DNA from: an uncultured Lachnospiraceae bacterium
GTDB lineage: Bacteria; Bacillota; Clostridia; Lachnospirales; Lachnospiraceae
DNA length: 64,000 bases
Direction: 5' to 3'
NCBI GenBank assembly: GCA_946554445.1
Contig: CAMNSD010000007.1
Span: forward strand, 62,001 to 126,000
Under the pieces are notes generated by a model, which did no database searches, had not been told where the DNA came from, and saw nothing but the letters and a program-made list of their open reading frames with translations. Below are positions 1 through 64,000 of the stretch, one piece after another. The stretch's first letter is position 1; each line of letters starts with the position of its first letter. Made by a program: the position numbers and the translations under genes.

Positions 1-356
1 CGGCAGCCCGCCAGGTCGCTGTCCGTGGCCGTGATCCTCTCATACAGATGCTGCAGCATACCGGGGCACAGCCTGTCATCTGCGTCCACAAAGGTCACAT
101 ACGCGCCTTTCGACTGTTCTATGGCATAATTGCGCGCCGCAGAGACGCCCTGATCCGCCAGCGTAAACACTACAATGTTCCCATACTTTTCCTGCAGGCC
201 GGCACAGATTTCCCCGGTCCGGTCTGTGGAACCATCATTGACGATCAGGATTTCCAGATTGTCATAGGACTGTCCCGCAAGGCTGTCTATGCAGTTTTCC
301 AGATAAGCCTGTCCGTTGTGGACGGGCACGATCACACTGATCAGCTCACTCTTCAT
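1..356 (-). CDS. Family 2 glycosyltransferase, N-terminal part (cut by window edge)
   Basis: The first 118 residues of a GT-A fold glycosyltransferase are visible; the rest lies beyond the left edge. The start reads SVIVPVHNG, then VNDGSTDRT near residues 39-47, then DADD at 91-94, which is the metal- and nucleotide-sugar-binding DXD site. The enzyme should transfer a sugar from a nucleotide donor on the cytoplasmic face of the membrane. Its ATG overlaps the TGA of the preceding GT4 gene in an ATGA junction, so the two are probably translationally coupled. The frame stays open to base 1. Donor and acceptor cannot be told from this fragment. Confidence 0.88.
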   Translation of the reverse strand, partial: MKSELISVIVPVHNGQAYLENCIDSLAGQSYDNLEILIVNDGSTDRTGEICAGLQEKYGNIVVFTLADQGVSAARNYAIEQSKGAYVTFVDADDRLCPGMLQHLYERITATDSDLAGC

Positions 357-1399
357 GCGTTAAGCACCTTTTCATATATCCCAAGCAGGGTTTCCATATT
401 CTGCTCTATCCCAAATTCTGCAGCCACTTTCTTACGCGCAGCATCGCCAAGACTTCTGCACAGATTCTCGTCCTCCAGCAGTCGTTCCAATCCCACCTGC
501 AGCGCCGGCGCATCTTTCACGGGCACCAGAAGCCCTGTCTCTTCCGGCCGTATCATCTGGGGAATCCCCCCGGTATCTGTGGCCACAATGCCACAGTAGT
601 GAGCCATAGCTTCCAGAAGCGATACGGACTGTCCTTCAAAATATGACGGAAGTGTCAGAATCCTGCAATGCCGCAGCCACTTGACTTTCTCTTCCCCGCT
701 CACCCAGCCCAGCCAGGTGACATGCTCCTTGTCCTGTTCCGCCTCTTTTTTCAGCTGTTCATCTTCCCAGATGCCGCCCAGATAGAGATGAAAGTCTGGG
801 AATAGCCGAGCAAGTGCCGGCACACAGGCGAGCAGTTCCCTAATACCCTTCTCCCGGCACAGCCGCCCTAAGAACAACACGTCATGATTGGCATAGTCTT
901 TTGCAAAGGCTTCGGGAATGGCGATGGAATCGGGCAGTACCGTAATCCGTTCCCGGCCGATCAATTCCCCGAAAAAGTCCTTCCAGGCCGGCGCCAGCAC
1001 CAGAAAGGCGTCCCCCATGGATAGCACCCGCCTGATCCGCTCCTGACTCCTCTCGTTCTGTTCTTTCCGGTAAAACGTCTCAAAATCCCCGCCATGCTGG
1101 TGGATGACAATCTTTTTATGAAATCGTTTCGCCGTCCTGATAAAAAGACTCTTACGCCGGTAACTGTTATCCGAAGCCACGTTCACATGTACGATGTCAT
1201 AGCAGGGAAGCGCCAGCAGGAAACACAGATAGGCCGCCGCCGCCTGAAGCAGCTTGCGGAACTTTCCGCCCTCCACCATAGTACCTATATAACGCAGCTT
1301 TATTTTCTGATCTAATCCGGCTTCATAATAATTATTCACCACACCGGAAATACCGCCGTGCACCCGACGGGCCGGACCGATCATCAGCACGCGCATCAT
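353..1399 (-). CDS. Family 4 glycosyltransferase
   Basis: A 348-residue GT-B retaining glycosyltransferase. The N-terminal domain begins MRVLMIGP and has a glycine-rich HGGISG acceptor-side loop. The C-terminal donor-binding domain has FLGRLCREKG and the E-x7-E signature EGQSVSLLE followed by GIVATDTGG. It probably adds one sugar to the lipid-linked glycan in the cytoplasm. The start codon overlaps the stop of the upstream Wzy-like gene; a second ATG one codon later is equally possible. The family is clear; donor and linkage are not. Confidence 0.9.
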   Translation of the reverse strand: MMRVLMIGPARRVHGGISGVVNNYYEAGLDQKIKLRYIGTMVEGGKFRKLLQAAAAYLCFLLALPCYDIVHVNVASDNSYRRKSLFIRTAKRFHKKIVIHQHGGDFETFYRKEQNERSQERIRRVLSMGDAFLVLAPAWKDFFGELIGRERITVLPDSIAIPEAFAKDYANHDVLFLGRLCREKGIRELLACVPALARLFPDFHLYLGGIWEDEQLKKEAEQDKEHVTWLGWVSGEEKVKWLRHCRILTLPSYFEGQSVSLLEAMAHYCGIVATDTGGIPQMIRPEETGLLVPVKDAPALQVGLERLLEDENLCRSLGDAARKKVAAEFGIEQNMETLLGIYEKVLNA

Positions 1400-2652
1400 G
1401 TCGGCCCCCGTTCTGGGATCTCTTTACCCCAATTTTCCAGCCAGAGGAGAGCGCCCATCATCATGAGCAGATAGTTTCTCCCAATATAGACAGAAATCAA
1501 ATGGGCCTCCACCACCGTATACACCGCAAAGGCTACAAACAGCACTAAGCCGCAGGCATCCTTTCTCCTGGCAAACTGCCACAGAAGCGCCAGACATGCG
1601 GCCACATACAAGATACCGGGGATGATACCGTAGCGATAGAACAGTTTGATCCATCCCATATCAAAATAATAACTCATGTTATTTTCTTTAGAAAACAGAG
1701 ACCACGTTTGAATCATACCATTATTTTCCCACGAATCGGTGAGACTGACTATTCTGCCGCTGATCTGGCGGTCAATCTTCCCCAACAGGACAATATGGGA
1801 ATTATCCCTCGGCTCTCTATAGAAAAACTCATTCCACTGGACCTCCCGCACCCGTTGCGCGCAGACGGCCGCGTCCACCGAAAAAACAATACACAAAACA
1901 AACACCAGAAATCCGCAGAAATAAAGCACTTTCTTTTCCCGCAACGTTTTACACAAAGACATGATAAAGGCGCCGCCAATAAAAGCCATGGTAATGAGCA
2001 TACTGGTCTTAGAACCCGTCAGCAAATAGACACCCACATTCAGCATCATCAAAACCAGATAAATATACCATTTTAATCTATCAAACCACACATAGACGCC
2101 CAGCGCCGTCACCATAAGAAACATACAAGAAAGCGCGTTCGGATGCCCCATACCCAAGGTATAGCGAGTTTCTACAGCCGCTTCCTCTCCTATATAACGC
2201 GTCTCTTCCGCCGACTCCCGACCATAAGCCTGTGTCAGGCTGATATCGCCGTAGATACCCGTCACGGAGAGCAGAACAATGACCAGACACCCCGCCAGCG
2301 TCATATAGAAAGTATATCGCAGCATCTGCCGCAGGGGGATATCCTTGCAGGCCGCCACAAAAGTCACGATGCGGATGATATCATTGGCCTCCGTAATGCG
2401 ATAGGAAATAAATCCCAGCGCCTCAAAGGCCAAAATAAGCGCCCCCTCCTTCCAGTCGTACTTCGTAAGCAGGACCTTTCCTGCGAAAAGAAGAAAGGTT
2501 ACCCGAAACAGATAGCCTTCTATGGGATTGGTATAGTTGCTCTTGTCGATAATAACGATCAAAAGTTCTATGGTCAGCCCGGCATAAAAAAGCAGCCAGG
2601 GAATACGACTTTCCTCTCTCAATCGCCTGTACAATGTCCACACCTTGATCAT
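1396..2652 (-). CDS. Wzy-like multi-spanning membrane protein (probable repeat-unit polymerase)
   Basis: A 418-residue, very hydrophobic protein with about ten predicted membrane segments and a polar loop in its second half. It contains a GHPNALS motif, a sequence type often found in Wzy/O-antigen polymerases of Firmicutes capsule loci. It would join lipid-linked repeat units outside the membrane. The frame is open to 2733, but that would overlap the upstream GT17 by 85 bases. The ATG at 2652 makes an ATGA junction with the GT17 stop and has GGGAGG close upstream, so it is preferred. Wzy proteins share little sequence, so the call rests on topology, motif and context. Confidence 0.6.
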   Translation of the reverse strand: MIKVWTLYRRLREESRIPWLLFYAGLTIELLIVIIDKSNYTNPIEGYLFRVTFLLFAGKVLLTKYDWKEGALILAFEALGFISYRITEANDIIRIVTFVAACKDIPLRQMLRYTFYMTLAGCLVIVLLSVTGIYGDISLTQAYGRESAEETRYIGEEAAVETRYTLGMGHPNALSCMFLMVTALGVYVWFDRLKWYIYLVLMMLNVGVYLLTGSKTSMLITMAFIGGAFIMSLCKTLREKKVLYFCGFLVFVLCIVFSVDAAVCAQRVREVQWNEFFYREPRDNSHIVLLGKIDRQISGRIVSLTDSWENNGMIQTWSLFSKENNMSYYFDMGWIKLFYRYGIIPGILYVAACLALLWQFARRKDACGLVLFVAFAVYTVVEAHLISVYIGRNYLLMMMGALLWLENWGKEIPERGPT

Positions 2653-3596
2653 GCCCTCCCATGCAGCGCTCTGGCCGCCATGCCATGCAGGCGTCTTAAT
2701 ACCTGCATACCGGCAAGTCTCGTTTTCTTCCATAAAATCTCCATTTTTCCTACCTTGGGAGCCATCAGGAAATCATACTCCTGCTGATGTTCCCGTAAAT
2801 ATACAGGGTAAGTCTCATCTATTTCCACCCGTTTAAACTGTGCGTTGCGCTCAAAAATATCCTCTCCGCACAGCAGCCTGTCCACCGCCTCATTTAAATA
2901 ACGCTTGCTATTGTATTCCTGATGTGCGGCCGCCTGTACTTTGACGCCGATTCTTTTGGCCACATCCCGCTCTCCATCGCCGCCCATATAGCCAAAATGC
3001 CAGCCTCCGTTCGCCACGCGCACACTTCGGGGATCTGTGGGCGACACCTCCCGCAGGTACACGATCCCTTCCGCCGGCAGATTACCAAAACTGCAGATCT
3101 TCGTACCTAGCCATTTCTTTTTTTCCACGCCCGGAAACTCTCCCGTGATGGACAACAGGTTCCCGGAAATCTCCTCCATATTCAGGAAGCAATAGAACAT
3201 TCTCTGGGCCAGATGATAAATCTTCTCCCCATCAAACCGTTCTATGACCTGTAACAGCGTATCTGGGTTCGGAATCTCGTCCACATCACTGAAAATAATG
3301 ATATCTTCCGGCTTGCAGTCCGAGAGTGCGCGGATCAGCTGGTTCTTTTGATATTTATCCCGTTCATGGGTGGTGACGCCGCTCATGGGAGAATCCGTCA
3401 CCGCCACATAGCGGATTTTATCTTTAAATTTGTCAAAAAGCTGTCGGTTCTGGGCAAATATCATCTTTTTTTCTTTTCCGGAAAAGGTCACCGTAGCTTC
3501 CTCCAGAACAAAATAATCCACATACGGATCCAAAATCTCCATCCGCAGCTTTAAAATATCCAGTTCATTAAAAAAAGGAATACAATCAAATATCAT
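2649..3596 (-). CDS. Family 17 glycosyltransferase
   Basis: A 315-residue protein that begins MIFDCIPFFNELDIL and carries the GT17 pattern: VLEEA near residue 30, the HERDKYQKN segment, and FSDVDEIPN, a DXD-like site. GT17 was defined by the eukaryotic bisecting beta-1,4-N-acetylglucosaminyltransferase; bacterial members occur in polysaccharide loci, mostly uncharacterised. A GGAG sits seven bases before the ATG. The last codons overlap the Wzy-like gene. Family assignment is good; the sugar transferred is unknown. Confidence 0.8.
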   Translation of the reverse strand: MIFDCIPFFNELDILKLRMEILDPYVDYFVLEEATVTFSGKEKKMIFAQNRQLFDKFKDKIRYVAVTDSPMSGVTTHERDKYQKNQLIRALSDCKPEDIIIFSDVDEIPNPDTLLQVIERFDGEKIYHLAQRMFYCFLNMEEISGNLLSITGEFPGVEKKKWLGTKICSFGNLPAEGIVYLREVSPTDPRSVRVANGGWHFGYMGGDGERDVAKRIGVKVQAAAHQEYNSKRYLNEAVDRLLCGEDIFERNAQFKRVEIDETYPVYLREHQQEYDFLMAPKVGKMEILWKKTRLAGMQVLRRLHGMAARALHGRA

Positions 3597-3659
3597 AGTC
3601 TACTCCGTTTTCTTTTTTCATACAAATAAAATCATTCGTCAAAACATACATATCATCTG

Positions 3660-4433
3660 CTACTGCCGCCATTTTCTCCAGAACAAAAACGGCCGAATAC
3701 AGTCCTTACACTTCTGCCATCTAACCTTCCAGGGATTCTCAAAATGAGGATACTGTTCATTCCTGCCCCGCCACTTATGAAAGAGAAAGGGCGCCTCCAC
3801 ATCCATGATTTCCGGAATCATATGCTCATGGCCAAAATACTTCGCCACCTCAATCGGCGCAAACCGCATCCCCGCCTCCTCAATCAGATTTTTATATTTA
3901 CAGCACAAAAAGATATCCTCGTTATAATTATCATCCTCTGTCTTTTCCCATTTTAACTGCGCCTTTTCAGGAAATTCCAGAAGTTTCTTACTACGGATCG
4001 ACACACTGTTGCCCACCCGGCAGAGTTCTCCTTTCGCATCACGATAAGCATAATCATTCTGGGGCAACGGCCAGGGAGATCCAATATAATCATAATTTAG
4101 AAACTCCTCCCGCCAACTCTCCGGATGGACCACAAAGCCGTCCGCATGGACAATGAGCGCATAATCCGTGTGGATGTGTTTGCCCAATTCATACACCATT
4201 TTGTAATTAAACTTATCTATATTATCCAGTTTCGTTGTATGAGAATAACGGATTGTACGAGGCAGCGTCAGCGGCTTCCTGTGGGTAATCAATACCACAT
4301 CCCCAAAGTCAATCCCCCGCATACTGTATTCCAGCGCGTGAATCGTCTCATAGATATCCACGCTGGTCATGGCTGCCAGCGTCACATTTGGCAAATTCAG
4401 CTTTGGCTGCTTTGTCTGTATTTCCCCTCTCAT
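3660..4433 (-). CDS. DUF5672 protein, probable glycosyltransferase
   Basis: A 257-residue protein with the DUF5672 pattern: a GT-A-like N-terminal domain (VTLAAMTSVDIYETIHAL), VHADGF as a likely DXD-equivalent, and the diagnostic YDYIGSPWP. The family is found among glycan genes and is thought to be glycosyltransferase-like, but no activity is established to my knowledge. The ATG at 4433 has GAGG seven bases upstream. An alternative ATG at 4445 overlaps the DUF6056 stop as ATGA. The C-terminus is basic and aromatic, which could help membrane association. Confidence 0.75.
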   Translation of the reverse strand: MRGEIQTKQPKLNLPNVTLAAMTSVDIYETIHALEYSMRGIDFGDVVLITHRKPLTLPRTIRYSHTTKLDNIDKFNYKMVYELGKHIHTDYALIVHADGFVVHPESWREEFLNYDYIGSPWPLPQNDYAYRDAKGELCRVGNSVSIRSKKLLEFPEKAQLKWEKTEDDNYNEDIFLCCKYKNLIEEAGMRFAPIEVAKYFGHEHMIPEIMDVEAPFLFHKWRGRNEQYPHFENPWKVRWQKCKDCIRPFLFWRKWRQ

Positions 4434-4441
4434 CGTTTTCC

Positions 4442-5992
4442 TCATTTCATATCTTTTACTTTCACATATTCCTTATGATAATACCGCGTAACCGCCAGAT
4501 TCAGCCAGTTTTCCGGATTTGTGGACAAATCTTCAAAAGCAAACAGGGCCGGTTTCGCACTGTAGGGAGCAAATTCCACCCCGGCGATGTCTTCATCCAT
4601 ATATATCTCATACCGTTCCATGGCCTCTGTGTAAAAAGTCTGTGCATCGCCATTGAACAGGGAACGCATTGCCGAGACGGCTGTATAAGTATTTTTATCA
4701 GCAGTAAACACCCATACGATCAGTACCAGGAGCAGGCAGACTGCCGTCATCTGTTTCCCTGCCCGTTCCAGGAAGGTGCCGAATGCATCCGCCGCCTTCT
4801 CCCCTCTCTTCCTGTGGCTGAAATATCCCAGCCAATAAGCCGTGGTCATAAACAAGCCCAAGTAATATACCATCTGAATGATATTGTCCACTCTGGCAAG
4901 CCCCACCATACCTACCGCATAAAGCGTCGGGGTGAACATGGCGGAGAGCACACAATAGACGCCTGCCGTCACCCACAGAGGATGGGCAAAGTTCTTGTCG
5001 GAAGCTTTCATAATCTTCCACAAGACAGGCAGAACCGTCAGCCAGACCAGTATCACGAAAACCGGCGTCCAGCGGATGATAAACACCATCGTATAATAGA
5101 AAGACAACAGGACCGACAGGACGGGGGAATACCCGGTGGATGGATCCAGTGTGCTTCTCACCAGATTTCCCGGCGCTATGATATTACACAAAAAACCCAC
5201 GCTTCCCGTCACCAACGGCAGACAGACCGCCCATATCTTCCTGCGGTTTTTGACAATGGCATAAAGCAAGAGAAACGCCATCAAAACTTCCGCCTGCAGT
5301 CCTGTGATCAGATTGCCGCCGCCCACGATCACCGCCAATACTGCCGCTGCAACACTACAGATCATCCCGCGCATTCTGCTCTTAGCCCACAATGCGCCCG
5401 ATGTCAGCCTGAGCATAAAAAACAGGATAGACTGCATCAGGATATAATGGGTGGATCCATTGTACCAGTAAATTCCCTCAAAAGGCGCTTCCAACACCTG
5501 ATAAAACATAAATACTAAAAGCAGGGCAACAAAGGAAGACGCTGCTCCTTCCGCCCCCAGCCATTTAGTAAGGATATGCCGACACAATACAAAGGTGGAT
5601 GTTGCAAACATACCAATCATAAGAAGCGGCACCACCCAGGCAATCTCATAGTGAAAGTTCATGGGACATAACGCCATCAGAAAACAGGAAATATAGGTTC
5701 CCTGCCAGTTCTGATAAAATTCCATGTTCTGCCGCCAGGCCGTCTGCACCGACTGCAGATAGGAACCCGTAGCCAGCCACGTATCATGCACCTGTCTGCC
5801 GTAATCATAGTCGTCGATACACATGACGTTATATTTGCCAAGCAAGAGCAGCGGCATCAGAGAAATGATAAGCAGACATGCCGCGCACACCGCCATCCGC
5901 CGGGATGTCATACATTCCCCAAAAGCTGCGGCCTTCTCAGAAACCATCTTATTTATTTTTTCAAGTATTCTATCATGCTTCCTATAAGACAT
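4442..5992 (-). CDS. DUF6056 multi-spanning membrane protein, GT-C-like
   Basis: A 516-residue polytopic protein of the DUF6056 type. After the first membrane segment comes CIDDYDYG, an acidic pair in the first outer loop typical of GT-C enzymes. NWQGTYISCFL follows, then about ten further membrane segments and a polar C-terminal outer domain. GT-C proteins use polyprenyl-phosphate sugars to glycosylate on the outside of the membrane. That role is inferred from fold and context; the family itself is uncharacterised. The gene follows the GT11-like gene after 31 bases and overlaps the next gene if the latter starts at 4445. Confidence 0.7.
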   Translation of the reverse strand: MSYRKHDRILEKINKMVSEKAAAFGECMTSRRMAVCAACLLIISLMPLLLLGKYNVMCIDDYDYGRQVHDTWLATGSYLQSVQTAWRQNMEFYQNWQGTYISCFLMALCPMNFHYEIAWVVPLLMIGMFATSTFVLCRHILTKWLGAEGAASSFVALLLVFMFYQVLEAPFEGIYWYNGSTHYILMQSILFFMLRLTSGALWAKSRMRGMICSVAAAVLAVIVGGGNLITGLQAEVLMAFLLLYAIVKNRRKIWAVCLPLVTGSVGFLCNIIAPGNLVRSTLDPSTGYSPVLSVLLSFYYTMVFIIRWTPVFVILVWLTVLPVLWKIMKASDKNFAHPLWVTAGVYCVLSAMFTPTLYAVGMVGLARVDNIIQMVYYLGLFMTTAYWLGYFSHRKRGEKAADAFGTFLERAGKQMTAVCLLLVLIVWVFTADKNTYTAVSAMRSLFNGDAQTFYTEAMERYEIYMDEDIAGVEFAPYSAKPALFAFEDLSTNPENWLNLAVTRYYHKEYVKVKDMK

Positions 5993-6023
5993 TTTCCTGT
6001 ATTACCTTCTTCTTGAACACCTT

Positions 6024-7058
6024 TCAGTGCACCAATCTTTTGAGTCTTCTCTCCACGCCTCTGGCAATCTTACAGACATAAGCTTTCTTATAAACATACC
6101 AGGCATGCGCCTGCATCATCTTAAGCCGCAGGCCCTCGGGACGCACATTCAATTTCTGATATCTGGCCGAAGTCTGCTTATAACGCTGCAATTCCTCCCG
6201 GCATTCTTTGGCCGTAAACAACCTGCCCTTCCTGTCCATATAATGGAACAGGCTGTAAATATTCTGCTCCGATGCCCAATAGCCGTCAGAAACATTGTGT
6301 CTTGCCCAGTATTTAGGGGCAATGGCAAATTTTAACGTCTCACTGGTATGGGCCGGCAGACAGGCAAAAGAAGAATTGGAAAGTAATAAATAATGGGCGT
6401 TCTTTAATGTCACATAATCCTTGCCGATATCAAAATGATGGGCCTCAATGCCCGGCAGCGTCTTCTGTGCTGTCTCCACATCGTCCGTAATGATCACAAA
6501 CTCCATATCCGGGCGGATTTTCCTCATCTCCTCCATTCCATGAAGCCAGTATCTGCGGTTGATCAGAAGTTCCGGACTCCCCGTATACTCCCCGCCCCGC
6601 ATATTAATGACACAGAGATTCTCCCGGCTGTATTCGTAGGAATCATATTCCGGCTTCACCTTAAGCCACTGCCTTACCTGGGGAAGATATTTGAGGAAAT
6701 AAGACTCATCCTGCATATTTCCATACATCAGGGTATTGTCTTCCACCTGATGTATTTTCGGATCCGCCCCCGCCACATAACAGCCATATTTCAAATCATG
6801 CTTGGAATTACCAACAAAAAGCCTGTCCTCCACATCATGATACACCCGGAAAGCCTTCTTCTCTTCCTCCGTGATCACATGCCCTAAGTCCACATCCATA
6901 AAGTACATGCCCTTATCGCTGTGTATATTGACCGCAAACCGCTCCTGCCCTGCAGTACCAAACTCATAACCATTTTCTAACGCCACAGCCCTTGCCGTCA
7001 CATAACAGAACAACTGGTTGCCCAAGCCCTGTCCATTGATAAACTCTGTTCCTACCAT
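6024..7058 (-). CDS. GT11-like (alpha-1,2-fucosyltransferase-related) glycosyltransferase
   Basis: A 344-residue protein with the GT11 N-terminal pattern GQGLGNQLFCYVTAR and a later VINMRGGEY. The latter aligns with HxRRGDY of alpha-1,2-fucosyltransferases, where the arginine contacts GDP-fucose; here the motif is degenerate (RGGEY). The late segment LLSNSSFACLPAHTSE corresponds to the NSSFSWW region of the family. It may use GDP-fucose or a related GDP-sugar. It is a distant relative of the canonical GT11 encoded at 9,006-9,935, and the two flank an ABC flippase. No GDP-fucose synthesis genes are in the window. Confidence 0.75.
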   Translation of the reverse strand: MVGTEFINGQGLGNQLFCYVTARAVALENGYEFGTAGQERFAVNIHSDKGMYFMDVDLGHVITEEEKKAFRVYHDVEDRLFVGNSKHDLKYGCYVAGADPKIHQVEDNTLMYGNMQDESYFLKYLPQVRQWLKVKPEYDSYEYSRENLCVINMRGGEYTGSPELLINRRYWLHGMEEMRKIRPDMEFVIITDDVETAQKTLPGIEAHHFDIGKDYVTLKNAHYLLLSNSSFACLPAHTSETLKFAIAPKYWARHNVSDGYWASEQNIYSLFHYMDRKGRLFTAKECREELQRYKQTSARYQKLNVRPEGLRLKMMQAHAWYVYKKAYVCKIARGVERRLKRLVH

Positions 7059-7087
7059 CTGTCTTGATTATTTCCTTTCCCAAAAGT

Positions 7088-7167
7088 AAATTTGCTTCGC
7101 AAGATCAACAAATCGAACAAGTTCGATTGCGAGTTCCGCTCCGCGGACTCGAATAAGCGAAGATTTG
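7088..7167. repeat. Intergenic element with three nested inverted repeats
   Basis: The 113-base gap between the GT11-like and ABC genes holds a compact palindromic structure. The outer arms are CTTCGC (7095-7100) and GCGAAG (7157-7162), extended by AAAT/ATTT. They enclose a perfect 7-bp hairpin AATCGAA-CAAG-TTCGATT (7111-7128). A second hairpin at 7130-7151 has CGAG/CTCG and TCCGC/GCGGA stems separated by one bulged T, with loop TCC. The arms would fold into a three-way junction in DNA or RNA. There is no T-run, so it is not an ordinary terminator. It may be a dispersed repeat or an RNA-processing site. Confidence 0.6.
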
Positions 7168-7171
7168 ATTC

Positions 7172-8968
7172 TTACAGTGCTGTCTCTGTAATCTTGCCGT
7201 TTTCCACTTTATAGATAACATCGCACTTGGCAATGGTATTCAGCCTATGGGCAATGATGACCATTGTTTTCTTCCCGTGGAAGCTATTGACCGCTTCCAT
7301 CACAGCCTGCTCTGTATCTCCGTCCAAAGCCGACGTAGCCTCATCAAAGACCAGAATCTCCGGATTATGATAGAGCGCCCTGGCAATTCCCAACCGTTGT
7401 CTCTGTCCGCCGGAAATTCTGACACCCCTGTCACCTATGGTAGTCTCAAGCCCTTCCGGCAATTCTTCCACAAAGGTTTTCAGCTGCGCTTCCTCTAACA
7501 CTTCCCAGATTCTCTTATCGTCAATCTTATCCGCATCAATGCCAAACGCAATATTGTCTCTGATAGACTCGTCAATCAAGTAAATGGATTGCGGAATATA
7601 CCCAATCCTGCCAAGCCAGGAAGCATAATTTTCAAAAATATTCCGTCCATCGCAGGTAATGCTCCCCTCCTGTACATGCAAAAGCCCCAGCAGAATATCC
7701 ACAATCGTGGATTTACCCGCACCGGAAGGCCCCATGATACCCACCGACTGCCCTTTTTTCACTTCCATATGGGCGTCTGTGAAAATCGGTTTATCCGTGT
7801 TTGGATAGGTAAAGCTGATATGATCCAGCACAATCTTATCCGTTAACTCTAAAGGCTGCTTTGCCTCATCTTCCCCGTCGATAAGTCCCGTCACACTGCC
7901 ATTCACATCCTGTTTCATGTTCTCCGTCAGGTTTTCATACAGATAATCCAGACAAGGCTGGGTATAGGCAATCTCCGAGAGATAGGTATTGATACGGTTA
8001 GTGGCCGGCATCACCCTGACTGCCGCCACTGCAAAAGCCATCAACTGCTGGAACAGCGCAGAGATATCTCCACCCCGCATCATATAGATCATGATGAATG
8101 ACAACACCGCCACAATAAAGACCGTCTCAATCAAAAGTCTTGGCGTATTGTTCATAACCGCATAATTTCTCGCCACATTCGCGCCGATTGCGCCGCTTTC
8201 ATAGTAATTACGCACAAAAAATTCTTCCCGGTGCAGCACTTTCACATCCTTGAGACCGTAGATGGACTGAATCCTCCATTTGGCAATCCTGGACTGGATG
8301 GTCTGGTTCTTGCGTCCAATCGCATTTAACCGGGGTTTTAACACCTTGGTAATGATCAATGTCATGCCCAAAAAAACGACTCCGCAAAATACCGTCATGG
8401 CCGGACTCGCCACCAGCAGTACAATACAGATGGAAACGGCCACCACAATCTCCGTGATCATCTGAATCATCACCAGAATCAACTGGAATGCATTGGGGAT
8501 ATCGCTGTCTGTCAATCGAAACACCGTGGGAATGTCCGCTCCCAGGTACTCCTCATAAGGTCTGTTTAAAAATTCCCGCATCACGCGGCTGATCATCCGG
8601 TTCCGATTCCTAGTGACAAAGGTATTCTGCACATAAGTCTGCAGCAAAAGATAGAGATTCTTCACGATAAACAACGCGATCATCGTCCCCAGCATCAACA
8701 TGACCAATTCCCTGCCGGACTCTATCTTTATAGGAAGAAACTCTATGACCATGGACACATACCGGTTCTGCATAAAGTGCTCCGGTTCCATGATAGCCTG
8801 CACCACCGGCACCATGATAGATACGCTCAGCGTTTCCAAGATACCGCCAATCAAAATCATCACTGCGAGACCTGCCAGCTGCAGGCGCTGTTTATTGTCA
8901 AAGAGATATGCTATTTTCTTTAATAAAGTTACCTGTTCCTGCTTTTCTTCCTTGCCCGTATCGCTCAT
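7172..8968 (-). CDS. ABC transporter, fused permease and ATPase (PglK-like lipid-linked glycan flippase)
   Basis: A 598-residue half-transporter. The N-terminal membrane domain (about residues 1-330) opens with a PglK-type segment (GGILETLSVSIMVPVV). The ATPase domain has Walker A GPSGAGKST, signature ISGGQRQR, Walker B ILVFDEATSALD and the H-loop IIAHRL. It would act as a homodimer. PglK of Campylobacter flips undecaprenyl-diphosphate-linked oligosaccharide, and the context with PglC/E/F-like genes supports the same role. It closely resembles the second exporter at 54,828-56,582 across both domains. Lipid A or peptide export is less likely here. Confidence 0.85.
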   Translation of the reverse strand: MSDTGKEEKQEQVTLLKKIAYLFDNKQRLQLAGLAVMILIGGILETLSVSIMVPVVQAIMEPEHFMQNRYVSMVIEFLPIKIESGRELVMLMLGTMIALFIVKNLYLLLQTYVQNTFVTRNRNRMISRVMREFLNRPYEEYLGADIPTVFRLTDSDIPNAFQLILVMIQMITEIVVAVSICIVLLVASPAMTVFCGVVFLGMTLIITKVLKPRLNAIGRKNQTIQSRIAKWRIQSIYGLKDVKVLHREEFFVRNYYESGAIGANVARNYAVMNNTPRLLIETVFIVAVLSFIMIYMMRGGDISALFQQLMAFAVAAVRVMPATNRINTYLSEIAYTQPCLDYLYENLTENMKQDVNGSVTGLIDGEDEAKQPLELTDKIVLDHISFTYPNTDKPIFTDAHMEVKKGQSVGIMGPSGAGKSTIVDILLGLLHVQEGSITCDGRNIFENYASWLGRIGYIPQSIYLIDESIRDNIAFGIDADKIDDKRIWEVLEEAQLKTFVEELPEGLETTIGDRGVRISGGQRQRLGIARALYHNPEILVFDEATSALDGDTEQAVMEAVNSFHGKKTMVIIAHRLNTIAKCDVIYKVENGKITETAL

Positions 8969-9005
8969 ATTGCATAGATTCCTTCCGTATCGTCCTGTTA
9001 ACTCC

Positions 9006-9935
9006 CTACATGCTATCCTGCCCGGTTACCATGACTTTCTGCATATCTTCCCTATAAATATCCCGGCAGTCCCAGCCGTTCATCCACTTAGGAGGCGCCA
9101 GAATCGTCTTGTGCGGGTTCTGATTCAGATAAGAAGCCCACCAGCTGAAACTGCTGTTGGCTAATATTTGATGTTTACATTTACTCATCAGGGCAAACTC
9201 CTGATGATCACAGCCCTCCGGCAGATCCACCACCGTCACATCCATGTACCTGCTGTCTGCAAACTGCTCCTTCGCCCACTCTTTGTCATTGGTAAAGAGG
9301 AAAAACCGGCACCCCGGATACTGCTCCCGCATCCGCCGCATTGCTTCCTTATAATATGCTTCCGTACAGATACCGCCAAAAAGCGCTTGATTTGCCGGTA
9401 TCAGATAATCTCCCCTGCGGATATGCAGGCTGACAGACTGTGTATCCGTTATCTCCTGCAGGTACGCCTGCACCTTAGTCTGCAGCGTTGAGCGCCCCGG
9501 CATCAACGCGTCCTCTTCCTCCTTTGCCATAAGCAGTCTGTCCACGTCAAAGGCTGCCCGCACCTGATCCTCCACCGCGGCGAAATACTTCTCTGTCTGC
9601 CAGTAGCCCTCCAGATAAATATCATCCCAGGTAAAGATTTCCGGATGGAACCGCTTGTCCTCCTCAAAATATGACTTCCGCTTCCTGCCAAACAATTTCC
9701 TCTTTACCCTGTGCCAGAAAAGAAGAGAAGCGTCCAACATCTTCTCTATCACTTTGGGATCCGCCTTTTCATACGTAATCCCAAAAGCTGAAAGGGCTGG
9801 ATCGCGCCTGGCGTCCTGCACAAAACCTGCCACATCGTCAACCTTTACATCTTTATTCAAATACTGAAACTGCAGATACAGGGCATACTGAAACATCTGA
9901 TTGCCCAGCCCGCCTGCAAATTGTATGATTACCAT
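9006..9935 (-). CDS. Alpha-1,2-fucosyltransferase, GT11
   Basis: A 309-residue canonical GT11 enzyme: GGLGNQMFQYALY near the N-terminus, SVSLHIRRGDY in the middle (the GDP-fucose-binding HxRRGDY) and LANSSFSWWASYL near the C-terminus. These enzymes transfer L-fucose to the 2-position of galactose or a related sugar, in the cytoplasm. The frame opens farther upstream, but the ATG at 9935 is preferred: GGAG stands five bases before it and it follows the GT2 stop by 11 bases. GDP-L-fucose must come from genes outside this window. Confidence 0.9.
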   Translation of the reverse strand: MVIIQFAGGLGNQMFQYALYLQFQYLNKDVKVDDVAGFVQDARRDPALSAFGITYEKADPKVIEKMLDASLLFWHRVKRKLFGRKRKSYFEEDKRFHPEIFTWDDIYLEGYWQTEKYFAAVEDQVRAAFDVDRLLMAKEEEDALMPGRSTLQTKVQAYLQEITDTQSVSLHIRRGDYLIPANQALFGGICTEAYYKEAMRRMREQYPGCRFFLFTNDKEWAKEQFADSRYMDVTVVDLPEGCDHQEFALMSKCKHQILANSSFSWWASYLNQNPHKTILAPPKWMNGWDCRDIYREDMQKVMVTGQDSM

Positions 9936-9946
9936 ATATTCTCCGA

Positions 9947-11035
9947 TTATTTGCCAATGATTCTGCGTATCGTCCTTACTATCGCCTTTACTCTCACCTT
10001 TAACGGAATCACCACTCGTTCCTCCCACCGTATCCTGCTGCAGTAACGTGCTGGCGATCTATAAAAAAGCGCTGCCTTCCTCCGGTCCCTGGAATCCACC
10101 ATCGGATCACAGAAGGCCGCTCTGACTTTCTCCTTATCCCTGCGCAGGACATTTTCTAACTCTAAGCGATAAGGCTGATGAGATGTCTGGGCATAAAAGA
10201 GTAATAATCTCTTATAAAAAAAATAATCATGAACCCGGGCTAGATCCTGTCTGCCCAACTCCTGCAAGAACTTTGTCTTCTCATAATAGGCAGGAATCTG
10301 ATCCGTAAAGGTACGCGAATTAATCTGCGTATTCATGATACTTCCCTCTCTGTCTATTATATAGTTATAATAAGCAGTGTCAAGGTAAATACAGCGTTTG
10401 ACGCGCGCAAGAACGGATGTTGTAAACAGGATGTCCTCATACCATTTCCCCACCGAAAAAGACAATCCGTCCAGCATTTCTCTTCTATATAATTTATTCC
10501 AAGCGGCATTCTGGATGGCATACTCCTCCCGCTCCTCCACATAACACTGCAGCGCTTCCTGTCCCTCAAAAAGAACCGCCCTGTCCACGGAAGCGTCTTG
10601 TGTCTGATCCTTATACACCTGACGATATCGACAGATTGCAACATCCGCTTGTTGATCCAAAAGTGCGCCCAGCATCTCCTCGTACATTGCAGGATCGATC
10701 CAGTCGTCCCCGTCCACAAAGCCAATATAAGCGCCTGCAGCCTGTGCCATCCCCACATTCCTGGCATCCGCCGGTCCGCCGTTTGCTTTATGAATAACAC
10801 GTATTCTTTTATCCTCCGCCACCAACTTGTCACAGAGATGTCCCGTCTCATCGACAGATCCGTCGTCCACCACGATAATCTCCAGATTCTGATAAGTCTG
10901 CGCGCAGATGGACCTGACGCCCCGTTCGATATACGCTTCTATATTATAAGCTGTCACAATGACCGAGATCAGATGCGCCTGCTCCTTCCCATATGATATT
11001 GAGGGGTGATACTGTTCTAATATTTTCACATGCAA
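9947..11035 (-). CDS. Family 2 glycosyltransferase
   Basis: A 362-residue GT-A glycosyltransferase. The catalytic domain begins at about residue 22 with HLISVIVTAYN. It has VVDDGSVDET, NGGPADARNVG and the DXD site VDGDDW. The C-terminal third is basic, as in many EpsJ- or WcaA-like enzymes that sit on the membrane. It lies 13 bases after the asparagine-synthase-like gene. Donor sugar not predictable. Confidence 0.88.
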   Translation of the reverse strand: MHVKILEQYHPSISYGKEQAHLISVIVTAYNIEAYIERGVRSICAQTYQNLEIIVVDDGSVDETGHLCDKLVAEDKRIRVIHKANGGPADARNVGMAQAAGAYIGFVDGDDWIDPAMYEEMLGALLDQQADVAICRYRQVYKDQTQDASVDRAVLFEGQEALQCYVEEREEYAIQNAAWNKLYRREMLDGLSFSVGKWYEDILFTTSVLARVKRCIYLDTAYYNYIIDREGSIMNTQINSRTFTDQIPAYYEKTKFLQELGRQDLARVHDYFFYKRLLLFYAQTSHQPYRLELENVLRRDKEKVRAAFCDPMVDSRDRRKAALFYRSPARYCSRIRWEERVVIPLKVRVKAIVRTIRRIIGK

Positions 11036-11048
11036 CCTCCGTGATTCT

Positions 11049-13004
11049 CTATCTTGATGCGTGACGCATCATCCACTCCTGGAACATCAATACATACCAG
11101 ATCTGCACACGCCAGATATCTTTCTGTATATAATCATCCCAAAGCTTTTTCACCGCCGCAGGATTTAATAACGATTGCTTCTTTATCAGTGCAGGATCCA
11201 ACAGATTCTCCGCCCACTCCCGCAGTCCCGGCTCCTTCAGCCATTTATGGAGCGGAATGCTGAATCCCTTCTTTGGACGTTCCATCAGTTCCTGCGGCAC
11301 ATAGCGGTAGAGAATATCCCGCAGCACCTTCTTGCTGACACCGTCTTTGCTTCTATAAGAAAGCGGCAGTCTCCAGGCAAACTCTATCACATCTTTATCC
11401 AACATCGGCACTCTGGTCTCCAGGGATACCGCCATCGCCGTTCGGTCTACTTTATTTAAAATATCATCCGGATGATACATCAAGAGATCCATCAACATCA
11501 GATTATGCTGCGGCTCGGCCAAAAGTCCATCAGGATATTCCTCCATCAGAGTACGCCCATCCTCCCAGGGAAGAATCTCTTTAAAAGCGTCTGGTATCCA
11601 TGCAGCCTCCGTCCCCTCATGTTTTTGCACAAGCGAAAGCCCTTCTCCGATCTCTGAGCGCAGGTACATATCCTCCACACTCTTGGCTCCCAACAGCCTG
11701 GCTCTTGTGGCAAATCCTCCTTGGCTGATCTTGCCCGCCCCGCCAAGCATAACGCTTGCTATACTTCTGAGGGGATATGGAATCTTTTTGGTCTTATTCC
11801 AAATCCGTTCAATAGAATAATAAGTGTTATATCCACAGAACAATTCATCGCCGCCATCCCCGCTGAGAGATACCGTCACATGCTCCCTGGTAATCTTACT
11901 GACCAGATACGTAGGAATCTGGGACGAATCTGCAAAAGGCTCCCCGAACATATCCGCCAATCGAGGAATCACCTGTCTGGCATCCTCTTCCGTGATATAG
12001 ACTTCCGTATGCTCTGTCCCCAAATGCGCTGCAATCTCTTTCGCCACCGGCGCCTCATTGAATTTCTCTTCCCACATGCCGATCGTAAAGGTCCTGACCT
12101 TACGATCGCTCATGGACTGCATCAAAGACACTACCGTACTGCTGTCAATCCCTGCCGAGAGAAAAGCGCCCACTGGTACGTCCGCCACCATCTGTCCGGC
12201 GATGGAATCCCGCAAAAGCCGCTCCAATTCCGCCGCCGCTTCCGTCTCACTTCCACGAAACAGATTTTGCTGTCCCCAAACCGCTTTCTCCTGCATGGAC
12301 CAATACGTTTTTATGACCGGTTTGTTAAATGGTGATTTAATACTCAATATTTTTCCCGGCTGAAGTTTCCATATTCCTTCATAGATAGAATAGGGCGCCG
12401 CCACATATCCATAACGCATGTAATCGCCCAACACACGCGGGTTTACCGGATTGCAAAACCCATCTAAGCCAGAGATGGAATTGAGGTCCGAAGCGAAGAC
12501 GAATTTTTCCTGATTCCTCCCGTTATTTATATCGTCTTTTAATATTCCATAAAATAACGGCTTTTCTCCGACTCGATCGCGGGCCAGAAATAACGTTTGT
12601 TCTTGTTGATCATATAACGCAATCGCAAACATGCCTTTTACCATTTTAAGTGTCTCTTCTAACCCATATGCAGAAACTGCTTCCAGGAGAATCTCCGTAT
12701 CGGAACTCCCCCTGAAAGCAGTCACCTTCCCCTCATTAAGTAGCATTTGTTTAATCTTGATATAATTATATGCCTCTCCATTATAGACCATGACATACCG
12801 GCCGTTATGGGATATCATCGGCTGTGCTCCGGCAGGAGACAAGTCAATGATGGATAATCTCCTGTGTCCCAACACGACGCTATGGTCATCAGACGCCCAG
12901 ACGCCGGACGCATCCGGTCCTCTGTGATACATCTTCTCATTCATCCGCTCTATATTCTTCTGCCAATCCTTCTTCCAGTTACAAAAACCGGCAATTCCAC
13001 ACAT
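11049..13004 (-). CDS. Asparagine synthase-like glutamine amidotransferase (AsnB family), copy 1
   Basis: A 651-residue class II amidotransferase. It starts MCGIAGF, so Cys2 becomes the N-terminal nucleophile after Met removal. It has YHRGPDASG, LGHRRLSIIDLS and YNGEAYN for glutamine binding. The C-terminal synthetase domain has the pyrophosphate loop GAFLSAGIDSS (more often SGGxDSS) and SLSGDGGDELFCGY. In glycan loci such proteins are candidates for amidating sugar carboxylates, as proposed for WbpS in Pseudomonas O-antigen clusters. UDP-GalNAcA enzymes in the same operon fit that role. A housekeeping asparagine synthetase is the alternative. Three bases separate it from the SGNH gene upstream. 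Confidence 0.88.
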   Translation of the reverse strand: MCGIAGFCNWKKDWQKNIERMNEKMYHRGPDASGVWASDDHSVVLGHRRLSIIDLSPAGAQPMISHNGRYVMVYNGEAYNYIKIKQMLLNEGKVTAFRGSSDTEILLEAVSAYGLEETLKMVKGMFAIALYDQQEQTLFLARDRVGEKPLFYGILKDDINNGRNQEKFVFASDLNSISGLDGFCNPVNPRVLGDYMRYGYVAAPYSIYEGIWKLQPGKILSIKSPFNKPVIKTYWSMQEKAVWGQQNLFRGSETEAAAELERLLRDSIAGQMVADVPVGAFLSAGIDSSTVVSLMQSMSDRKVRTFTIGMWEEKFNEAPVAKEIAAHLGTEHTEVYITEEDARQVIPRLADMFGEPFADSSQIPTYLVSKITREHVTVSLSGDGGDELFCGYNTYYSIERIWNKTKKIPYPLRSIASVMLGGAGKISQGGFATRARLLGAKSVEDMYLRSEIGEGLSLVQKHEGTEAAWIPDAFKEILPWEDGRTLMEEYPDGLLAEPQHNLMLMDLLMYHPDDILNKVDRTAMAVSLETRVPMLDKDVIEFAWRLPLSYRSKDGVSKKVLRDILYRYVPQELMERPKKGFSIPLHKWLKEPGLREWAENLLDPALIKKQSLLNPAAVKKLWDDYIQKDIWRVQIWYVLMFQEWMMRHASR

Positions 13005-13007
13005 GTG

Positions 13008-14093
13008 TTATTCCTCCTCGATGACCGCATAATCCTCGTTATCTATGCGCTCTCTGATGGTTTCCCGAGCCGTCTCCATTTCCTCCTGCCAGAGTGCGTA
13101 GGCTTTATCCCAGGACACATATCTTTCATTTCCACGTTTGTCCTGAAAATCATAATGCTGTGTCAGATATTGCTTCAGAAACTCCGTGCATTTCTCAGCG
13201 CCGACAGCGTTGGTATGGCTTCCATAATCTGCAAAGTCTTCCTCAAAGACAATGCCGATCTCTTCATAATAATTATTCATATTCAGGAAGGGATACCCGT
13301 ACGAAGTCACAATCTCTTCCATATAATTAAACATCTGCTGTTCTTCCAGGGATTCTCCATAGGGGGAAACCAAAAACAAGGCTTCCTTGTTGCCTTTTTC
13401 CAGAAACAATAACAATTCCTTCAAGTAAGCTTCCTGTTCCAGTGCAATTGGCCTTATACCTTCCGCCCCGCCGCAGTCCGGCATGGGCTGTGGTCCCACT
13501 TCATCCTTGAACGCATAGCCTTTACAGGGGCTCTCATGATGGTAAAACATATTCGCCCACTCTGATGGAAGCGCCAGCATCTTCCAATTCGTATGATATT
13601 TCATGATATCCAGATAGTAAGTAAGGCGTCCCTCTTCATCATCTTCCGGCACCATCGCTTGTATGGTGCGAATCCGCTGGGCAGAATATTTCATATTATC
13701 CGTTACTCCCCTGGTATACGCCATATTATCCATAAGTCCCTGGTCGTCTATGGTATACATGCGCATCTCAAAAATATAAAGTTCCGGCGACTGGGTTTTC
13801 TCCGCCTCCTCTACCAGATAACGCATGGCTAACGGCCTCTGCACATTGGACGAAAGAGGATACATGGCGATCCCGGTCTCCCCCCACAGCTTGGGCGCCG
13901 CATAATAGGGAAACACGGGACTGGAACCGATCATCACAATATCCAGCGTATCCTTTTTCTCCGCATAAAATCCCGCAAATCTGTCCTTCACATCGCCGTT
14001 GGTCCTTACCATATAAGATACCGGCAAAAGCAACGCCAAAAAGATAGCGATAAACAGGGCTATCTGCACTGCAATCTTTAATCTATCCTTCAT
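13008..14093 (-). CDS. Membrane-anchored SGNH-hydrolase-like protein (DltD-like), copy 1
   Basis: A 361-residue protein with one N-terminal membrane anchor (about residues 8-28) and an outer domain. It shows a GDSL-type block MIGSSPVF at 55-61 (serines 57/58) and a late DYGSHTNAVG block, so Asp289 and His293 could complete a Ser-Asp-His triad. Proteins of this type (DltD, AlgX/PatB-like) receive acyl groups and transfer them to polymers, or remove them. The ATG at 14093 has AAAGG nine bases upstream; a GTG at 14114 is less likely. It could share the MBOAT encoded at 19,444-21,015 or serve another acyl donor. Confidence 0.68.
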   Translation of the reverse strand: MKDRLKIAVQIALFIAIFLALLLPVSYMVRTNGDVKDRFAGFYAEKKDTLDIVMIGSSPVFPYYAAPKLWGETGIAMYPLSSNVQRPLAMRYLVEEAEKTQSPELYIFEMRMYTIDDQGLMDNMAYTRGVTDNMKYSAQRIRTIQAMVPEDDEEGRLTYYLDIMKYHTNWKMLALPSEWANMFYHHESPCKGYAFKDEVGPQPMPDCGGAEGIRPIALEQEAYLKELLLFLEKGNKEALFLVSPYGESLEEQQMFNYMEEIVTSYGYPFLNMNNYYEEIGIVFEEDFADYGSHTNAVGAEKCTEFLKQYLTQHYDFQDKRGNERYVSWDKAYALWQEEMETARETIRERIDNEDYAVIEEE

Positions 14094-14140
14094 ATACTTT
14101 ACCTTTCTCTCCACATCTCACCTTCTAATATCCTCAATAA

Positions 14141-15250
14141 CTACCTTCCTATCACAGACTCAAAATACTCTTTCCACAGGCGGTTCACCCGCTCCGGCGC
14201 CAGCCTTTCCTGTATCTTAGCCGCTTCCCTGCCAAGTTCCTGGGCATAGACAGGATCCCCCAGCAGTCTGTCCATAGCCTCTTCCAGCGCCTTCTGGTCT
14301 CCCGCAGGAATGATCACCCCATTGACACCGTCCGTCATCAGCTCCACGGTCCCGCCGCTTGGCACATCCGTGGCAATCACCGGCAACCCTGTCGCCAATG
14401 CCTCAATCAACGCATTGGAAACGCCTTCTGAATAAGAAGTGAGTAGAAACAACGACGCCTTCTCAATCCGCTGCGCCACATTGGGAATCACCCCCGGCAG
14501 TTCCACCCGTTCGCCAACGCCAAGCTGTACCGCCAATTCTTTCAAATAGGAATGTAATTCCCCATCGCCATAGATGGTCAGCACATATTCCGGATAGCGA
14601 TCACCAAGCGCTGCAAAGGCACGTATCATCATCTCGTGGTTCTTGTTGGCATCCATGCGCCCCACAGATACGATCCGCCGCTCCCGTTCTCCTTCATAAC
14701 GCGGTCTTATAAAATCCGGATTCAGGGAGTTGGGAAGGATCACTGCCCGTTCGCCTACCCTTTTGGAAAAGAAATCCCTGGATCTTTCTGTCTGTAAAAT
14801 AACACCTGATGCGAATGGGAAGAGTAAATTGGCCAATACACGCATCAATCTGTTCGGATATTCCTCCCTGGCCTCCCCCACCACCGACACCACTGGTCGA
14901 GTTCGGGTTCCCATTGTGGTGACTATCGTCATGAAATTATTTTTTCCAATACAGGATAACACCAGTTCTGGTTGATATTGTCTCCATATCGCGTGTAATT
15001 TTTTGACTCTTCGGCAGAAGTTTTTTACCCTGCTTCCCGTAATCTCTTTTTCATCAATTTCAGAGATAACACGCGCAATTTGGTCTGGGAGGGTATATTC
15101 GTCCTCTTTGCGGTACTGCGTCACCATAGTGACCTGATACCCTTCCTGTGTAAAGTACTCCGCCAGATTCACGAACACTCTCTCTGCTCCCCCCTTATGT
15201 AGGGAGCCTATATAGAACGCTATGTGTTTTCTTCCCTCTGTCTCTTTCAT
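14141..15250 (-). CDS. Family 4 glycosyltransferase
   Basis: A 369-residue GT-B enzyme. It has SLHKGGAERVFVNLAEYF in the N-terminal domain, VSVGRMDANKNHE in the linker, and the donor site SYSEGVSNALIEALATGLPVI with the E-x7-E pair. The N-terminal GGAERV motif and the C-terminal block resemble the GT4 proteins at 18,273 and 26,548, suggesting an expanded paralogue family. The start has a short ORF just upstream (ATG CAA GCG GCA TGA) whose TGA overlaps this ATG. The AAGGAA ribosome site fits that leader better, so initiation here may be coupled to it. Confidence 0.88.
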   Translation of the reverse strand: MKETEGRKHIAFYIGSLHKGGAERVFVNLAEYFTQEGYQVTMVTQYRKEDEYTLPDQIARVISEIDEKEITGSRVKNFCRRVKKLHAIWRQYQPELVLSCIGKNNFMTIVTTMGTRTRPVVSVVGEAREEYPNRLMRVLANLLFPFASGVILQTERSRDFFSKRVGERAVILPNSLNPDFIRPRYEGERERRIVSVGRMDANKNHEMMIRAFAALGDRYPEYVLTIYGDGELHSYLKELAVQLGVGERVELPGVIPNVAQRIEKASLFLLTSYSEGVSNALIEALATGLPVIATDVPSGGTVELMTDGVNGVIIPAGDQKALEEAMDRLLGDPVYAQELGREAAKIQERLAPERVNRLWKEYFESVIGR

Positions 15251-15471
15251 GCCGCTTGCATAAGTTCCTTCATTTTTTTACATAAAATCTTCTTTTTTGC
15301 AATTCCATCCTGCGTTTTCTTGCAAAACAGTCTCAAAACGACTTTTTAATTAAATTTCCTTTTATTTTTACATGTCTGAATTTACTGACAATTTCTTCTC
15401 TTTTCTGATAATATTCTTCTCAAAATTTCATAATACCGTTCACGTTTTCTTATTTTTTAACATCCCGTTCG
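15251..15471. other. AT-rich 221-base intergenic gap
   Basis: This is the longest gene-free stretch of the left block, lying between an AsnB-like gene and a GT4. It is markedly more AT-rich than its surroundings and has several A- and T-runs. No open frame worth calling was seen beyond the four-codon leader next to the GT4 start. A weak TTGTCA with an AT-rich -10 candidate can be drawn on the minus strand, but it is not convincing. It may hold an internal promoter or be the scar of a past rearrangement. Confidence 0.4.
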
Positions 15472-17373
15472 TTATGCATTTTGATGAAATGTCTCATACC
15501 ATTGCTGAAATACAAAGAACGACCATGACAGTTTTGAGTAGTTGGCGCCAGTGGCAGGACCGCCATCACCGGTCTCAATATAGCTTTTCACCATCTTAGA
15601 CACATACGCTGCGTCAAAAATCGACTGTTCTTTCAAGAATTCATAACTACTGTAATCCAGCAATTTTTCTCTCAAAGGTCCTCTCAGCCACTTGTCAAGA
15701 GGCACCCCGAATCCGACCTTCGGACGATCCAATAAATTCTTCGGAATATAATCACAAGCGATATCTTTTAGGATATGTTTTTTGTCTCCACCGGCATATT
15801 TATACCTGTGAGGAATCCGATAAGAGTACTCCATCACGTCCTTATCCAAGATCGGACATCTGGATTCCAAGGAATATTTCATGGAAGCCCTGTCCACTTT
15901 ACAGAGAATATCCCCCGGCAAATATGTGTCCATATCCACCAGCATCCTCCTCACCTGCCAGTTCTTTACCTGATAACCGCTCTCAATCAGATAGTGTACC
16001 GGCAGTGCATGGATTCCCTCCGGAAGTTCCCCCACCATGGCTCTCGCCATCACAGGATAATTCCCCGCGCCAAACTGTGTCTTACTTTCCCGCTCCCTGT
16101 TGCCGGCAATCACCCGCACCCGGAAAGGCAGTTTGTCTTCCAAGTGTATCTGCTTCACCCCGGGTAAATTGCACAGGCCGTGTACCATACCGCCGAGGAC
16201 ATCTAATTTCTGCGCCTGGGCCACATTTTCATAGATATTATATCCACAGAAAAACTCATCGCCGCCGTCCCCCGACAAAGCCACCGTCACATATTCCCTG
16301 GCAAGCTGGGAGACCATCATAGTTGCGATCTGGGAACTGTCAGCAAATGGCTCGTCATAATACTTTGCAATGCTCTCCACCAGCCCGAACATATCCTCCT
16401 CACCAATATAGAGTTCCGTATGTTCTGTCCCCAGATACTCTGCCACCGCCTTGGCATATTTAGCCTCATTATATTTTTCCTCATGAAACCCGATGGAAAA
16501 GGTCTTTACCGGCCGCTCAGAATGCTCCTGGGCAATGGCCGTCACCAGAGAAGAATCATAACCGCCGCTCAGGAAAGCCCCCAGGGGGACATCCGCAATC
16601 ATCCGAAGCGCCACTGCTTTTCGCAGAAGATCCTTCAACTGTGTCTTGGCCTCGTCGTAACTTTCTACCGGCTCTTTGACAGCCTGCCAATAGACCTCCT
16701 TCACATCCCAGTATTTCCAGGTGGTTATCTGTCCTTCATGGAATTTCAGGACCATGCCTGGTTCCAGTTTATATACATTTTCATAGATACTCTCCGGCGC
16801 ATTGATATACTGTTGGAAAAGATAACGGGACAATACGCTTCTGTCTATCCGTCCTCCAAAACCAGGACAATGCATAATGGGCTTTAATTCTGAGGCAAAC
16901 ACCAGGCTGCCTTCCTCATACCAATAATAAAGCGGTTTCTTACCAATGCGATCACGGACCAGATAGACATCCTGCGTCTGCCTGTCATACAGGGCAATGG
17001 CAAACATCCCGTTAAACCGCTCCAAACACGCAATTCCCCATTTTAAATAGGCGGCTATGATGACCTCCGTGTCACAATCCGACCGGAAGGGATAGTCCGC
17101 CAATTCCTCTCTCAGTTCCCTGAAATTATATATCTCACCATTATAGACCACAGAAACCCGTTTATCCTGGGAATGCATGGGCTGATGCCCCAGCATTGAC
17201 AGATCCAGGATAGACAGGCGTCTCTGGGCAAATCCTACCTCATAGCCCCCTGGCATCGGATAAATCTCTACCCCGCTGTCGTCAGGCCCCCTGTGATACA
17301 TCGTATCGTTCATCTCCTGAAGCTGCTGCATGGTAATGTTCTTCTTACTGATGTAACCACATATTCCACACAT
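15472..17373 (-). CDS. Asparagine synthase-like glutamine amidotransferase (AsnB family), copy 2
   Basis: A 633-residue class II amidotransferase beginning MCGICGY, with YHRGPDDSG, FAQRRLSILDLS, YNGEIYN, the ATP-pyrophosphate loop GAFLSGGYDSS and ALSGDGGDEFFCGY. The canonical SGGxDSS is intact, unlike the SAGIDSS of copy 1. GGAGG five bases before the ATG at 17373 sets the start. Two such enzymes 2.5 kb apart in a glycan operon suggest two different carboxylate acceptors, for example two hexuronic acid residues or donor forms. Asparagine supply is the alternative role. Confidence 0.88.
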   Translation of the reverse strand: MCGICGYISKKNITMQQLQEMNDTMYHRGPDDSGVEIYPMPGGYEVGFAQRRLSILDLSMLGHQPMHSQDKRVSVVYNGEIYNFRELREELADYPFRSDCDTEVIIAAYLKWGIACLERFNGMFAIALYDRQTQDVYLVRDRIGKKPLYYWYEEGSLVFASELKPIMHCPGFGGRIDRSVLSRYLFQQYINAPESIYENVYKLEPGMVLKFHEGQITTWKYWDVKEVYWQAVKEPVESYDEAKTQLKDLLRKAVALRMIADVPLGAFLSGGYDSSLVTAIAQEHSERPVKTFSIGFHEEKYNEAKYAKAVAEYLGTEHTELYIGEEDMFGLVESIAKYYDEPFADSSQIATMMVSQLAREYVTVALSGDGGDEFFCGYNIYENVAQAQKLDVLGGMVHGLCNLPGVKQIHLEDKLPFRVRVIAGNRERESKTQFGAGNYPVMARAMVGELPEGIHALPVHYLIESGYQVKNWQVRRMLVDMDTYLPGDILCKVDRASMKYSLESRCPILDKDVMEYSYRIPHRYKYAGGDKKHILKDIACDYIPKNLLDRPKVGFGVPLDKWLRGPLREKLLDYSSYEFLKEQSIFDAAYVSKMVKSYIETGDGGPATGANYSKLSWSFFVFQQWYETFHQNA

Positions 17374-17442
17374 ACTAACCTCCATCATTCCATTTTGTGA
17401 TATTTCCTATTCCCCGTACTTCTTAACGAAGTATCTGCAAAC

Positions 17443-18201
17443 TTATCGCACTTCCTTCTCCAAAAAATAGTCCCGGTACTCCCCAAAGTCTTTACATTCA
17501 TGATCCACCGATTCTACCAGTTCTATATACTTTTCCTGGATCAGGGCCCTGTAATTCTCAAAATTGCTGTACCCCTTCTTACACCAAGCAAAGGGATGTG
17601 TCAGGATCTGTACCTTATCATAACTGGTGATATTTTTTTCATCCGGATATCCATAACGCCAGATATGATTGGCATCCGACATATACTTCACCTGCAACTC
17701 CGTGTCCTCCGTCACATTGTCCGCAAAAGTAAAGAAATCATCCTGATAAGCATTCAAGATACCGTCCAGTTTGATATTCTCCCTGAGAACATCGCGGGAC
17801 GGCCGATGTATCGAAAACTCTTTAATCTCAAAGCCAAACATCTCGCTTAAAATATCTATCTCCATCTTGATGCGTTTACGGATCTGCTGCATGTCCGTCA
17901 TGCCGTTCAGGGCAAAATGCAAACCGATATGCTGTCCTCTCTCATGCATATCCTTAATGATATCCATATTTTTCTTGGATAAGATATTATATGAATTATT
18001 CGTCCACTGGAAAAAATAGGTGGAGATAAAATCCATGCTCTGCTCCACTTTGGCAAGCTGATACGCCCTGTCCACACTGTACTCTACATCGTGGCGCATG
18101 ATGATAAACTTGTCCCGTGTAAGCGCCTTGGCATAACTGCACTGCCTTCCTGTGGACTGTATAATTCTAATGATTTCTCTGTAATCGTCAAATGAAAACA
18201 T
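17443..18201 (-). CDS. Polysaccharide deacetylase-like protein (NodB-fold)
   Basis: A 252-residue protein without a signal peptide. IIMRHDVEYS places His37-Asp38 at the first metal/base motif, and GQHIGLHF gives His91 and His95 as the likely metal pair, followed by FSIHRPS. This is the pattern of cytoplasmic NodB-like deacetylases in sugar-modification loci. It may remove an N- or O-acetyl group from a nucleotide sugar or a lipid-linked intermediate. GGAGAGAAG precedes the ATG. A second, DUF2334-type deacetylase-like protein is encoded at 29,862-30,590. Confidence 0.7.
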   Translation of the reverse strand: MFSFDDYREIIRIIQSTGRQCSYAKALTRDKFIIMRHDVEYSVDRAYQLAKVEQSMDFISTYFFQWTNNSYNILSKKNMDIIKDMHERGQHIGLHFALNGMTDMQQIRKRIKMEIDILSEMFGFEIKEFSIHRPSRDVLRENIKLDGILNAYQDDFFTFADNVTEDTELQVKYMSDANHIWRYGYPDEKNITSYDKVQILTHPFAWCKKGYSNFENYRALIQEKYIELVESVDHECKDFGEYRDYFLEKEVR

Positions 18202-18272
18202 GGCTTCTCTCCGTTTCCTTCTATTTTTATCATTATACCCTCTCCGCCAAAATGTGGCAAGGCATCAATCTT

Positions 18273-19379
18273 CTACCTATGTCCGGCACAGATTTCTTCC
18301 ATATAATCCCGCCACTGTTCAAAAATCGTTTCCGCACTGGCTCTCTCGGCAATCTTTCTCGCCTCCATCCCCAGCCTCTGCGCAAGTTCCGGCTCCTCGA
18401 TCAACCGGTTCATCCCCGCTACCAGCGCCTCTTCATCTTTAATGGGGATCAACAGACCGTCCACCCCATCCGTCATAATCGTCCGCGGTCCACCACAGGG
18501 ACAATCCGTAGCCACAATGGGAAGCCCTAAAGCCATGGCCTCCATCAATGCGTTGGGCAGTCCTTCCCAATCCGACGTAAAAGCAAACAGCGCTGCATCC
18601 ACCAAATCCTTTTCCAGACTGTCGCTGGCTCCCATCAGATGAATATAGTCCTGGGCTCCCAGTTCTTCAATCAAATTCTCCAAAATTTCCTTCGTGCCGT
18701 CAAAAGAATCACCGCCGTAAATCTTCAAATCATATTCCGGATGTTTCTCATGTACTTTCGCAAAAGCCCGAAGCAGCATAGGCTGGTTCTTGAAGTCCAC
18801 CAGCCGTCCCGACTGCACCACCGTTTTATTTCGCGTTTCAGGCACAGGCACACCGATATACTTTGGATTAAGCGGATTTAAAATAATCCGGGAATTTTTC
18901 TGTAATCTGGGGGCAAAAAATTCTCGCGCCCCCTGGGTTTGAAACACACAACCGTCCACTCTTGGAAATAAGAGCGGTATCTGTACTTTGTCCGACCATT
19001 CCTCATAATGTCCCACCGGATCTGTGCGAATGGAAATAAGCACCGGCACTTTGACAAACAGGGCGGCCATCAATCCCCTGTATATTGCTCTTCTGGCAAA
19101 GGGTACCAGAATATCCGGCCGCTCCTTTCTCAGAAGCTGCCGCAGATATTTTACCCGGAGCAGAAACTGTACAATCCTGTTCTTATGCTCATCCTCTTTG
19201 GCGAGTCCCACATGCACCCGACGCACCCGCTCGTCTGTTTGAAATTCATTCTCACCATACCACTCCGTGGCAATGATGACCTCATATCCATTGGCCGCAA
19301 ACTGGTTGGCCAGATTGGTGACCACCCGTTCTGCGCCGCCCTGTTCCAGGCAATTTAAGTGAAATATGATTTTATGCAT
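18273..19379 (-). CDS. Family 4 glycosyltransferase
   Basis: A 368-residue GT-B enzyme starting MHKIIFHLNCLEQGGAERV. It has VVQSGRLVDFKNQ, the donor-binding block SDWEGLPNALMEAMALG with E-x7-E, and IVATDCPCGGP. The last motif is shared almost word for word with the GT4 at 26,548, so these two probably use the same nucleotide-sugar type. GAGGA lies before the start. It follows the MBOAT gene by 64 bases, downstream of the Dlt-like set. Confidence 0.9.
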   Translation of the reverse strand: MHKIIFHLNCLEQGGAERVVTNLANQFAANGYEVIIATEWYGENEFQTDERVRRVHVGLAKEDEHKNRIVQFLLRVKYLRQLLRKERPDILVPFARRAIYRGLMAALFVKVPVLISIRTDPVGHYEEWSDKVQIPLLFPRVDGCVFQTQGAREFFAPRLQKNSRIILNPLNPKYIGVPVPETRNKTVVQSGRLVDFKNQPMLLRAFAKVHEKHPEYDLKIYGGDSFDGTKEILENLIEELGAQDYIHLMGASDSLEKDLVDAALFAFTSDWEGLPNALMEAMALGLPIVATDCPCGGPRTIMTDGVDGLLIPIKDEEALVAGMNRLIEEPELAQRLGMEARKIAERASAETIFEQWRDYMEEICAGHR

Positions 19380-19443
19380 AGTATCCTCATTTTCCCGTAG
19401 TTACCACATAACAATACCTAACCATGGCAGCGACATTTCCCAT

Positions 19444-21015
19444 TCAAAAACTCTGGTACATAAACGCCGCCGTATCATACCCGCCACCGTAGATTCCCGT
19501 GATCAGCACCACCAGCAAAATCCCATAATAACAACACCATCTCACCGGCATCGGCCAGCCTGCCAGATACGCCCGCACGTCTTTGCCCTGTTCTTCCCAA
19601 ACAGATACCGCAAGCCATACAAGCAGCGCCGCAAACAGGAGCAGGAAACCATACTTACTGATACCATAAGAGGTAATCGTCCGTGAGAACAGCGCCCTCA
19701 CATCCAGCCTGGTAAGAAACGCCCGGTAGATCATCCCCGCCTGGGCAAGGTTTTCACTGCGGATCAGCACATCCGCCACAAACACGATCAGCCAGGTGCG
19801 CGCCATGCAAAACAGTCCCCAGATTTTCCCTTCTTTGATATGCCATTTTTCTTTCCAGACAGTGTATCTTGCTTCCAGCACCAGGGATACGCTCATAATC
19901 AGGCCGTAATAAACGCCCCAAAGAATATAACTAACCGTTCTGCCGTGCCACATACCTGTGAGAAGCCAGACTATCATGGTTCCCAGAATCGGCGTTGCAT
20001 GTCTGCCCATGACAGCCCATTTTTTCTTGGCCGCCTTCGTAATCTTACGCCCTGTCCCTGACATGACGAAGGAAAACATCACATAATCCTTAAACCAGGC
20101 GCCCAGGGTGATATGCCATCTACGCCAAAATTCCGCCACCGACTTCGAGAAATATGGTCTCTTAAAGTTCTCCGGCAGAAAAATATCGAAAGTATCGCTG
20201 ACGCCCAGCGCCATATCCATATAGCCGGAAAAATCCGCATACAGCTGCAGCATATAAAATGCCACCGCCACCACAAAGATACTTCCCGGTACCTCCGCCG
20301 CCTCCCTCGTAAAAACGTTGTCCACAAACAAACCAATTCTGTCTGCGATCACCAGCTTTTTGAAGGCACCCCAGACAAACCGCTGGATGCCCCGCAGCAT
20401 TCTGTCATAATCAAAGATATGCTCTCTCTCAAATTCTTCTTTCATTTTGGTAAAACGATGAAAAGGCCCCTGCGTAACTGCCGGAAAATAAGATAAGAAC
20501 AACAATACTTTCCAGGGATTTTCCTCCGCCTCATACTGCTCCCTGCCCACATCCACCACATAGCTGATGGCTGTCAGCGTATAGAAGGAAATGCCCAGCG
20601 GCATGATCACCTTTTTAAAAAATCCTGTGGGAACACCCCAGTCCTTTAGGAAAGGCAGGGCCACGACCGTGTATTTATAGAAGACTAACAGTCCCAGATT
20701 CAACGCAAAATAAAGGATTTGAATCCGCTTTCTCTGTTTCTCAAATCCATGTTTTATTGCTTTCTTACTTTCTTTATCTGTGCAGTCCGCAAGTGTCTTA
20801 CGCTGTGAAGCAAGGCTCTTTTGCAGATAAATGCCGCAGCCATAGGTGGCAGCGCAGGTGATGAGCAGGCTGAGCGGAAATCCCTGCAGCCCGATCACAT
20901 AAAACACAAGCCCTGCTGCCAGGAGAATCTGCCATTTCCGCCTCTGCGGCACCAGATAATAGAGGGCGAAGGTAATCACCCACAATATCACAAAGGGGTA
21001 GGATAATAACTGCAT
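19444..21015 (-). CDS. MBOAT O-acyltransferase (DltB/AlgI family) with C-terminal acyl-shuttle motif
   Basis: A 523-residue membrane-bound O-acyltransferase. Hallmarks are LPLGISFYT-like MPLGISFYTLTAISY (138-152), FKKLVIADR (218-226), LYADFSGYMDMALG (258-271), PENFKRPYFSKSVAEFWRRWH (split around residues 281-301) and LLTGMWHG with the catalytic His357. The protein ends FMYQSF, with Tyr520 four residues from the end. This matches the C-terminal aromatic hexapeptide with an acceptor tyrosine found on DltX or fused to other MBOATs. The enzyme should take an acyl group from the carrier protein encoded immediately upstream (no gap) and move it outward to that tyrosine. No separate DltX-like peptide was found. 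Confidence 0.87.
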   Translation of the reverse strand: MQLLSYPFVILWVITFALYYLVPQRRKWQILLAAGLVFYVIGLQGFPLSLLITCAATYGCGIYLQKSLASQRKTLADCTDKESKKAIKHGFEKQRKRIQILYFALNLGLLVFYKYTVVALPFLKDWGVPTGFFKKVIMPLGISFYTLTAISYVVDVGREQYEAEENPWKVLLFLSYFPAVTQGPFHRFTKMKEEFEREHIFDYDRMLRGIQRFVWGAFKKLVIADRIGLFVDNVFTREAAEVPGSIFVVAVAFYMLQLYADFSGYMDMALGVSDTFDIFLPENFKRPYFSKSVAEFWRRWHITLGAWFKDYVMFSFVMSGTGRKITKAAKKKWAVMGRHATPILGTMIVWLLTGMWHGRTVSYILWGVYYGLIMSVSLVLEARYTVWKEKWHIKEGKIWGLFCMARTWLIVFVADVLIRSENLAQAGMIYRAFLTRLDVRALFSRTITSYGISKYGFLLLFAALLVWLAVSVWEEQGKDVRAYLAGWPMPVRWCCYYGILLVVLITGIYGGGYDTAAFMYQSF

Positions 21016-21246
21016 TTATTCCTCCAGCAGACGCTCAACAAGCGCTATGATCGCCTCTTTATTCTTAAAATTCTCCGCCACCACATACTTGGCGTCAATC
21101 TCAATATCAAACTCCTCTTCCAACTCGCTCACGATATTGATGACCGTGAAGGAATCAATGATGCCGTCCTCCATCATGCTGTCGCCATCGTAGGTAAGCG
21201 CTTCCTCACAGTACTCCTCCAGAATCTCCAACACTTTTTCTTCCAT
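21016..21246 (-). CDS. Acyl/aminoacyl carrier protein (DltC-like)
   Basis: A 76-residue acidic four-helix carrier protein. DGIIDSFTV places the 4'-phosphopantetheine attachment site at Ser32, and the DSF form is DltC-like rather than the DSL of fatty-acid ACP. EEFDIEID forms helix II-loop, as in DltC. It should carry the acyl group activated by the adenylating enzyme at 22,192-23,715 to the MBOAT, whose ATG follows its stop directly. Upstream lies an 86-base gap after the formyltransferase gene, AT-rich but without a clear promoter. Confidence 0.88.
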   Translation of the reverse strand: MEEKVLEILEEYCEEALTYDGDSMMEDGIIDSFTVINIVSELEEEFDIEIDAKYVVAENFKNKEAIIALVERLLEE

Positions 21247-21332
21247 AATAGTATTACCCTTCTTTCTATGTTTATCTCCAATTTATCTCTATTTCCATTC
21301 CGCTTCTCAAACCCCAAGATCCAATCTTCATC

Positions 21333-22190
21333 TTACAGGATACGGTATTTCATCTTAAGAAGATGCGTCCCCGAAAGCGGCAGATAAACCACATTCTCCT
21401 CAACCTTCTTTTTCTCCGATACAATCTTGCGGTATCTTACAACTTCCGCACGCACACCGTCCACCACCGTCTGCATGTGCGGGAAGATATCGTTCTTTCC
21501 ATAATCCACACTCCGAAGCAGGCGGTATATGGCTTCCGGTTCCTCAGAAAGTTCAAAAAATCCGTCCCCCGGCACCTCATAAGAACGATACATCCGCCGA
21601 CCAGAGACATTTCCCTGAGATGTTGTCTGGGCACGTTCTTCCAACACAGCCGCAAAGCATTCTTCAAACCCTTCACAGGCCAAATCCATCAGCCGCTCCG
21701 TCAATTCATAGGCCTTATCCTCCGGGCCGATGGCGCACCTTTTTTGAACAATGATATTTCCCTCGTCAATCCCTGCCGTCACATAATGCCAGGTAATACC
21801 TGTCTCCCGCTCCCCCTGATAGATTACCCAGCTGGGGGCATTCCTGCCCGGATAATCCGGCAAAAGGGCGTTGTGGAAGTTGATGATGGTGATATTTTCC
21901 TTCTCCACACAGGCCGCCGGAAAGAGAAAATTGTTGCTGGCGCTGACAATCAGCGTCTTTTCCATGATACCGCACAGATATGCGGACAGTTCCTGTTTGT
22001 CCGGCATAAAGGAATAGGGAATATCCATCTCTTCACAGATTTTCCTGGTAATACTTAAGGCATGGGATTCGTGTTCTATAAATTCCAGATGATAGCCGTA
22101 TGCTGTCCTCTGTCCTTCTATGTATTTCAGTATATTTCCAGTCGCCTTTCCATACCCGATCACCACCACACGGTCAAATTTTTGTCCCAT
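21333..22190 (-). CDS. Formyltransferase-family protein inside the Dlt-like set
   Basis: A 285-residue protein of the methionyl-tRNA/sugar formyltransferase fold. The N-terminal Rossmann part begins VVVIGYGKATG. The catalytic loop reads NFHNALLPDYPGRNAPS, giving Asn104 and His106, and GIDEGNI gives Asp142: the full N-x-H...D triad that uses N10-formyl-tetrahydrofolate. It lies one base after the adenylating enzyme and upstream of the carrier protein, with AAAGGAG ten bases before the ATG. The amine acceptor is unknown. Candidates are an aminoacyl group on the carrier (as by the LgrA formylation domain), a free amino acid, or an amino sugar. Confidence 0.78.
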   Translation of the reverse strand: MGQKFDRVVVIGYGKATGNILKYIEGQRTAYGYHLEFIEHESHALSITRKICEEMDIPYSFMPDKQELSAYLCGIMEKTLIVSASNNFLFPAACVEKENITIINFHNALLPDYPGRNAPSWVIYQGERETGITWHYVTAGIDEGNIIVQKRCAIGPEDKAYELTERLMDLACEGFEECFAAVLEERAQTTSQGNVSGRRMYRSYEVPGDGFFELSEEPEAIYRLLRSVDYGKNDIFPHMQTVVDGVRAEVVRYRKIVSEKKKVEENVVYLPLSGTHLLKMKYRIL

Positions 22191-22191
22191 A

Positions 22192-23715
22192 TCAAAGAAA
22201 CTCCTTTAATTTCACCCTGTCAATCTTTCCATTGGCGTTGATGGGCATTTTCTCCAGTGTGATCAGCTTGTTGGGCAGCATGTACTCCGGCACCAGATGG
22301 GAAATCTTCTCATTGATATAGGCCTTTTCCAACTCTCCCTCAATAAACAGCACAATCTTCTGCCGCTTCTCATCATATAGGCAGCAGCATAAGGCTATCT
22401 CTTCCAGAGAGGAAACGGCTGTCTCGATCTCTCCCAATTCAATCCTGTGCCCCATATGTTTGATCTGGAAATCCTTTCGGGAAAGATAGATCAACTCCCC
22501 GCGTTCATTATATTTTACAATATCGCCCGTCCTGTAGATCAACTCCGGCACATAGGGATTCAAGGGATTCTGCACAAAGGCTTCCCTGGTTTTTTCCGGA
22601 TTGTTGTAGTACCCCATGGAGAGAGAGGTCCCCCGGACACAGAGTTCACCCGATTCCTCCCCGGTCACTTTTTGATTCTGGTCATTCAGCACCAAAATAT
22701 CCGTATTGGGCATCGCATAGCCGATAGGAAGCGGCTCCTCATCTGCAAATTCACGGTCTACCACATAATAAGTGCAGGCGTCCGTAATCTCTGTCGGACC
22801 ATACAGATTAGCATACTGTACATTCGGCAGGAACTTCCGCCATACATTCAGCTGCTTATTGGGCATCACCTCGCCGCAGAATAGTACACGCTTTAACGTA
22901 TCTGACAAATCCACATTCCGAAAAGCCTTGAGTTTCGCTACCACGATCAGCGCAGAAGGCACCCAGAAAATGGTATTGATCTGCTTCTCTTTTAGATATT
23001 CCAACAAAAGCACCGGCTGCGCAAACAGATTCTTCGGCACGATATATGTGGTTGCACCGGTCTTAATGGTGCTGTAAATATCCAGTATGGAATTATCAAA
23101 ATAAAAAGGAGCCTGGTTGCCGAAGCTGTCCTTCTCAGTGATCTGAAAGGTCTCCGTCACCCAGTCCGTATAATCTATCACGGAGCGGTGGTTGATGGTC
23201 ACGCCCTTGGGCACACCCGTGGAACCGGAAGTAAACAGCACGTACAAAAGGTCTGTGTCTACCCCTCTCCTTCTTACCGCCTCAATCCTTTTCTCTCTAG
23301 ATTCTTCCTCGGTCTGCCCGCAGCCTGCCAGCGCTTTTTCCAATATCAGGTATTCTCCCCCATAAGCATACTGCGCAAAAACTTTCTGAAGCGCCGCCGT
23401 GGTAATGACAATGGCGGGATCCAACACTTCCAGAATTTTATTTACACGGCTTCCCGGCATGTCCACATCAATGGGAGAATAAAAGTTACAGCTGTATGCC
23501 GCACCCATAAAGGAGACCAGCACATCGACGCCCTTTTCCAGAAAGACGACCACTGGTCTTTTAAAGAATCCCCGCTCTATCAGTTCATAGGCCACTGCCC
23601 TTGCCTGCTTTCGCATCTGTCCGAAAGTGACCTGCTTGTTTTCATCCACAAAAGCTGTCTTATCCGGCAGCCTGGCCGCCGTCTCATCCAGCCAATAAGT
23701 AACGTTTGCTTTCAT
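22192..23715 (-). CDS. Amino-acid adenylating enzyme (DltA-like)
   Basis: A 507-residue adenylation enzyme. Core motifs are FTSGSTGVPKGV (161-172), NQAPFYFDNS with Asp207, LFCGEVMP with Cys280, YGPTE (305-309), YRTGD, and PINANGKIDR with the catalytic Lys497. Overall it is closer to D-alanine:carrier ligase DltA than to NRPS modules. If the alignment holds, Cys280 is the residue that selects D-alanine in DltA. It should activate an amino acid with ATP and load it on the carrier at 21,016-21,246. Start RBS is weak (GGGATTGAG). Substrate not proven; glycine or another small D- or L-amino acid is possible. Confidence 0.85.
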   Translation of the reverse strand: MKANVTYWLDETAARLPDKTAFVDENKQVTFGQMRKQARAVAYELIERGFFKRPVVVFLEKGVDVLVSFMGAAYSCNFYSPIDVDMPGSRVNKILEVLDPAIVITTAALQKVFAQYAYGGEYLILEKALAGCGQTEEESREKRIEAVRRRGVDTDLLYVLFTSGSTGVPKGVTINHRSVIDYTDWVTETFQITEKDSFGNQAPFYFDNSILDIYSTIKTGATTYIVPKNLFAQPVLLLEYLKEKQINTIFWVPSALIVVAKLKAFRNVDLSDTLKRVLFCGEVMPNKQLNVWRKFLPNVQYANLYGPTEITDACTYYVVDREFADEEPLPIGYAMPNTDILVLNDQNQKVTGEESGELCVRGTSLSMGYYNNPEKTREAFVQNPLNPYVPELIYRTGDIVKYNERGELIYLSRKDFQIKHMGHRIELGEIETAVSSLEEIALCCCLYDEKRQKIVLFIEGELEKAYINEKISHLVPEYMLPNKLITLEKMPINANGKIDRVKLKEFL

Positions 23716-23740
23716 ATCTCAATCCCTATCTTCTCTGATA

Positions 23741-24832
23741 TCAATCATCCTGTTCCTTCGGTAAATTCACCGGATAAAAAGTATCCATCATCTTCTCCGT
23801 TTTCACGTGATAAATATCATATAAATCCGTCATCTCAAGACCGCAGCCCGCCGGATCATAAGAACCATAAAGGGCAATCTGCCGTTCTTGCGCCAGTTCC
23901 TGCACTCTCGCTTCCACTTCCAGCGTAATCTGAAAAGCCTCCTCCGATTCTATGTAATTATACATCATGGGCGAATAGGGTGGCAAGTATAAAATGACTT
24001 CCACGCCCTGCGCCTGCAGCCAGGTAACCAGCCGCTCAAACTGCTTCCAGTGGCCGTAATCAATCTCCTGATAATCCGTCATCCGATAGACCACATGCTC
24101 TTCCATGGACTGCCTGGTCAATTCCTCTACCGTCGCTGTATCTCCCTCCCGCAGTTCCCGTTGGTAGGCGATGCTTCCATCATAATGTTTCAAGTACCGC
24201 TCCGTCTCCCAGTCGTCCGTATAAGAGACTTGAAATCGCTTTCTCTCCGGAAGCAGGGTAACGTTATAGCGGAAATAATCCAGGGAAAGCCATTTGCCCA
24301 TATCTTTCCCAGTGTTCTTTTGCGGATGCAGATTTCCCTCATCGAATTTTTCATTCAGGATCACGCCCATGTAATTAACATATGGATAAAGATCCTTCCA
24401 CCTGTCATTGTCATGACTGGTGTTGAATAAAAAGGCGTCCACGCCAATCACCATGGTCTTCGGCAGTTTATCCTCCGCCGCCAACACCCCTGACACGGCC
24501 AGCAAGTCATAGACTGTGGACTCAGACAGCCCTGCATTATAAAAAGAATCCGTACCAAACATGGTATGGTCGAAATTCATCACCCGGCTGGAACCCGCCA
24601 CGATCACTTCTCTTGACACTTCCTGTTGTTTCACACAGGCCAGGAACAGATTCCTGTCATTAAAATCCGATTCTTCCAGCCCCTCCACGTTCCGTCCGTA
24701 TACTGCCATCTGCTCCCCAATCTGGTCATACGTGATGCGCAGCATCGCATAGGAATCCACATACCAGTTTACCACCGCAATCAGGATGATTACCGGAAGA
24801 AGAAAAAGTATCGCTTTACACCATTTTTTCAT
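23741..24832 (-). CDS. Membrane-anchored SGNH transferase-like protein (DltD-like), copy 2
   Basis: A 363-residue protein with an N-terminal anchor (about residues 7-25) and an outer domain. The block VAGSSRVMNF puts serines 81/82 in the GDSL position, and DLYDIYH near the C-terminus gives Asp339 and His342. In acyl-shuttle systems such a serine enzyme takes the acyl group from the MBOAT tyrosine and passes it to the polymer. It is first in the local order SGNH, adenylating enzyme, formyltransferase, carrier, MBOAT. Its ATG shares one base with the TAA of the DUF6020 gene upstream. Confidence 0.75.
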   Translation of the reverse strand: MKKWCKAILFLLPVIILIAVVNWYVDSYAMLRITYDQIGEQMAVYGRNVEGLEESDFNDRNLFLACVKQQEVSREVIVAGSSRVMNFDHTMFGTDSFYNAGLSESTVYDLLAVSGVLAAEDKLPKTMVIGVDAFLFNTSHDNDRWKDLYPYVNYMGVILNEKFDEGNLHPQKNTGKDMGKWLSLDYFRYNVTLLPERKRFQVSYTDDWETERYLKHYDGSIAYQRELREGDTATVEELTRQSMEEHVVYRMTDYQEIDYGHWKQFERLVTWLQAQGVEVILYLPPYSPMMYNYIESEEAFQITLEVEARVQELAQERQIALYGSYDPAGCGLEMTDLYDIYHVKTEKMMDTFYPVNLPKEQDD

Positions 24833-26514
24833 TAGGATAACGACGCTCCTTTCTCCACATCCTCTTCTGCCCTCTCCTCGTCAGAGGGACCAAACGTATA
24901 AGCAAACAACAAGGGAAATGCCGCAAACAGCCCATAGGCGTAGCGAAATTCATTGTACACCGGCGTGGCCAGAAGCAGACTGCCTAACAGCATGATGAAT
25001 GGTACATAACACATGGCGTTTTTCCTCTGCCAGGCCAGATAGGCAAGGCCAAACAGCATCACCCAAGTATTCAGTCCCAGACTCCACACCTGATTATATA
25101 ATTTCTGGAATCCCATCAGGAAGTTTCCCATGGCGAGACTGTTGTCATAGGTAAAAAGCTTCCTCTCATTGGTAATCCCAAAGGGATTATCCACCATAAA
25201 ATATTCTGCGTAGAGATACTGATCGTGCGGTATTCTGTACGCCCAATACCCGGCGGTCTGCCGCACTTCTCCCTCCAGATAAAGCATAGGATTTCTCAAT
25301 CCTACCCGCAGCCACAGCTTAAAATACTCCCACTTATGCGCCGCGATCACTTCCTGATTGCCCTCTTCCCGGATCAAATTTTTGGTGACATCAAACAGGT
25401 AGGGATTATAGTATTCTTCCATCTTTTCCAAGGGCAGCACCTGCCCGATCATAGCAATCTCTTCCTCCGTCAGGCTGCCGCCTCTCATATAAGCGCAAAG
25501 AAGCTGCTGGGTAGGCATGGTCAATCCCTCGATGGTGTCCGCCTTCTCCACCTGCAGTCCTTTGAGGATCGGTCCCTGATAGAGCAGGTAACAGACGAGC
25601 ACCGCAGCCGCACATAGAAGTGTACGGGCAGGAACCTTCCTGCTGCGACACCATCTGTATATAATCAGCACAAAGGCCGTACCTGCAAAAATCATAATCC
25701 CGTTACTGCGCAAAAGGCAAACTGACAGCCCTGTCACAAAATAGAGTATCCATTGCAGAACGTTCTTTTCTCTCTCCAAATCAAACGTATGACTCATCCA
25801 GGCAAAGAACACCAACGCCGACACAAAAAAGGCGTCTTTTCCCATGCAGATGCTCAGTACTCCATGTACTGGTAGGAGGATATAAAAAGCAAACGCCAGA
25901 ACAAGCCACACAAGACGCGTCCCCCGCTTATACAGCACATACAGACAGAAGGCAAAAGTAAACGCCACAAGCGCCATCTGCCAAAACGTATAGAAGGCCA
26001 CCGCCCCCGTATATGTACCCGACAATTGATAACCGATCGCGACAAAAAACTGCATGATCATCGTATGGAAAAAAGGATGATGATTAGACCTGGCTTTCCA
26101 ACCCAAAATCTGCTCCATCTGCCATATGGCGTCATTGTTGAACCAAGTAGGATAATACATCAGATAATAAGGCAGATAACTGAGCAGGCATATCAAAAAG
26201 AAGCCCAGGAAAACGTACCATTTGCCTGACCGTTTTTTTTGCGCTGCCGCGGTATGATTTGTCCTGAATTTACTCCTAAGATACAAGCATAAAATATCTC
26301 TCCGTGAAATCACAAAACATAAAAGAAACAAAATCCCATAACTGATCAAAGCCCACAACAAAATTCTTCCTATATTCTGCAAATTGGAATAATCCGCCGA
26401 CTTCTGCCAATTCCCCAAAACGATAAATGCCGCATAGCACAGCGAAAAGGGAAGCAGGACCAAAAACTGCCGTCCAGTGGGCAATGCTATGCTCTTTTTC
26501 TCCCGTATCTCCAT
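24832..26514 (-). CDS. DUF6020 multi-spanning membrane protein, GT-C-like, copy 1
   Basis: A 560-residue protein with about twelve membrane segments. It carries the DUF6020 pattern: LPYYLMYYPTWFNNDAIWQ in the first outer loop (acidic residue in the GT-C position), SNHHPFFHT, and a long outer loop containing TMPTQQLLCAYMRGG. It probably glycosylates or otherwise modifies glycans outside the membrane with a lipid-linked sugar; no member is characterised to my knowledge. The ATG at 26514 has GGAG six bases upstream and is preferred over the one at 26526. A second DUF6020 protein is at 44,807-46,630. Confidence 0.72.
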   Translation of the reverse strand: MEIREKKSIALPTGRQFLVLLPFSLCYAAFIVLGNWQKSADYSNLQNIGRILLWALISYGILFLLCFVISRRDILCLYLRSKFRTNHTAAAQKKRSGKWYVFLGFFLICLLSYLPYYLMYYPTWFNNDAIWQMEQILGWKARSNHHPFFHTMIMQFFVAIGYQLSGTYTGAVAFYTFWQMALVAFTFAFCLYVLYKRGTRLVWLVLAFAFYILLPVHGVLSICMGKDAFFVSALVFFAWMSHTFDLEREKNVLQWILYFVTGLSVCLLRSNGIMIFAGTAFVLIIYRWCRSRKVPARTLLCAAAVLVCYLLYQGPILKGLQVEKADTIEGLTMPTQQLLCAYMRGGSLTEEEIAMIGQVLPLEKMEEYYNPYLFDVTKNLIREEGNQEVIAAHKWEYFKLWLRVGLRNPMLYLEGEVRQTAGYWAYRIPHDQYLYAEYFMVDNPFGITNERKLFTYDNSLAMGNFLMGFQKLYNQVWSLGLNTWVMLFGLAYLAWQRKNAMCYVPFIMLLGSLLLATPVYNEFRYAYGLFAAFPLLFAYTFGPSDEERAEEDVEKGASLS

Positions 26515-26547
26515 CCTTTTCTCCATTCTGAAAATTCTGACTTCTTC

Positions 26548-27666
26548 TCACACATCGCCCCACTGCCGTATCAATTCCACATATCTCTCCGTCGTAAAAT
26601 CTTTGGCACGCTTTACAGACATCTCCCGATAATGCGCCATTCTCCCGGCATCCTCCAACAAACTGCCTATCTGCGCTGCCAGATTCTTTTCTTCTTCCGT
26701 TATGACACGCACGTCATAATTAACATCAGGACTCATATTATCTATTAAAATCCCATATTGGTCTTCCAAAATTTCCGCTGGTCCCGTGGGACAGTCCGTG
26801 GCGATCGCCGGCAGTCCCAGCGCCATCGCCTCCACCAGTGCATTGGGAAACCCTTCCCGGTAGGAAGTCAGCACATACAACGCCGCGCTTTGCAGATAAG
26901 GAAAAGGATTCCGTTGCATCCCCGTAAAATACACATCCTCCCCCACGCCAAGTTCCTTGGCCAGCTTCTTATATGCCGTAAACTCGCCATCCCCGACAAT
27001 CATCAGGCGGGCGTCGTTACGCTTCTCCTTCACCAGGGCAAACGCCTTGATCAGGTGCCAGAATCCTTTGACTTCATCCTCCCGCCCCATGGAAACAATG
27101 ATGGGGCCGTCCTCTTTCCAAGGCATCTGCGGTTTCTCCGCCCGGGCTTTTGCCAGCAGATCCGCTATATCCAGCGGATTATACAGCGTTACCGCCTTAT
27201 CACACCCGTACTTTTCCTGCAATTCTTCCTCAATCCGCCTAGAGCAACACAGTATCTTATCCGCCCGTCTGACAAAAAGACGGATTTTGCCCGTATCTTC
27301 CATATCCATATAACTGCGCAGACCAACCCAAACTTTCGCGCGCTTTCCCGAAAGGACATTGACAATATTGGCTGTGGAGCCAAAACTGTAGGCAATATCC
27401 GTCTTCAGCTGCCGTTTCAGCTGCCGCACCTTCAGACTGCGCTGTATGACACGAAATACCTTGCCTGCCAGCCCTTCTTTCACACCCAGGTGAATATCGA
27501 TCACGCGAAGTCCCGCAATATCGTAGGCAATATCATGGGAGTCAAACAATACGATGCATATTTCGTAATATGGAGCAAGCAGTCTTGCCGTAGCCACGCA
27601 GACGCGTTCAAATCCTCCCTGATGCAGCATTGGCACAATGAGCATCATTTTCTTTTTCTGATTCAT
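26548..27666 (-). CDS. Family 4 glycosyltransferase
   Basis: A 372-residue GT-B enzyme: VPMLHQGGFERV in the acceptor domain, IVSMGREDEVKGF, then SYREGFPNALVEAMALG with E-x7-E and AIATDCPTGPAEI. The GGFERV variant and the missing second glycine at TGPAE set it apart slightly from its paralogues. Its ATG overlaps the TGA of the small DUF3791-like gene as ATGA, so translation of this GT is coupled to the toxin-like cassette. Confidence 0.9.
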   Translation of the reverse strand: MNQKKKMMLIVPMLHQGGFERVCVATARLLAPYYEICIVLFDSHDIAYDIAGLRVIDIHLGVKEGLAGKVFRVIQRSLKVRQLKRQLKTDIAYSFGSTANIVNVLSGKRAKVWVGLRSYMDMEDTGKIRLFVRRADKILCCSRRIEEELQEKYGCDKAVTLYNPLDIADLLAKARAEKPQMPWKEDGPIIVSMGREDEVKGFWHLIKAFALVKEKRNDARLMIVGDGEFTAYKKLAKELGVGEDVYFTGMQRNPFPYLQSAALYVLTSYREGFPNALVEAMALGLPAIATDCPTGPAEILEDQYGILIDNMSPDVNYDVRVITEEEKNLAAQIGSLLEDAGRMAHYREMSVKRAKDFTTERYVELIRQWGDV

Positions 27667-27878
27667 TCGCTGTACCCCTGATATTCTTCCTTTAAATCCT
27701 CCGCCAGATAATCATCACTCATACAATGCAAATCCGACACACCTTCTCTGAGAAGTTGATACTCTTTAGACCGATAAAAAAAATCCAATGCAGCATCTAA
27801 CGTCAAATCGCATTTCTCAGCAAATAATGCGATTACTCTGGCATATTTCTTTTGTAAAAGAATTGGATTTGCCATCAT
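27663..27878 (-). CDS. DUF3791-like small protein (second, downstream copy)
   Basis: A 71-residue protein, mostly helical. The core is KYARVIALFAEKC, DAALDFFYRSKEY, EGVSDLHCMSDDYLAEDL, a pattern I recognise from short proteins encoded beside DUF3990 in Clostridia. It starts inside the last codons of the DUF3990 gene (4-base overlap) and its stop overlaps the next GT4 start. It is a candidate antitoxin or accessory of the DUF3990 protein by position and size. No function is established. Confidence 0.65.
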   Translation of the reverse strand: MMANPILLQKKYARVIALFAEKCDLTLDAALDFFYRSKEYQLLREGVSDLHCMSDDYLAEDLKEEYQGYSE

Positions 27879-28354
27879 AATTTATCGCTCCCCTCATAGA
27901 GTAGATACTTATCTATTATTTCTTGGGACCGGATACATATCTGCGCATTTGGTTTTTCATACTTTAATCGTCCAAGCGCTTCTGTCTTTGATATCATATT
28001 CTGAAAATATAATTCAACCGTATCAAACACTTTATCATTCGCCACACCACCCATCACGATATCGTAATCTGTTTCATCCTCTCCCCGGCGGCACAGAAAA
28101 ACAAAATCAAGCCATTCCTCAGAATAAGAATCAAAATTTAGAATTTTCACCCCTTTTGCCTCAAAGGCATTATCGTTAAAAACATATTTGGAAACATATG
28201 CATCCTGTCCGATACTTAAAAATCTCTTACAGAGTCCTTCTGCCTGTTCTTTGATAGGCGTCACATAGAATCCGGGCCCAAAGTCTACTCTCTTACGAGA
28301 ATGATTTATATCGGGTTGAGCCACAATGATGCGAGAACCATGATAAACTATCAT
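27875..28354 (-). CDS. DUF3990 protein, ADP-ribosyltransferase-like (candidate toxin)
   Basis: A 159-residue protein of the DUF3990 family, which I place in the ADP-ribosyltransferase superfamily. The start MIVYHGS gives His5, the usual NAD-binding histidine. DFGPGFYVT gives Tyr30, the second motif. DYDIVMGGVANDKVF (96-110) is the family's central block, and the third position is likely Gln138 or Glu145 in AQICIRSQE. It would transfer ADP-ribose to an unknown target. It overlaps the two flanking DUF3791 genes by four bases each, like a tightly regulated toxin unit. Toxicity is inferred, not shown. Confidence 0.72.
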   Translation of the reverse strand: MIVYHGSRIIVAQPDINHSRKRVDFGPGFYVTPIKEQAEGLCKRFLSIGQDAYVSKYVFNDNAFEAKGVKILNFDSYSEEWLDFVFLCRRGEDETDYDIVMGGVANDKVFDTVELYFQNMISKTEALGRLKYEKPNAQICIRSQEIIDKYLLYEGSDKL

Positions 28355-28596
28355 ATGCTTACCCCCTGTTCTTGCATAATACCCTCAATATCCTCAAGAA
28401 TGTAGTCTTTATCCTGTGTATGCAAAAATTCATATCCGGGAATGATATAATTATTCAAAATATTGCTTTTATCTTTCACAGCAACATATACATCTCTAGC
28501 ATTTTTTCCTTGTTTCAACGCCATATTTTCAATGCAGAAGATTACAAATTCCAACTCGTCTTCTGTTCTCACAGGTAATGCTTCCATCCTGGCCAT
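28351..28596 (-). CDS. DUF3791 small protein (first, upstream copy)
   Basis: An 81-residue protein: DELEFVIFCIENMA, then DVYVAVKDKSNIL, then YEFLHTQDKDYILEDI. The LHTxxxxYIxxDI signature is typical of DUF3791. It precedes the ART-like DUF3990 gene with an ATGA junction, so equal or lower toxin synthesis is built in, as in antitoxin-first modules. It follows the GT4 gene at 28,628 by 31 bases, with AGGGTGAG before the start. Confidence 0.68.
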   Translation of the reverse strand: MARMEALPVRTEDELEFVIFCIENMALKQGKNARDVYVAVKDKSNILNNYIIPGYEFLHTQDKDYILEDIEGIMQEQGVSI

Positions 28597-28627
28597 ACAC
28601 TCACCCTTTAAATCCTTCCTATATCAA

Positions 28628-29776
28628 CTATTCCAACGTCCCCGTCAGATAAAACCGTTCCAGTCTTCTGGCCTGTTCCCTTACATCAAAGCCAGCCTTT
28701 TTGACCGCTTCACACCCATCTTTTCTCTCATACGACAGACTGCGTTCCACTTCCTCTGCCCACTGCTCCTCGCCATCCTCCAGGCTGTGGAAACTTACCA
28801 ATTCACTGATGCCCACCTCTGTGGTAATCCGGTCGGAAATGATACACCGCAAACCTGCTGCCTGTGCTTCCACCACAGTACCCGGCAAACCCTCAAACCG
28901 GGATGGAAATAAGAACAGATCGAACGCCTGATAATAGGCCTCCACATCCTTGCGATTCCCCAGAAACAGCACATCCTTCTCCACACCAAGCGCCGCCGCC
29001 TGGGCTTTGGCCGCCGCCATCCCATCGCCTTCACCCAACAGAAGAAGTTTGCATGTCTTTCCCTTTTTGTCCAAATTCTGATGCAGTCTGCCAAAAATTG
29101 CCAGCAGAAACTCATGATTCTTAGCAAAATGAAATCTGCCCACATGCCCAATCACAAAACTATCCGCCAGCGAAAGTTCTGTCCGCACCTTCTCCCGCAA
29201 TGTCGTATTATACTGAAACCTCTGGGCATCAATGGCGTTTGGAACCAGACGAGCCTTCGGGGAACCGGCCCACTTCGGACCAAACACGGCCTCCCCGGCT
29301 TCTTTGGAACATGCCAGACAATAATCTGCCTTTTTCAGGAGCGGAAGCCGCAGCAGTTTCGTCACGATACCTTTTATGCCCTTATCTACACCCGCGCTTC
29401 TGGCATGGGCACACACCACCGGAACACCCGCCTTTTTCGCCTGAGGCAGATAAATTGACGCCGTGCTGGTCATATGTCCCTGCACCACTGCAAACTCATG
29501 ATGAGACTGAAAGAAATCCCGCACCGCCCGCCGATACGAAACGTAATTATAGACCATAAATTTAGGAAGCGCATAAACCCTTCCCCCCAGCGCCTCCACC
29601 TCTTCCTCATAAAAATGCTTCTGATATGCCGCAGAACCAATATCCCTGCGATGTATCAGAAAGTCAAACTGTACTTTGTCTCTGTCCATACAGCGGTACA
29701 GATCCATCACTCTGCTCTCTGCGCCGCCGAGGCTTAAACCTCCTAACACATGCAGCACCCGTACCGGTTCTCCCAT
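28628..29776 (-). CDS. Family 4 glycosyltransferase (EpsF/CapM-like)
   Basis: A 382-residue GT-B enzyme: VLHVLGGLSLGGAESRVMDLYR, VQGHMTSTASIYLPQ, HARSAGVDKG, VGRFHFAKNHE, and SRFEGLPGTVVEAQAAGL with E-x7-E. The LGGAES and HARSAG motifs are typical of the EpsF-like group in Gram-positive exopolysaccharide loci. The ATG at 29776 has AGGAGG five bases upstream; the frame is open to 29857. It lies between the deacetylase-like gene and the DUF3791/3990 cassette. Confidence 0.9.
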   Translation of the reverse strand: MGEPVRVLHVLGGLSLGGAESRVMDLYRCMDRDKVQFDFLIHRRDIGSAAYQKHFYEEEVEALGGRVYALPKFMVYNYVSYRRAVRDFFQSHHEFAVVQGHMTSTASIYLPQAKKAGVPVVCAHARSAGVDKGIKGIVTKLLRLPLLKKADYCLACSKEAGEAVFGPKWAGSPKARLVPNAIDAQRFQYNTTLREKVRTELSLADSFVIGHVGRFHFAKNHEFLLAIFGRLHQNLDKKGKTCKLLLLGEGDGMAAAKAQAAALGVEKDVLFLGNRKDVEAYYQAFDLFLFPSRFEGLPGTVVEAQAAGLRCIISDRITTEVGISELVSFHSLEDGEEQWAEEVERSLSYERKDGCEAVKKAGFDVREQARRLERFYLTGTLE

Positions 29777-29861
29777 AAGCGCCTCCTGGCTTCTCTGCCT
29801 GCTCTCATTTACTCTATCAAAATCCCCGGCAATAACCGCATTCCCCAAATCAGACACCTGT

Positions 29862-30590
29862 CTATAAGAGTTTCACCAGCACATGCTTCCCCATCGCCAG
29901 CACGTATTCCCATACATGCCCGGCCGCTGTCCTTTTACTCGGCTTTTCCTGCAAATATTCCCGATAGGATATTACCTTCTGTTCCTCAAATATCTTCCGA
30001 TATCTCTCCATATCCCGGCCGTTCAACGTATTGGTGTGTACCACCATTGTGGTAATTCCTTTGTCTTTCTTAAGACTGTTCTCCAGCCGGAAAGAAATGG
30101 GATAAAAAGTAAGGTTCTGCCACAGATACGGGCTGCTCCCGAATCCGTCCGTCAGCCCCTTAAATCCAGCCTGTTTTAAGGCTCGCAAAGTATTTCGGTC
30201 ATAAGAGTGGGCCGGCGCCATAAACAATTGCGTCATAATGCCATGCCCTGCCAGAATCTCTTTCCCATGCTCCAGCATGGCAAGCTGCTCCTCATAGGGC
30301 ACGCCCGCAAACTCCGAAAAATCGTTTAAAGGAAAAACACCGCCCTTGTGTTGTGTGTACACATGATAGCAACCGTGCTGGGCCACCAACCAGCCCTCTT
30401 CCTGCCGCTTCCTGACATATTCCCAGAAATCCTGCCGAAAGACGCCCCGGTCCAGATTCTCGTCCCGATTGTCCGGCACCACACCGATCAACGGTTTAAT
30501 ATCAAATTCATCCAAAAGCGCCGCAAACGCCTGGAACTTCTCCCAATCCATGCCGGGCGTGATATCGTCTAAGCGAACCGCTATCTTCAT
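29862..30590 (-). CDS. DUF2334/polysaccharide deacetylase-like protein
   Basis: A 242-residue cytoplasmic protein: MKIAVRLDDITPGMDW puts Asp8-Asp9 at the metal/base site, AQHGCYHVY gives His72 and His76, and MAPAHSYDRNT is the later conserved block. This is the DUF2334 branch of the NodB deacetylase superfamily. It lies 26 bases downstream of a formyltransferase-like gene and two genes after the WbpP-like epimerase. A plausible role is removing the N-acetyl of a sugar before N-formylation, but the substrate is inferred only. GGAGG five bases before the ATG fixes the start. Confidence 0.7.
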   Translation of the reverse strand: MKIAVRLDDITPGMDWEKFQAFAALLDEFDIKPLIGVVPDNRDENLDRGVFRQDFWEYVRKRQEEGWLVAQHGCYHVYTQHKGGVFPLNDFSEFAGVPYEEQLAMLEHGKEILAGHGIMTQLFMAPAHSYDRNTLRALKQAGFKGLTDGFGSSPYLWQNLTFYPISFRLENSLKKDKGITTMVVHTNTLNGRDMERYRKIFEEQKVISYREYLQEKPSKRTAAGHVWEYVLAMGKHVLVKLL

Positions 30591-30616
30591 ACCAGCCTCC
30601 ATAATTCCGCTCTGCG

Positions 30617-31537
30617 CTACTTCAGTACATCTCCCGCCTGCAGGCTGCGAACACATTCGTAGCGGTCTATCAAAAGGGAGCCATCCACCGTCCGCACCAC
30701 CAGTTTCCCGTCAAACACATCAATCACTTCACCTGGGGCATAGGCCGAAAAATCTATCATCTCATCAAAGGGATGGGCTTCCCACACCCGCACCTCATCC
30801 GCTCCGCACATCGCGAAGGCACCCGGAAAAGGCGCCGCCACGCCACGGATCAGATTATAAATCTCACGGGTTCTGGCATGGAAATCTATCTTCCCATCCG
30901 CCGCCGTGCGCTTTTCATACCAAGAATCAAAATCCTTGGAATCCGTGCGAATCACAATCGCATCTTCCTCATAGGCTTTTAAAAGCTTTCGGATCAGATT
31001 TTTAGAACAGATCATATTCTTATACTGCGCCGTGCGGATATCGTCATGAGGCGTAATGGAAAACATCTCCGTGGCAAACACATTGGGGCTGTCCGCCTTC
31101 TCATCATAGCGGAAGAGATTCAAGTTAAACCGGCTATCCCCCAAAATGATGGACCAATTTAGTGGGGAACGCCCTCTGCCAAAGGGCAGATAACCGCTGT
31201 TGCCATGGAATCCATACACGCCATACTTAAAACAGTCCAGCACCGATTTAGGCATCAGTCTCTGCCATCCCATGGAGATGCCAATATCAAATTCGTTTTC
31301 ACGCATGAATTTCTGTGTTTTTTCGTCCGTCAAGAAATAGCTGTCCGCCTCATGCACGGGAATCCCAAATTTTTCTGTGAGAATGGAAAGTCCCTTATAT
31401 CCCGATACCTGATTCTTCTTCGTGACTTCCGGACTGATGGTAATCACCAGATCCACCGGACAGATCTGCTCCTGGATAAAAGTGACAATATTTTCGGAAG
31501 TATCCTTCACGCCAAATACGACTACCTTGTATTTCAT
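30617..31537 (-). CDS. Formyltransferase-family protein with altered catalytic loop
   Basis: A 306-residue protein with the formyltransferase fold. The N-terminal domain begins KVVVFGVKDTSENI. The loop YGFHGNSGYLPFGRGRSPLN contains His111, and Asp149 lies in KADSPNVF. A C-terminal OB-like domain contains RGVAAPFPGAF. In typical members the first catalytic residue is Asn two before the His; here Gly109 is in that place and Asn113 follows instead. The LPxxRGRxPxNW part is intact, so folate binding is likely. It may formylate a sugar amine or use another one-carbon or acyl donor. AGAGGA precedes the ATG. Confidence 0.72.
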   Translation of the reverse strand: MKYKVVVFGVKDTSENIVTFIQEQICPVDLVITISPEVTKKNQVSGYKGLSILTEKFGIPVHEADSYFLTDEKTQKFMRENEFDIGISMGWQRLMPKSVLDCFKYGVYGFHGNSGYLPFGRGRSPLNWSIILGDSRFNLNLFRYDEKADSPNVFATEMFSITPHDDIRTAQYKNMICSKNLIRKLLKAYEEDAIVIRTDSKDFDSWYEKRTAADGKIDFHARTREIYNLIRGVAAPFPGAFAMCGADEVRVWEAHPFDEMIDFSAYAPGEVIDVFDGKLVVRTVDGSLLIDRYECVRSLQAGDVLK

Positions 31538-31628
31538 ATCATTCCTCTTTTTCTACGCCTGATTCATAACAGTTAAACTATCTCACCGCCGCGTTCTTTC
31601 GCATACGCAAACGTTCTTTTCTCGTTAT

Positions 31629-32606
31629 TTACCGCAGATATTCCTTATACCAGTCGATTGCCAGCGCAATGCCCTTCTCAAAATCATATTCCGGATCATA
31701 GCCCAACAATTCCCTGGCCTTCGTGATATCCGCATTGGAATCCCGCACGTCACCCTTTCTCGGCGGTCCAAAATTGGGTTCCACATCCTTGCCCAGCGCT
31801 TTACAGAGATGATAATAAATATCTATCAAAAAAAGCCTGCCGCCGGCACCCACATTAAAGGCCTGTCCCGCCGCATCCCCGGAAGCCTTACAGGCCCGCA
31901 GATTCGCCTCAATCACGTTATCAATATAAGTAAAATCCCTGGACTGCTTTCCATCGCCATTGATGGTGGGTACTTCCCCGTGGAGCAGCTGCTTGATAAA
32001 CTTCGGGATCACCGCCGCATACATACCATTCGGATCCTGCCTGCGTCCGAACACATTGAAATAACGAAGTCCATAGGTATCCAATCCATACAATTCTTTA
32101 TAAAGGCGGCCATACTCCTCGTCCACTCTCTTCGTCAGCGCATAAGGGGAAATCACCTTTCCTTCCTGGCCCTCTTTCTTCGGCAGTGTTGGAGAATCCC
32201 CATAAACAGAAGAACTGGAAGCATAGACAAATTTCTTGACACCGTTTATCCTGGACGCCTCCATCATATTTAAAGTGCCGCGAATATTAATTTCTTCATA
32301 CAGAAGCGGCATCTCGATACTCCTTGGCACACTGCCCCAGGCCGCCTGCTGTAATACATAATCCACGCCTTCTGTGGCTTCTTTACAGGTATCAAGACTG
32401 CGGATATCGCCCTTGATAAAAGTAAATCTCTCGTTAGATATTAACGGCTCGATATTCTCATATTTACCGGTAGAAAGATCATCCAGACACCGCACAGTGT
32501 AACCCATGTCGATCAATGCCTCACACAGATTAGAACCGATAAAACCGGCGCCGCCGCCTACTAGAAAGACACTGTCCTTGTCAAACTCAATATCCCGATA
32601 TCCCAT
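31629..32606 (-). CDS. UDP-GlcNAc/GlcNAcA C4-epimerase (WbpP/TviC-like)
   Basis: A 325-residue extended short-chain dehydrogenase. It has GGAGFIGSNL for NAD, then VLQQAAWGSVPRSIEMPLL, SSSSVYGDSPTLPKKEG, SPYALTKRVDE (Tyr and Lys of the catalytic triad) and GLRYFNVFGRRQDPNGMYAAV. These match the WbpP/TviC group, which interconverts UDP-GlcNAc and UDP-GalNAc or their uronic acids. With the dehydrogenase at 34,018 it should give UDP-GalNAcA. The ATG at 32606 has AGAAAGGA ten bases upstream; an ATG at 32618 is too close to that site. Confidence 0.88.
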   Translation of the reverse strand: MGYRDIEFDKDSVFLVGGGAGFIGSNLCEALIDMGYTVRCLDDLSTGKYENIEPLISNERFTFIKGDIRSLDTCKEATEGVDYVLQQAAWGSVPRSIEMPLLYEEINIRGTLNMMEASRINGVKKFVYASSSSVYGDSPTLPKKEGQEGKVISPYALTKRVDEEYGRLYKELYGLDTYGLRYFNVFGRRQDPNGMYAAVIPKFIKQLLHGEVPTINGDGKQSRDFTYIDNVIEANLRACKASGDAAGQAFNVGAGGRLFLIDIYYHLCKALGKDVEPNFGPPRKGDVRDSNADITKARELLGYDPEYDFEKGIALAIDWYKEYLR

Positions 32607-32659
32607 TTCGATAACCATCCTTTCTGTTGTTACTTTTCACACGAACCTATTTTTCTCTT

Positions 32660-34030
32660 TCACTGGCCAGGCATCGTCCTGTCTTTTATCTGAAAGTACA
32701 GTTCTCTTATCAACAAATACAATGCCATATAAAAAATTGAGAACCCGTATATCATATACCTGGACAGACACATGATCGTAATAGAGGTGGCGCACACATT
32801 GGCCGCTATAAATAGAAGCGCCACTCCCATAGCCAATGGCGCCTCAAAACGCCTCCTAACACGCATCAGATACAATGACAATCCCACCGACACGAAATAC
32901 AGCGCCAGAGCTGCCCAATTAAGCAGTGGATGCACCACCGCTATGCTTCGCACAAACCCATTTCTGCACAACAAAATATAATCATAAAGCCACTGTCCGA
33001 AACAGACCGGCAACAGCTTCCGGATCATCCTGCCGGCCATATCATCCGACATACTGCTCTGCTCATAGTAGTCTACTTTGCCAAGGCCGAAGAAATAAAA
33101 GGACATATCCGCCTCAAGCACCTGGAATTTTAAAATATCATGATGTTCTTCCAGATATGCCGCCCTTTCCCGAAAGGTATCGCCGGCATATTTATAATTC
33201 AGCCCCAGATGATTGGCTTCCTCATAGAATTGATCGAAAAATTTTCTTTCCAGACTACCTTCTGCAAAAACATCCCCATCTTCCTCGTCGCAGGCATAAA
33301 TCACATTCGTCAGTGTATTGACCTGTCCGTAAGTATTCCCCATAAAGTATCCTGTGACAAAATAATTATACACATGAACCGTCAGACTGCGCAACCCAAA
33401 CACGGCAATCAAAGCCGTCAACGGAATCACAACAGCCCGATATTTCTTACGGATTACCATCTGGATTACACAAATAAGCGCCCACATCAGAATCGTAGTC
33501 ATCATCTGCCCTCTGGTCATAGAAAGCAGGAATGCCATCAGAAGACTGAGTATCCGGTCACGCTTCCTTTCCTCAAAGACCATTCGCAGCAAAAAATACA
33601 GGAAAAACTGAAACAAAGGTATGCACAACGCCTCGCTCATCACCGAGTTTTCTAGGAAAATATGCAGGGCGGACACATACCTCGTCATTAGATGCGGCAG
33701 AAGCTGTAAGAAAACTAACAGTACCTCCTCCCACAGATGCAGGCGAAAACGCCTTGTCAGATATTCCGACAACACCGTGATGCCAAAGGCCGTGAAAATC
33801 CCCTGTACAGCCATCGCCGCCGGCAGATACCCCTCGCCGATCACCGACCGGAAGCACCACAAAAACAGGGGGTAGAGAGGTTCTCTGTGAATGTGCATTA
33901 TGATATACTGTTCGGAGTCGTTATAGACGCCAACACCACAAGCCGCAAGCATGGTCATAAAAAACACAAGCAATGCGGCCAGAATACACAAAGCCCTCTT
34001 CTTATCCCTGTTCAATCTTACAATCTCCAA
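32660..34030 (-). CDS. Multi-spanning membrane protein, GT-C/GT39-like
   Basis: A 456-residue polytopic protein. After the first segment comes VYNDSEQYI, the acidic GT-C position, then HREPLYPLFLWC, a pattern common in bacterial PMT-like proteins. About ten more segments and an outer loop follow. It probably transfers a sugar from a polyprenyl-phosphate donor outside the cell. There is no ATG in the first 19 codons. A TTG at 34030 (GAGGG nine bases upstream, overlapping the dehydrogenase stop) or at 34015 (GGAG nine bases upstream) is the likely start. It sits between the two UDP-GalNAcA genes. Confidence 0.62.
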   Translation of the reverse strand: MEIVRLNRDKKRALCILAALLVFFMTMLAACGVGVYNDSEQYIIMHIHREPLYPLFLWCFRSVIGEGYLPAAMAVQGIFTAFGITVLSEYLTRRFRLHLWEEVLLVFLQLLPHLMTRYVSALHIFLENSVMSEALCIPLFQFFLYFLLRMVFEERKRDRILSLLMAFLLSMTRGQMMTTILMWALICVIQMVIRKKYRAVVIPLTALIAVFGLRSLTVHVYNYFVTGYFMGNTYGQVNTLTNVIYACDEEDGDVFAEGSLERKFFDQFYEEANHLGLNYKYAGDTFRERAAYLEEHHDILKFQVLEADMSFYFFGLGKVDYYEQSSMSDDMAGRMIRKLLPVCFGQWLYDYILLCRNGFVRSIAVVHPLLNWAALALYFVSVGLSLYLMRVRRRFEAPLAMGVALLFIAANVCATSITIMCLSRYMIYGFSIFYMALYLLIRELYFQIKDRTMPGQ

Positions 34031-35334
34031 TACCGATATCCCTCTGCCAGATATGTTTTTCTATCCAAGATGCCCTTTAAATCCATCAATACCTTCTTCT
34101 GGTGGTTGGGATTATAGAAAGCATCAATGTCTTCCCGGCGCAGGCTCAAGAACTGCTCATGCGCCACCGCGATGATCACTGCATCCATATCTTTCACATC
34201 ATCCATGGTCTGGAAGTCTATGCCATAAAGACGTTTGGCCTCCCCTGCATCGGCCGCCGGATCTACCACAAGCGGCGTAATCCCATATTCTCCCAGTTCT
34301 TTATAAATATCAATCACTTTTGTATTTCTGGTATCCGGACAATTCTCCTTAAAAGTGAAACCAAGAATCGCCACCTTCGCTTTTTTCACGGGAATATCTG
34401 ACTTGATCAGGTCTTTTACCAGACTCTCCGCCACATATTTGCCCATATCGTCATTGATGCGTCTGCCGGAAAGAATAATCTGGGAATGATACCCTAACTC
34501 CTCCGCCTTGTAAGTCAGATAATAGGGATCTACGCCAATGCAGTGTCCCCCCACCAATCCCGGCATAAAAGGCAGGAAATTCCACTTCGTACCCGCCGCC
34601 TCCAATACGGATTTGGTATCTATATTCATCTTGTGGAAGATGATTGAAAGTTCGTTCATAAACGCTATATTGATATCTCTCTGGCTATTTTCAATCACCT
34701 TGGCAGCCTCCGCCACCTTGATGGACTCCGCCCGGTAAACACCCACTTCCACCACCAGTTCATAAACTTTAGCGATAATGTCCAATGTTTCTTCATCCAT
34801 ACCGGATACAATCTTGGTGATGGTCTCCAATCTATGTACCTTGTCGCCAGGATTGATACGCTCCGGTGAATAGCCGATCTTAAAATCCACGCCACATTTC
34901 AATCCCGATTCCTTCTCTAAAATAGGCACACAGATATCCTCCGTCACACCGGGATAAACCGTGGATTCAAATACAACCACCGAACCTTTCGTCAGATTCT
35001 GCCCCAAAATACGGCTTGCTCCTTCCACTGGCGACAAATCAGGCGTATGATCATCGTTAACCGGCGTGGGTACCGCCACAATATGAAACTTCGCTTCTCT
35101 CAGACGGGATGCATCCGCCGTGAAATCCACCTTCGTGTTGCGTATCACCTCATTGCCCACCTCATTGGTCGGATCGATGCCGTTCTGATACAAGCCTATC
35201 TTCTGCTCATTTAAGTCAAACCCTACCACCTTGATTTTCCTCGCAAACGCAACTGCGATAGGCATACCCACATATCCTAAGCCTACCAAGGACAGCTTCT
35301 CTTCTCCGCTCACCAGTTTCTCATATAATCCCAT
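34018..35334 (-). CDS. UDP-N-acetyl-hexosamine 6-dehydrogenase (TviB/WbpO-like)
   Basis: A 438-residue nucleotide-sugar dehydrogenase. SLVGLGYVGMPIAVAF forms the NAD site, VPTPVNDDHTPDL and ESTVYPGVTED follow, SPERINPGDKVHRL is the substrate block, and GGHCIGVDPYY carries the catalytic Cys265; then LGFTFKENCPDTRN. The match to TviB of the Vi capsule pathway is strong along its length. It oxidises C6 of UDP-GlcNAc or UDP-GalNAc to the carboxylate with two NAD. The product could be the acceptor for the two AsnB-like amidotransferases. It follows the GT4 gene by nine bases. Confidence 0.9.
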   Translation of the reverse strand: MGLYEKLVSGEEKLSLVGLGYVGMPIAVAFARKIKVVGFDLNEQKIGLYQNGIDPTNEVGNEVIRNTKVDFTADASRLREAKFHIVAVPTPVNDDHTPDLSPVEGASRILGQNLTKGSVVVFESTVYPGVTEDICVPILEKESGLKCGVDFKIGYSPERINPGDKVHRLETITKIVSGMDEETLDIIAKVYELVVEVGVYRAESIKVAEAAKVIENSQRDINIAFMNELSIIFHKMNIDTKSVLEAAGTKWNFLPFMPGLVGGHCIGVDPYYLTYKAEELGYHSQIILSGRRINDDMGKYVAESLVKDLIKSDIPVKKAKVAILGFTFKENCPDTRNTKVIDIYKELGEYGITPLVVDPAADAGEAKRLYGIDFQTMDDVKDMDAVIIAVAHEQFLSLRREDIDAFYNPNHQKKVLMDLKGILDRKTYLAEGYRYWRL

Positions 35335-35343
35335 CTTTCATCC

Positions 35344-36438
35344 CTAACCTTTCTTGTTTGATAGTATCTGCGATACCTCATCCATATATTCTCCGGTCAC
35401 CATCTTCCGGTCAAATTCCTGTTCCATCTTCTGTCTGCCGCGTCGGCCCATCTCTGCGCGTTCTTCCACTGACAATGCTAAGAACCGTTCCATGGCATCT
35501 ATCAATTCTTCCGGATTGCCCGGGGTAAACCCAAAACCTGTCACCCCTTCCTCGAAGGCTTCCTTGCAGCCGCTGATATTGGACGCGATCACCGGTCTGC
35601 CGGTGGCTGCTCCCTCAATCAAAGCATTGGACATTCCCTCATGGAAAGAGGCTACCACAATGGCGCTGGCAGCTGCCAGGAACCAATGCACCTCCGTGTG
35701 AAAACCGATCTGCTTGATAATCCCTTCTTTTTCCAGCGTATCCAAGAGTTCCTGATAGTCTTCGTCACAATACCCCATGATATCAAAAAATACCCGGTCG
35801 CTATGTAAGCGCTTCGCCGCCTCAATATATTCCAGGATGCCCCGCTCTTTCATAACTCTTCCCACAAAGAGGAAGTGTGTCTCCTCCCCGGACGGATATT
35901 TTTCATAACAGTGTCTGTCCAGATTCACGCCGGATCCCATGACCATCCGTGTCTTTTTACCCATAATCCCCATCTTCTGGAAAATACCGCGGTTCTCCTC
36001 ATTCTGGAAAAATACGCAGGCCGCCCGCTTTAGTCCGGCCCTGTACATGGTCACCACCAATTTCAATAAAAGGCCCGTCCTGTCAAAGGCTCCGCCCAGA
36101 CCAGTGATAGTCGCAATATATGGGATTTTTAACCTGCCCGCCGCATAACCGCCATAAACATTCGGTTTGATGGTATAGGTCACCACCAGATCCGGCCGTA
36201 TCTCCTTCATCATTTTAACGTAAGTCCGGTACAGCTTCAAGTCTTCTATGGGATTGATGCCCCTTCGATTGATAGGCGTTTTGATGATCTTACAGCCTTC
36301 TTCTTGTAATTCTTTTTCTTTTACATCGTCCGGCATACTGACATAGACTTCATGCTCTGCTGTCAGAGCCTTTACAAATTCATTCCGAAAGTCGTAGAGG
36401 CCGCCGGAGGAGTTTATTAGGATTAGGACTTTTGACAT
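35344..36438 (-). CDS. Family 4 glycosyltransferase (PglA/CapM-like)
   Basis: A 364-residue GT-B enzyme beginning MSKVLILINSSGGLYDFRNE. It has TYTIKPNVYGG, ATITGLGGAFD, LFVGRVMKERG, and SFHEGMSNALIEGAATG with E-x7-E followed by VIASNISGCKE. The NGL/GGLY start and TIKPNVYG block mark the group containing PglA, which adds the second sugar to undecaprenyl-diphosphate-bacillosamine. Its place after the PglC/E/F-like genes supports that role. The ATG at 36438 has AGAAAGGA upstream, immediately after a 14-base tandem duplication. Confidence 0.88.
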   Translation of the reverse strand: MSKVLILINSSGGLYDFRNEFVKALTAEHEVYVSMPDDVKEKELQEEGCKIIKTPINRRGINPIEDLKLYRTYVKMMKEIRPDLVVTYTIKPNVYGGYAAGRLKIPYIATITGLGGAFDRTGLLLKLVVTMYRAGLKRAACVFFQNEENRGIFQKMGIMGKKTRMVMGSGVNLDRHCYEKYPSGEETHFLFVGRVMKERGILEYIEAAKRLHSDRVFFDIMGYCDEDYQELLDTLEKEGIIKQIGFHTEVHWFLAAASAIVVASFHEGMSNALIEGAATGRPVIASNISGCKEAFEEGVTGFGFTPGNPEELIDAMERFLALSVEERAEMGRRGRQKMEQEFDRKMVTGEYMDEVSQILSNKKG

Positions 36439-36455
36439 GTTTATGTCCTTTCTTA

Positions 36456-36483
36456 TATTTATCAATACTTATTTATCAATACT
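36456..36483. repeat. 14-base tandem duplication before a GT4 gene
   Basis: Plus-strand TATTTATCAATACT occurs twice without gap or mismatch (36456-36469 and 36470-36483), in the 117-base gap between the ATP-grasp gene and the PglA-like GT. On the coding strand the copies lie 17-44 bases upstream of the start, before the ribosome site. A change in copy number would alter 5' leader length or promoter spacing. No strong promoter was found around it. Confidence 0.8.
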
Positions 36484-36555
36484 AACTTTAGCAGTTACCT
36501 CAATATAGTTTTAATATATGAATTAATCCGGACGCCGAGATGCAGGTAAATCCAT

Positions 36556-37539
36556 TTATGGCACGATCTCTGTCCCGCTCATGTCCCGTATCATTACCTC
36601 GTTATATTTCATCATGCAAATCCCTTCCGCGTACTCCCCAATCCTGACCTCATTCTCCTGTCCGGCCAGATTACGGATCACGGCCGCTGGCATGTTCGCT
36701 CCACAGGCATAGGCATGGGGGTATCCGCCGCCGAACCGGGGATTTACTTCTGAGATATAATACACCCCGTCAATCATAAAGATATCAATATCTATCATAC
36801 CGCGGAAGCCGCATTTTTCTACGAAATCCCGTAATATCCCAAACAGCGCTGCATCTTTATAAGAAACGGATTTATCTGTTTCCCCAGCGCGCATCTTAAT
36901 TTTCTTTTTCACGAAAATATCTGTGCACTTCCCGGAAAGCATATCCACATACACATCCGCGCCATATTCCTGGCCATCCATATATTCCTGAATCATCAGG
37001 TCATCATAAAGATCACACAGCACTTCTATTTCTTTCTTACTGCCCACTTTGTTAATGTGAATGCTGGCGCTGCCCCGCACCGGCTTGACAAAGACCGGAT
37101 AGGAAATTTCGCCTGCTGCCTCAGCCTGATAGAAGGATTCCTTGTCCGCATAACATTTGGCAGTCGGTATTTGCATCCTTTGCAGCATCTCAAACATTTT
37201 ATATTTATCAAAGCAGGTTTCCACCAACTCATAATCGGAGACGATGGGCGTCACACCAAGCGCCAGGAATTTATCCCGCTCTTTGGCCAACAGGCTCAGT
37301 TCCGGATCGATCAGGGAAAACACGCCGGTAATCTGTTCCTTTTTGCAGATATCCAGTATCACATCCAGATAATCCGGTGCAGTAATCCTCGGTACGAGAT
37401 AGAAAGCGTCCGCCTCATACACTGCCGGTGCCAGATTAGAACAATCCGTGGCGATGATTCTGCCCTGGTCTCCCAATTCCTTTTTAAAATATTGTACCAC
37501 CTTATCGCGCGTACCCGCACTGAGGATTAATATATTCAT
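36556..37539 (-). CDS. ATP-grasp ligase (carboxylate-amine ligase-like)
   Basis: A 327-residue ATP-grasp protein. The N-terminal pre-ATP-grasp fold starts MNILILSAGTRDKV. The ATP lid YPVFVKPVRGSASI carries the adenine/phosphate lysine, IQEYMDGQEYGADVYVD follows, and the metal site is ISEVNPRFGGGYPH. Such enzymes join a carboxylate to an amine via an acyl-phosphate. It is encoded directly after a PLP enzyme, a PglC-like transferase and a PglE-like sugar aminotransferase. A likely job is attaching an amino or other carboxylic acid to the 4-amino sugar. That is inference; the acid is unknown. Confidence 0.8.
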   Translation of the reverse strand: MNILILSAGTRDKVVQYFKKELGDQGRIIATDCSNLAPAVYEADAFYLVPRITAPDYLDVILDICKKEQITGVFSLIDPELSLLAKERDKFLALGVTPIVSDYELVETCFDKYKMFEMLQRMQIPTAKCYADKESFYQAEAAGEISYPVFVKPVRGSASIHINKVGSKKEIEVLCDLYDDLMIQEYMDGQEYGADVYVDMLSGKCTDIFVKKKIKMRAGETDKSVSYKDAALFGILRDFVEKCGFRGMIDIDIFMIDGVYYISEVNPRFGGGYPHAYACGANMPAAVIRNLAGQENEVRIGEYAEGICMMKYNEVMIRDMSGTEIVP

Positions 37540-37560
37540 GCCGCTGCCCTTTCCACCTCT

Positions 37561-38541
37561 TCATTCTTTATCAAGCAAATCAAAAAATAACGGTGTACCG
37601 CCCGTATGCACAAAGAGAATATTTTTCCCTTGGATCTGATGTTCCTTCAGATAACATTTCATACCGTGAAAAGCCTTTCCCACGTAGGTACTGTCCATGG
37701 GGATTCCATCTTTTGCCATCACTGCCTCTATGGTCTTTTTCACATCCTGCGTATATTTCCCATAACCACCCATACGGTAGGCGTCTGTAAAAACCAGCGC
37801 GTCCTCCCTGTAGAGAGCCTGATACGCATCTCCCAGGTACTCTTCTATGCTCTGTCTGACCACTTCGCGGCCCCGTGCTTCTTCTCTCGCAATACTAATC
37901 CCAATAATCTTTTGGTTTCCTGCTTTCTTTCCGTTCTTACATCTTGCAGACTCTGTCAGCAGCTGACCGCTGACCAGTCCCGCCTGCGTTGTGCCGGTCC
38001 CCGACGCATGGAATATATAATCAAAGCAAACTCCCGTCTGCTCCTCATAGGCCGCAATCTCCCTATAGGTATTCACACAGGCACGGGTGCCCGGATTGCC
38101 ATGCCCACCGCCCATAATAAAATAGGGCTTCCTTCCTTCCTGTTTATAGGCTTCTATCCGTCTGTCGATAGTTTGTGACACTTCTGTCACTGGGCAAGTC
38201 TCAATTACTGCACCGAAGTTTTCCACCAGCCTGGTGTTATAGAGTATCTCTCGATTCTCCTCTGGCGATATGATATGACAGGCCAGGCCCATTGCTGCTG
38301 CCATATTGGCAATAATCCGGCAGTGATTGGAACTGTTGCTTCCATAAGTCATTACCACGTCCGCCCCGGCCGCCTTAATCTCTTGATAAAACTCCGCCGC
38401 CTTACGGGCTTTATTGCCGCCAAAACTAAACGGAATCATATCCTCCCGCTTGATATAATAATGATTATCTCCGTAATCGCCCGACATCTCCACGATTGGC
38501 GTAGGATCTATCCCCTGCTCAAACAATGCAATCTGTTTCAT
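37561..38541 (-). CDS. PLP-dependent enzyme of the D-cysteine desulfhydrase/ACC deaminase family
   Basis: A 326-residue fold-type II PLP enzyme. IKREDMIPFSFGGNKARK places the cofactor lysine at Lys44. YGSNSSNHCR is the Asn/Ser block, and SGTGTTQAGL is the phosphate-binding loop. Family members act on D-cysteine, 1-aminocyclopropane-1-carboxylate or related amino acids. In this setting it could make or trim the small acid used by the neighbouring ATP-grasp ligase. It begins six bases after the PglC-like gene. A role in general sulfur metabolism is possible, but the position argues for a glycan role. Confidence 0.82.
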   Translation of the reverse strand: MKQIALFEQGIDPTPIVEMSGDYGDNHYYIKREDMIPFSFGGNKARKAAEFYQEIKAAGADVVMTYGSNSSNHCRIIANMAAAMGLACHIISPEENREILYNTRLVENFGAVIETCPVTEVSQTIDRRIEAYKQEGRKPYFIMGGGHGNPGTRACVNTYREIAAYEEQTGVCFDYIFHASGTGTTQAGLVSGQLLTESARCKNGKKAGNQKIIGISIAREEARGREVVRQSIEEYLGDAYQALYREDALVFTDAYRMGGYGKYTQDVKKTIEAVMAKDGIPMDSTYVGKAFHGMKCYLKEHQIQGKNILFVHTGGTPLFFDLLDKE

Positions 38542-38546
38542 CCTGT

Positions 38547-39170
38547 CTATCGTTCCTCCTGCTGTCTGCGGTACACATCAAAGTCAGCCACCGTCTGGTC
38601 GGCGCCGGAGAGCGTGCCGGAACGTTTCAGTACCTTTCCAGCCGTCATGGCAATAATCTTAACATCTAACAGGAAACTCAAATGCTCCACATAATACAAA
38701 TCATAACGAAATCGGTCTTCCCAGCCAAGGGCATTGCGCCCGTTCACCTGGGCAAGCCCCGTGAGCCCCGGCCTCACATCATGACGATGCCTCTCTTCCT
38801 CGGTATAATAGGGCAGATACCTGACCAACAAAGGCCTTGGCCCAATCAGGCTCATATCGCCCTTTAAAATATTGAATAATTCCGGCAGTTCGTCCAAACT
38901 GGTAGAGCGCAGGATTTTACCAAACTTCGTCAGCCGCACTTCATCTGGCAGAAGATTGCCCTGCGCATCTCTCTCATCCGTCATGGACCGGAATTTATAT
39001 AACTTAAAAATCTTTTCCCGCCTGCCCGGCCTTTCCTGGTGGAACAACACCGGACTGCCCAGCTTTATGCGCACCATAAGACACAAAACCAATAGAACCG
39101 GGCTCAACACAATAATACCGATCAGCGAAAGCATAAAATCCAGGAAACGCTTGATTCCGTTTCTATACAT
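38547..39170 (-). CDS. Initiating phosphoglycosyltransferase (PglC-like, small monotopic)
   Basis: A 207-residue monotopic phosphoglycosyltransferase. One re-entrant membrane helix (residues 9-31) is followed by PVLFHQERPG, FKLYKFRSM, the catalytic Asp93-Glu94 in STSLDELPEL, SLIGPRPLL, and RPGLTGLAQVNGRN. It transfers a sugar-1-phosphate from a UDP-sugar to undecaprenyl phosphate, the committed step of glycan assembly. The short length without extra membrane helices matches PglC rather than WcaJ/WbaP. The ATG at 39170 with AAGGAG eight bases upstream is clear. Acceptor sugar is likely the product of the two genes just upstream. Confidence 0.92.
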   Translation of the reverse strand: MYRNGIKRFLDFMLSLIGIIVLSPVLLVLCLMVRIKLGSPVLFHQERPGRREKIFKLYKFRSMTDERDAQGNLLPDEVRLTKFGKILRSTSLDELPELFNILKGDMSLIGPRPLLVRYLPYYTEEERHRHDVRPGLTGLAQVNGRNALGWEDRFRYDLYYVEHLSFLLDVKIIAMTAGKVLKRSGTLSGADQTVADFDVYRRQQEER

Positions 39171-39181
39171 AGTCCTGCTCC

Positions 39182-40318
39182 TTATCTGCCAAAACATGCC
39201 CGCACGGTGCGGATGATCAGTTCCATATCTTCCGGCGTATTCTTGATATCGCTGGGCAGGCATAAACCTCTGCCAAAGATATCTTCCCCTACACTGCTGC
39301 CATCTTCATGGTGCGGAAAGAAATCATATGCCGCAAAGACCGGCTGTAAATGCATAGGTTTCCAGATTGGTCTGCTCTCCGCATTGATCTCCCGGTCCAA
39401 GGCATCCATGACCATGTCCGGCGTCACATCACAGCCTTTGGCTATCGTCATACAGGAAAGCCAGTTATTGGCATCCCCTTCTGGATTCATCGGATTCATG
39501 GTTATTTCCGGGATATCTGCAAAAGCTGTCTTATACTGTTCGTAAATAGCTTTCTTCGCCGCCTTATGCTCCTCTAAGTGAAGCAGCTGTCCCCTGCCAA
39601 TGCCGGCAGTCACATTGCTCATACGATAATTATATCCAATCTGGGAATGCTGATAATGTCTGGCGGGATCTCTGGCCTGGGTTGCCAGGAAAGTGGCCTT
39701 TTTCACAGCCTCCTCCTCTGCAGAAACCAACATGCCGCCTCCAGATGTAGTAATGATCTTATTCCCATTAAAAGAATAAATTCCATATTTCCCAAAAGTA
39801 CCTGTATGCCTTCCCTTATAAGTGCTGCTAAGAGATTCCGCCGCATCCTCAATCAGGGGCGTACCGTGCGCCTCACAGATTGCCTTGATCTCATCCAGCT
39901 TCGCCGGCGTGCCATAGAGATGCACTACAACCACTGCTTTCGGATTGGGATACTTTTCATAAGCCCGTTCAAGGGCTGCCGGGGACATATTCCAGGTATC
40001 CGGCTCCGCATCAATAAAGACCGGCGTTCCATTCTCATATACAATCGGATTACAGGTTGCTGAGAAAGTCAGATCTGACACAAACACCACATCGCCCTGT
40101 TTCACAGCTAAAAGTTTGAGCGCCAAATGGATTGCCGCCGTACCGGCGCTTAATGCCGCCGCATAGCCACATCCAGTATATTCTGCTATCTCTTGCTCCA
40201 GAGCATTCACATTGGGCCCCAAAGGCGCTACCCAGTTTGTGTCAAACGCCTCTTTCACAAACATCTGCTCCTCCCCATGCATTGTGGGAGATGATAAATA
40301 AATCCTTTTCTTCTCCAT
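39182..40318 (-). CDS. UDP-4-keto-6-deoxy-hexosamine aminotransferase (PglE/LegC-like, DegT family)
   Basis: A 378-residue DegT/DnrJ/EryC1 aminotransferase. IYLSSPTMHGEEQ at the start and VSDLTFSATCNPI are typical of PglE. HGTPLIEDAAESL has the cofactor-binding Asp158, and YSFNGNKIIT carries the PLP lysine Lys187. It should aminate C4 of UDP-2-acetamido-2,6-dideoxy-hexos-4-ulose with glutamate. The dehydratase encoded immediately upstream makes that ketosugar. It ends 11 bases before the PglC-like gene. Confidence 0.88.
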   Translation of the reverse strand: MEKKRIYLSSPTMHGEEQMFVKEAFDTNWVAPLGPNVNALEQEIAEYTGCGYAAALSAGTAAIHLALKLLAVKQGDVVFVSDLTFSATCNPIVYENGTPVFIDAEPDTWNMSPAALERAYEKYPNPKAVVVVHLYGTPAKLDEIKAICEAHGTPLIEDAAESLSSTYKGRHTGTFGKYGIYSFNGNKIITTSGGGMLVSAEEEAVKKATFLATQARDPARHYQHSQIGYNYRMSNVTAGIGRGQLLHLEEHKAAKKAIYEQYKTAFADIPEITMNPMNPEGDANNWLSCMTIAKGCDVTPDMVMDALDREINAESRPIWKPMHLQPVFAAYDFFPHHEDGSSVGEDIFGRGLCLPSDIKNTPEDMELIIRTVRACFGR

Positions 40319-40358
40319 ATACCTATCCTTCCTTGCCCGCTAAAGTTTATTCCTACAT

Positions 40359-42233
40359 TTATGTCTGGCTATGATAAGTCGGCACAATCTTGCGGATCAA
40401 CGGCCTGATATTGGAACTCTCCAGCTGGCATTCATCCTTCAACTCCTTCAGCTGACAGAAGAATTCCTGCTCATCCAATTCAATGGGTTTCCCAATGTGG
40501 ATCATCTTATTAGCCGTGTCACGCATACCCTCCTCGTCCATCAGAAGTTCTTCATAAAGTTTTTCTCCCGGACGAAGTCCTGTAAATTCTATCTTGATAT
40601 CTTCTCCCACACGATAACCGGAGAGTTTAATCAGATTTTCCGCCAGTGTGAGGATTTTCACCGGTTCTCCCATATCCAGCACGAAAATCTCCCCGCCCTT
40701 CGCATAGGCGCCCGCCTGCAATACCAGAGATACCGCCTCCGGAATCGTCATAAAGTAGCGGATGATATCCGGGTGGGTGACCGTCACCGGTCCGCCCGCC
40801 GCAATCTGTTTACGAAACAGCGGGATCACGCTGCCGTTACTGCCCAACACATTCCCGAAGCGTACCGCCACAAATTCTGTATCATAATGCTTGTCAAACG
40901 TCTGTATGATCATCTCGCAAATCCGCTTGCTGGCCCCCATAATATTGGTGGGATTCACCGCCTTATCTGTGGAGATCATGACAAACCGCTGTACGCCGCT
41001 CATGGCCGCCGCCTGGGCTGTCTTAAAGGTGCCAAATACATTATTCTTAATGGCTTCTGTAGGACTGTCCTCCATCAGCGGCACATGTTTGTGCGCCGCC
41101 GCATGATATACGATATGAGGCTTATACTTAGAAAAAATATAATTCATTCTGTTGGTATTGCGCACAGAGGCGATCAGTACCACCAGATCCAAATCAGGAT
41201 ATTTCTGTTTCAATTCCTGTTGAACGTCATAGACCGAATTTTCATAAATATCCACGATCACCAGCCTCTTGGGCTTATGCGTTGCAATCTGTCTGCAAAG
41301 TTCGCTGCCGATAGAACCACCGCCGCCAGTGACCAGTACCACCTTACCCTGGACATAACCCAGAATGGAATCCATATCCACACTGATCGGATCCCTGCCC
41401 AACAGGTCCTCCACTTCCACGTCCCGCAGCTTGCTGACATTGACTTCGCCGTTTACCAGCTGATACATGCCTGGCAGAGAGCGAAGTTTACAGTTCGTAT
41501 CTTTACAGATTTCCAGGATTTCCTTAATCTCAGACCGACTGGCGGAGGGAAGCGCCACGATAATCTCGTCCACCTCATAAATATCCGCGCACTCCACAAT
41601 CTTATCCCGTCCGCCAACTACTTTGATTCCCTGAATATATCTGCCCCACTTTCCCTTATCATCATCAATCACACATTTGATGACCATCGTGGAAAAATTA
41701 CTGTTTACAATCTCCTTAATGATCACATTACCCGCCTCGCCAGCGCCGATCACCATGACAGAAATCAGATTCTTTTTATTTTTCTGTTTGTGTTTCAGGC
41801 TTCTGAAAAAACGATAGGAAAATCTGCTGGCAAAAATACAGGTGACCAGAAAGAACATGTAGAAGAGATGATAACTCCTCGGCACGGCCTGATATGTTGC
41901 CGATTTAAAAAACTGCATACCAATGCCGTCTACAAACGTGGAGAGCAGACAAGACAGTATAATGTTCTGCAGTTCTGTCTCACCCGCAAAGGCCCAGAGA
42001 CTACTGTAGAGACGAAAAATATAAAAAATAAGCAGCGTCAGCACAATATTGACCGGCATAAACATCTCAATCGGGTACATGAAATAACGCGGAATGGTAT
42101 CCACATGAAACTCATACCGGGCTAATATGGCCAGATAACTTGCCAGGACGATGCTGATAATATCATAAATAATCAGACAGGTCCGTCTATAAAATAATTT
42201 TACATTAAAAGGTTTTCTTGTCTTTTTTTTCAT
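40359..42233 (-). CDS. Membrane-bound UDP-GlcNAc 4,6-dehydratase (PglF/CapD-like)
   Basis: A 624-residue protein. Four N-terminal membrane helices are followed by a first Rossmann domain (VMVIGAGEAGNV) and a second, catalytic one with VTGGGGSIGSELCRQ, HAAAHKHVPLMED, ISTDKAVNPTNIMGASKR and VRFGNVLGSNGSV. The NIMGASK form, with Met in place of the usual Tyr, is typical of PglF/FlaA1-type 4,6-dehydratases. It produces UDP-4-keto-6-deoxy-GlcNAc at the inner membrane face. The ATG at 42233 is preferred; the frame extends 14 codons to a TTG inside the upstream gene. Eight As follow the start. Confidence 0.9.
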   Translation of the reverse strand: MKKKTRKPFNVKLFYRRTCLIIYDIISIVLASYLAILARYEFHVDTIPRYFMYPIEMFMPVNIVLTLLIFYIFRLYSSLWAFAGETELQNIILSCLLSTFVDGIGMQFFKSATYQAVPRSYHLFYMFFLVTCIFASRFSYRFFRSLKHKQKNKKNLISVMVIGAGEAGNVIIKEIVNSNFSTMVIKCVIDDDKGKWGRYIQGIKVVGGRDKIVECADIYEVDEIIVALPSASRSEIKEILEICKDTNCKLRSLPGMYQLVNGEVNVSKLRDVEVEDLLGRDPISVDMDSILGYVQGKVVLVTGGGGSIGSELCRQIATHKPKRLVIVDIYENSVYDVQQELKQKYPDLDLVVLIASVRNTNRMNYIFSKYKPHIVYHAAAHKHVPLMEDSPTEAIKNNVFGTFKTAQAAAMSGVQRFVMISTDKAVNPTNIMGASKRICEMIIQTFDKHYDTEFVAVRFGNVLGSNGSVIPLFRKQIAAGGPVTVTHPDIIRYFMTIPEAVSLVLQAGAYAKGGEIFVLDMGEPVKILTLAENLIKLSGYRVGEDIKIEFTGLRPGEKLYEELLMDEEGMRDTANKMIHIGKPIELDEQEFFCQLKELKDECQLESSNIRPLIRKIVPTYHSQT

Positions 42234-42249
42234 ATCCGCGTCCAGTTTC

Positions 42250-44739
42250 CTAAATCTCTTCTCTCCGTATATCAAACAACAGCGGCGCCAATGTCAACAG
42301 CAGGCAGTATGCGATCGGACAGCAGGGATGGAAAATCCACTCCGTCAATCCTGCCACTGCAAAAAGAACCAGAATCGCTAACGGCAATGCAGCGCACACC
42401 GTATCGTCCTTTCTCTTCCGGTAGTAAATAAACGCCTGTATCAACGTCCCCGCCCCCAACAGGATAAATACGATTCCCACGTAGATACCATGGTCATATG
42501 CCACCTGCAGGTAAATATTATGCGCGTGAACCAGGAAATTACCGTCAGCTTCTGTAATCCCCATTTCCTCATGTCCAAATGCATTCAGATTATTATAATA
42601 TTGTCTAAATATATAGAATCTACCGTTTGTGTAGTTTCCTTCATCCTCCTCTTCCTGTGCGGCGGCTGCCATATCATCCGTTGACGCCAGCAGGATTGGC
42701 GGTTTCTCTTCCAGATACAATTCTTTATACACAGGCACACTGTCAGCCGCTGAGAAAAACAGGAACGCGTTTAAACATTTCTCTTCCGGAACCCCCAGCA
42801 CTTTCATCTGGAACACCTGCACAAAACGCTCCACTGTAATATAATAATAAGAATCCATGTCCCTGCCATGCATCAATTCCGAAGGAATCTCCTCAATCTC
42901 ATGCAGTTCCGGCTCTGCCGCTACAGAAGGCAGCATACGCTGGGCCGTAAAAACCACCGGGAAACAGACAACCGCTGCAAGTGCCATCATCCCCACGCTC
43001 TGCAACAGCCTTTTCCACCGGTTTTCCATGGAAAGGCATACCAGGGGAATGATCACAAGCGCGGTCGCCAAGATTGCCAGATAACCGGTTCTGGAAAGCG
43101 TAAACACTAAATAAGCTACGGAAATCCCCAGCATGATCAATTCTTTATAAGTACCGGCAAAAGAGGGATTCCTTCTAAAGGCATCTAAAAATTTCACCAA
43201 CGCCGCGCACACCACCAATGCCAGATACACTGCAGAGATTGTCACCGTATGAAAGATAAACGGATATCTATAATACTGAAAATACATATAAGGTCTGTGC
43301 ATGAGACAGTAAATCACCATCACACCAAAGTGAAGCAGAATACCGTTACATATATTCTGCAACAATCCCGGCTTTTTATCCCAAGCCGCCATACGCAGAT
43401 AATACAAGGCAAAGGCACATACTAAATAAATAGGCCATCCTCTGGTATTCCGGTAAATAATGATCAATACAAAGAAAAGTGCCACCAAAATTCCATAACC
43501 TATGGATATCCTGCGAATCTTTCTGCCGATCAAAATCCTGAGCGTGTTAAGGATCACAAAACCTGTCAGGATTCCCACCCAAGCCGTCAACTGAACTGTC
43601 AGGATCTCCAATTCCTCCGGCTCTTCCAGAAGCCTTACCGTAGTCTGATAATAGTAATAACCAGCCACCGATGCCACAGCGGCATAGATTAGATTCACCA
43701 AATTCAAAAGTTCCTGACGCGTATAGGTGACAATCACCGCCAAGGCAAAGAAAATCAACATCTGCCTATACGCCACCGTATGATGGATCTCATACAGGCC
43801 ATTCATATAATTACAGCAAGACCAGATGGCCCCTGCAAACATGGCTGACTGTAGATATCCCTGCCATCTTTCCTGCACCATATCCACAATCGTCCTGTCC
43901 GTGGCGCAGCCTGTCCTGTCATGGTTTACCGCATAGAGCGCTATCAAGACTGCCAGCAATACGCCCACCTCATAAAAAACAATGGACACAATATCATTGG
44001 TAAAAGTCATACAGGGACCGATCAGAATAAAGGCGGCAACCCCCAGAATAATAATCACCGGATTCAACACAGCCCGCATGGTCCGCTCCACCGTAAGCAG
44101 CGTGTTCTTCTCCGGGTATCTGCCATAATACCGGCCGGACAAATACGTCACCAGAACTCCCACAAGAAGCAGGAGCATGTCAATCACAAACGTCTTCATC
44201 TTGCGCAGGGGCATCACATAATGATAGGATGCAATCATGCAATGGTCCGTATCGCCTATCTCACTGTAAAAAAGCGGTCCAATATAAGGATTGGGCGACG
44301 CCGCTGTATCCGCATATCCTACGCGAAATTCCATCTCCATATTCTGAAGCAGGAAATAATATTCCTTGCCCACTTCCAAATCCAGATTGATCTGCACCGT
44401 ACAGTAACCGGGAACTTCATCCATATCCTTGGTACTTATAACCTGCTGCATGATAATATTCATGGCGCCGTCATAAAGTACAAAGTTAAACTCCTTCCCA
44501 ATCTCGGCGCTGGTCAGAAACACATCTATGCTCTGCAGCCTGTCGAACTGGGCGATAAACATCTGATGTATCGCAGAGCCCCCTGAAATGGTCTCGGATT
44601 CCATCACCACCTGCTCGTCGCTCTTAGACGACACAGTCTCCTTTACAAGCCTAAGCGGCCACAAGGAAAGCACCACACATATGACAATAATCCAGACCGT
44701 GCCACAGAGAGCCTGTCTTTTGTTGATGATTCGATTCAT
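42250..44739 (-). CDS. O-antigen ligase/polymerase-family membrane protein (Wzy_C)
   Basis: An 829-residue protein. An N-terminal outer domain follows the first membrane helix (about residues 30-185), and a polytopic region follows it. The late block VHAHNIYLQVAYDHGI is the WaaL/Wzy signature of the O-antigen ligase family. It would polymerise repeat units or ligate the finished glycan to its anchor, outside the membrane. With the Wzy-like protein at 1,396-2,652 it gives the locus two candidates; this one, being longer and with the ligase motif, may be the ligase. GGAGAATAG precedes the ATG. Confidence 0.82.
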   Translation of the reverse strand: MNRIINKRQALCGTVWIIVICVVLSLWPLRLVKETVSSKSDEQVVMESETISGGSAIHQMFIAQFDRLQSIDVFLTSAEIGKEFNFVLYDGAMNIIMQQVISTKDMDEVPGYCTVQINLDLEVGKEYYFLLQNMEMEFRVGYADTAASPNPYIGPLFYSEIGDTDHCMIASYHYVMPLRKMKTFVIDMLLLLVGVLVTYLSGRYYGRYPEKNTLLTVERTMRAVLNPVIIILGVAAFILIGPCMTFTNDIVSIVFYEVGVLLAVLIALYAVNHDRTGCATDRTIVDMVQERWQGYLQSAMFAGAIWSCCNYMNGLYEIHHTVAYRQMLIFFALAVIVTYTRQELLNLVNLIYAAVASVAGYYYYQTTVRLLEEPEELEILTVQLTAWVGILTGFVILNTLRILIGRKIRRISIGYGILVALFFVLIIIYRNTRGWPIYLVCAFALYYLRMAAWDKKPGLLQNICNGILLHFGVMVIYCLMHRPYMYFQYYRYPFIFHTVTISAVYLALVVCAALVKFLDAFRRNPSFAGTYKELIMLGISVAYLVFTLSRTGYLAILATALVIIPLVCLSMENRWKRLLQSVGMMALAAVVCFPVVFTAQRMLPSVAAEPELHEIEEIPSELMHGRDMDSYYYITVERFVQVFQMKVLGVPEEKCLNAFLFFSAADSVPVYKELYLEEKPPILLASTDDMAAAAQEEEDEGNYTNGRFYIFRQYYNNLNAFGHEEMGITEADGNFLVHAHNIYLQVAYDHGIYVGIVFILLGAGTLIQAFIYYRKRKDDTVCAALPLAILVLFAVAGLTEWIFHPCCPIAYCLLLTLAPLLFDIRREEI

Positions 44740-44806
44740 AATCTATTCTCCATAAAATGTCAAAACAATCACAGATTAGTATATCACGATTGATTTTTTT
44801 TTACAA

Positions 44807-46630
44807 CTAAGGGCTATCGGCCAACGGTTCCAGCACCATCGACACTAGAAGCGGCAGTCCAAACCAGAACATCAGCACATACCTGGGCAGATAAGTGGGC
44901 CCCAGAATCACTGTCAGCCACACGGCAAATATCATATAAAACGGCAAAAGCATCTGATATTTTCTCTTATATAAGAAATAGACAAAACAAAACGCATACA
45001 GCCAGAACATTCCGCCCATGGAAAACAACATAGACAGCACCGGCACTTTCTCTTTCCAGATTTCCAAAGATAATCTCCGGTATATCTCATCAAGCCAAGG
45101 CATCTTACTTTCCCTGGCGCCCGGTTCCTCCACCTCATAGCCAAAATATGAACTATCTTTATAGGTAAATGTAAATACGGAATTTCCCTGATAGACATTG
45201 ACTACTGCATCCGGATACCAAAAGCCGTAGGAAGTCATCCACCAGGCATTTAAATAAGACAGTGGTTTTCTTAAGCCAATCTTTATCCACAGCCATGCGT
45301 ATTTTGATTTATCCTTTTGAAAAGTAGTATTCTCGAAGCGCCACTTAACTGGATCAGAAAGCCTTGCATTATACATTCTGAGGGCTTCTTCCGGCAGAAT
45401 CTCATGCAGTGTCTTCGTATCCTCCTCATCAAACACCTCCGGCGTATACTTATATGTCCTGGCCAGCTGTTGGATTGGCACCGTCAAAATCTCCTGCTTC
45501 TCGCTATCGTCCGCATGCAGCACCGTTTTCAATCCTGCATTGACAAGCAGACACAGCGCCACCGCACACACTGCGCACAGGCACAGCTTCATACGCCGCT
45601 TCCTCATGTACAAAAGAAGAACCGGAATCATCAGGATAAAGGCATACAGTCCGTTATTGCGAAACAACATCATTCCTGCCGCGCTTACTATAAAAAGCAT
45701 CAGCCATTTTTTTGATGCAGCAAATTCTTCCGCATGCAGCCCGATCTGTAACAGACAGATCAACAGTAGAAGAAGTGCGGATGTAAACAGGGCGTCTTTT
45801 GCCGAACACAGGGCAAACATTACAATCACCGGAAAAAAGGCAAAATAAAGTACGCCGGCAAAGTAAACTGCCCGCGACACTTTTTTCCTGCGAAGATATG
45901 ACAATAGAAAAGCAAAACAACCCGCCACACAAAGCATCTGTATCACAACATAGCACGCGATTCCCATATTGTAGGAGCCAAGCGCCTTGTGTACCGCACA
46001 GATGATGCCGCCCAGCATAAGCACATGAACCAGCGGATGATGGGTGGAAAACATCCTGGTCGCCACCTGCACATATTCTTCCTGCGCATCGTACACAAAG
46101 AATCCCGGATACACTGCCAGAAAGACAGGCATCCAACACAATATAATGATGACAAACGAAATAAGATCCGTCCTCTTCTCCCGAAGCTGCAAGGGCCACA
46201 CAATCTTTTCTGCCAAAGGACGTTGCGCTCTTTTGGTAAGCCACTGGTCCAAAATATCCCACAATTTCCGGACAAGCACTGCAAAAAACACCGTCAACAC
46301 CGGCAGGGATATCCAAAGCTTTATATCCTTGAAATCCACATTCTCCATGCTGTCCAGCCGCACGCCAAAGAGCATCGCCATCGTAAACAACAGGGAAAAT
46401 ATCACGGCAATCCGCAGCCCCCTTCGATCCTGAAAATCCAATGTCCCCAGGGAGCGTTTTAATGTATAGAAAGCAAGCCCCCACAAAAGCACCGCAAAGA
46501 TACTGTTCGTAAAGGCCAAGTCGTTCTCTCCGCTGTTTAAAATCTGGGGAAAACACAGTGTTGCCGCCGTTGCCAAAATGAGCGCGGCGGCACTTATCCA
46601 TTTGCTGTTATTCATGATTCTCTCGTTCAT
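44807..46630 (-). CDS. DUF6020 multi-spanning membrane protein, GT-C-like, copy 2
   Basis: A 607-residue polytopic protein related to the one at 24,832-26,514. FLAVYPGFFVYDAQEEY is the first outer loop, STHHPLVHVLML follows, and TVPIQQLARTYKY lies in the outer loop before the last segments. The first acidic residue matches the GT-C pattern. The start at 46630 overlaps the end of the GtrB-like GT2 gene by 23 bases; an ATG at 46615 would overlap by 8. Being coupled to a polyprenyl-phosphate sugar synthase supports a role in outer-face glycosylation. Confidence 0.72.
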   Translation of the reverse strand: MNERIMNNSKWISAAALILATAATLCFPQILNSGENDLAFTNSIFAVLLWGLAFYTLKRSLGTLDFQDRRGLRIAVIFSLLFTMAMLFGVRLDSMENVDFKDIKLWISLPVLTVFFAVLVRKLWDILDQWLTKRAQRPLAEKIVWPLQLREKRTDLISFVIIILCWMPVFLAVYPGFFVYDAQEEYVQVATRMFSTHHPLVHVLMLGGIICAVHKALGSYNMGIACYVVIQMLCVAGCFAFLLSYLRRKKVSRAVYFAGVLYFAFFPVIVMFALCSAKDALFTSALLLLLICLLQIGLHAEEFAASKKWLMLFIVSAAGMMLFRNNGLYAFILMIPVLLLYMRKRRMKLCLCAVCAVALCLLVNAGLKTVLHADDSEKQEILTVPIQQLARTYKYTPEVFDEEDTKTLHEILPEEALRMYNARLSDPVKWRFENTTFQKDKSKYAWLWIKIGLRKPLSYLNAWWMTSYGFWYPDAVVNVYQGNSVFTFTYKDSSYFGYEVEEPGARESKMPWLDEIYRRLSLEIWKEKVPVLSMLFSMGGMFWLYAFCFVYFLYKRKYQMLLPFYMIFAVWLTVILGPTYLPRYVLMFWFGLPLLVSMVLEPLADSP

Positions 46631-47552
46631 CGATACTCTCTCTGATCACATACTGTGGAGAATTGTTCATGGAAATATAAATCCTTCCCAGATATTCTCC
46701 GATGATTCCCAGCATCAGCAGAATGATGCCGCAAAAAAACACCAGTGCCGCCATCAGGGCGCTGAAACCCATCGGTACCGCCGGCATTATCATTTTCTTA
46801 ATGATCGTATAAATTCCATACAGAAAACCACCGCAGGCGGAAACGACACCGATCACGGTGGCAATCCTCAGCGGTTTGACGCTGAACGCCGTAAAACCAT
46901 TGAACCATAACCCCAACAGCTTGCCCAATGTATAACCGGAAGTCCCGCTCATCCGCTCCCTGTGCGTCACATCCACATTGACAATATTCTTGGTCGCCCT
47001 GAGGACCAGTCCGATCACATAAGGGAAAGGGTTCTCATAGCGCAAAATCTCGTTCACCACAAACCGCCTCACGGCAAAGTAACTGGATATATAAAGTTCT
47101 TTCGGTTTCCCCAGCATCACCCGCGTCATCAGTTCGTTGACCTTACTGCCCAGATTGCGGAATCCTGAATGCTGCTTATGGGAATATCTGGCGTAAACCA
47201 CATCCGCCCCCGCCTCAATCTCTGCAAGCAGCTTACCCACCTCATCTGCTGGCGTCTGACCGTCGTCGTCCAGACACACTACAATCTCACCTCTTGCACG
47301 GGCAAAACCAGCCATCAGGGCCGAATGCTGTCCAAAGTTCCTGGCCAGGTTCACCCCACAGATATTCTTCTGCTGTCCACAGAGCTGCCGTATTGTTCCA
47401 AAAGTATCGTCCGGCGAAGCGTCATTAACCAAAATAATCTCATGGCGGTACTGTGTCTCAGATTCCATGGTCCTATTGATTTCTTCCACTACCTTGCCGA
47501 TCGTCTGTTCCGACCGGTAACAAGGTATCACAAAACTGACAAGTGTACTCAT
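46608..47552 (-). CDS. Family 2 polyprenyl-phosphate glycosyltransferase (GtrB/ArnC-like)
   Basis: A 314-residue enzyme. The GT-A domain has SFVIPCYRSEQ, VNDASPDDT, NLARNFGQHSALMAG and the DXD-type VCLDDDGQTP. Two C-terminal membrane helices follow (about residues 225-247 and 257-280), ending GEYLGRIYI. This layout is that of GtrB, ArnC and DPM1-like enzymes, which make undecaprenyl-phosphate-sugar. That donor would feed the GT-C proteins of the locus after flipping, perhaps by GtrA at 54,293. The ATG at 47552 with AGAGGA is preferred to a start at 47588. Confidence 0.88.
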   Translation of the reverse strand: MSTLVSFVIPCYRSEQTIGKVVEEINRTMESETQYRHEIILVNDASPDDTFGTIRQLCGQQKNICGVNLARNFGQHSALMAGFARARGEIVVCLDDDGQTPADEVGKLLAEIEAGADVVYARYSHKQHSGFRNLGSKVNELMTRVMLGKPKELYISSYFAVRRFVVNEILRYENPFPYVIGLVLRATKNIVNVDVTHRERMSGTSGYTLGKLLGLWFNGFTAFSVKPLRIATVIGVVSACGGFLYGIYTIIKKMIMPAVPMGFSALMAALVFFCGIILLMLGIIGEYLGRIYISMNNSPQYVIRESIDERENHE

Positions 47553-47584
47553 TGTATCCTCTTTAATCCTCCCCAACGCCGCGG

Positions 47585-48127
47585 TCACGGCCTCTCACTC
47601 TTTGCATTTGCGTCACTCCAAGACGCGCGGTCAATCTCCATAAAGAAAACCTGCCGCTTTCCCTGTTCCAATAGAACCGTATCCTGTTTATCGCGAATCA
47701 TCCGAAAACCTGCATTTTCATAACTTTTGCGGGCGCCTACATTTCCTTCAACAAAGCGCAGATACACCTTCTGCAGACACAACGTACCAAAGGCATATTC
47801 CAGGGCAAGTCTGGCTGTCTGGGAGCCATAACCGCAGCCTAAAGCATCCTCTTCCCCGATAAAGATACCATACTCCGCAGTCTGCGCTTTCTTGTCGATA
47901 TCCCGGAAATATACACTGCCAATCTCCCTGCCGTCCGCCAGACAGATGATAAACTGTACCACATGACCTGTCTCTACCTGCTCTGCAATCCATTTAAGAT
48001 GCCCTTCCTCAGTGAAAGGCTTCTGGTATATGAAATTGTGTCTTACAAAATCTTTATTGCGCCAGGCAACGATCTTATCGGTATCTTCCACCGTCATCAG
48101 CCGCAGATGTACTTGTTGTCCATTCAT
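47585..48127 (-). CDS. GNAT N-acetyltransferase (PseH/WecD-like role)
   Basis: A 180-residue GNAT protein. It opens VHLRLMTVEDTDKIVAWRN. REIGSVYFRDID forms the central strand pair, GCGYGSQTARLALEYAF is the acetyl-CoA pyrophosphate loop, and VYLRFVEGNVGARKSYENAGF is the C-terminal core. The RWRN-like start resembles amino-sugar acetyltransferases such as PseH. With WecE encoded one gene upstream, it could acetylate the 4-amine of dTDP-4-amino-4,6-dideoxygalactose. It may equally serve the PglE product, since no PglD-type acetyltransferase was found. Its ATG directly follows the TAA of the gene before it. Confidence 0.75.
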   Translation of the reverse strand: MNGQQVHLRLMTVEDTDKIVAWRNKDFVRHNFIYQKPFTEEGHLKWIAEQVETGHVVQFIICLADGREIGSVYFRDIDKKAQTAEYGIFIGEEDALGCGYGSQTARLALEYAFGTLCLQKVYLRFVEGNVGARKSYENAGFRMIRDKQDTVLLEQGKRQVFFMEIDRASWSDANAKSERP

Positions 48128-49912
48128 TTATTTTACCCTGTCTATCTGATAAACGCCATAGTTTTCATTCACTCTGTCGCTTTCCCGCACGCTGACAGCA
48201 ATCCCCTGCGCCGCATAATGCCCGATGATCCAGTCAAATCCCTGTTCCTGAACCTCAGTATCCGAAATGATCAGATAGACATTATCCCGCTCAAGAAGCG
48301 CCGTATCTGCTCCCTCCATATCATAACGTGCAAGTTTCTCCCTGTAAAGCGGACTCTTGGATATCCAGCCGCCTAGAATATCATAATTAGCGTAGGCGTT
48401 ATCCTCCGCTGTAAACATTTTCTGGGAAAAGGACACCGTTGAATAAACATCCTCAAAATAAAAATTGTCTTCCCGGTCTTTACAGTACTCATCTATGGCA
48501 TACCAGTCCCGATTAACCTGTGCACGCATCTCCTGATCAGCCGTAACCCGCTTTATGCTGACGCCAATACTGCCTGTCACCATCAGAGAAACGAGAATCA
48601 CCATTACCCGGAGTATACCCTTTCTATGCCAGACAGAAGGAAGATACTGCAGAAACATCGCCACAAGCAGAACAAATTCCACGAAATACAGCGAATGGGT
48701 GATCCGCTCCGGATCCCGCCCCCGCATCAAGATAAACATCCAGACAGCGCTGCGCATGGCGGCCAATAAAAAGAGCTGCCACAAAAATGCAAAACCTCGT
48801 ATTCTGCTTTTCTTATTATCCTTATCCATCCGCAGGGATAAAAATCCTGTCAAAAGTACAGCCACATAGCCCCATATCGTCAGAAAATTATAAGGCGCAT
48901 CGCCGCCGTGCAGCGTCCGGTAAATATATAATTGAAGCTTCTCTGTCAACAGGGCGCCCCAGTCCTTTGCTCCGCCCACAGACACTTTCGCATACTCAGC
49001 AATCCTATGAAGCATCTGACTGTCTATGCCATCATCCAATCCAAAATTATAATTGCGAAGCAGCGTCTGCTGCGCCTTGGATATCCCAAGCGCCAAAAGA
49101 TCGTCACTGTACGCATCCTGTGTCACTACTTCCGGATAAAAATCATAGACAGTGGTCCTGGCATCAAAATAATCGCGAAAATCCTTCCAACCGCTGCTCC
49201 CGTAAGCTATGAAATCCACACTTAGGGATAATATCATACCTGCCAGCATGATCCCCAGGACTGACGCATACTTTTTCCAATTCTCCCGTGCAAAGACATG
49301 TTCTTCCGCCGACCAGCGCATAATACCCGCCATGCCGATAAAGGGAAAAGTCAAAAGCAGCATTTCCGTGCGAAGCTGATAAGCCAGGACCACCAACGCC
49401 ATATCGGGAATATTCTTTCGGATAAACTGCCGCGTACTTAATCCCTGCGGCGTTGTCAGGAACAGAAACACTGCCGTTGCCGATAGAATGGCGCAGGTAA
49501 TCGTATATTGAACGTTCACCAGATGCGACAGACACACCGCCCAGAAAAACATCGACACCAGAAACAGCATTCCCAGTTTACCTAGTTTTTTCGATGCCAA
49601 ACTGCAAAGCCGCGTCCCGATCAGGTAAAAACACCCAAACTGACACAGGCACAAAAACAGACCGTACCAGGGAATCGTCCGGCACAGCCTGTAACCCAGA
49701 CTCATCAAGCCCCCTAAAACATAGAGCGTCTGCATATTATGTCCGTCCGGCACGCCGCTGTAAACACCTGCCATAATATCTTTCATCATCATGTCATCAT
49801 TTAAATCATAATAGATATCAAAGCAGATTCCCAGAAGAATCACGTTGCATACAACAACGATTCCCGCCAATATGCCGTTCTCATATTTCCTGTATAACCC
49901 CTGTAACGTCAT
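48128..49912 (-). CDS. Multi-spanning membrane protein, GT-C-like
   Basis: A 594-residue polytopic protein. The first outer loop reads IYYDLNDDMMMKDIMAG with a double Asp, the usual GT-C acid site. About eleven membrane segments follow, with a long outer loop near the middle (residues 230-300) and a polar C-terminal domain. It resembles bacterial glucosyltransferase-domain proteins of glycan loci, but I cannot name a family with certainty. It is placed between WecE and the GNAT gene. The AGGAG lies 13 bases before the ATG, a long spacing. Confidence 0.58.
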   Translation of the reverse strand: MTLQGLYRKYENGILAGIVVVCNVILLGICFDIYYDLNDDMMMKDIMAGVYSGVPDGHNMQTLYVLGGLMSLGYRLCRTIPWYGLFLCLCQFGCFYLIGTRLCSLASKKLGKLGMLFLVSMFFWAVCLSHLVNVQYTITCAILSATAVFLFLTTPQGLSTRQFIRKNIPDMALVVLAYQLRTEMLLLTFPFIGMAGIMRWSAEEHVFARENWKKYASVLGIMLAGMILSLSVDFIAYGSSGWKDFRDYFDARTTVYDFYPEVVTQDAYSDDLLALGISKAQQTLLRNYNFGLDDGIDSQMLHRIAEYAKVSVGGAKDWGALLTEKLQLYIYRTLHGGDAPYNFLTIWGYVAVLLTGFLSLRMDKDNKKSRIRGFAFLWQLFLLAAMRSAVWMFILMRGRDPERITHSLYFVEFVLLVAMFLQYLPSVWHRKGILRVMVILVSLMVTGSIGVSIKRVTADQEMRAQVNRDWYAIDEYCKDREDNFYFEDVYSTVSFSQKMFTAEDNAYANYDILGGWISKSPLYREKLARYDMEGADTALLERDNVYLIISDTEVQEQGFDWIIGHYAAQGIAVSVRESDRVNENYGVYQIDRVK

Positions 49913-49952
49913 AGGACGTATACGCTCCTGTTCTCATTCAGATATAAAATAC

Positions 49953-51080
49953 TCACCTGTAAAAAGCCTTCACCTGATCGGTGATATACTGCACCTGGTC
50001 CGCCGTCAACTTATAGAACATCGGCAGACGTAAAATCCGCTCGCTCTCCTTCGTTGTATAACGGTCCTCACCGTGGAATCTGCCATACTTCATCCCCGCT
50101 GGCGCAGAATGTAAAGGCACATAATGGAAAACGGAATGAACATCTCTTTCCTTGAGATAAGCAATCAACCGGCTGCGTTCCTCCATATCTTTCGTCTTAA
50201 TATAAAACATATGGGCATTATGGGTACAATAAGGCGGAACGTAAGGCAATTCAATCCTGCCAGCCTCGGCCAGCGGCGTAAGCTGCTCCCAGTATTCCTG
50301 CCAGCGGTCTAATCTGGCCTGTGTAATCTCTTCTGCCAGTTCCAGCTGGGCATATAAATAAGCAGCGTTCATATCGCTGGGCAGATAGGAAGAACCATAA
50401 TTCTGCCAGCGGTACTTGTCCACCTGCCCGCGGAAATATTGACTCCTGTCAGTACCCTTCTCCCGGAAGATCTCCGCATCGACAATATCTTTTTCATCCC
50501 CGATCAAGAGCGCGCCGCCCTCGCCCATACTGAAATTCTTGGTCTCATGAAAACTAAAACATCCAAACTCCCCAAAGGTGCCCAGCGACCTTCCTTTATA
50601 ATCCGCCATAATACCCTGCGCCGCATCCTCCACCACCTTCAGATGATGACGTGCCGCAATATCCATAATGGCATCCATCTCACAGCCCACGCCCGCATAG
50701 TGAACCGGCGCAATGGCCTTCGTCCGCTCTGTGATGGCATCTTCAATCAACGTCTCGTCTATATTCATGGTATCCGGCCGGATATCGACAAAGACAGCCG
50801 TGGCTCCCCGCAGCACAAAGGCATTGGCAGTGGACACAAAGGTGTAGGACGGCATGATGACCTCATCCCCCGGCTTAATATCCAGAAGCAGCGCCGCCAG
50901 TTCTGTCGCGTGGGTACAGGAAGTGGTCAGCAGGCATTTGGTCGTACCTGTCTGCGCTTCAATCCACTCACTGCACTTTCTGGTAAAAGGCCCGTCGCCG
51001 CAGATCTTTTCGTTTTCTACGGCCTGCCTGATATAATCAAACTCTTTCCCCGTATAGGGCGGTACATTAAAATTAATCAT
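49953..51080 (-). CDS. wecE: dTDP-4-amino-4,6-dideoxygalactose transaminase (WecE/RffA)
   Basis: A 375-residue aminotransferase with near-continuous resemblance to E. coli WecE: KICGDGPFTRKC, DIKPGDEVIMPSYTFVST, RPDTMNIDETLIEDAIT, PVHYAGVGCEMD, FSFHETKNFS with the PLP lysine Lys181, EKGTDRSQYFRGQVDKY, and FHGEDRYTTKESERILRLP. It converts dTDP-4-keto-6-deoxy-D-glucose to dTDP-4-amino-4,6-dideoxy-D-galactose (Fuc4N) with glutamate. The dTDP-glucose enzymes RmlA/RmlB are not in the window. AAGGAG precedes the ATG. A 158-base gap upstream holds a 7-bp hairpin (51181-51203) but no clear promoter. Confidence 0.93.
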   Translation of the reverse strand: MINFNVPPYTGKEFDYIRQAVENEKICGDGPFTRKCSEWIEAQTGTTKCLLTTSCTHATELAALLLDIKPGDEVIMPSYTFVSTANAFVLRGATAVFVDIRPDTMNIDETLIEDAITERTKAIAPVHYAGVGCEMDAIMDIAARHHLKVVEDAAQGIMADYKGRSLGTFGEFGCFSFHETKNFSMGEGGALLIGDEKDIVDAEIFREKGTDRSQYFRGQVDKYRWQNYGSSYLPSDMNAAYLYAQLELAEEITQARLDRWQEYWEQLTPLAEAGRIELPYVPPYCTHNAHMFYIKTKDMEERSRLIAYLKERDVHSVFHYVPLHSAPAGMKYGRFHGEDRYTTKESERILRLPMFYKLTADQVQYITDQVKAFYR

Positions 51081-51238
51081 AGTTTCTCCTTAATCATAGT
51101 CTCTCTATTTCCAGCGTTCGATATATAATATCCTCAAGAACAGGCATCTAACCCGGCCTATTCAGTCTATTTTATCATAATAACCTTATGCTCCGCAAGG
51201 TTACGGCGATTTAGGCTGTGTCTGGTAATCTATCTCCT

Positions 51239-53158
51239 TCATTCCTCCCCGCTCACATACACCACATACCTTGCATTACCGAAGTTCTCCACATACGCAT
51301 ACTCCTGCATAAACGCTCCCAGCTGCCTCAATTTGGCATCTTCGTCCATTTTCTCCCGGTCCACCCCGAACCAATTTATAGCGTCCGCATCCTCGTTCAG
51401 ATAGGCCGCGACCGGCGATGCCAAAATAATAACCGGCGCTTCCTGCCCCGCTTCCATACGCTGTTTTACCATCGTCATATCCCGCTCAAATTCCGCCATA
51501 CGGTAAGAATCTAAATCTGGCCAAAAGGTGGACAGGGCAGACGGCATGTCCAACAGATATCCCAATCCCGGCACTTCCCCGTACAGAATCACTTCTCTTC
51601 CGGACAATCCGGCGTCCTCCGCATATACTGCAAGTTCCTCCAACAGTTCTCCATTGTCCTGATTTGTATAAACCCCTGCCGCCTTAGCCGGTGTTGTAAT
51701 CAGAGTATCCCTCTTTTCTCCCCATATACCGTCCTGAAACACAAACTGCATATGAAAGCCTATGCCCTGCACCAAGACAAACGCCAGCAGAATAAGCAGC
51801 GGCGTCTTCCACACAAAACCACCAGATTTTTTAAAAAGACCATACGCCACCCATAACAGAAATGGCACCACAAGAAACAGGTTATTTACAATTGGATGCA
51901 ACGCATTGTTACTGCCAAGCGGCGTCAAAAATATCTCTAAAATTACCAGAACAGCAAATACCTTCTGTTCCTGACAGACATTCTTTTTGACCAGACAGTA
52001 CGCTGCCGCAAACAAAACCACCAGCAAAAGCAGGACCGCCGGATAATATATACTTCCATAATCATGCTCATAATACCGGAAGTGGAACATACCTCTCCCC
52101 CAGTAAAAACGAAGCAGGACCATAATAACAGCCGCATAACAAATCCAACCCAGGACACGGAGCGTTGCAATGCTGCAAAAAGACTTTGCACCCGCCGACA
52201 TTCTTCCAGTATCAGACTCGCTCTCGGAAACACTTTTTACCAATTTATGAAAGATTCCACTCATCAGCCAGCCGCCCAACATACAGATTCCTGCAAACAA
52301 CATCCAGAATAGTCCCCGGCCGTAATCGCCAAACATCCCGGTCAGCATAGACGCCGGTTTATAGTCCGCCGCTTTCTCCGTCATGGCAAACATAGTCTGC
52401 ACCATAGCCGGGTATGCCCACAGGCCATAACGGATACAGATTATCACAAGAGGGATTCCAAACCCAATCAGATAGCCGTCCACACACCATATTGTGGATT
52501 GTATCATCTGATGATACAGAGGCTTATAACGTTTCTCCTGAACTGCCCTTGCAGGCTCTGTTTTATTTCCTGTAATCCACTCACCATACCATACCGCCAG
52601 GATCAGCGCCGCCTGTACCACATTAGGCATACGCACCGCCACATTAATACCTAGGCAGATGCCCGCCGCCATAAAGTTCCATCTGCGGCAGTTCATCCTC
52701 TGTTCCAAAATCCCCCGGTACAATAATAAGATTCCCGCCGTCAGCAGCAAATACGTGAGATAATTATATAAGATCACAGAAGGACACCAGCACAATCCTA
52801 ATGCCATAAATTCGCCCAGTACTACAAGAGGCGCCGGCATCTTTTTACGTAGTACAAAATAAACCGCCAGCGCTGTCAACGACTGCATAAGAGATGTATA
52901 GAAATTCATTCCCAGGAGGGTATCCCCCAAGGGTAGGCACATCAACAGACTTCCCACTGCATTCGCCAGAAAAGTTGCCACAATCCATGTCCCATTCATC
53001 TGACTAAAATATTGAAAATTAGACAGACTATATGCCGTGTCTGACACATCAATTCCCTGATTGATCTTGAGCAGCGGATACAAAATCAGTACCAGTGGGA
53101 ACAGGATATTCTCTATGAATTTTTGGTATTTTTCGTAAGATTCTTTCGCCCACTTCAT
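51239..53158 (-). CDS. Multi-spanning membrane protein, PMT/GT-C-like, with large outer domain
   Basis: A 639-residue protein. The first outer loop INQGIDVSDTAYSL has two spaced Asp residues, as in PMT-like GT-C enzymes. About thirteen membrane segments follow, then a soluble C-terminal region of about 150 residues (VYTNQDNGELLEELAVYA, ILYGEVPGLGYLL) that looks like an outer domain. It would glycosylate on the outside using a polyprenyl-phosphate sugar. It is encoded after an acyltransferase 3 gene, 42 bases apart. The family is not certain. Confidence 0.6.
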   Translation of the reverse strand: MKWAKESYEKYQKFIENILFPLVLILYPLLKINQGIDVSDTAYSLSNFQYFSQMNGTWIVATFLANAVGSLLMCLPLGDTLLGMNFYTSLMQSLTALAVYFVLRKKMPAPLVVLGEFMALGLCWCPSVILYNYLTYLLLTAGILLLYRGILEQRMNCRRWNFMAAGICLGINVAVRMPNVVQAALILAVWYGEWITGNKTEPARAVQEKRYKPLYHQMIQSTIWCVDGYLIGFGIPLVIICIRYGLWAYPAMVQTMFAMTEKAADYKPASMLTGMFGDYGRGLFWMLFAGICMLGGWLMSGIFHKLVKSVSESESDTGRMSAGAKSFCSIATLRVLGWICYAAVIMVLLRFYWGRGMFHFRYYEHDYGSIYYPAVLLLLVVLFAAAYCLVKKNVCQEQKVFAVLVILEIFLTPLGSNNALHPIVNNLFLVVPFLLWVAYGLFKKSGGFVWKTPLLILLAFVLVQGIGFHMQFVFQDGIWGEKRDTLITTPAKAAGVYTNQDNGELLEELAVYAEDAGLSGREVILYGEVPGLGYLLDMPSALSTFWPDLDSYRMAEFERDMTMVKQRMEAGQEAPVIILASPVAAYLNEDADAINWFGVDREKMDEDAKLRQLGAFMQEYAYVENFGNARYVVYVSGEE

Positions 53159-53200
53159 AATGTTTTCCGCCCTTTGCGCTTTTTGCCTGCCCGCAAATAC

Positions 53201-54280
53201 TCAGGATACTTTCTTCCTGCCAGTTAACCTCTGAAACAGAAGCGCCGCTTTCTGGAACAGCCAGTCTCTCGCCATATCCACCGCACTCCCAACCGCATAT
53301 ACCATCAATACAACGCCAATCAGATGCAGCACGAAACGATAACTGCCGGCCACTCGTTCAATCCGCAGCCACTTCATCCACTCATAACGCACTAGGACAT
53401 GCTCATGCAGCAGATACACCCCAAACGTGTAAGGCGCCAGCGTACAGATTATCCCCGACATCTCTGACTCTCTGATTTTCATGTTTTTAAATAGATAAAA
53501 GAGGGAAACCGCCCCCGTCAGGCACAGCAGATGATTGTAAGTATAGGGCATATTTTCATAATAAGAAAAAGCGTCAACTTTGCCGGCAAGCCCATGGGAA
53601 CCCAAGGACACCCCCCAGATCAGCAAACAGGACAGAATGTACCCCGCCGCTGCGTGGGATTGTTTGTCCAGCCAGGAGAACCCATATCTTCTGATATAAC
53701 CTGCAACCACAAACAGACATAAGAACCATCCAAAACTGTATCCGTACTGGTCCGTCACAAGTTTCACCGGAAAGATCGTCTTTCCCACGGAAAAGAAAAA
53801 CAGCAGAAACGCTGTCACAACCTGCAGCTGCCGCTTCTCCATCTGCCGGATTCCCGCCGCCAGAAAAGGCGCAAAAAGATAAAGCAGCAGATAAGATGTG
53901 GCAAACCAGTAATGCTCCGTCTCTATGGGCAGCACACAGCCAATCCAGTCATAAATACCCATATCGCTTCCCGCCACCATGCCGGTGACAATCATGACAC
54001 AGGGAATCAAAAGTGCATAAAAAAGAACCTGGCAAAGCAGAGAGACAACTCGTCCCGGCTTCCACGCAGATTCCACCAGAAAATAACCGCTGATCAGAAT
54101 ATAACAATTCACCGCCACAATACAGAACGCTTCTATCAGCCACGCAGCATAATTGACACTACTGTCACTTTCTGCAAAAGGCACAGCAATCCCGCCCTTC
54201 ACCAGATAGTGGAGTGCGATGATCATAAACATCGCCACAATTCGCAGCAATTCAAAATTGGCCTGTCGCTTTCTGTTCAT
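53201..54280 (-). CDS. Acyltransferase family 3 membrane protein (OatA/WecH-like)
   Basis: A 359-residue protein with about ten membrane helices and the acyltransferase_3 pattern: NFELLRIVAMFMIIALHYLV with the catalytic-type His, VNCYILISGYFLVES, and HYWFATSYLLLYLFAP. The C-terminal FGVYLLHEHVLVR is typical. It transfers acetyl or another short acyl group from the cytoplasm to a sugar hydroxyl outside. There is no fused SGNH domain, unlike OatA. AGGAAAAGG lies before the ATG, 12 bases after the GtrA gene. Confidence 0.85.
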   Translation of the reverse strand: MNRKRQANFELLRIVAMFMIIALHYLVKGGIAVPFAESDSSVNYAAWLIEAFCIVAVNCYILISGYFLVESAWKPGRVVSLLCQVLFYALLIPCVMIVTGMVAGSDMGIYDWIGCVLPIETEHYWFATSYLLLYLFAPFLAAGIRQMEKRQLQVVTAFLLFFFSVGKTIFPVKLVTDQYGYSFGWFLCLFVVAGYIRRYGFSWLDKQSHAAAGYILSCLLIWGVSLGSHGLAGKVDAFSYYENMPYTYNHLLCLTGAVSLFYLFKNMKIRESEMSGIICTLAPYTFGVYLLHEHVLVRYEWMKWLRIERVAGSYRFVLHLIGVVLMVYAVGSAVDMARDWLFQKAALLFQRLTGRKKVS

Positions 54281-54292
54281 ATTTCCTTTTCC

Positions 54293-54772
54293 TCATTCCC
54301 CGCCCTCTGTGGGATTGGAGTCATTTTTGCTTTTAAAAATCCAAAGTTTGCTCAACACATAATTCGCCAGAATAACCAGTGTCTGACAGATCAGTTTAGA
54401 AATCTTATCATTGGCGCCCGCGCAGTCTACCAACAGATACATTAACACCACTTCCAGCACCTCCGTAGCTACCCTCGCACTGATAAAAGAGACAAACTCT
54501 TTCCCAATCGACAGTTTGTCTTTGTTCTGACTTTTAAAGACAAAACTTCTATTGGTCCAATAGGCAAACACCACCGTCAGAACCCAAGACACCACCGTTG
54601 CTGCTATATAGTGCATCTGTATGGTATCTGCAAACACAAAATATAAAACATAATTTAAGACAAAAGCCAGGAAACCAAAAATCAGGTAATTGATCCCTTC
54701 CTCATGCTTCTTATACATTCCCCAACCAAAATCCCATAGCTTTTTCATAATTAATAACCATACTCCTTTCAT
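54293..54772 (-). CDS. GtrA-like small membrane protein (candidate polyprenyl-phosphate-sugar flippase)
   Basis: A 159-residue protein with four membrane helices of the GtrA/DPMS family: INYLIFGFLAFVLNYVLYF, ATVVSWVLTVVFAYWTNRSFVF, and a basic K/N-rich linker. GtrA is thought to flip undecaprenyl-phosphate-linked sugars made by GtrB. A GtrB-like GT2 lies at 46,608-47,552 and several GT-C proteins lie between, completing a Gtr-style side-chain pathway. The start is either 54772 or, using the internal AAAGGAG at long spacing, the ATG at 54748. Confidence 0.82.
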   Translation of the reverse strand: MKGVWLLIMKKLWDFGWGMYKKHEEGINYLIFGFLAFVLNYVLYFVFADTIQMHYIAATVVSWVLTVVFAYWTNRSFVFKSQNKDKLSIGKEFVSFISARVATEVLEVVLMYLLVDCAGANDKISKLICQTLVILANYVLSKLWIFKSKNDSNPTEGGE

Positions 54773-54827
54773 GGCAGACAGACTTCATATCCAGACGCGG
54801 TAGTCTGTCTTCTGCGGGATTCTTCCT

Positions 54828-56582
54828 CTAACGCTCCCTGGACACCTTCCCGTCTTCCACCCGGTACACCATATCACATTTTTCTATGGTCTGCAATCTG
54901 TGCGCTATAATAATAAGCGTCTTTCTGCCATGCAGTCTGTTAATGGAATCCATGATCGCCGCCTCAGTCTCATTGTCCAATGCGGAAGTCGCCTCATCCA
55001 GCACCAACACCTCCGGATCCTCAAAAAGCGCCCTGGCAATACTGATACGCTGCCTCTGTCCGCCAGAAATACGGATACCCCGCTCGCCAATACTGGTATC
55101 CAATCCCTCTGGCAAACCTCTCACAAAGGCATCAAGCTGCGCCTCTTCTAACGCCCGCCACACCTTCTCATCGTCAATCTCTTCTTCCGGATAGCCAAAG
55201 GCCACATTCTTACGGATAGAATCATCAATCATAAAAACTGTCTGTGGAATATAACCAACATTTTTAAGCCAGGAAGCATAATGCTCCCTGACGTCCTGTC
55301 CATCCGCCAGTATACTGCCCTCTGCAATCTGCAAAAGCCCTAACAGAATATCCACAATCGTGGACTTACCCGCTCCGGTAGTCCCCACAATTCCCACAGA
55401 ACTGCCAATTGGTATGGTCATATCCGCATGGTCAAAGATAAGCACATTAGTATTGGGGTATTTGTAAGTGATATTTTGAAGCCGAATCTCCCCGGTAACA
55501 TTGAGTTTTTCCACCTCGTTCTTCCGTTGGTACACCGAAGCATCATAACTTACCCTGCCATCATGAATCTCCTCCTGCAGGTTGTCGCTGACACCCATAA
55601 AGAAAGGCTCAAAATAAGAGATAGAAGTCTGATAGTTATTGATTCTGTTGACACTGGGCAAAAGCCGCATGGCCGCAGCAGCCAGCGCCGTCAGCTGCGG
55701 AACCAGTTCCTTTATCTGCGTTCCCTGACCGAGGGTAATCACGAAATAACCCACCATCCCCGTAATACACACCGTCTCGATCAACAACCTAGGCGTTGCA
55801 TTAAATAGATTATATTTCTGAACGGAGTTCACATACCCTTCCCCGCACTTTGCATAGGCATTGATAAAATAGTTCTCTTTATTGGCAATCTTAATCTCCT
55901 TGATGCCCATCACGGACTGCTCGATCCATTTATAAAGACCGCTGTAGTAGTCCTGATTATCCTGACCGGCTTTGATCATAATCGGCTTTAACACCTTTTT
56001 AATAATAAATAAAAGCGCCACCATCAGAGCAGCCACAAACATGATCATCACTGCGTCCGAATAAATAAAGAGAGCCACCACCAGACAGATAAATACAATG
56101 GCCTCACTGAATAACTGCAGGCAGCTTAAAATCAACCCGTACATATTATTGACATCAGACGTAATATTACGCTGTATCACAGAAGTGTCCGCGTTCAGAT
56201 AGTATTCATAAGGCCGCTGCATGAAATTGATCATCATGCGCCTGGAAGTGGCAAACTGGTTCGTATACACAAACTTAAGCTGTGCCTTCTGCTGCCAGAA
56301 CAGGTAAATATTCTTAAGCACTGTCATTCCCACAAAGGCCAGCAGCAAAAACATGGCAAACTGTACACTGCTTGTCATGCCAAGCATATCATAAATGGAT
56401 GAGAGGAGTCTGCTCTCCTCCACCGCCACCGGGTCCATCACCACCGTGACGATCGGGACGAGCATGGAAATCCCCAGGCTCTCCAACACGCCGCCGAACA
56501 GCATCATGACAATGAGCCCCATCATGGTCCGCTTCTGCTTCCTGTCCAAAAGAAGATTCATTTTCTTTAAAATCTTAAGCAT
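54828..56582 (-). CDS. ABC transporter, fused permease and ATPase (PglK-like flippase), second copy
   Basis: A 584-residue half-transporter. The membrane domain starts GGVLESLGISMLVPIV, has IQRNITSDVNNMYGLIL and ITLGQGTQIKELVPQL, and is followed by the ATPase domain: Walker A GTTGAGKST, signature ISGGQRQR, Walker B VLVLDEATSALD and IIAHRL. It is a paralogue of the exporter at 7,172-8,968, 47 kb away in the same orientation. It probably flips a lipid-diphosphate glycan. It lies near the head of the long operon, before GtrA. AGAGGAAAT precedes the ATG. Confidence 0.85.
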   Translation of the reverse strand: MLKILKKMNLLLDRKQKRTMMGLIVMMLFGGVLESLGISMLVPIVTVVMDPVAVEESRLLSSIYDMLGMTSSVQFAMFLLLAFVGMTVLKNIYLFWQQKAQLKFVYTNQFATSRRMMINFMQRPYEYYLNADTSVIQRNITSDVNNMYGLILSCLQLFSEAIVFICLVVALFIYSDAVMIMFVAALMVALLFIIKKVLKPIMIKAGQDNQDYYSGLYKWIEQSVMGIKEIKIANKENYFINAYAKCGEGYVNSVQKYNLFNATPRLLIETVCITGMVGYFVITLGQGTQIKELVPQLTALAAAAMRLLPSVNRINNYQTSISYFEPFFMGVSDNLQEEIHDGRVSYDASVYQRKNEVEKLNVTGEIRLQNITYKYPNTNVLIFDHADMTIPIGSSVGIVGTTGAGKSTIVDILLGLLQIAEGSILADGQDVREHYASWLKNVGYIPQTVFMIDDSIRKNVAFGYPEEEIDDEKVWRALEEAQLDAFVRGLPEGLDTSIGERGIRISGGQRQRISIARALFEDPEVLVLDEATSALDNETEAAIMDSINRLHGRKTLIIIAHRLQTIEKCDMVYRVEDGKVSRER

Positions 56583-56638
56583 GCTCTATTTCCTCTTTTA
56601 TCTCTCTATGACAGGAATATCTTACCACAGGAAAACAT

Positions 56639-57151
56639 TTAGCGCAAATCTCTCTTCTTCGCGCTTGTAATACCGGAGATAATTCCGGTCGCAAAAATCC
56701 CAAGAACCAGAACGATGATCACACCGCCCCATATTTTAGAACGACGCGCCTGTGAACGATAACGTTCTACCACTTCCACAACAAACTTCGCTTCCTCCTC
56801 TGTCTGCGCCATCTCCTCATCCAATGCCGCCACATCTATTTCCTGCAGACTTAAGGAAGCGCTGGGAATATATCCGGTCTTGTCCTGATATATGGCGCGA
56901 TACCAGCCGTCAGCCGTCTCTCCTGTGACAAAAACAAAATCCCCTTTTTGATAGGACATGATCACTTCCGCACCGCCGTTCGGCGCTGCCCTCATCTCCA
57001 CAGACTCCTTCGCTGTCATGAGTTGACTTAATTCAGAAATATCTTCGTTTTCTGCCGCCTGCACAGGATGCATATCCCCCACCATCCCGAATAAAATGGT
57101 CATCATCCCTAATATTGCCAATATACTCTTTACCTTGATTTGCTTCTTCAT
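56639..57151 (-). CDS. Exported SH3-domain protein with C-terminal membrane anchor
   Basis: A 170-residue protein. A signal peptide (about 1-32, ending VQA) is followed by a bacterial SH3 domain (about 46-102; SVEMRAAPN, YQKGDFVFVTGE, WYRAIYQDKTGYIP), an acidic helical segment (105-130) and one membrane helix (141-160) with a basic tail. SH3b domains commonly bind peptidoglycan, so it may sit between membrane and wall and hold or sense the glycan machinery. It is the second gene of the left block, just before the flippase. Function is inferred only. Confidence 0.78.
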   Translation of the reverse strand: MKKQIKVKSILAILGMMTILFGMVGDMHPVQAAENEDISELSQLMTAKESVEMRAAPNGGAEVIMSYQKGDFVFVTGETADGWYRAIYQDKTGYIPSASLSLQEIDVAALDEEMAQTEEEAKFVVEVVERYRSQARRSKIWGGVIIVLVLGIFATGIISGITSAKKRDLR

Positions 57152-57217
57152 ACGCTAATCCTTCCTTTCTAAAATTCATCTATATCTTTTCTTTCATTAA
57201 CTTAAGTATGTTTGACA

Positions 57218-58531
57218 CTACTCTTTTTGCCAAAAACAAGCTGTCAACAACAGGTAAAAATAGCAGACTATATTATGTATTCCCGGATTCCAGAATAAAA
57301 GCTGTATCAGAAAAACCATGGAAATCAAAATAAGGATACTCCTATCCGGCCTGTCCGGCGCATAGTTCCTGTACAGACTGTCCATAAACAACACCATCGA
57401 TACTAATAAAAAGATTCCCGGCAGCACACCAATCACCTGAAAACATTGTAAAATCCCACTTTTGCTTTGCACCACAGCCTCCGCCAAAGGAACCGCCCAA
57501 AATCTGACCATATCATATGACATATCCTCCGGCAATACTACCCTTCCGCCACCTACGACTACTGCTGCAAATATGACCAGTACCATGGCCGCAATAAATC
57601 GGTATCCCTTCTGCATCTTCTTGAGCACCAGCCTGTCTAAATCCACCCCTTCCGGAATCCTGTCCCAGTAGTAAAAGAAGGCAACGCCTCCCGCCGCAAT
57701 CAACAAGTCCAGATAAACGCCATACTTTAACGAATATGAAACCTCCGTTCGTATGATCTGTGTGTATTCCGTGAGAAGACTCATATTGCTCAACATAAAT
57801 AAATAGATAAAAAATAACTGCATCGACCGTTTTACTAACACGGCAGTCGATCTAAGCGCCACCGGGATCATCAGGAAATATAATCCCATCAACCATAGAC
57901 TGATGACATTCTGGTTGAGAAACAATACGAAAAAACTGATCGCAGACACCATCATATAAAATAGGGAACGCATTTTATCGCGGCACGCACAGTACGCATG
58001 TACAGCAATCATTCCAACCAGCAAAAAATAGGAAGATACCTGCGCAGAGTCTGCCAGAAATGCTTCCATCACACTGCTCCTTAAACCGTCATTCAAACTG
58101 CACAGCAGATAGCACCCCGCCATCAGCAGACCACAGTACAACAACAAATCCAGATAAAATGTTTTAAATTCTACACCCCCGGAAACCAACAGACACATGA
58201 CCGCTAACGCGATCATTTCCGCATTCCAGGAAAAATCAATCCCGTCTTCTCCAGAAATACTAAAAAACTTTACAATAACCGATAGAATTGCATACAGAAT
58301 GGCGGCAATGGCAACGGTGTCCGCCAGATATCTGATGGTGGGAAATGTCTCTCCCTCCCGGCCTGCATAAAGTATTTTCAAGAACACCCAGGTTGATGTT
58401 ATGACTAAGAGCAGAAGACTGTATAACGGGAAGCCGGCAATCTCTATTTTTGCCACGGCGAACATGGATAGGGTTAATAAAATACAGATACATTTATCTT
58501 CCAGCCATGGATAGGTGATTTTGTGGTGCAT
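57218..58531 (-). CDS. Multi-spanning membrane protein of unknown family, first gene of the long operon
   Basis: A 437-residue, highly hydrophobic protein with about twelve membrane segments and short loops. The only long polar stretches are at residues 60-70 and 300-320. I do not recognise a family motif; size and topology would fit a Wzy-like polymerase or a transporter. The ATG at 58531 is preferred: AGAAAGG lies nine bases upstream, and the frame extends only 16 codons further. A promoter candidate lies 33-61 bases upstream, so this is likely the first gene of the leftward operon. Confidence 0.6.
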   Translation of the reverse strand: MHHKITYPWLEDKCICILLTLSMFAVAKIEIAGFPLYSLLLLVITSTWVFLKILYAGREGETFPTIRYLADTVAIAAILYAILSVIVKFFSISGEDGIDFSWNAEMIALAVMCLLVSGGVEFKTFYLDLLLYCGLLMAGCYLLCSLNDGLRSSVMEAFLADSAQVSSYFLLVGMIAVHAYCACRDKMRSLFYMMVSAISFFVLFLNQNVISLWLMGLYFLMIPVALRSTAVLVKRSMQLFFIYLFMLSNMSLLTEYTQIIRTEVSYSLKYGVYLDLLIAAGGVAFFYYWDRIPEGVDLDRLVLKKMQKGYRFIAAMVLVIFAAVVVGGGRVVLPEDMSYDMVRFWAVPLAEAVVQSKSGILQCFQVIGVLPGIFLLVSMVLFMDSLYRNYAPDRPDRSILILISMVFLIQLLFWNPGIHNIVCYFYLLLTACFWQKE

Positions 58532-58563
58532 GGTGTGAGTCCTTTCTGAATTTTGTATCAAAA

Positions 58564-58592
58564 TTTGTATTGAAATCAATTTGGAATGTGAA
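58564..58592 (-). promoter_or_regulatory. Candidate sigma-70/SigA promoter of the leftward operon
   Basis: On the minus strand TTCACA (58592-58587), a 17-base spacer and TACAAA (58569-58564) match the -35 and -10 consensus at five and four of six positions. A second overlapping pair, TTGATT (58579-58574) and TACAAA (58557-58552) with a 16-base spacer, is also possible but would leave almost no leader. The AT-rich context raises the chance of random matches. Confidence 0.35.
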
Positions 58593-58913
58593 CGAAATTT
58601 AGTAGTTGTAAAAACTTCCCCAGGGATATATCATATCATTAAAGAGACATTTAAAGCACAAATTATCGTCACTGGAGAACTATCTATGGTATGCGAAGGA
58701 TTATTTAACCTTTTTGGTACAACTTCTGAGGAAGTAATCGCCCGGGCGAAGAAAGAATCGGATGATTATTATCTACCTCAGATCAATGAATTATCTTCAA
58801 ATAATAAAACTCTGTCTTCTCAGATTGATTACTTAAAAAATCTTCTAATACAGAACAACATTTCCTTTAATTTAGAAGCTGCAATGGAAGGGGTGAATAT
58901 GCCCAATCAGTGA
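58581..58913 (+). pseudogene. Short plus-strand ORF, probable 3' remnant of a larger gene
   Basis: This is the only credible plus-strand frame. It encodes 110 residues with no ATG near its 5' end; a TTG at 58581 would have to start it, and the frame stops again about 15 codons upstream. The C-terminal half (SEEVIARAKKESDDYY, then SSQIDYLKNLLIQNN) looks like the coiled-coil tail of Rpn/PD-(D/E)XK transposase-associated nucleases, but I cannot place it firmly. It overlaps the operon promoter region and lies at the switch from GC-richer to AT-rich sequence. It is probably a leftover of a mobile gene; a real small protein is not excluded. Confidence 0.45.
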
Positions 58914-58924
58914 TGGTTGGGCAT
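58899..58924 (+). terminator. Hairpin at the end of the plus-strand remnant
   Basis: ATGCCCAATC (58899-58908), loop AGTGAT, and GGTTGGGCAT (58915-58924) form a 10-bp stem with one G-T pair. The following TTCGTCTCTTTC is only moderately T-rich, so it is a weak intrinsic terminator for the plus strand. On the minus strand no T-run follows. It overlaps the stop codon of the remnant ORF. Confidence 0.4.
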
Positions 58925-58955
58925 TTCGTCTCTTTCACATCTATTACCCATATTT

Positions 58956-59957
58956 TCATAATGCTGTCTTTAAAACTCTTTCACAAATTTTATATAGATA
59001 AGCAGTTAAAATCGTAACCGCTATTACTAAGAGAGCATAGACCATATCATTTTCAATCCATGGTCTCAATATTTCTATAAACAATGGATGTAAAAGAAAA
59101 ATCTCATACGAACATTCTCCTAGCCACATAGTCACCTTGTTTCCCAGACTAAACCAGTGCAAAAGTATAATTACTACCAATACAAAAGAAATTGATGCTG
59201 CATTTCTGGCTATTAGCAATCCACTTGCCCCCCCCCCACGCACAATAAACAGGCAAATAGAAGACAACATTACGACACTGCAGCATATAATCTTAATCAT
59301 CGGCTTTCTTAACACAAATAATTCTTTAAATCTGTCTCTATATATAAAATAAATAATGCCAAGCCAAAAACATAATGTACTCCCATACCACGGATTTTCA
59401 AATTCAAATCCATATGCAACACATATAAATACGATTGAATAAAACAAGATAATCAAATGAAATTTTTTCAAATTATTTTGCATTTTGATACTCATATAAA
59501 AAACGAAATATAGCATCAATAATTCCCACACATACCAATTAGTTCTCAGAAAAAACGTCTTGGGAAACATAATATTGAGCATATACAACATATTTCGATT
59601 AATCATACTATGTAAAATAACATCTACAAGAAAAACTATATATGCTGGAATTAAAACTTTCCTGATTTTATTGGGGACAAACTTTGTCAAGTAATTATTT
59701 TTATTCGCCATACTGTACATAAGCCCATAACCGGACAATGCAAAAAAGATGCCGACAAACAAAACACCCGCCTTTCTGTTTGGAAATAATGCTATGGATT
59801 CAGTGGCTACCCCCAAATGTCCAATCATAATCTCAATGGAACAAATTCCCCTCAAGGCTATGGAGTTGTTTAAATTAAAGGCTGTGTTTGATATTTCTTG
59901 ATTGTATTTAATACCTGTTAAAACAAGTGTTAGCCATAAAAATACGATTGAAATCAA
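58956..59957 (-). CDS. Acyltransferase family 3 membrane protein, with internal poly-G tract
   Basis: A 333-residue protein with about ten membrane helices: IALRGICSIEIMIGHLGV has the conserved His, LFVGIFFALSGYGLMYSM follows, then FLRTNWYVWELLMLYFVFY, and the end shows the YEIFLLHPLFIEI block. It probably O-acetylates the glycan outside the membrane. Gly241-243 are encoded by a run of ten Gs; a slip of one base would remove the last 90 residues. The gene is in frame here. The likely start is a TTG with AGG eight bases upstream, since no ATG is near. It lies 39 bases after the flippase gene. Confidence 0.83.
   Translation of the reverse strand: MISIVFLWLTLVLTGIKYNQEISNTAFNLNNSIALRGICSIEIMIGHLGVATESIALFPNRKAGVLFVGIFFALSGYGLMYSMANKNNYLTKFVPNKIRKVLIPAYIVFLVDVILHSMINRNMLYMLNIMFPKTFFLRTNWYVWELLMLYFVFYMSIKMQNNLKKFHLIILFYSIVFICVAYGFEFENPWYGSTLCFWLGIIYFIYRDRFKELFVLRKPMIKIICCSVVMLSSICLFIVRGGGASGLLIARNAASISFVLVVIILLHWFSLGNKVTMWLGECSYEIFLLHPLFIEILRPWIENDMVYALLVIAVTILTAYLYKICERVLKTAL
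59228..59237. repeat. Poly-G(10) tract within an acyltransferase gene
   Basis: Ten Cs on the plus strand read as ten Gs on the coding strand, giving three Gly codons and the first base of an Ala codon. It stands out in an AT-rich gene. Tracts of this length are classical sites of slipped-strand mispairing. The reading frame given by exactly ten Gs is the full-length one. Confidence 0.9.
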
Positions 59958-59996
59958 CTGTAGTACCTGCTCTCCATTGTGCCGAAATATCCGGGG

Positions 59997-61412
59997 TTAT
60001 CTAAAAATATTAATCAGTTTCCTCACATCTTTCCTATAAATAAAAAAATATATAAATAGAATAAATATTGCCACTACTGTTCCCACAAAAGATTTATTTA
60101 CAAACATTAACCGCCAAAATATCATATACATTGCCATGATAAATACTGTTAATAAAAATCGTTTGGATATTATCAACAATTTCATTTTACATAGTACAAT
60201 CGCACATACAAAATTTGACACTATGTATCCGACCAGTGTTGCTACAGCTGCGCCTTCAATTCCTAATACGGGTATCAATATATAATTAAGTACAATATTT
60301 GATATTGTTCCTGATATAAGAATCAATATGCTGGGCCATGTTTTTTTCACTACCAAAAATTGATTGCTTGCTACTTGAAAAAGCATTTGAAGTAATGGCG
60401 CTAAAAAAAGATATGGCGCCACTATGTATCCATCTAAATATTGCTCCGTAAAAACTATGTTAAAAATCAAATAACTCCACGCACATATAAATAAAGAAAC
60501 AGCAAATGAGATTGTTCCAAGATATTCAAAAATCAATGAATTTCCCTTTACTTGATTTTCTTCTTTCATTGTTGAAAACGCAAAAAATTGCCAGCCTCCC
60601 GCAAACGCTGTATAAATCAGCTGACTACATCCCCCTAATTTACAACCTGCCGAATATATTCCGGCTGCACCAGCTCCAATCATATTCGTTATCATTACTT
60701 TATCACAGGAATTGAATACCCAATAAACAATAAAATTAGGCAAAAGAGGTATTGCAATTACTAATAATTGCCTTAATAATTTTCTATCAAAGTGCTTTAG
60801 TGCAAACCATTTCCGGTTCATTATAAAAAAAATAATTTCCATAGTAATACCAGAAATTACCACAGCCAAAGGTAATGCAACCACATAATATCCTGACAAC
60901 AATAACGGTATTGCAACTGTATAGGAAATAATTGGACTTATTGTGTTTACAACCAAAAAAATTTTTTTCTTATTCTGCATCCTGGTCGGCATCGAAACAA
61001 TGCTATTAGTAGCACTAACTAAAGTAGCCACCGCAGATAAATAAATAATATACGAATATTTTCTATTACCAAAAAAAATTTGCGCCATCCATTCTCGGTT
61101 TACCAACATAATGATAAATATAATGATAGATGTAAACACCGTAAAAATTAACGCCGTTGAACATACGCTTTTTTTAAATTGTTTATCATCTTTCTCAAAA
61201 AACATACGATACCCAGCATCATACATTCCCATGACCGCCAATGCATTACCAATGTTTACTATCGCGTTGGATAAATCACTTATACCATAATACTCCGTAT
61301 TCGGCATAAGCCGGGTGATAATCGGAATCATAATAAATGGTATAATTCTGCTGATTATTCCTCCAACTCCATAAACTAGAAAATTTTCTAAAAATAATTT
61401 AATTTTATTCAT
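59997..61412 (-). CDS. Polysaccharide flippase (Wzx/MATE-like)
   Basis: A 471-residue protein with about fourteen membrane segments and the oligosaccharide flippase pattern: FLVYGVGGIISRIIPFIMIPIITR (residues about 12-35), YGISDLSNAIVNI, then NSCDKVMITNMIGAGAAGIYS and VLGIEGAAVATLVGYIVS. It moves undecaprenyl-diphosphate-linked repeat units across the membrane. Its ATG overlaps the TGA of the HAD gene. Together with two ABC flippases in the left block it makes three candidate flippases in the window, the only Wzx-type one being in the AT-rich block. Confidence 0.88.
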   Translation of the reverse strand: MNKIKLFLENFLVYGVGGIISRIIPFIMIPIITRLMPNTEYYGISDLSNAIVNIGNALAVMGMYDAGYRMFFEKDDKQFKKSVCSTALIFTVFTSIIIFIIMLVNREWMAQIFFGNRKYSYIIYLSAVATLVSATNSIVSMPTRMQNKKKIFLVVNTISPIISYTVAIPLLLSGYYVVALPLAVVISGITMEIIFFIMNRKWFALKHFDRKLLRQLLVIAIPLLPNFIVYWVFNSCDKVMITNMIGAGAAGIYSAGCKLGGCSQLIYTAFAGGWQFFAFSTMKEENQVKGNSLIFEYLGTISFAVSLFICAWSYLIFNIVFTEQYLDGYIVAPYLFLAPLLQMLFQVASNQFLVVKKTWPSILILISGTISNIVLNYILIPVLGIEGAAVATLVGYIVSNFVCAIVLCKMKLLIISKRFLLTVFIMAMYMIFWRLMFVNKSFVGTVVAIFILFIYFFIYRKDVRKLINIFR

Positions 61413-62056
61413 CTCAAACCATTGCGTTCCTCTTTCTCTATTTCATGCATAACATTCCGCAAAGAATTATAAGATTTCATTTTTTTGTTTTCCCAATAAT
61501 TTTTGCTACGAAATCCTCTATTTAACATAAAATTAGTAATTTTAGTATCTTCTACACAATCAGCTTCCGTATCACCTATAACAATATTTATATCTCCAAG
61601 ATTATGTAATATATATTCTTTTTTTTTGGTTTTTGCCTCTATTGGGGACACAATCATAATTTCATCAAGCAACCTATTGACTTTTGATTTCTCAATAAAT
61701 TTCAAAACTCCTTCTCTATTTTTTCGTGCGGAAACAATTATAACTTGAAATCCATTCGTTTTTAAAAATGTCAAAAAATCCAGGGCGTCATCATACCATA
61801 CATCTTTCATAATTTCTTCATCTAGTTCAATCATCTCCACCCATTTTAAAAATATTTTTTCTATTAAAGTGGAATCTATCTGCAACTTTTTTTCTAAATA
61901 ATCTTTTGTAGAATAACCATCCGCTTTATACCTAAGAAAATCATCAATACACAAATTGTTTGAACAATATTTTCTAAGCGCTTTATGCAGAACTGATATA
62001 TGTCTTGCCTTACTATCAATTAAAGTGCCGTCCAAATCAATAAATGCTTTCTTCAT
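61409..62056 (-). CDS. HAD-superfamily phosphatase
   Basis: A 215-residue HAD protein. FIDLDGTLIDSK holds the nucleophile Asp7 and acid Asp9. IIVSARKNREG gives motif II, SPIEAKTKKKEY the motif III lysine region, and VIGDTEADC motif IV. It likely removes phosphate from a sugar or small-molecule phosphate. The ATG at 62056 has AGGAAA seven bases upstream and lies inside the end of the ATP-grasp gene, so the two are coupled. Lys144-146 are encoded by nine As in a row. Confidence 0.82.
   Translation of the reverse strand: MKKAFIDLDGTLIDSKARHISVLHKALRKYCSNNLCIDDFLRYKADGYSTKDYLEKKLQIDSTLIEKIFLKWVEMIELDEEIMKDVWYDDALDFLTFLKTNGFQVIIVSARKNREGVLKFIEKSKVNRLLDEIMIVSPIEAKTKKKEYILHNLGDINIVIGDTEADCVEDTKITNFMLNRGFRSKNYWENKKMKSYNSLRNVMHEIEKEERNGLR
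61619..61627. repeat. Poly-A(9) tract within the HAD gene
   Basis: Nine Ts on the plus strand read as three AAA codons (Lys144-146) between motifs II and IV of the HAD protein. The surrounding block is AT-rich, so such a run is less surprising than the poly-G tract nearby. Confidence 0.85.
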
Positions 62057-62972
62057 AAACAATTTCCTCATAGTATCTGGTCACAACACTCCCCCATCCT
62101 ACCCTTGCATTTAATGAACACTCATGCAGGGTACCACTTGCAATCTCTTTAAATTTCATCAAATAATCCGGGCATACTGCCAATGTTGCACCTCCACATC
62201 CGGAAAATCTATAATTTATTTCAATGAACCAATATTTATCATATCTATCCTTTATAAATTGTATATTTGAAAAGCCCGGCAATTTATACTTTTGAAGAAT
62301 CGCTTTTGCAAAGGCAATCAATAATGTATCTTCTGAAATACGCACTTTTGTAGCCAGTCCACTTTTTATTTCTAATCTTTCTCTTGGAACTATATAAATA
62401 GGTTCTCCCTTCCCATCCGCTAAAATATCTACCGTATACTCTTTCCCGTCCTCAATACATCTTTGTAAAAACTTATCTTTTTCTAAAAAGTCACCGCATT
62501 TTTCTCCAATTTCCAAAAAAACAATTCCTTTACTGCCTACAGATATTCTATCTCTCAATATTCGTTTTATTGAAACATTATCAACGCTTAATATCTCAGG
62601 TACATAGATTCCAATATTTTTCATCTTGCAAGAACAAACATACTTATCTCTTATTTCTTCTATTGTCGAAATATTTGGAACTATACATTGACATCTAATC
62701 TTATTTATATCTTTTGAGCATGTATAAACTTCAATATCATTAATTGGGATCAGCAGTTCTATATTTTCCAATAAGATAATCTCATTTAATTTCTCTACGA
62801 AGTTTTTCTCTGTAGCCAACGGAACTTGATAAAATTTATCCGCCAGCAAACTCCCCGCAGTGTACCCTATAGCATTTATATCTGTAGCGACAACATAATC
62901 TCCTAATTTTTTTAGATACTTAATTAAATTAACACATGTAGCTGTTCCGGCAGAGGTTAATAATATTCTCAT
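62037..62972 (-). CDS. ATP-grasp ligase, second copy (AT-rich block)
   Basis: A 311-residue ATP-grasp protein. The pre-ATP-grasp domain begins MRILLTSAGTATCVNLIKYL and contains VVATDINAIGY. The central part has VGSKGIVFLEIG and RCIEDGKEYTVDILADG, and the metal site is FIEINYRFSGCGGA. The usual KPRxGxGSKG lid appears as RDRISVGSKG, so the first ATP lysine may be replaced by arginine. It should form an amide or ester from a carboxylate and ATP. The start is uncertain: the ATG at 62972 is preferred over a GTG at 62990. It follows a sugar aminotransferase, as the left-block ATP-grasp gene does. Confidence 0.76.
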   Translation of the reverse strand: MRILLTSAGTATCVNLIKYLKKLGDYVVATDINAIGYTAGSLLADKFYQVPLATEKNFVEKLNEIILLENIELLIPINDIEVYTCSKDINKIRCQCIVPNISTIEEIRDKYVCSCKMKNIGIYVPEILSVDNVSIKRILRDRISVGSKGIVFLEIGEKCGDFLEKDKFLQRCIEDGKEYTVDILADGKGEPIYIVPRERLEIKSGLATKVRISEDTLLIAFAKAILQKYKLPGFSNIQFIKDRYDKYWFIEINYRFSGCGGATLAVCPDYLMKFKEIASGTLHECSLNARVGWGSVVTRYYEEIVYEESIY

Positions 62973-63047
62973 TTTTACTCTATATAACACCTTGTACTTT
63001 CTACTATAATTTTCCTGTCCTTAGCTTCCCTTACCTGTCATATATTT

Positions 63048-64000
63048 CTAAAACTCATTAATACATTGAATCACCCAATCAATCTGCTTTTTGGTCATTC
63101 CTGGGTACAACGGCAGACTCACTTCCTGACTACATATCATTTTGGTCACCGGATAAAAATCCACCTGCTCACGATATTGTTCATATGCCTTTTGCTCCAT
63201 AATAGGGATTGGATAGTGTATGTTCACCGTAATTTTCTTTTTCTTCATGTAATTGATGAAATCTATTCTATCAGCAACCAATATCGGATATATATGAAAA
63301 ACATGTTCTTCCATATTTTGAGGCAATGTAGGTAATATGACCTTCTTGTTTTCTATTTTTTCTTGATATATTTCTGCAATCTGTCTCCGTTCTTTATTCC
63401 ATTGATCTAAATATCGTAACTTAATCAATAGGAACGCCGCCTGTATTTCATCCAACCTCGAATTACACCCTTGAAACACATGATTATACTTGATATAGGA
63501 ACCATAATTTCCATAAGCCCTTATTCTCTCTGCAATTTCTTTGTCATTTGTTATGACAGCGCCACCATCACCCAATGCTCCAAGATTTTTTCCAGGATAA
63601 AAACTAAATGCCGCAGCATCCCCTAAGTTTCCCACTCTAACTCCACCCAATTTTGCTCCGTGTGCCTGTGCTGCATCCTCAATAACTTTTAAATTATATT
63701 TATCTGCTATAATTTTAACCTTTGTGACATCTACTGCCCTTCCATACAAATGAACCACAATAATAGCTTTTGTTTTTACGGTAATCTTATCCTCTATCTG
63801 CCTGACATCAATATTATATGTATCTTTATCAGCATCAACAAAAATCGGAGTTGCCCCCACATATGTGATCGCCAGCACAGTAGCAATAAATGTATTTGCT
63901 GGAACAATAACCTCATCACCTTGTCCAATTCCATACGCCAATAAGATCAACCGAATCGCATCTAATCCATTTCCACATCCCACGCATTGACTTGCTCCAC
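63048..64000 (-). CDS. Sugar aminotransferase, DegT family (FdtB/QdtB-like), 5' end cut
   Basis: The last 316 or so residues of a DegT/DnrJ/EryC1 aminotransferase; the frame is open to the window edge, where [11 protein letters not shown] aligns with residues near 50 of complete members. [35 protein letters not shown] (cofactor Asp), [17 protein letters not shown] (PLP lysine), [14 protein letters not shown] and a C-terminal ending follow. The [10 protein letters not shown] form is typical of dTDP-3-keto-6-deoxyhexose 3-aminotransferases such as FdtB and QdtB. The matching 3,4-ketoisomerase, if any, would be outside the window. Confidence 0.85.

Follow-up and report, generated by a model that had tools for sequence, protein, structure and literature searches.

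The dlt operon (DltX-A-B-C-D, as in Enterococcus casseliflavus L217) combines a stand-alone adenylating enzyme with a carrier protein, an MBOAT and an SGNH-type transferase; the amino acid is held as a carrier thioester and then moved outside. PatA/PatB similarly joins an MBOAT, which carries a C-terminal FxYxxF shuttle, to a separate SGNH protein. The acyl-shuttle chemistry of this motif has been described, PatA uses acetyl-CoA, and MBOAT/SGNH pathways other than dlt are said to be without a similar carrier protein (PMC12148441). The F-A-PCP initiation module of LgrA (linear gramicidin), with a counterpart in conglobatin loading, unites a formyltransferase, an adenylation domain and a carrier, and its F domain formylates the PCP-bound amino acid (PMC4504003). 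For the vicenistatin starter cassette VinN/VinL/VinO/VinM, PMC11284099 describes an adenylating enzyme and an ACP together with enzymes that tailor or cap the ACP-bound amino acid, namely the PLP decarboxylase VinO and the amine-capping VinM.

The window, a 64,000-nucleotide stretch from an uncultured gut Lachnospiraceae bacterium, combines features of these systems. Five consecutive, uninterrupted open reading frames lie on the minus strand (19444-24832). Their products are, in the order given by the original prediction, an SGNH-like protein, the adenylating enzyme A, the formyltransferase FT, the carrier protein ACP and an MBOAT (Table 1). That prediction also placed the FT start one base after A and read the catalytic residues of FT as intact. 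A single base indeed separates the A stop codon from the FT start codon, and N104-x-H106...D142 is invariant at all three positions in 87/87 aligned sequences, window included. The gap between FT and ACP is 86 bp, and the ACP stop codon runs directly into the MBOAT ATG. A DUF6020 gene overlaps the SGNH-like gene by 1 base and is possibly part of the same operon; 39/80 FT loci have a homologue of it (35% identity or more) in their flank. We consider it likely that these genes form an operon for Dlt-like surface acylation in which N-formylation is an in-line step.

Table 1. Genes of the proposed acylation locus and of the surrounding cluster in the window
Feature	Position	Strand	Basis
SGNH-like, N-terminally membrane-anchored acyltransferase candidate (DltD/PatB role)	23741..24832	-	motifs + position
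A, amino-acid adenylating enzyme (DltA-like)	22192..23715	-	AMP-binding, AA-adenyl-dom
FT, formyltransferase; proposed N-formylation of aminoacyl-carrier	21333..22190	-	PF00551, N-x-H...D
ACP, carrier protein (DltC-like), Ser32	21016..21246	-	NF003464 + PP-binding, both below cut-off
MBOAT acyltransferase, C-terminal acyl-shuttle hexapeptide FMYQSF	19444..21015	-	PF03062
DUF6020 membrane protein	24832..26526	-	PF19484 84.1 bits
DUF2334/polysaccharide-deacetylase-like gene	29862-30656		
Second formyltransferase, ArnA/PRK06988-like	30617-31537		
Amino-sugar aminotransferase gene	39203-40282		
Amino-sugar aminotransferase gene	49971-51047		

Despite this likeness, the curated models set the locus apart from dlt. 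A lies above the cut-offs for AMP-binding (Pfam, 224.8 bits) and AA-adenyl-dom (NCBIfam, 336.1 bits vs 317.4) but fails that for DltA (TIGR01734, 332.6 bits vs 559.85), and none of the four TIGR01734 matches in the window's own genome exceeds it. ACP falls slightly short of the Pfam PP-binding cut-off (20.2 bits vs 20.8) and fails both DltC models (NF003464, 39.7 bits vs 68; TIGR01688, 26.2 vs 52.35); its carrier Ser is invariant in 84/84 sequences. MBOAT passes PF03062 (54.7 bits) but fails the DltB model TIGR04091 (161.8 bits vs 375), while a profile of seven MBOAT relatives finds the DltB structures 6bug/8jem (E 6e-39). H301 and H357 are invariant in 7/7 sequences, and the catalytic His is presumably among them. 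Judged by these models, the system is Dlt-like, not Dlt. The layout differs as well, with FT standing between A and ACP.

An ordinary D-alanylation operon carrying an irrelevant inserted gene is scarcely credible. The best named NCBIfam relatives of ACP and MBOAT are DltC and DltB, DltA ranks second for A after the general adenylation domain, and Cys280 of A is the counterpart of the FCGE cysteine in an annotated DltA. However, the pocket code of A is DNLFLCLDAK vs DLMILCTVAK in one annotated DltA, the shuttle motif sits on MBOAT, and FT is retained too widely for an accident; this reading was rejected on FT recurrence and the failed cut-offs. The original prediction that four of the genes reproduce the Dlt pathway holds for carrier-dependent export by an MBOAT and an SGNH-type protein, with FT as a recurrent partner, but not for the Dlt cut-offs, the layout or the A pocket.

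The acyl shuttle is also placed differently from that of dlt. FMYQSF ends the MBOAT of the window, whereas in an annotated dlt operon DltX ends in FIYNEF and DltB is without the motif. FxYxxF/Y forms the C-terminal end of 60/65 MBOAT sequences, window included; of the five exceptions, three are cut off by the contig edge (L038, L041, L110), one is broken into two frames (L100) and one stops early (L068). The shuttle motif was reportedly the subject of a study by Schultz et al. in 2023. Unlike in PatA/PatB, genes for A and ACP accompany the fused shuttle here, a hybrid of the Dlt and Pat layouts and a gene-level exception to the published statement that an MBOAT bearing its own shuttle motif has no carrier protein.

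The SGNH label is the weakest of the five gene calls and draws on motifs, homology to an L082 protein and position. The putative transferase (363 aa) has a hydrophobic N-terminus and keeps GSSR (80-83) and D339xxH342 across 43 rows, window included. It matches no Pfam or NCBIfam family, and its profile has no significant match among PDB structures. The L082 homologue (36% identity) matches DUF1574 below the cut-off only. The proteins in the corresponding position at L021 and L023 are also weakly DUF1574, unlike that at L024, these L021-L024 proteins being chosen by motif and not by homology to the SGNH-like protein.

The original prediction proposed a search for the same neighbourhood in other genomes. 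An initial FT search matched 10 other genomes, six of them with A and ACP near FT; these six and the window seeded a wide scan of the FT family, with the other four (L026-L029) dropped, and 80 named loci were kept. They belong mostly to Lachnospiraceae, and also to Bacteroidota, Vibrio, Chloroflexota, Sumerlaeota and the archaeon Methanomicrobium mobile; Eubacterium sp. 14-2 (L106) is one carrier. The flanks contain A in 75/80 loci and ACP in 75/80, and FT lies at most 300 bp from both in 58/80. For the 63/80 loci with at least 3 kb on either side of FT, A and ACP are found on the strand of FT in 63/63, the lowest scores being 525 bits for A and 63 bits for ACP. After thinning to below 40% identity, both still stand beside FT in 10/10 loci. 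In contrast, eight of the genomes hold 11 further formyltransferases that the FT profile reaches at E 1e-15, and 0/11 of them adjoin A or ACP. FT co-varies with A and ACP as closely as A does with ACP (distance correlations over 39 rows: FT vs A r 0.86, FT vs ACP 0.82, A vs ACP 0.78; each reached by 0/100 permutations).

The A-FT-ACP trio is recurrent in many distant microbes, and a gene set unique to one strain is rejected, the FT family being present at 80 loci across phyla. Chance juxtaposition of the five genes is likewise ruled out because the block recurs. Some family members depart from the pattern. At L026 (genome G176), FT and MBOAT are 1.1 kb apart with neither A nor ACP in 18 kb (about 8.5 kb on each side), and A-ACP-MBOAT sits on a different contig (L156). 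At L175, the second Vibrio member, A adjoins FT and no ACP match occurs within 19 kb. The FT family at E 1e-40 is present in 2/227 Vibrio genomes. The O2 O-antigen of Vibrio anguillarum is reported to bear an N-formyl-L-alanyl group, in a source whose main text contains neither "formyltransferase" nor "acyl carrier" (PMC10059132). In the literature searched for formyl-aminoacyl groups, this was the one source that concerned a glycan. Literature searched, mostly outside subscription journals, yielded no account of MBOAT, DltA and a formyltransferase together and no description of a loading-and-capping trio; for DltA, acyl carrier and formyltransferase only seemingly unrelated work appeared.

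FT itself exceeds the Pfam cut-off for Formyl_trans_N (PF00551, 76.2 bits), the family of the sugar N-formyltransferases WbkC, ArnA and VioF, with which it shares the N-x-H...D residues. Its profile best matches the solved structure of GDP-perosamine N-formyltransferase (5vys, E 4.9e-35, profile positions 7-245), with ArnA and Fmt next and gramicidin F at 4e-17 only. Among solved structures, the FT sequence is nearest a sugar N-formyltransferase and not the gramicidin F domain, which was offered originally as the chemical model. Unlike in LgrA, three separate proteins are encoded here in the order A, FT, ACP. FT is its own gene, and FT matches above 90 bits have open frames of 286-313 aa with no fusion to A/PCP. 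The shared output would be a formyl-aminoacyl carrier thioester; here it would pass to a membrane acyltransferase, or the trio lies with KAS III.

The kinship with sugar enzymes raises the reading that FT belongs to the polysaccharide pathway, where it would N-formylate a nucleotide-linked amino sugar, and sits in the acylation operon by chance; the original prediction named action on a nucleotide amino sugar only as an outcome against it. Amino-sugar aminotransferase genes do occur in the window's cluster, the nearest of that family about 15 kb away, and FT of L026 is without A or ACP nearby. Yet a homologue of the two window aminotransferases (BLASTP, E 1e-8) lies in the flanks of only 7/80 FT loci and of 0/59 that bear an MBOAT; a separate ArnA/PRK06988-like formyltransferase already serves as a cluster member; and FT, unlike known sugar N-formyltransferases, is linked to A and ACP and not to amino-sugar aminotransferases. 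This linkage, together with its co-varying distances and the scarcity of aminotransferases, weakens the sugar reading, which we regard as distinctly improbable. FT would most likely formylate the ACP-bound amino acid because A and ACP accompany it in every fully flanked locus, the control formyltransferases lack them and the users of ACP vary.

The adenylating enzymes bear on the order of events. Asp207 of A, which we take to be at the position of GrsA Asp235, is present, and this amine-binding Asp is retained in 78/78 readable FT-linked A sequences (80 rows) vs 59/71 from FT-less regions; by distinct codes the difference is weak (13/13 vs 19/25, p 0.08). A should therefore take the unformylated amino acid, with formylation afterwards. 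Three pocket codes (DNLFLCLDAK, DVKIMSLCNK and DIQYMGVVNK) are common to A with and without FT, and loading therefore does not need FT. Formylation of the free amino acid first, with A activating the N-formylamino acid, would give the same carrier product and suits the adjacency of A and FT, but in the face of the retained Asp and the shared codes it is very unlikely indeed.

The favoured sequence of formylation on the carrier can be laid out as follows. A would activate an alpha-amino acid whose amine is free and load it on ACP, as its family and pocket suggest. FT would then formylate the amine on ACP with 10-formyl-tetrahydrofolate, the central claim here; in gramicidin synthetase, the F domain carries out this step in cis. 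By analogy with PatA and DltX, MBOAT would take the N-formylaminoacyl group over from ACP and pass it, outside the membrane, to the Tyr in the FxYxxF motif at its own C-terminus. The Ser of the SGNH-like protein may take over the acyl group and form an ester on a hydroxyl of the surrounding cluster's polysaccharide. This would yield an N-formylaminoacyl ester without charge, and formylation would also block any attack by the bound amine on the thioester or ester that holds it.

FT could instead act on the carrier-bound amino acid to supply a temporary protecting group against cyclisation or self-aminolysis while transfer takes place; its removal outside would leave free aminoacyl esters on the glycan as in dlt. 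The formyl group of the Arn pathway is temporary, and butirosin offers a protecting-group precedent on a carrier-bound amine. FT also occurs in loci with KAS III, for which a free amine would cause difficulty, and VinM offers a natural protecting-group precedent on carrier-bound amines (PMC11284099). However, Pfam and NCBIfam reveal no deformylase-like gene among the five operon genes, and the deacetylase-like gene in the cluster adjoins the second, ArnA-like formyltransferase, and only 8/80 loci have a homologue of it (35% identity or more) in their flanks. A temporary formyl group is unlikely, if the least so of the alternatives.

The users of the loaded carrier vary. Over the 80 loci, ACP is accompanied by MBOAT only in 57, by KAS III and/or AAC(3) only in 18, by both kinds in two and by none seen in three. 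A-FT-ACP is a portable module, the same trio occurring elsewhere with KAS III or AAC(3)-like enzymes and no MBOAT. The site between A and ACP varies too: across 71 FT-less regions it holds a PLP decarboxylase in 12, a GNAT in one and an AAC(3) in one, and since A and ACP are direct neighbours in 44/71, the slot is often empty. Where the slot is filled, the parallel with VinO and VinM, which work on an ACP-bound amino acid, speaks for formylation on the carrier. The Vin cassette differs in that its capping is by aminoacylation and its product goes to a polyketide synthase (PMC11284099), whereas formylation is proposed here. On balance, we lean towards a general, undescribed module that delivers N-formylaminoacyl thioesters to surface glycans in bacteria and at least one archaeon. 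Its users would be interchangeable, with esters made through MBOAT/SGNH, amides through AAC(3)-like enzymes and extended acyl groups through KAS III, and the A-ACP slot would be a swap site for amino-acid-tailoring enzymes.

Taken as a whole, the original interpretation is partly supported. The aminoacyl esters made by dlt control Gram-positive surface charge and are a textbook route to cationic-peptide tolerance. If the proposed pathway is true, this formylating version would add the same type of ester without the charge, and the ester would probably be more stable. The A-FT-ACP genes would then be a candidate signature of glycans that bear N-formylaminoacyl groups. Viewing the position between A and ACP as a slot for FT, PLP decarboxylase, GNAT or AAC(3) predicts a family of surface modifications, and such slot-variant systems would be called D-alanylation under name-by-similarity annotation.

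The five-gene block of the window consists of uninterrupted open reading frames in the order foreseen by the original prediction: an SGNH-like protein, a DltA-like amino-acid adenylating enzyme (A), a formyltransferase (FT), a DltC-like carrier protein (ACP) and an MBOAT. FT starts one base after A, as had also been claimed, and ACP and MBOAT are separated by no gap. The source genome comprises 87 contigs (4.39 Mb). Glycosyltransferases, two asparagine-synthase-like genes, a UDP-glucose dehydrogenase-type gene, an epimerase and a second formyltransferase surround the block, making this a polysaccharide cluster.

Features of the window and of two compared loci (L075, L078)
Feature	Coordinates	Strand	Remarks
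SGNH-like, A, FT, ACP and MBOAT genes	19444-24832	minus	
DUF6020 membrane protein gene			one-base overlap with SGNH-like gene
DUF3990/DUF3791 gene pair	27875-28596	minus	amid glycosyltransferases
Second formyltransferase	30617-31537		ArnA/PRK06988-like, C-terminal domain present
Second formyltransferase, DUF2334 deacetylase-like gene, TviC-like epimerase, UDP-glucose dehydrogenase-type gene, aminotransferase	29862-35334 and 39203-40282	minus	looks like an amino-sugar formylation pathway
NeuB-like synthase (by sequence) fused to formyltransferase-like domain	L075:10184-11839		downstream of A-FT-ACP
GNAT acetyltransferase fused to ACP	L078:2901-3896		adjoining A and FT

Searching with the FT protein revealed relatives at E 1e-15 or better in 11 of 299 family genomes, the source genome included. 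Regions of 12-18 kb around FT (3.8 kb at one short contig) in the other ten contained A, FT, ACP and MBOAT together in five genomes (L021-L025); in a sixth (L020) some 7 kb separate FT from A and ACP. The block was absent from the remaining four: at L027 all matches to A and ACP were weak, one pair (24-25 bits) lying 1.1-1.4 kb away and another about 7 kb away, L028 and L029 carry distant FTs (about 100 bits), and L026 (genome G176) had neither A nor ACP in the 18 kb around FT. The FT-family gene of L026 lies 1.1 kb from an MBOAT; A-ACP-MBOAT genes are located on another contig of that genome (L156), and FT may act in trans.

A wider scan, selected on FT sequence alone, used a profile (A1) of the window FT and six linked FTs, a seed picked for linkage; the best 80 of its 125 relatives were analysed with profiles of the other genes. 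The nearest named relatives were Lachnospiraceae. Among these best 80 of 125, the flanks contained A at 75 loci, ACP at 75 and MBOAT at 59, and at 58 no more than 300 bp separated FT from A and from ACP. All 63 loci with at least 3 kb on each side of FT carry both A and ACP on the FT strand (lowest scores 525 and 63 bits, respectively); each locus missing either therefore has less than 3 kb on one side. Because most of the 80 loci are close kin of the window, the thinned counts matter, and at FT identity below 40% A and ACP were present at 10 of 10 loci. Recurrence, which had been put forward as a check, thus holds for A, FT and ACP. Carriers include the archaeon Methanomicrobium mobile, Vibrio lentus, a Sumerlaeota, a Bacteroidales, an Ornatilinea (Chloroflexota) and Robinsoniella peoriensis. 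The archaeal locus (L086), likely acquired by horizontal transfer, has A-FT-ACP; its MBOAT ends in FIYFAF, and a second, Fmt-like formyltransferase lies some 2.6 kb away from A. A DUF3990 homologue (identity at least 35%) was found in the flank of only one of the best 80 of 125.

Among 11 other FTs reached by the profile (E 1e-15) in eight carrier genomes, none adjoins A or ACP, one being separated from the main A by about 2.6 kb. At E 1e-40 the FT family was detected in one of 291 genomes drawn from across the class, namely the source genome, and in 2 of 227 Vibrio genomes. At the second Vibrio locus (L175) A directly adjoins FT, 19 kb yielded no ACP match, and the neighbours look from their N-terminal sequences like a β-ketoacyl synthase and dehydratases. 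A relatives occur in 133 of 299 family genomes (E 1e-60), so that FT is an optional component of an A-ACP system that is itself common. Pairwise distances across 39 dereplicated loci correlate at 0.86 (FT-A), 0.82 (FT-ACP) and 0.78 (A-ACP), values reached by 0 of 100 permutations each.

The aspartate that binds the α-amine in adenylation domains, at the position we take from the GrsA site, is present in all 78 readable FT-linked A sequences (80 rows, two unreadable) and in 59 of 71 from regions without FT. These 71 are every match to E 1e-139 in the family scan, minus the window's own and three FT-linked sequences, and "without FT" describes the region only, G176, G179 and G082 being among the genomes with FT elsewhere. 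The difference gives a Fisher p of 8e-5 by row, the rows being related, and 0.08 by distinct code (13/13 versus 19/25). Aspartate retention supports, short of proof, a substrate with a free amine for FT-linked A. The pocket code of the window A is DNLFLCLDAK, that of one annotated DltA DLMILCTVAK. Three codes are shared between FT-linked and FT-less A; FT is therefore an addition to one kind of loading enzyme. In a quick tree of 100 A sequences, FT-less loci are interleaved with FT loci, forcing at least six changes. Serine replaces the aspartate at L148, L149, L152, L155, L190, L212 and L220, and also at L153, L157 and L177; most of these genes adjoin ACP and MBOAT, and their enzymes may load a non-amino acid.

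FT occurs in none of these 71 regions. In 44 of them A and ACP adjoin directly (<350 bp), and in 12 (L182, L185, L192, L195, L197, L201, L203, L210, L213, L214, L221, L226), nine of which have an MBOAT in the region, a LysA/TIGR03099-type PLP decarboxylase separates the two. Elsewhere the slot holds a sodium:solute symporter (3), GNAT (1), AAC(3)-like protein (1) or something else (4); ACP was not found on the strand in six. Slot families were assigned by family searches on three decarboxylases and one of each other kind, the rest by BLASTP, which found no decarboxylase in the 92 loci L020-L111. The decarboxylase loci may form a sister system without FT, making decarboxylated aminoacyl groups for export. 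A passage on vicenistatin describes a carrier-bound amino acid that is decarboxylated by VinO and capped by VinM (PMC11284099). By analogy, we read the slot as a site for enzymes tailoring the ACP-bound amino acid, a role that GNAT and AAC(3) there would share. A Paenibacillus plasmid locus of KAS III layout has GNAT in the slot and neither FT nor MBOAT, and L084 has GNAT between A and FT.

The putative users of the loaded carrier vary. Among the best 80 of 125 loci, 57 have MBOAT without KAS III or AAC(3), 18 have KAS III and/or AAC(3)-like genes without MBOAT, two have both kinds and three have no user type found, L107 and L108 of these ending less than 1 kb from FT. Homologues of two window aminotransferases flank seven of these 80, none with MBOAT. 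Hence A and ACP are the constant partners of FT; MBOAT and amino-sugar genes are not. KAS III accompanies A-FT-ACP at L087-L089, L091, L094, L095, L103 and L105, with short-chain-reductase-like, metallo-β-lactamase-fold and malonyltransferase-like genes in varying combinations; these loci may supply formyl-aminoacyl starter units from which an extended acyl group of a glycan is built.

The MBOAT profile matches DltB structures. FxYxxF or FxYxxY forms the C-terminus of 60 of 65 MBOATs (FMYQSF in the window); of the other five, three run off a contig edge, one is in two frames and one ends early. In PatA the acyl group is carried on the tyrosine of an FxYxxF hexapeptide, a role also described in DltX, and the excerpted source describes MBOAT/SGNH pathways other than dlt as lacking a similar carrier protein (PMC12148441). 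Unlike the pathways in that excerpt, fused shuttle and carrier genes co-occur here. In the annotated dlt operon of Enterococcus casseliflavus (L217), by contrast, DltX ends in FIYNEF and DltB lacks the motif, whereas here the shuttle is on MBOAT.

From gene content, motifs, linkage and co-variation, we infer each reaction of the best reading: A would load an amino acid onto ACP, FT would formylate it on the carrier, MBOAT would transfer the acyl group to its own shuttle tyrosine, and the SGNH-like protein would pass it to the glycan. The main counter-evidence suggests that FT acts on a sugar: among solved structures its profile is nearest to GDP-perosamine N-formyltransferase, amino-sugar genes are present in the window cluster, and at L026 FT stands with neither A nor ACP close by. 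However, the cluster already contains a separate ArnA/PRK06988-like formyltransferase. The formyl group might also serve as temporary protection. N-formylaminoacyl groups on bacterial glycans are real chemistry, as an N-formyl-L-alanyl group is reported for Vibrio anguillarum O2 in a passage that does not give its linkage (PMC10059132). In several marine bacteria, N-acetyl-alanyl groups are joined to amino sugars by amide bonds (PMC3210612), so that an ester-linked formyl-aminoacyl group would, as far as we know, be without precedent. The original interpretation held in its direction, and its naming was too close to dlt: the window block is a variant of a known acyl-transfer system, behind which stands a wider A-FT-ACP module.
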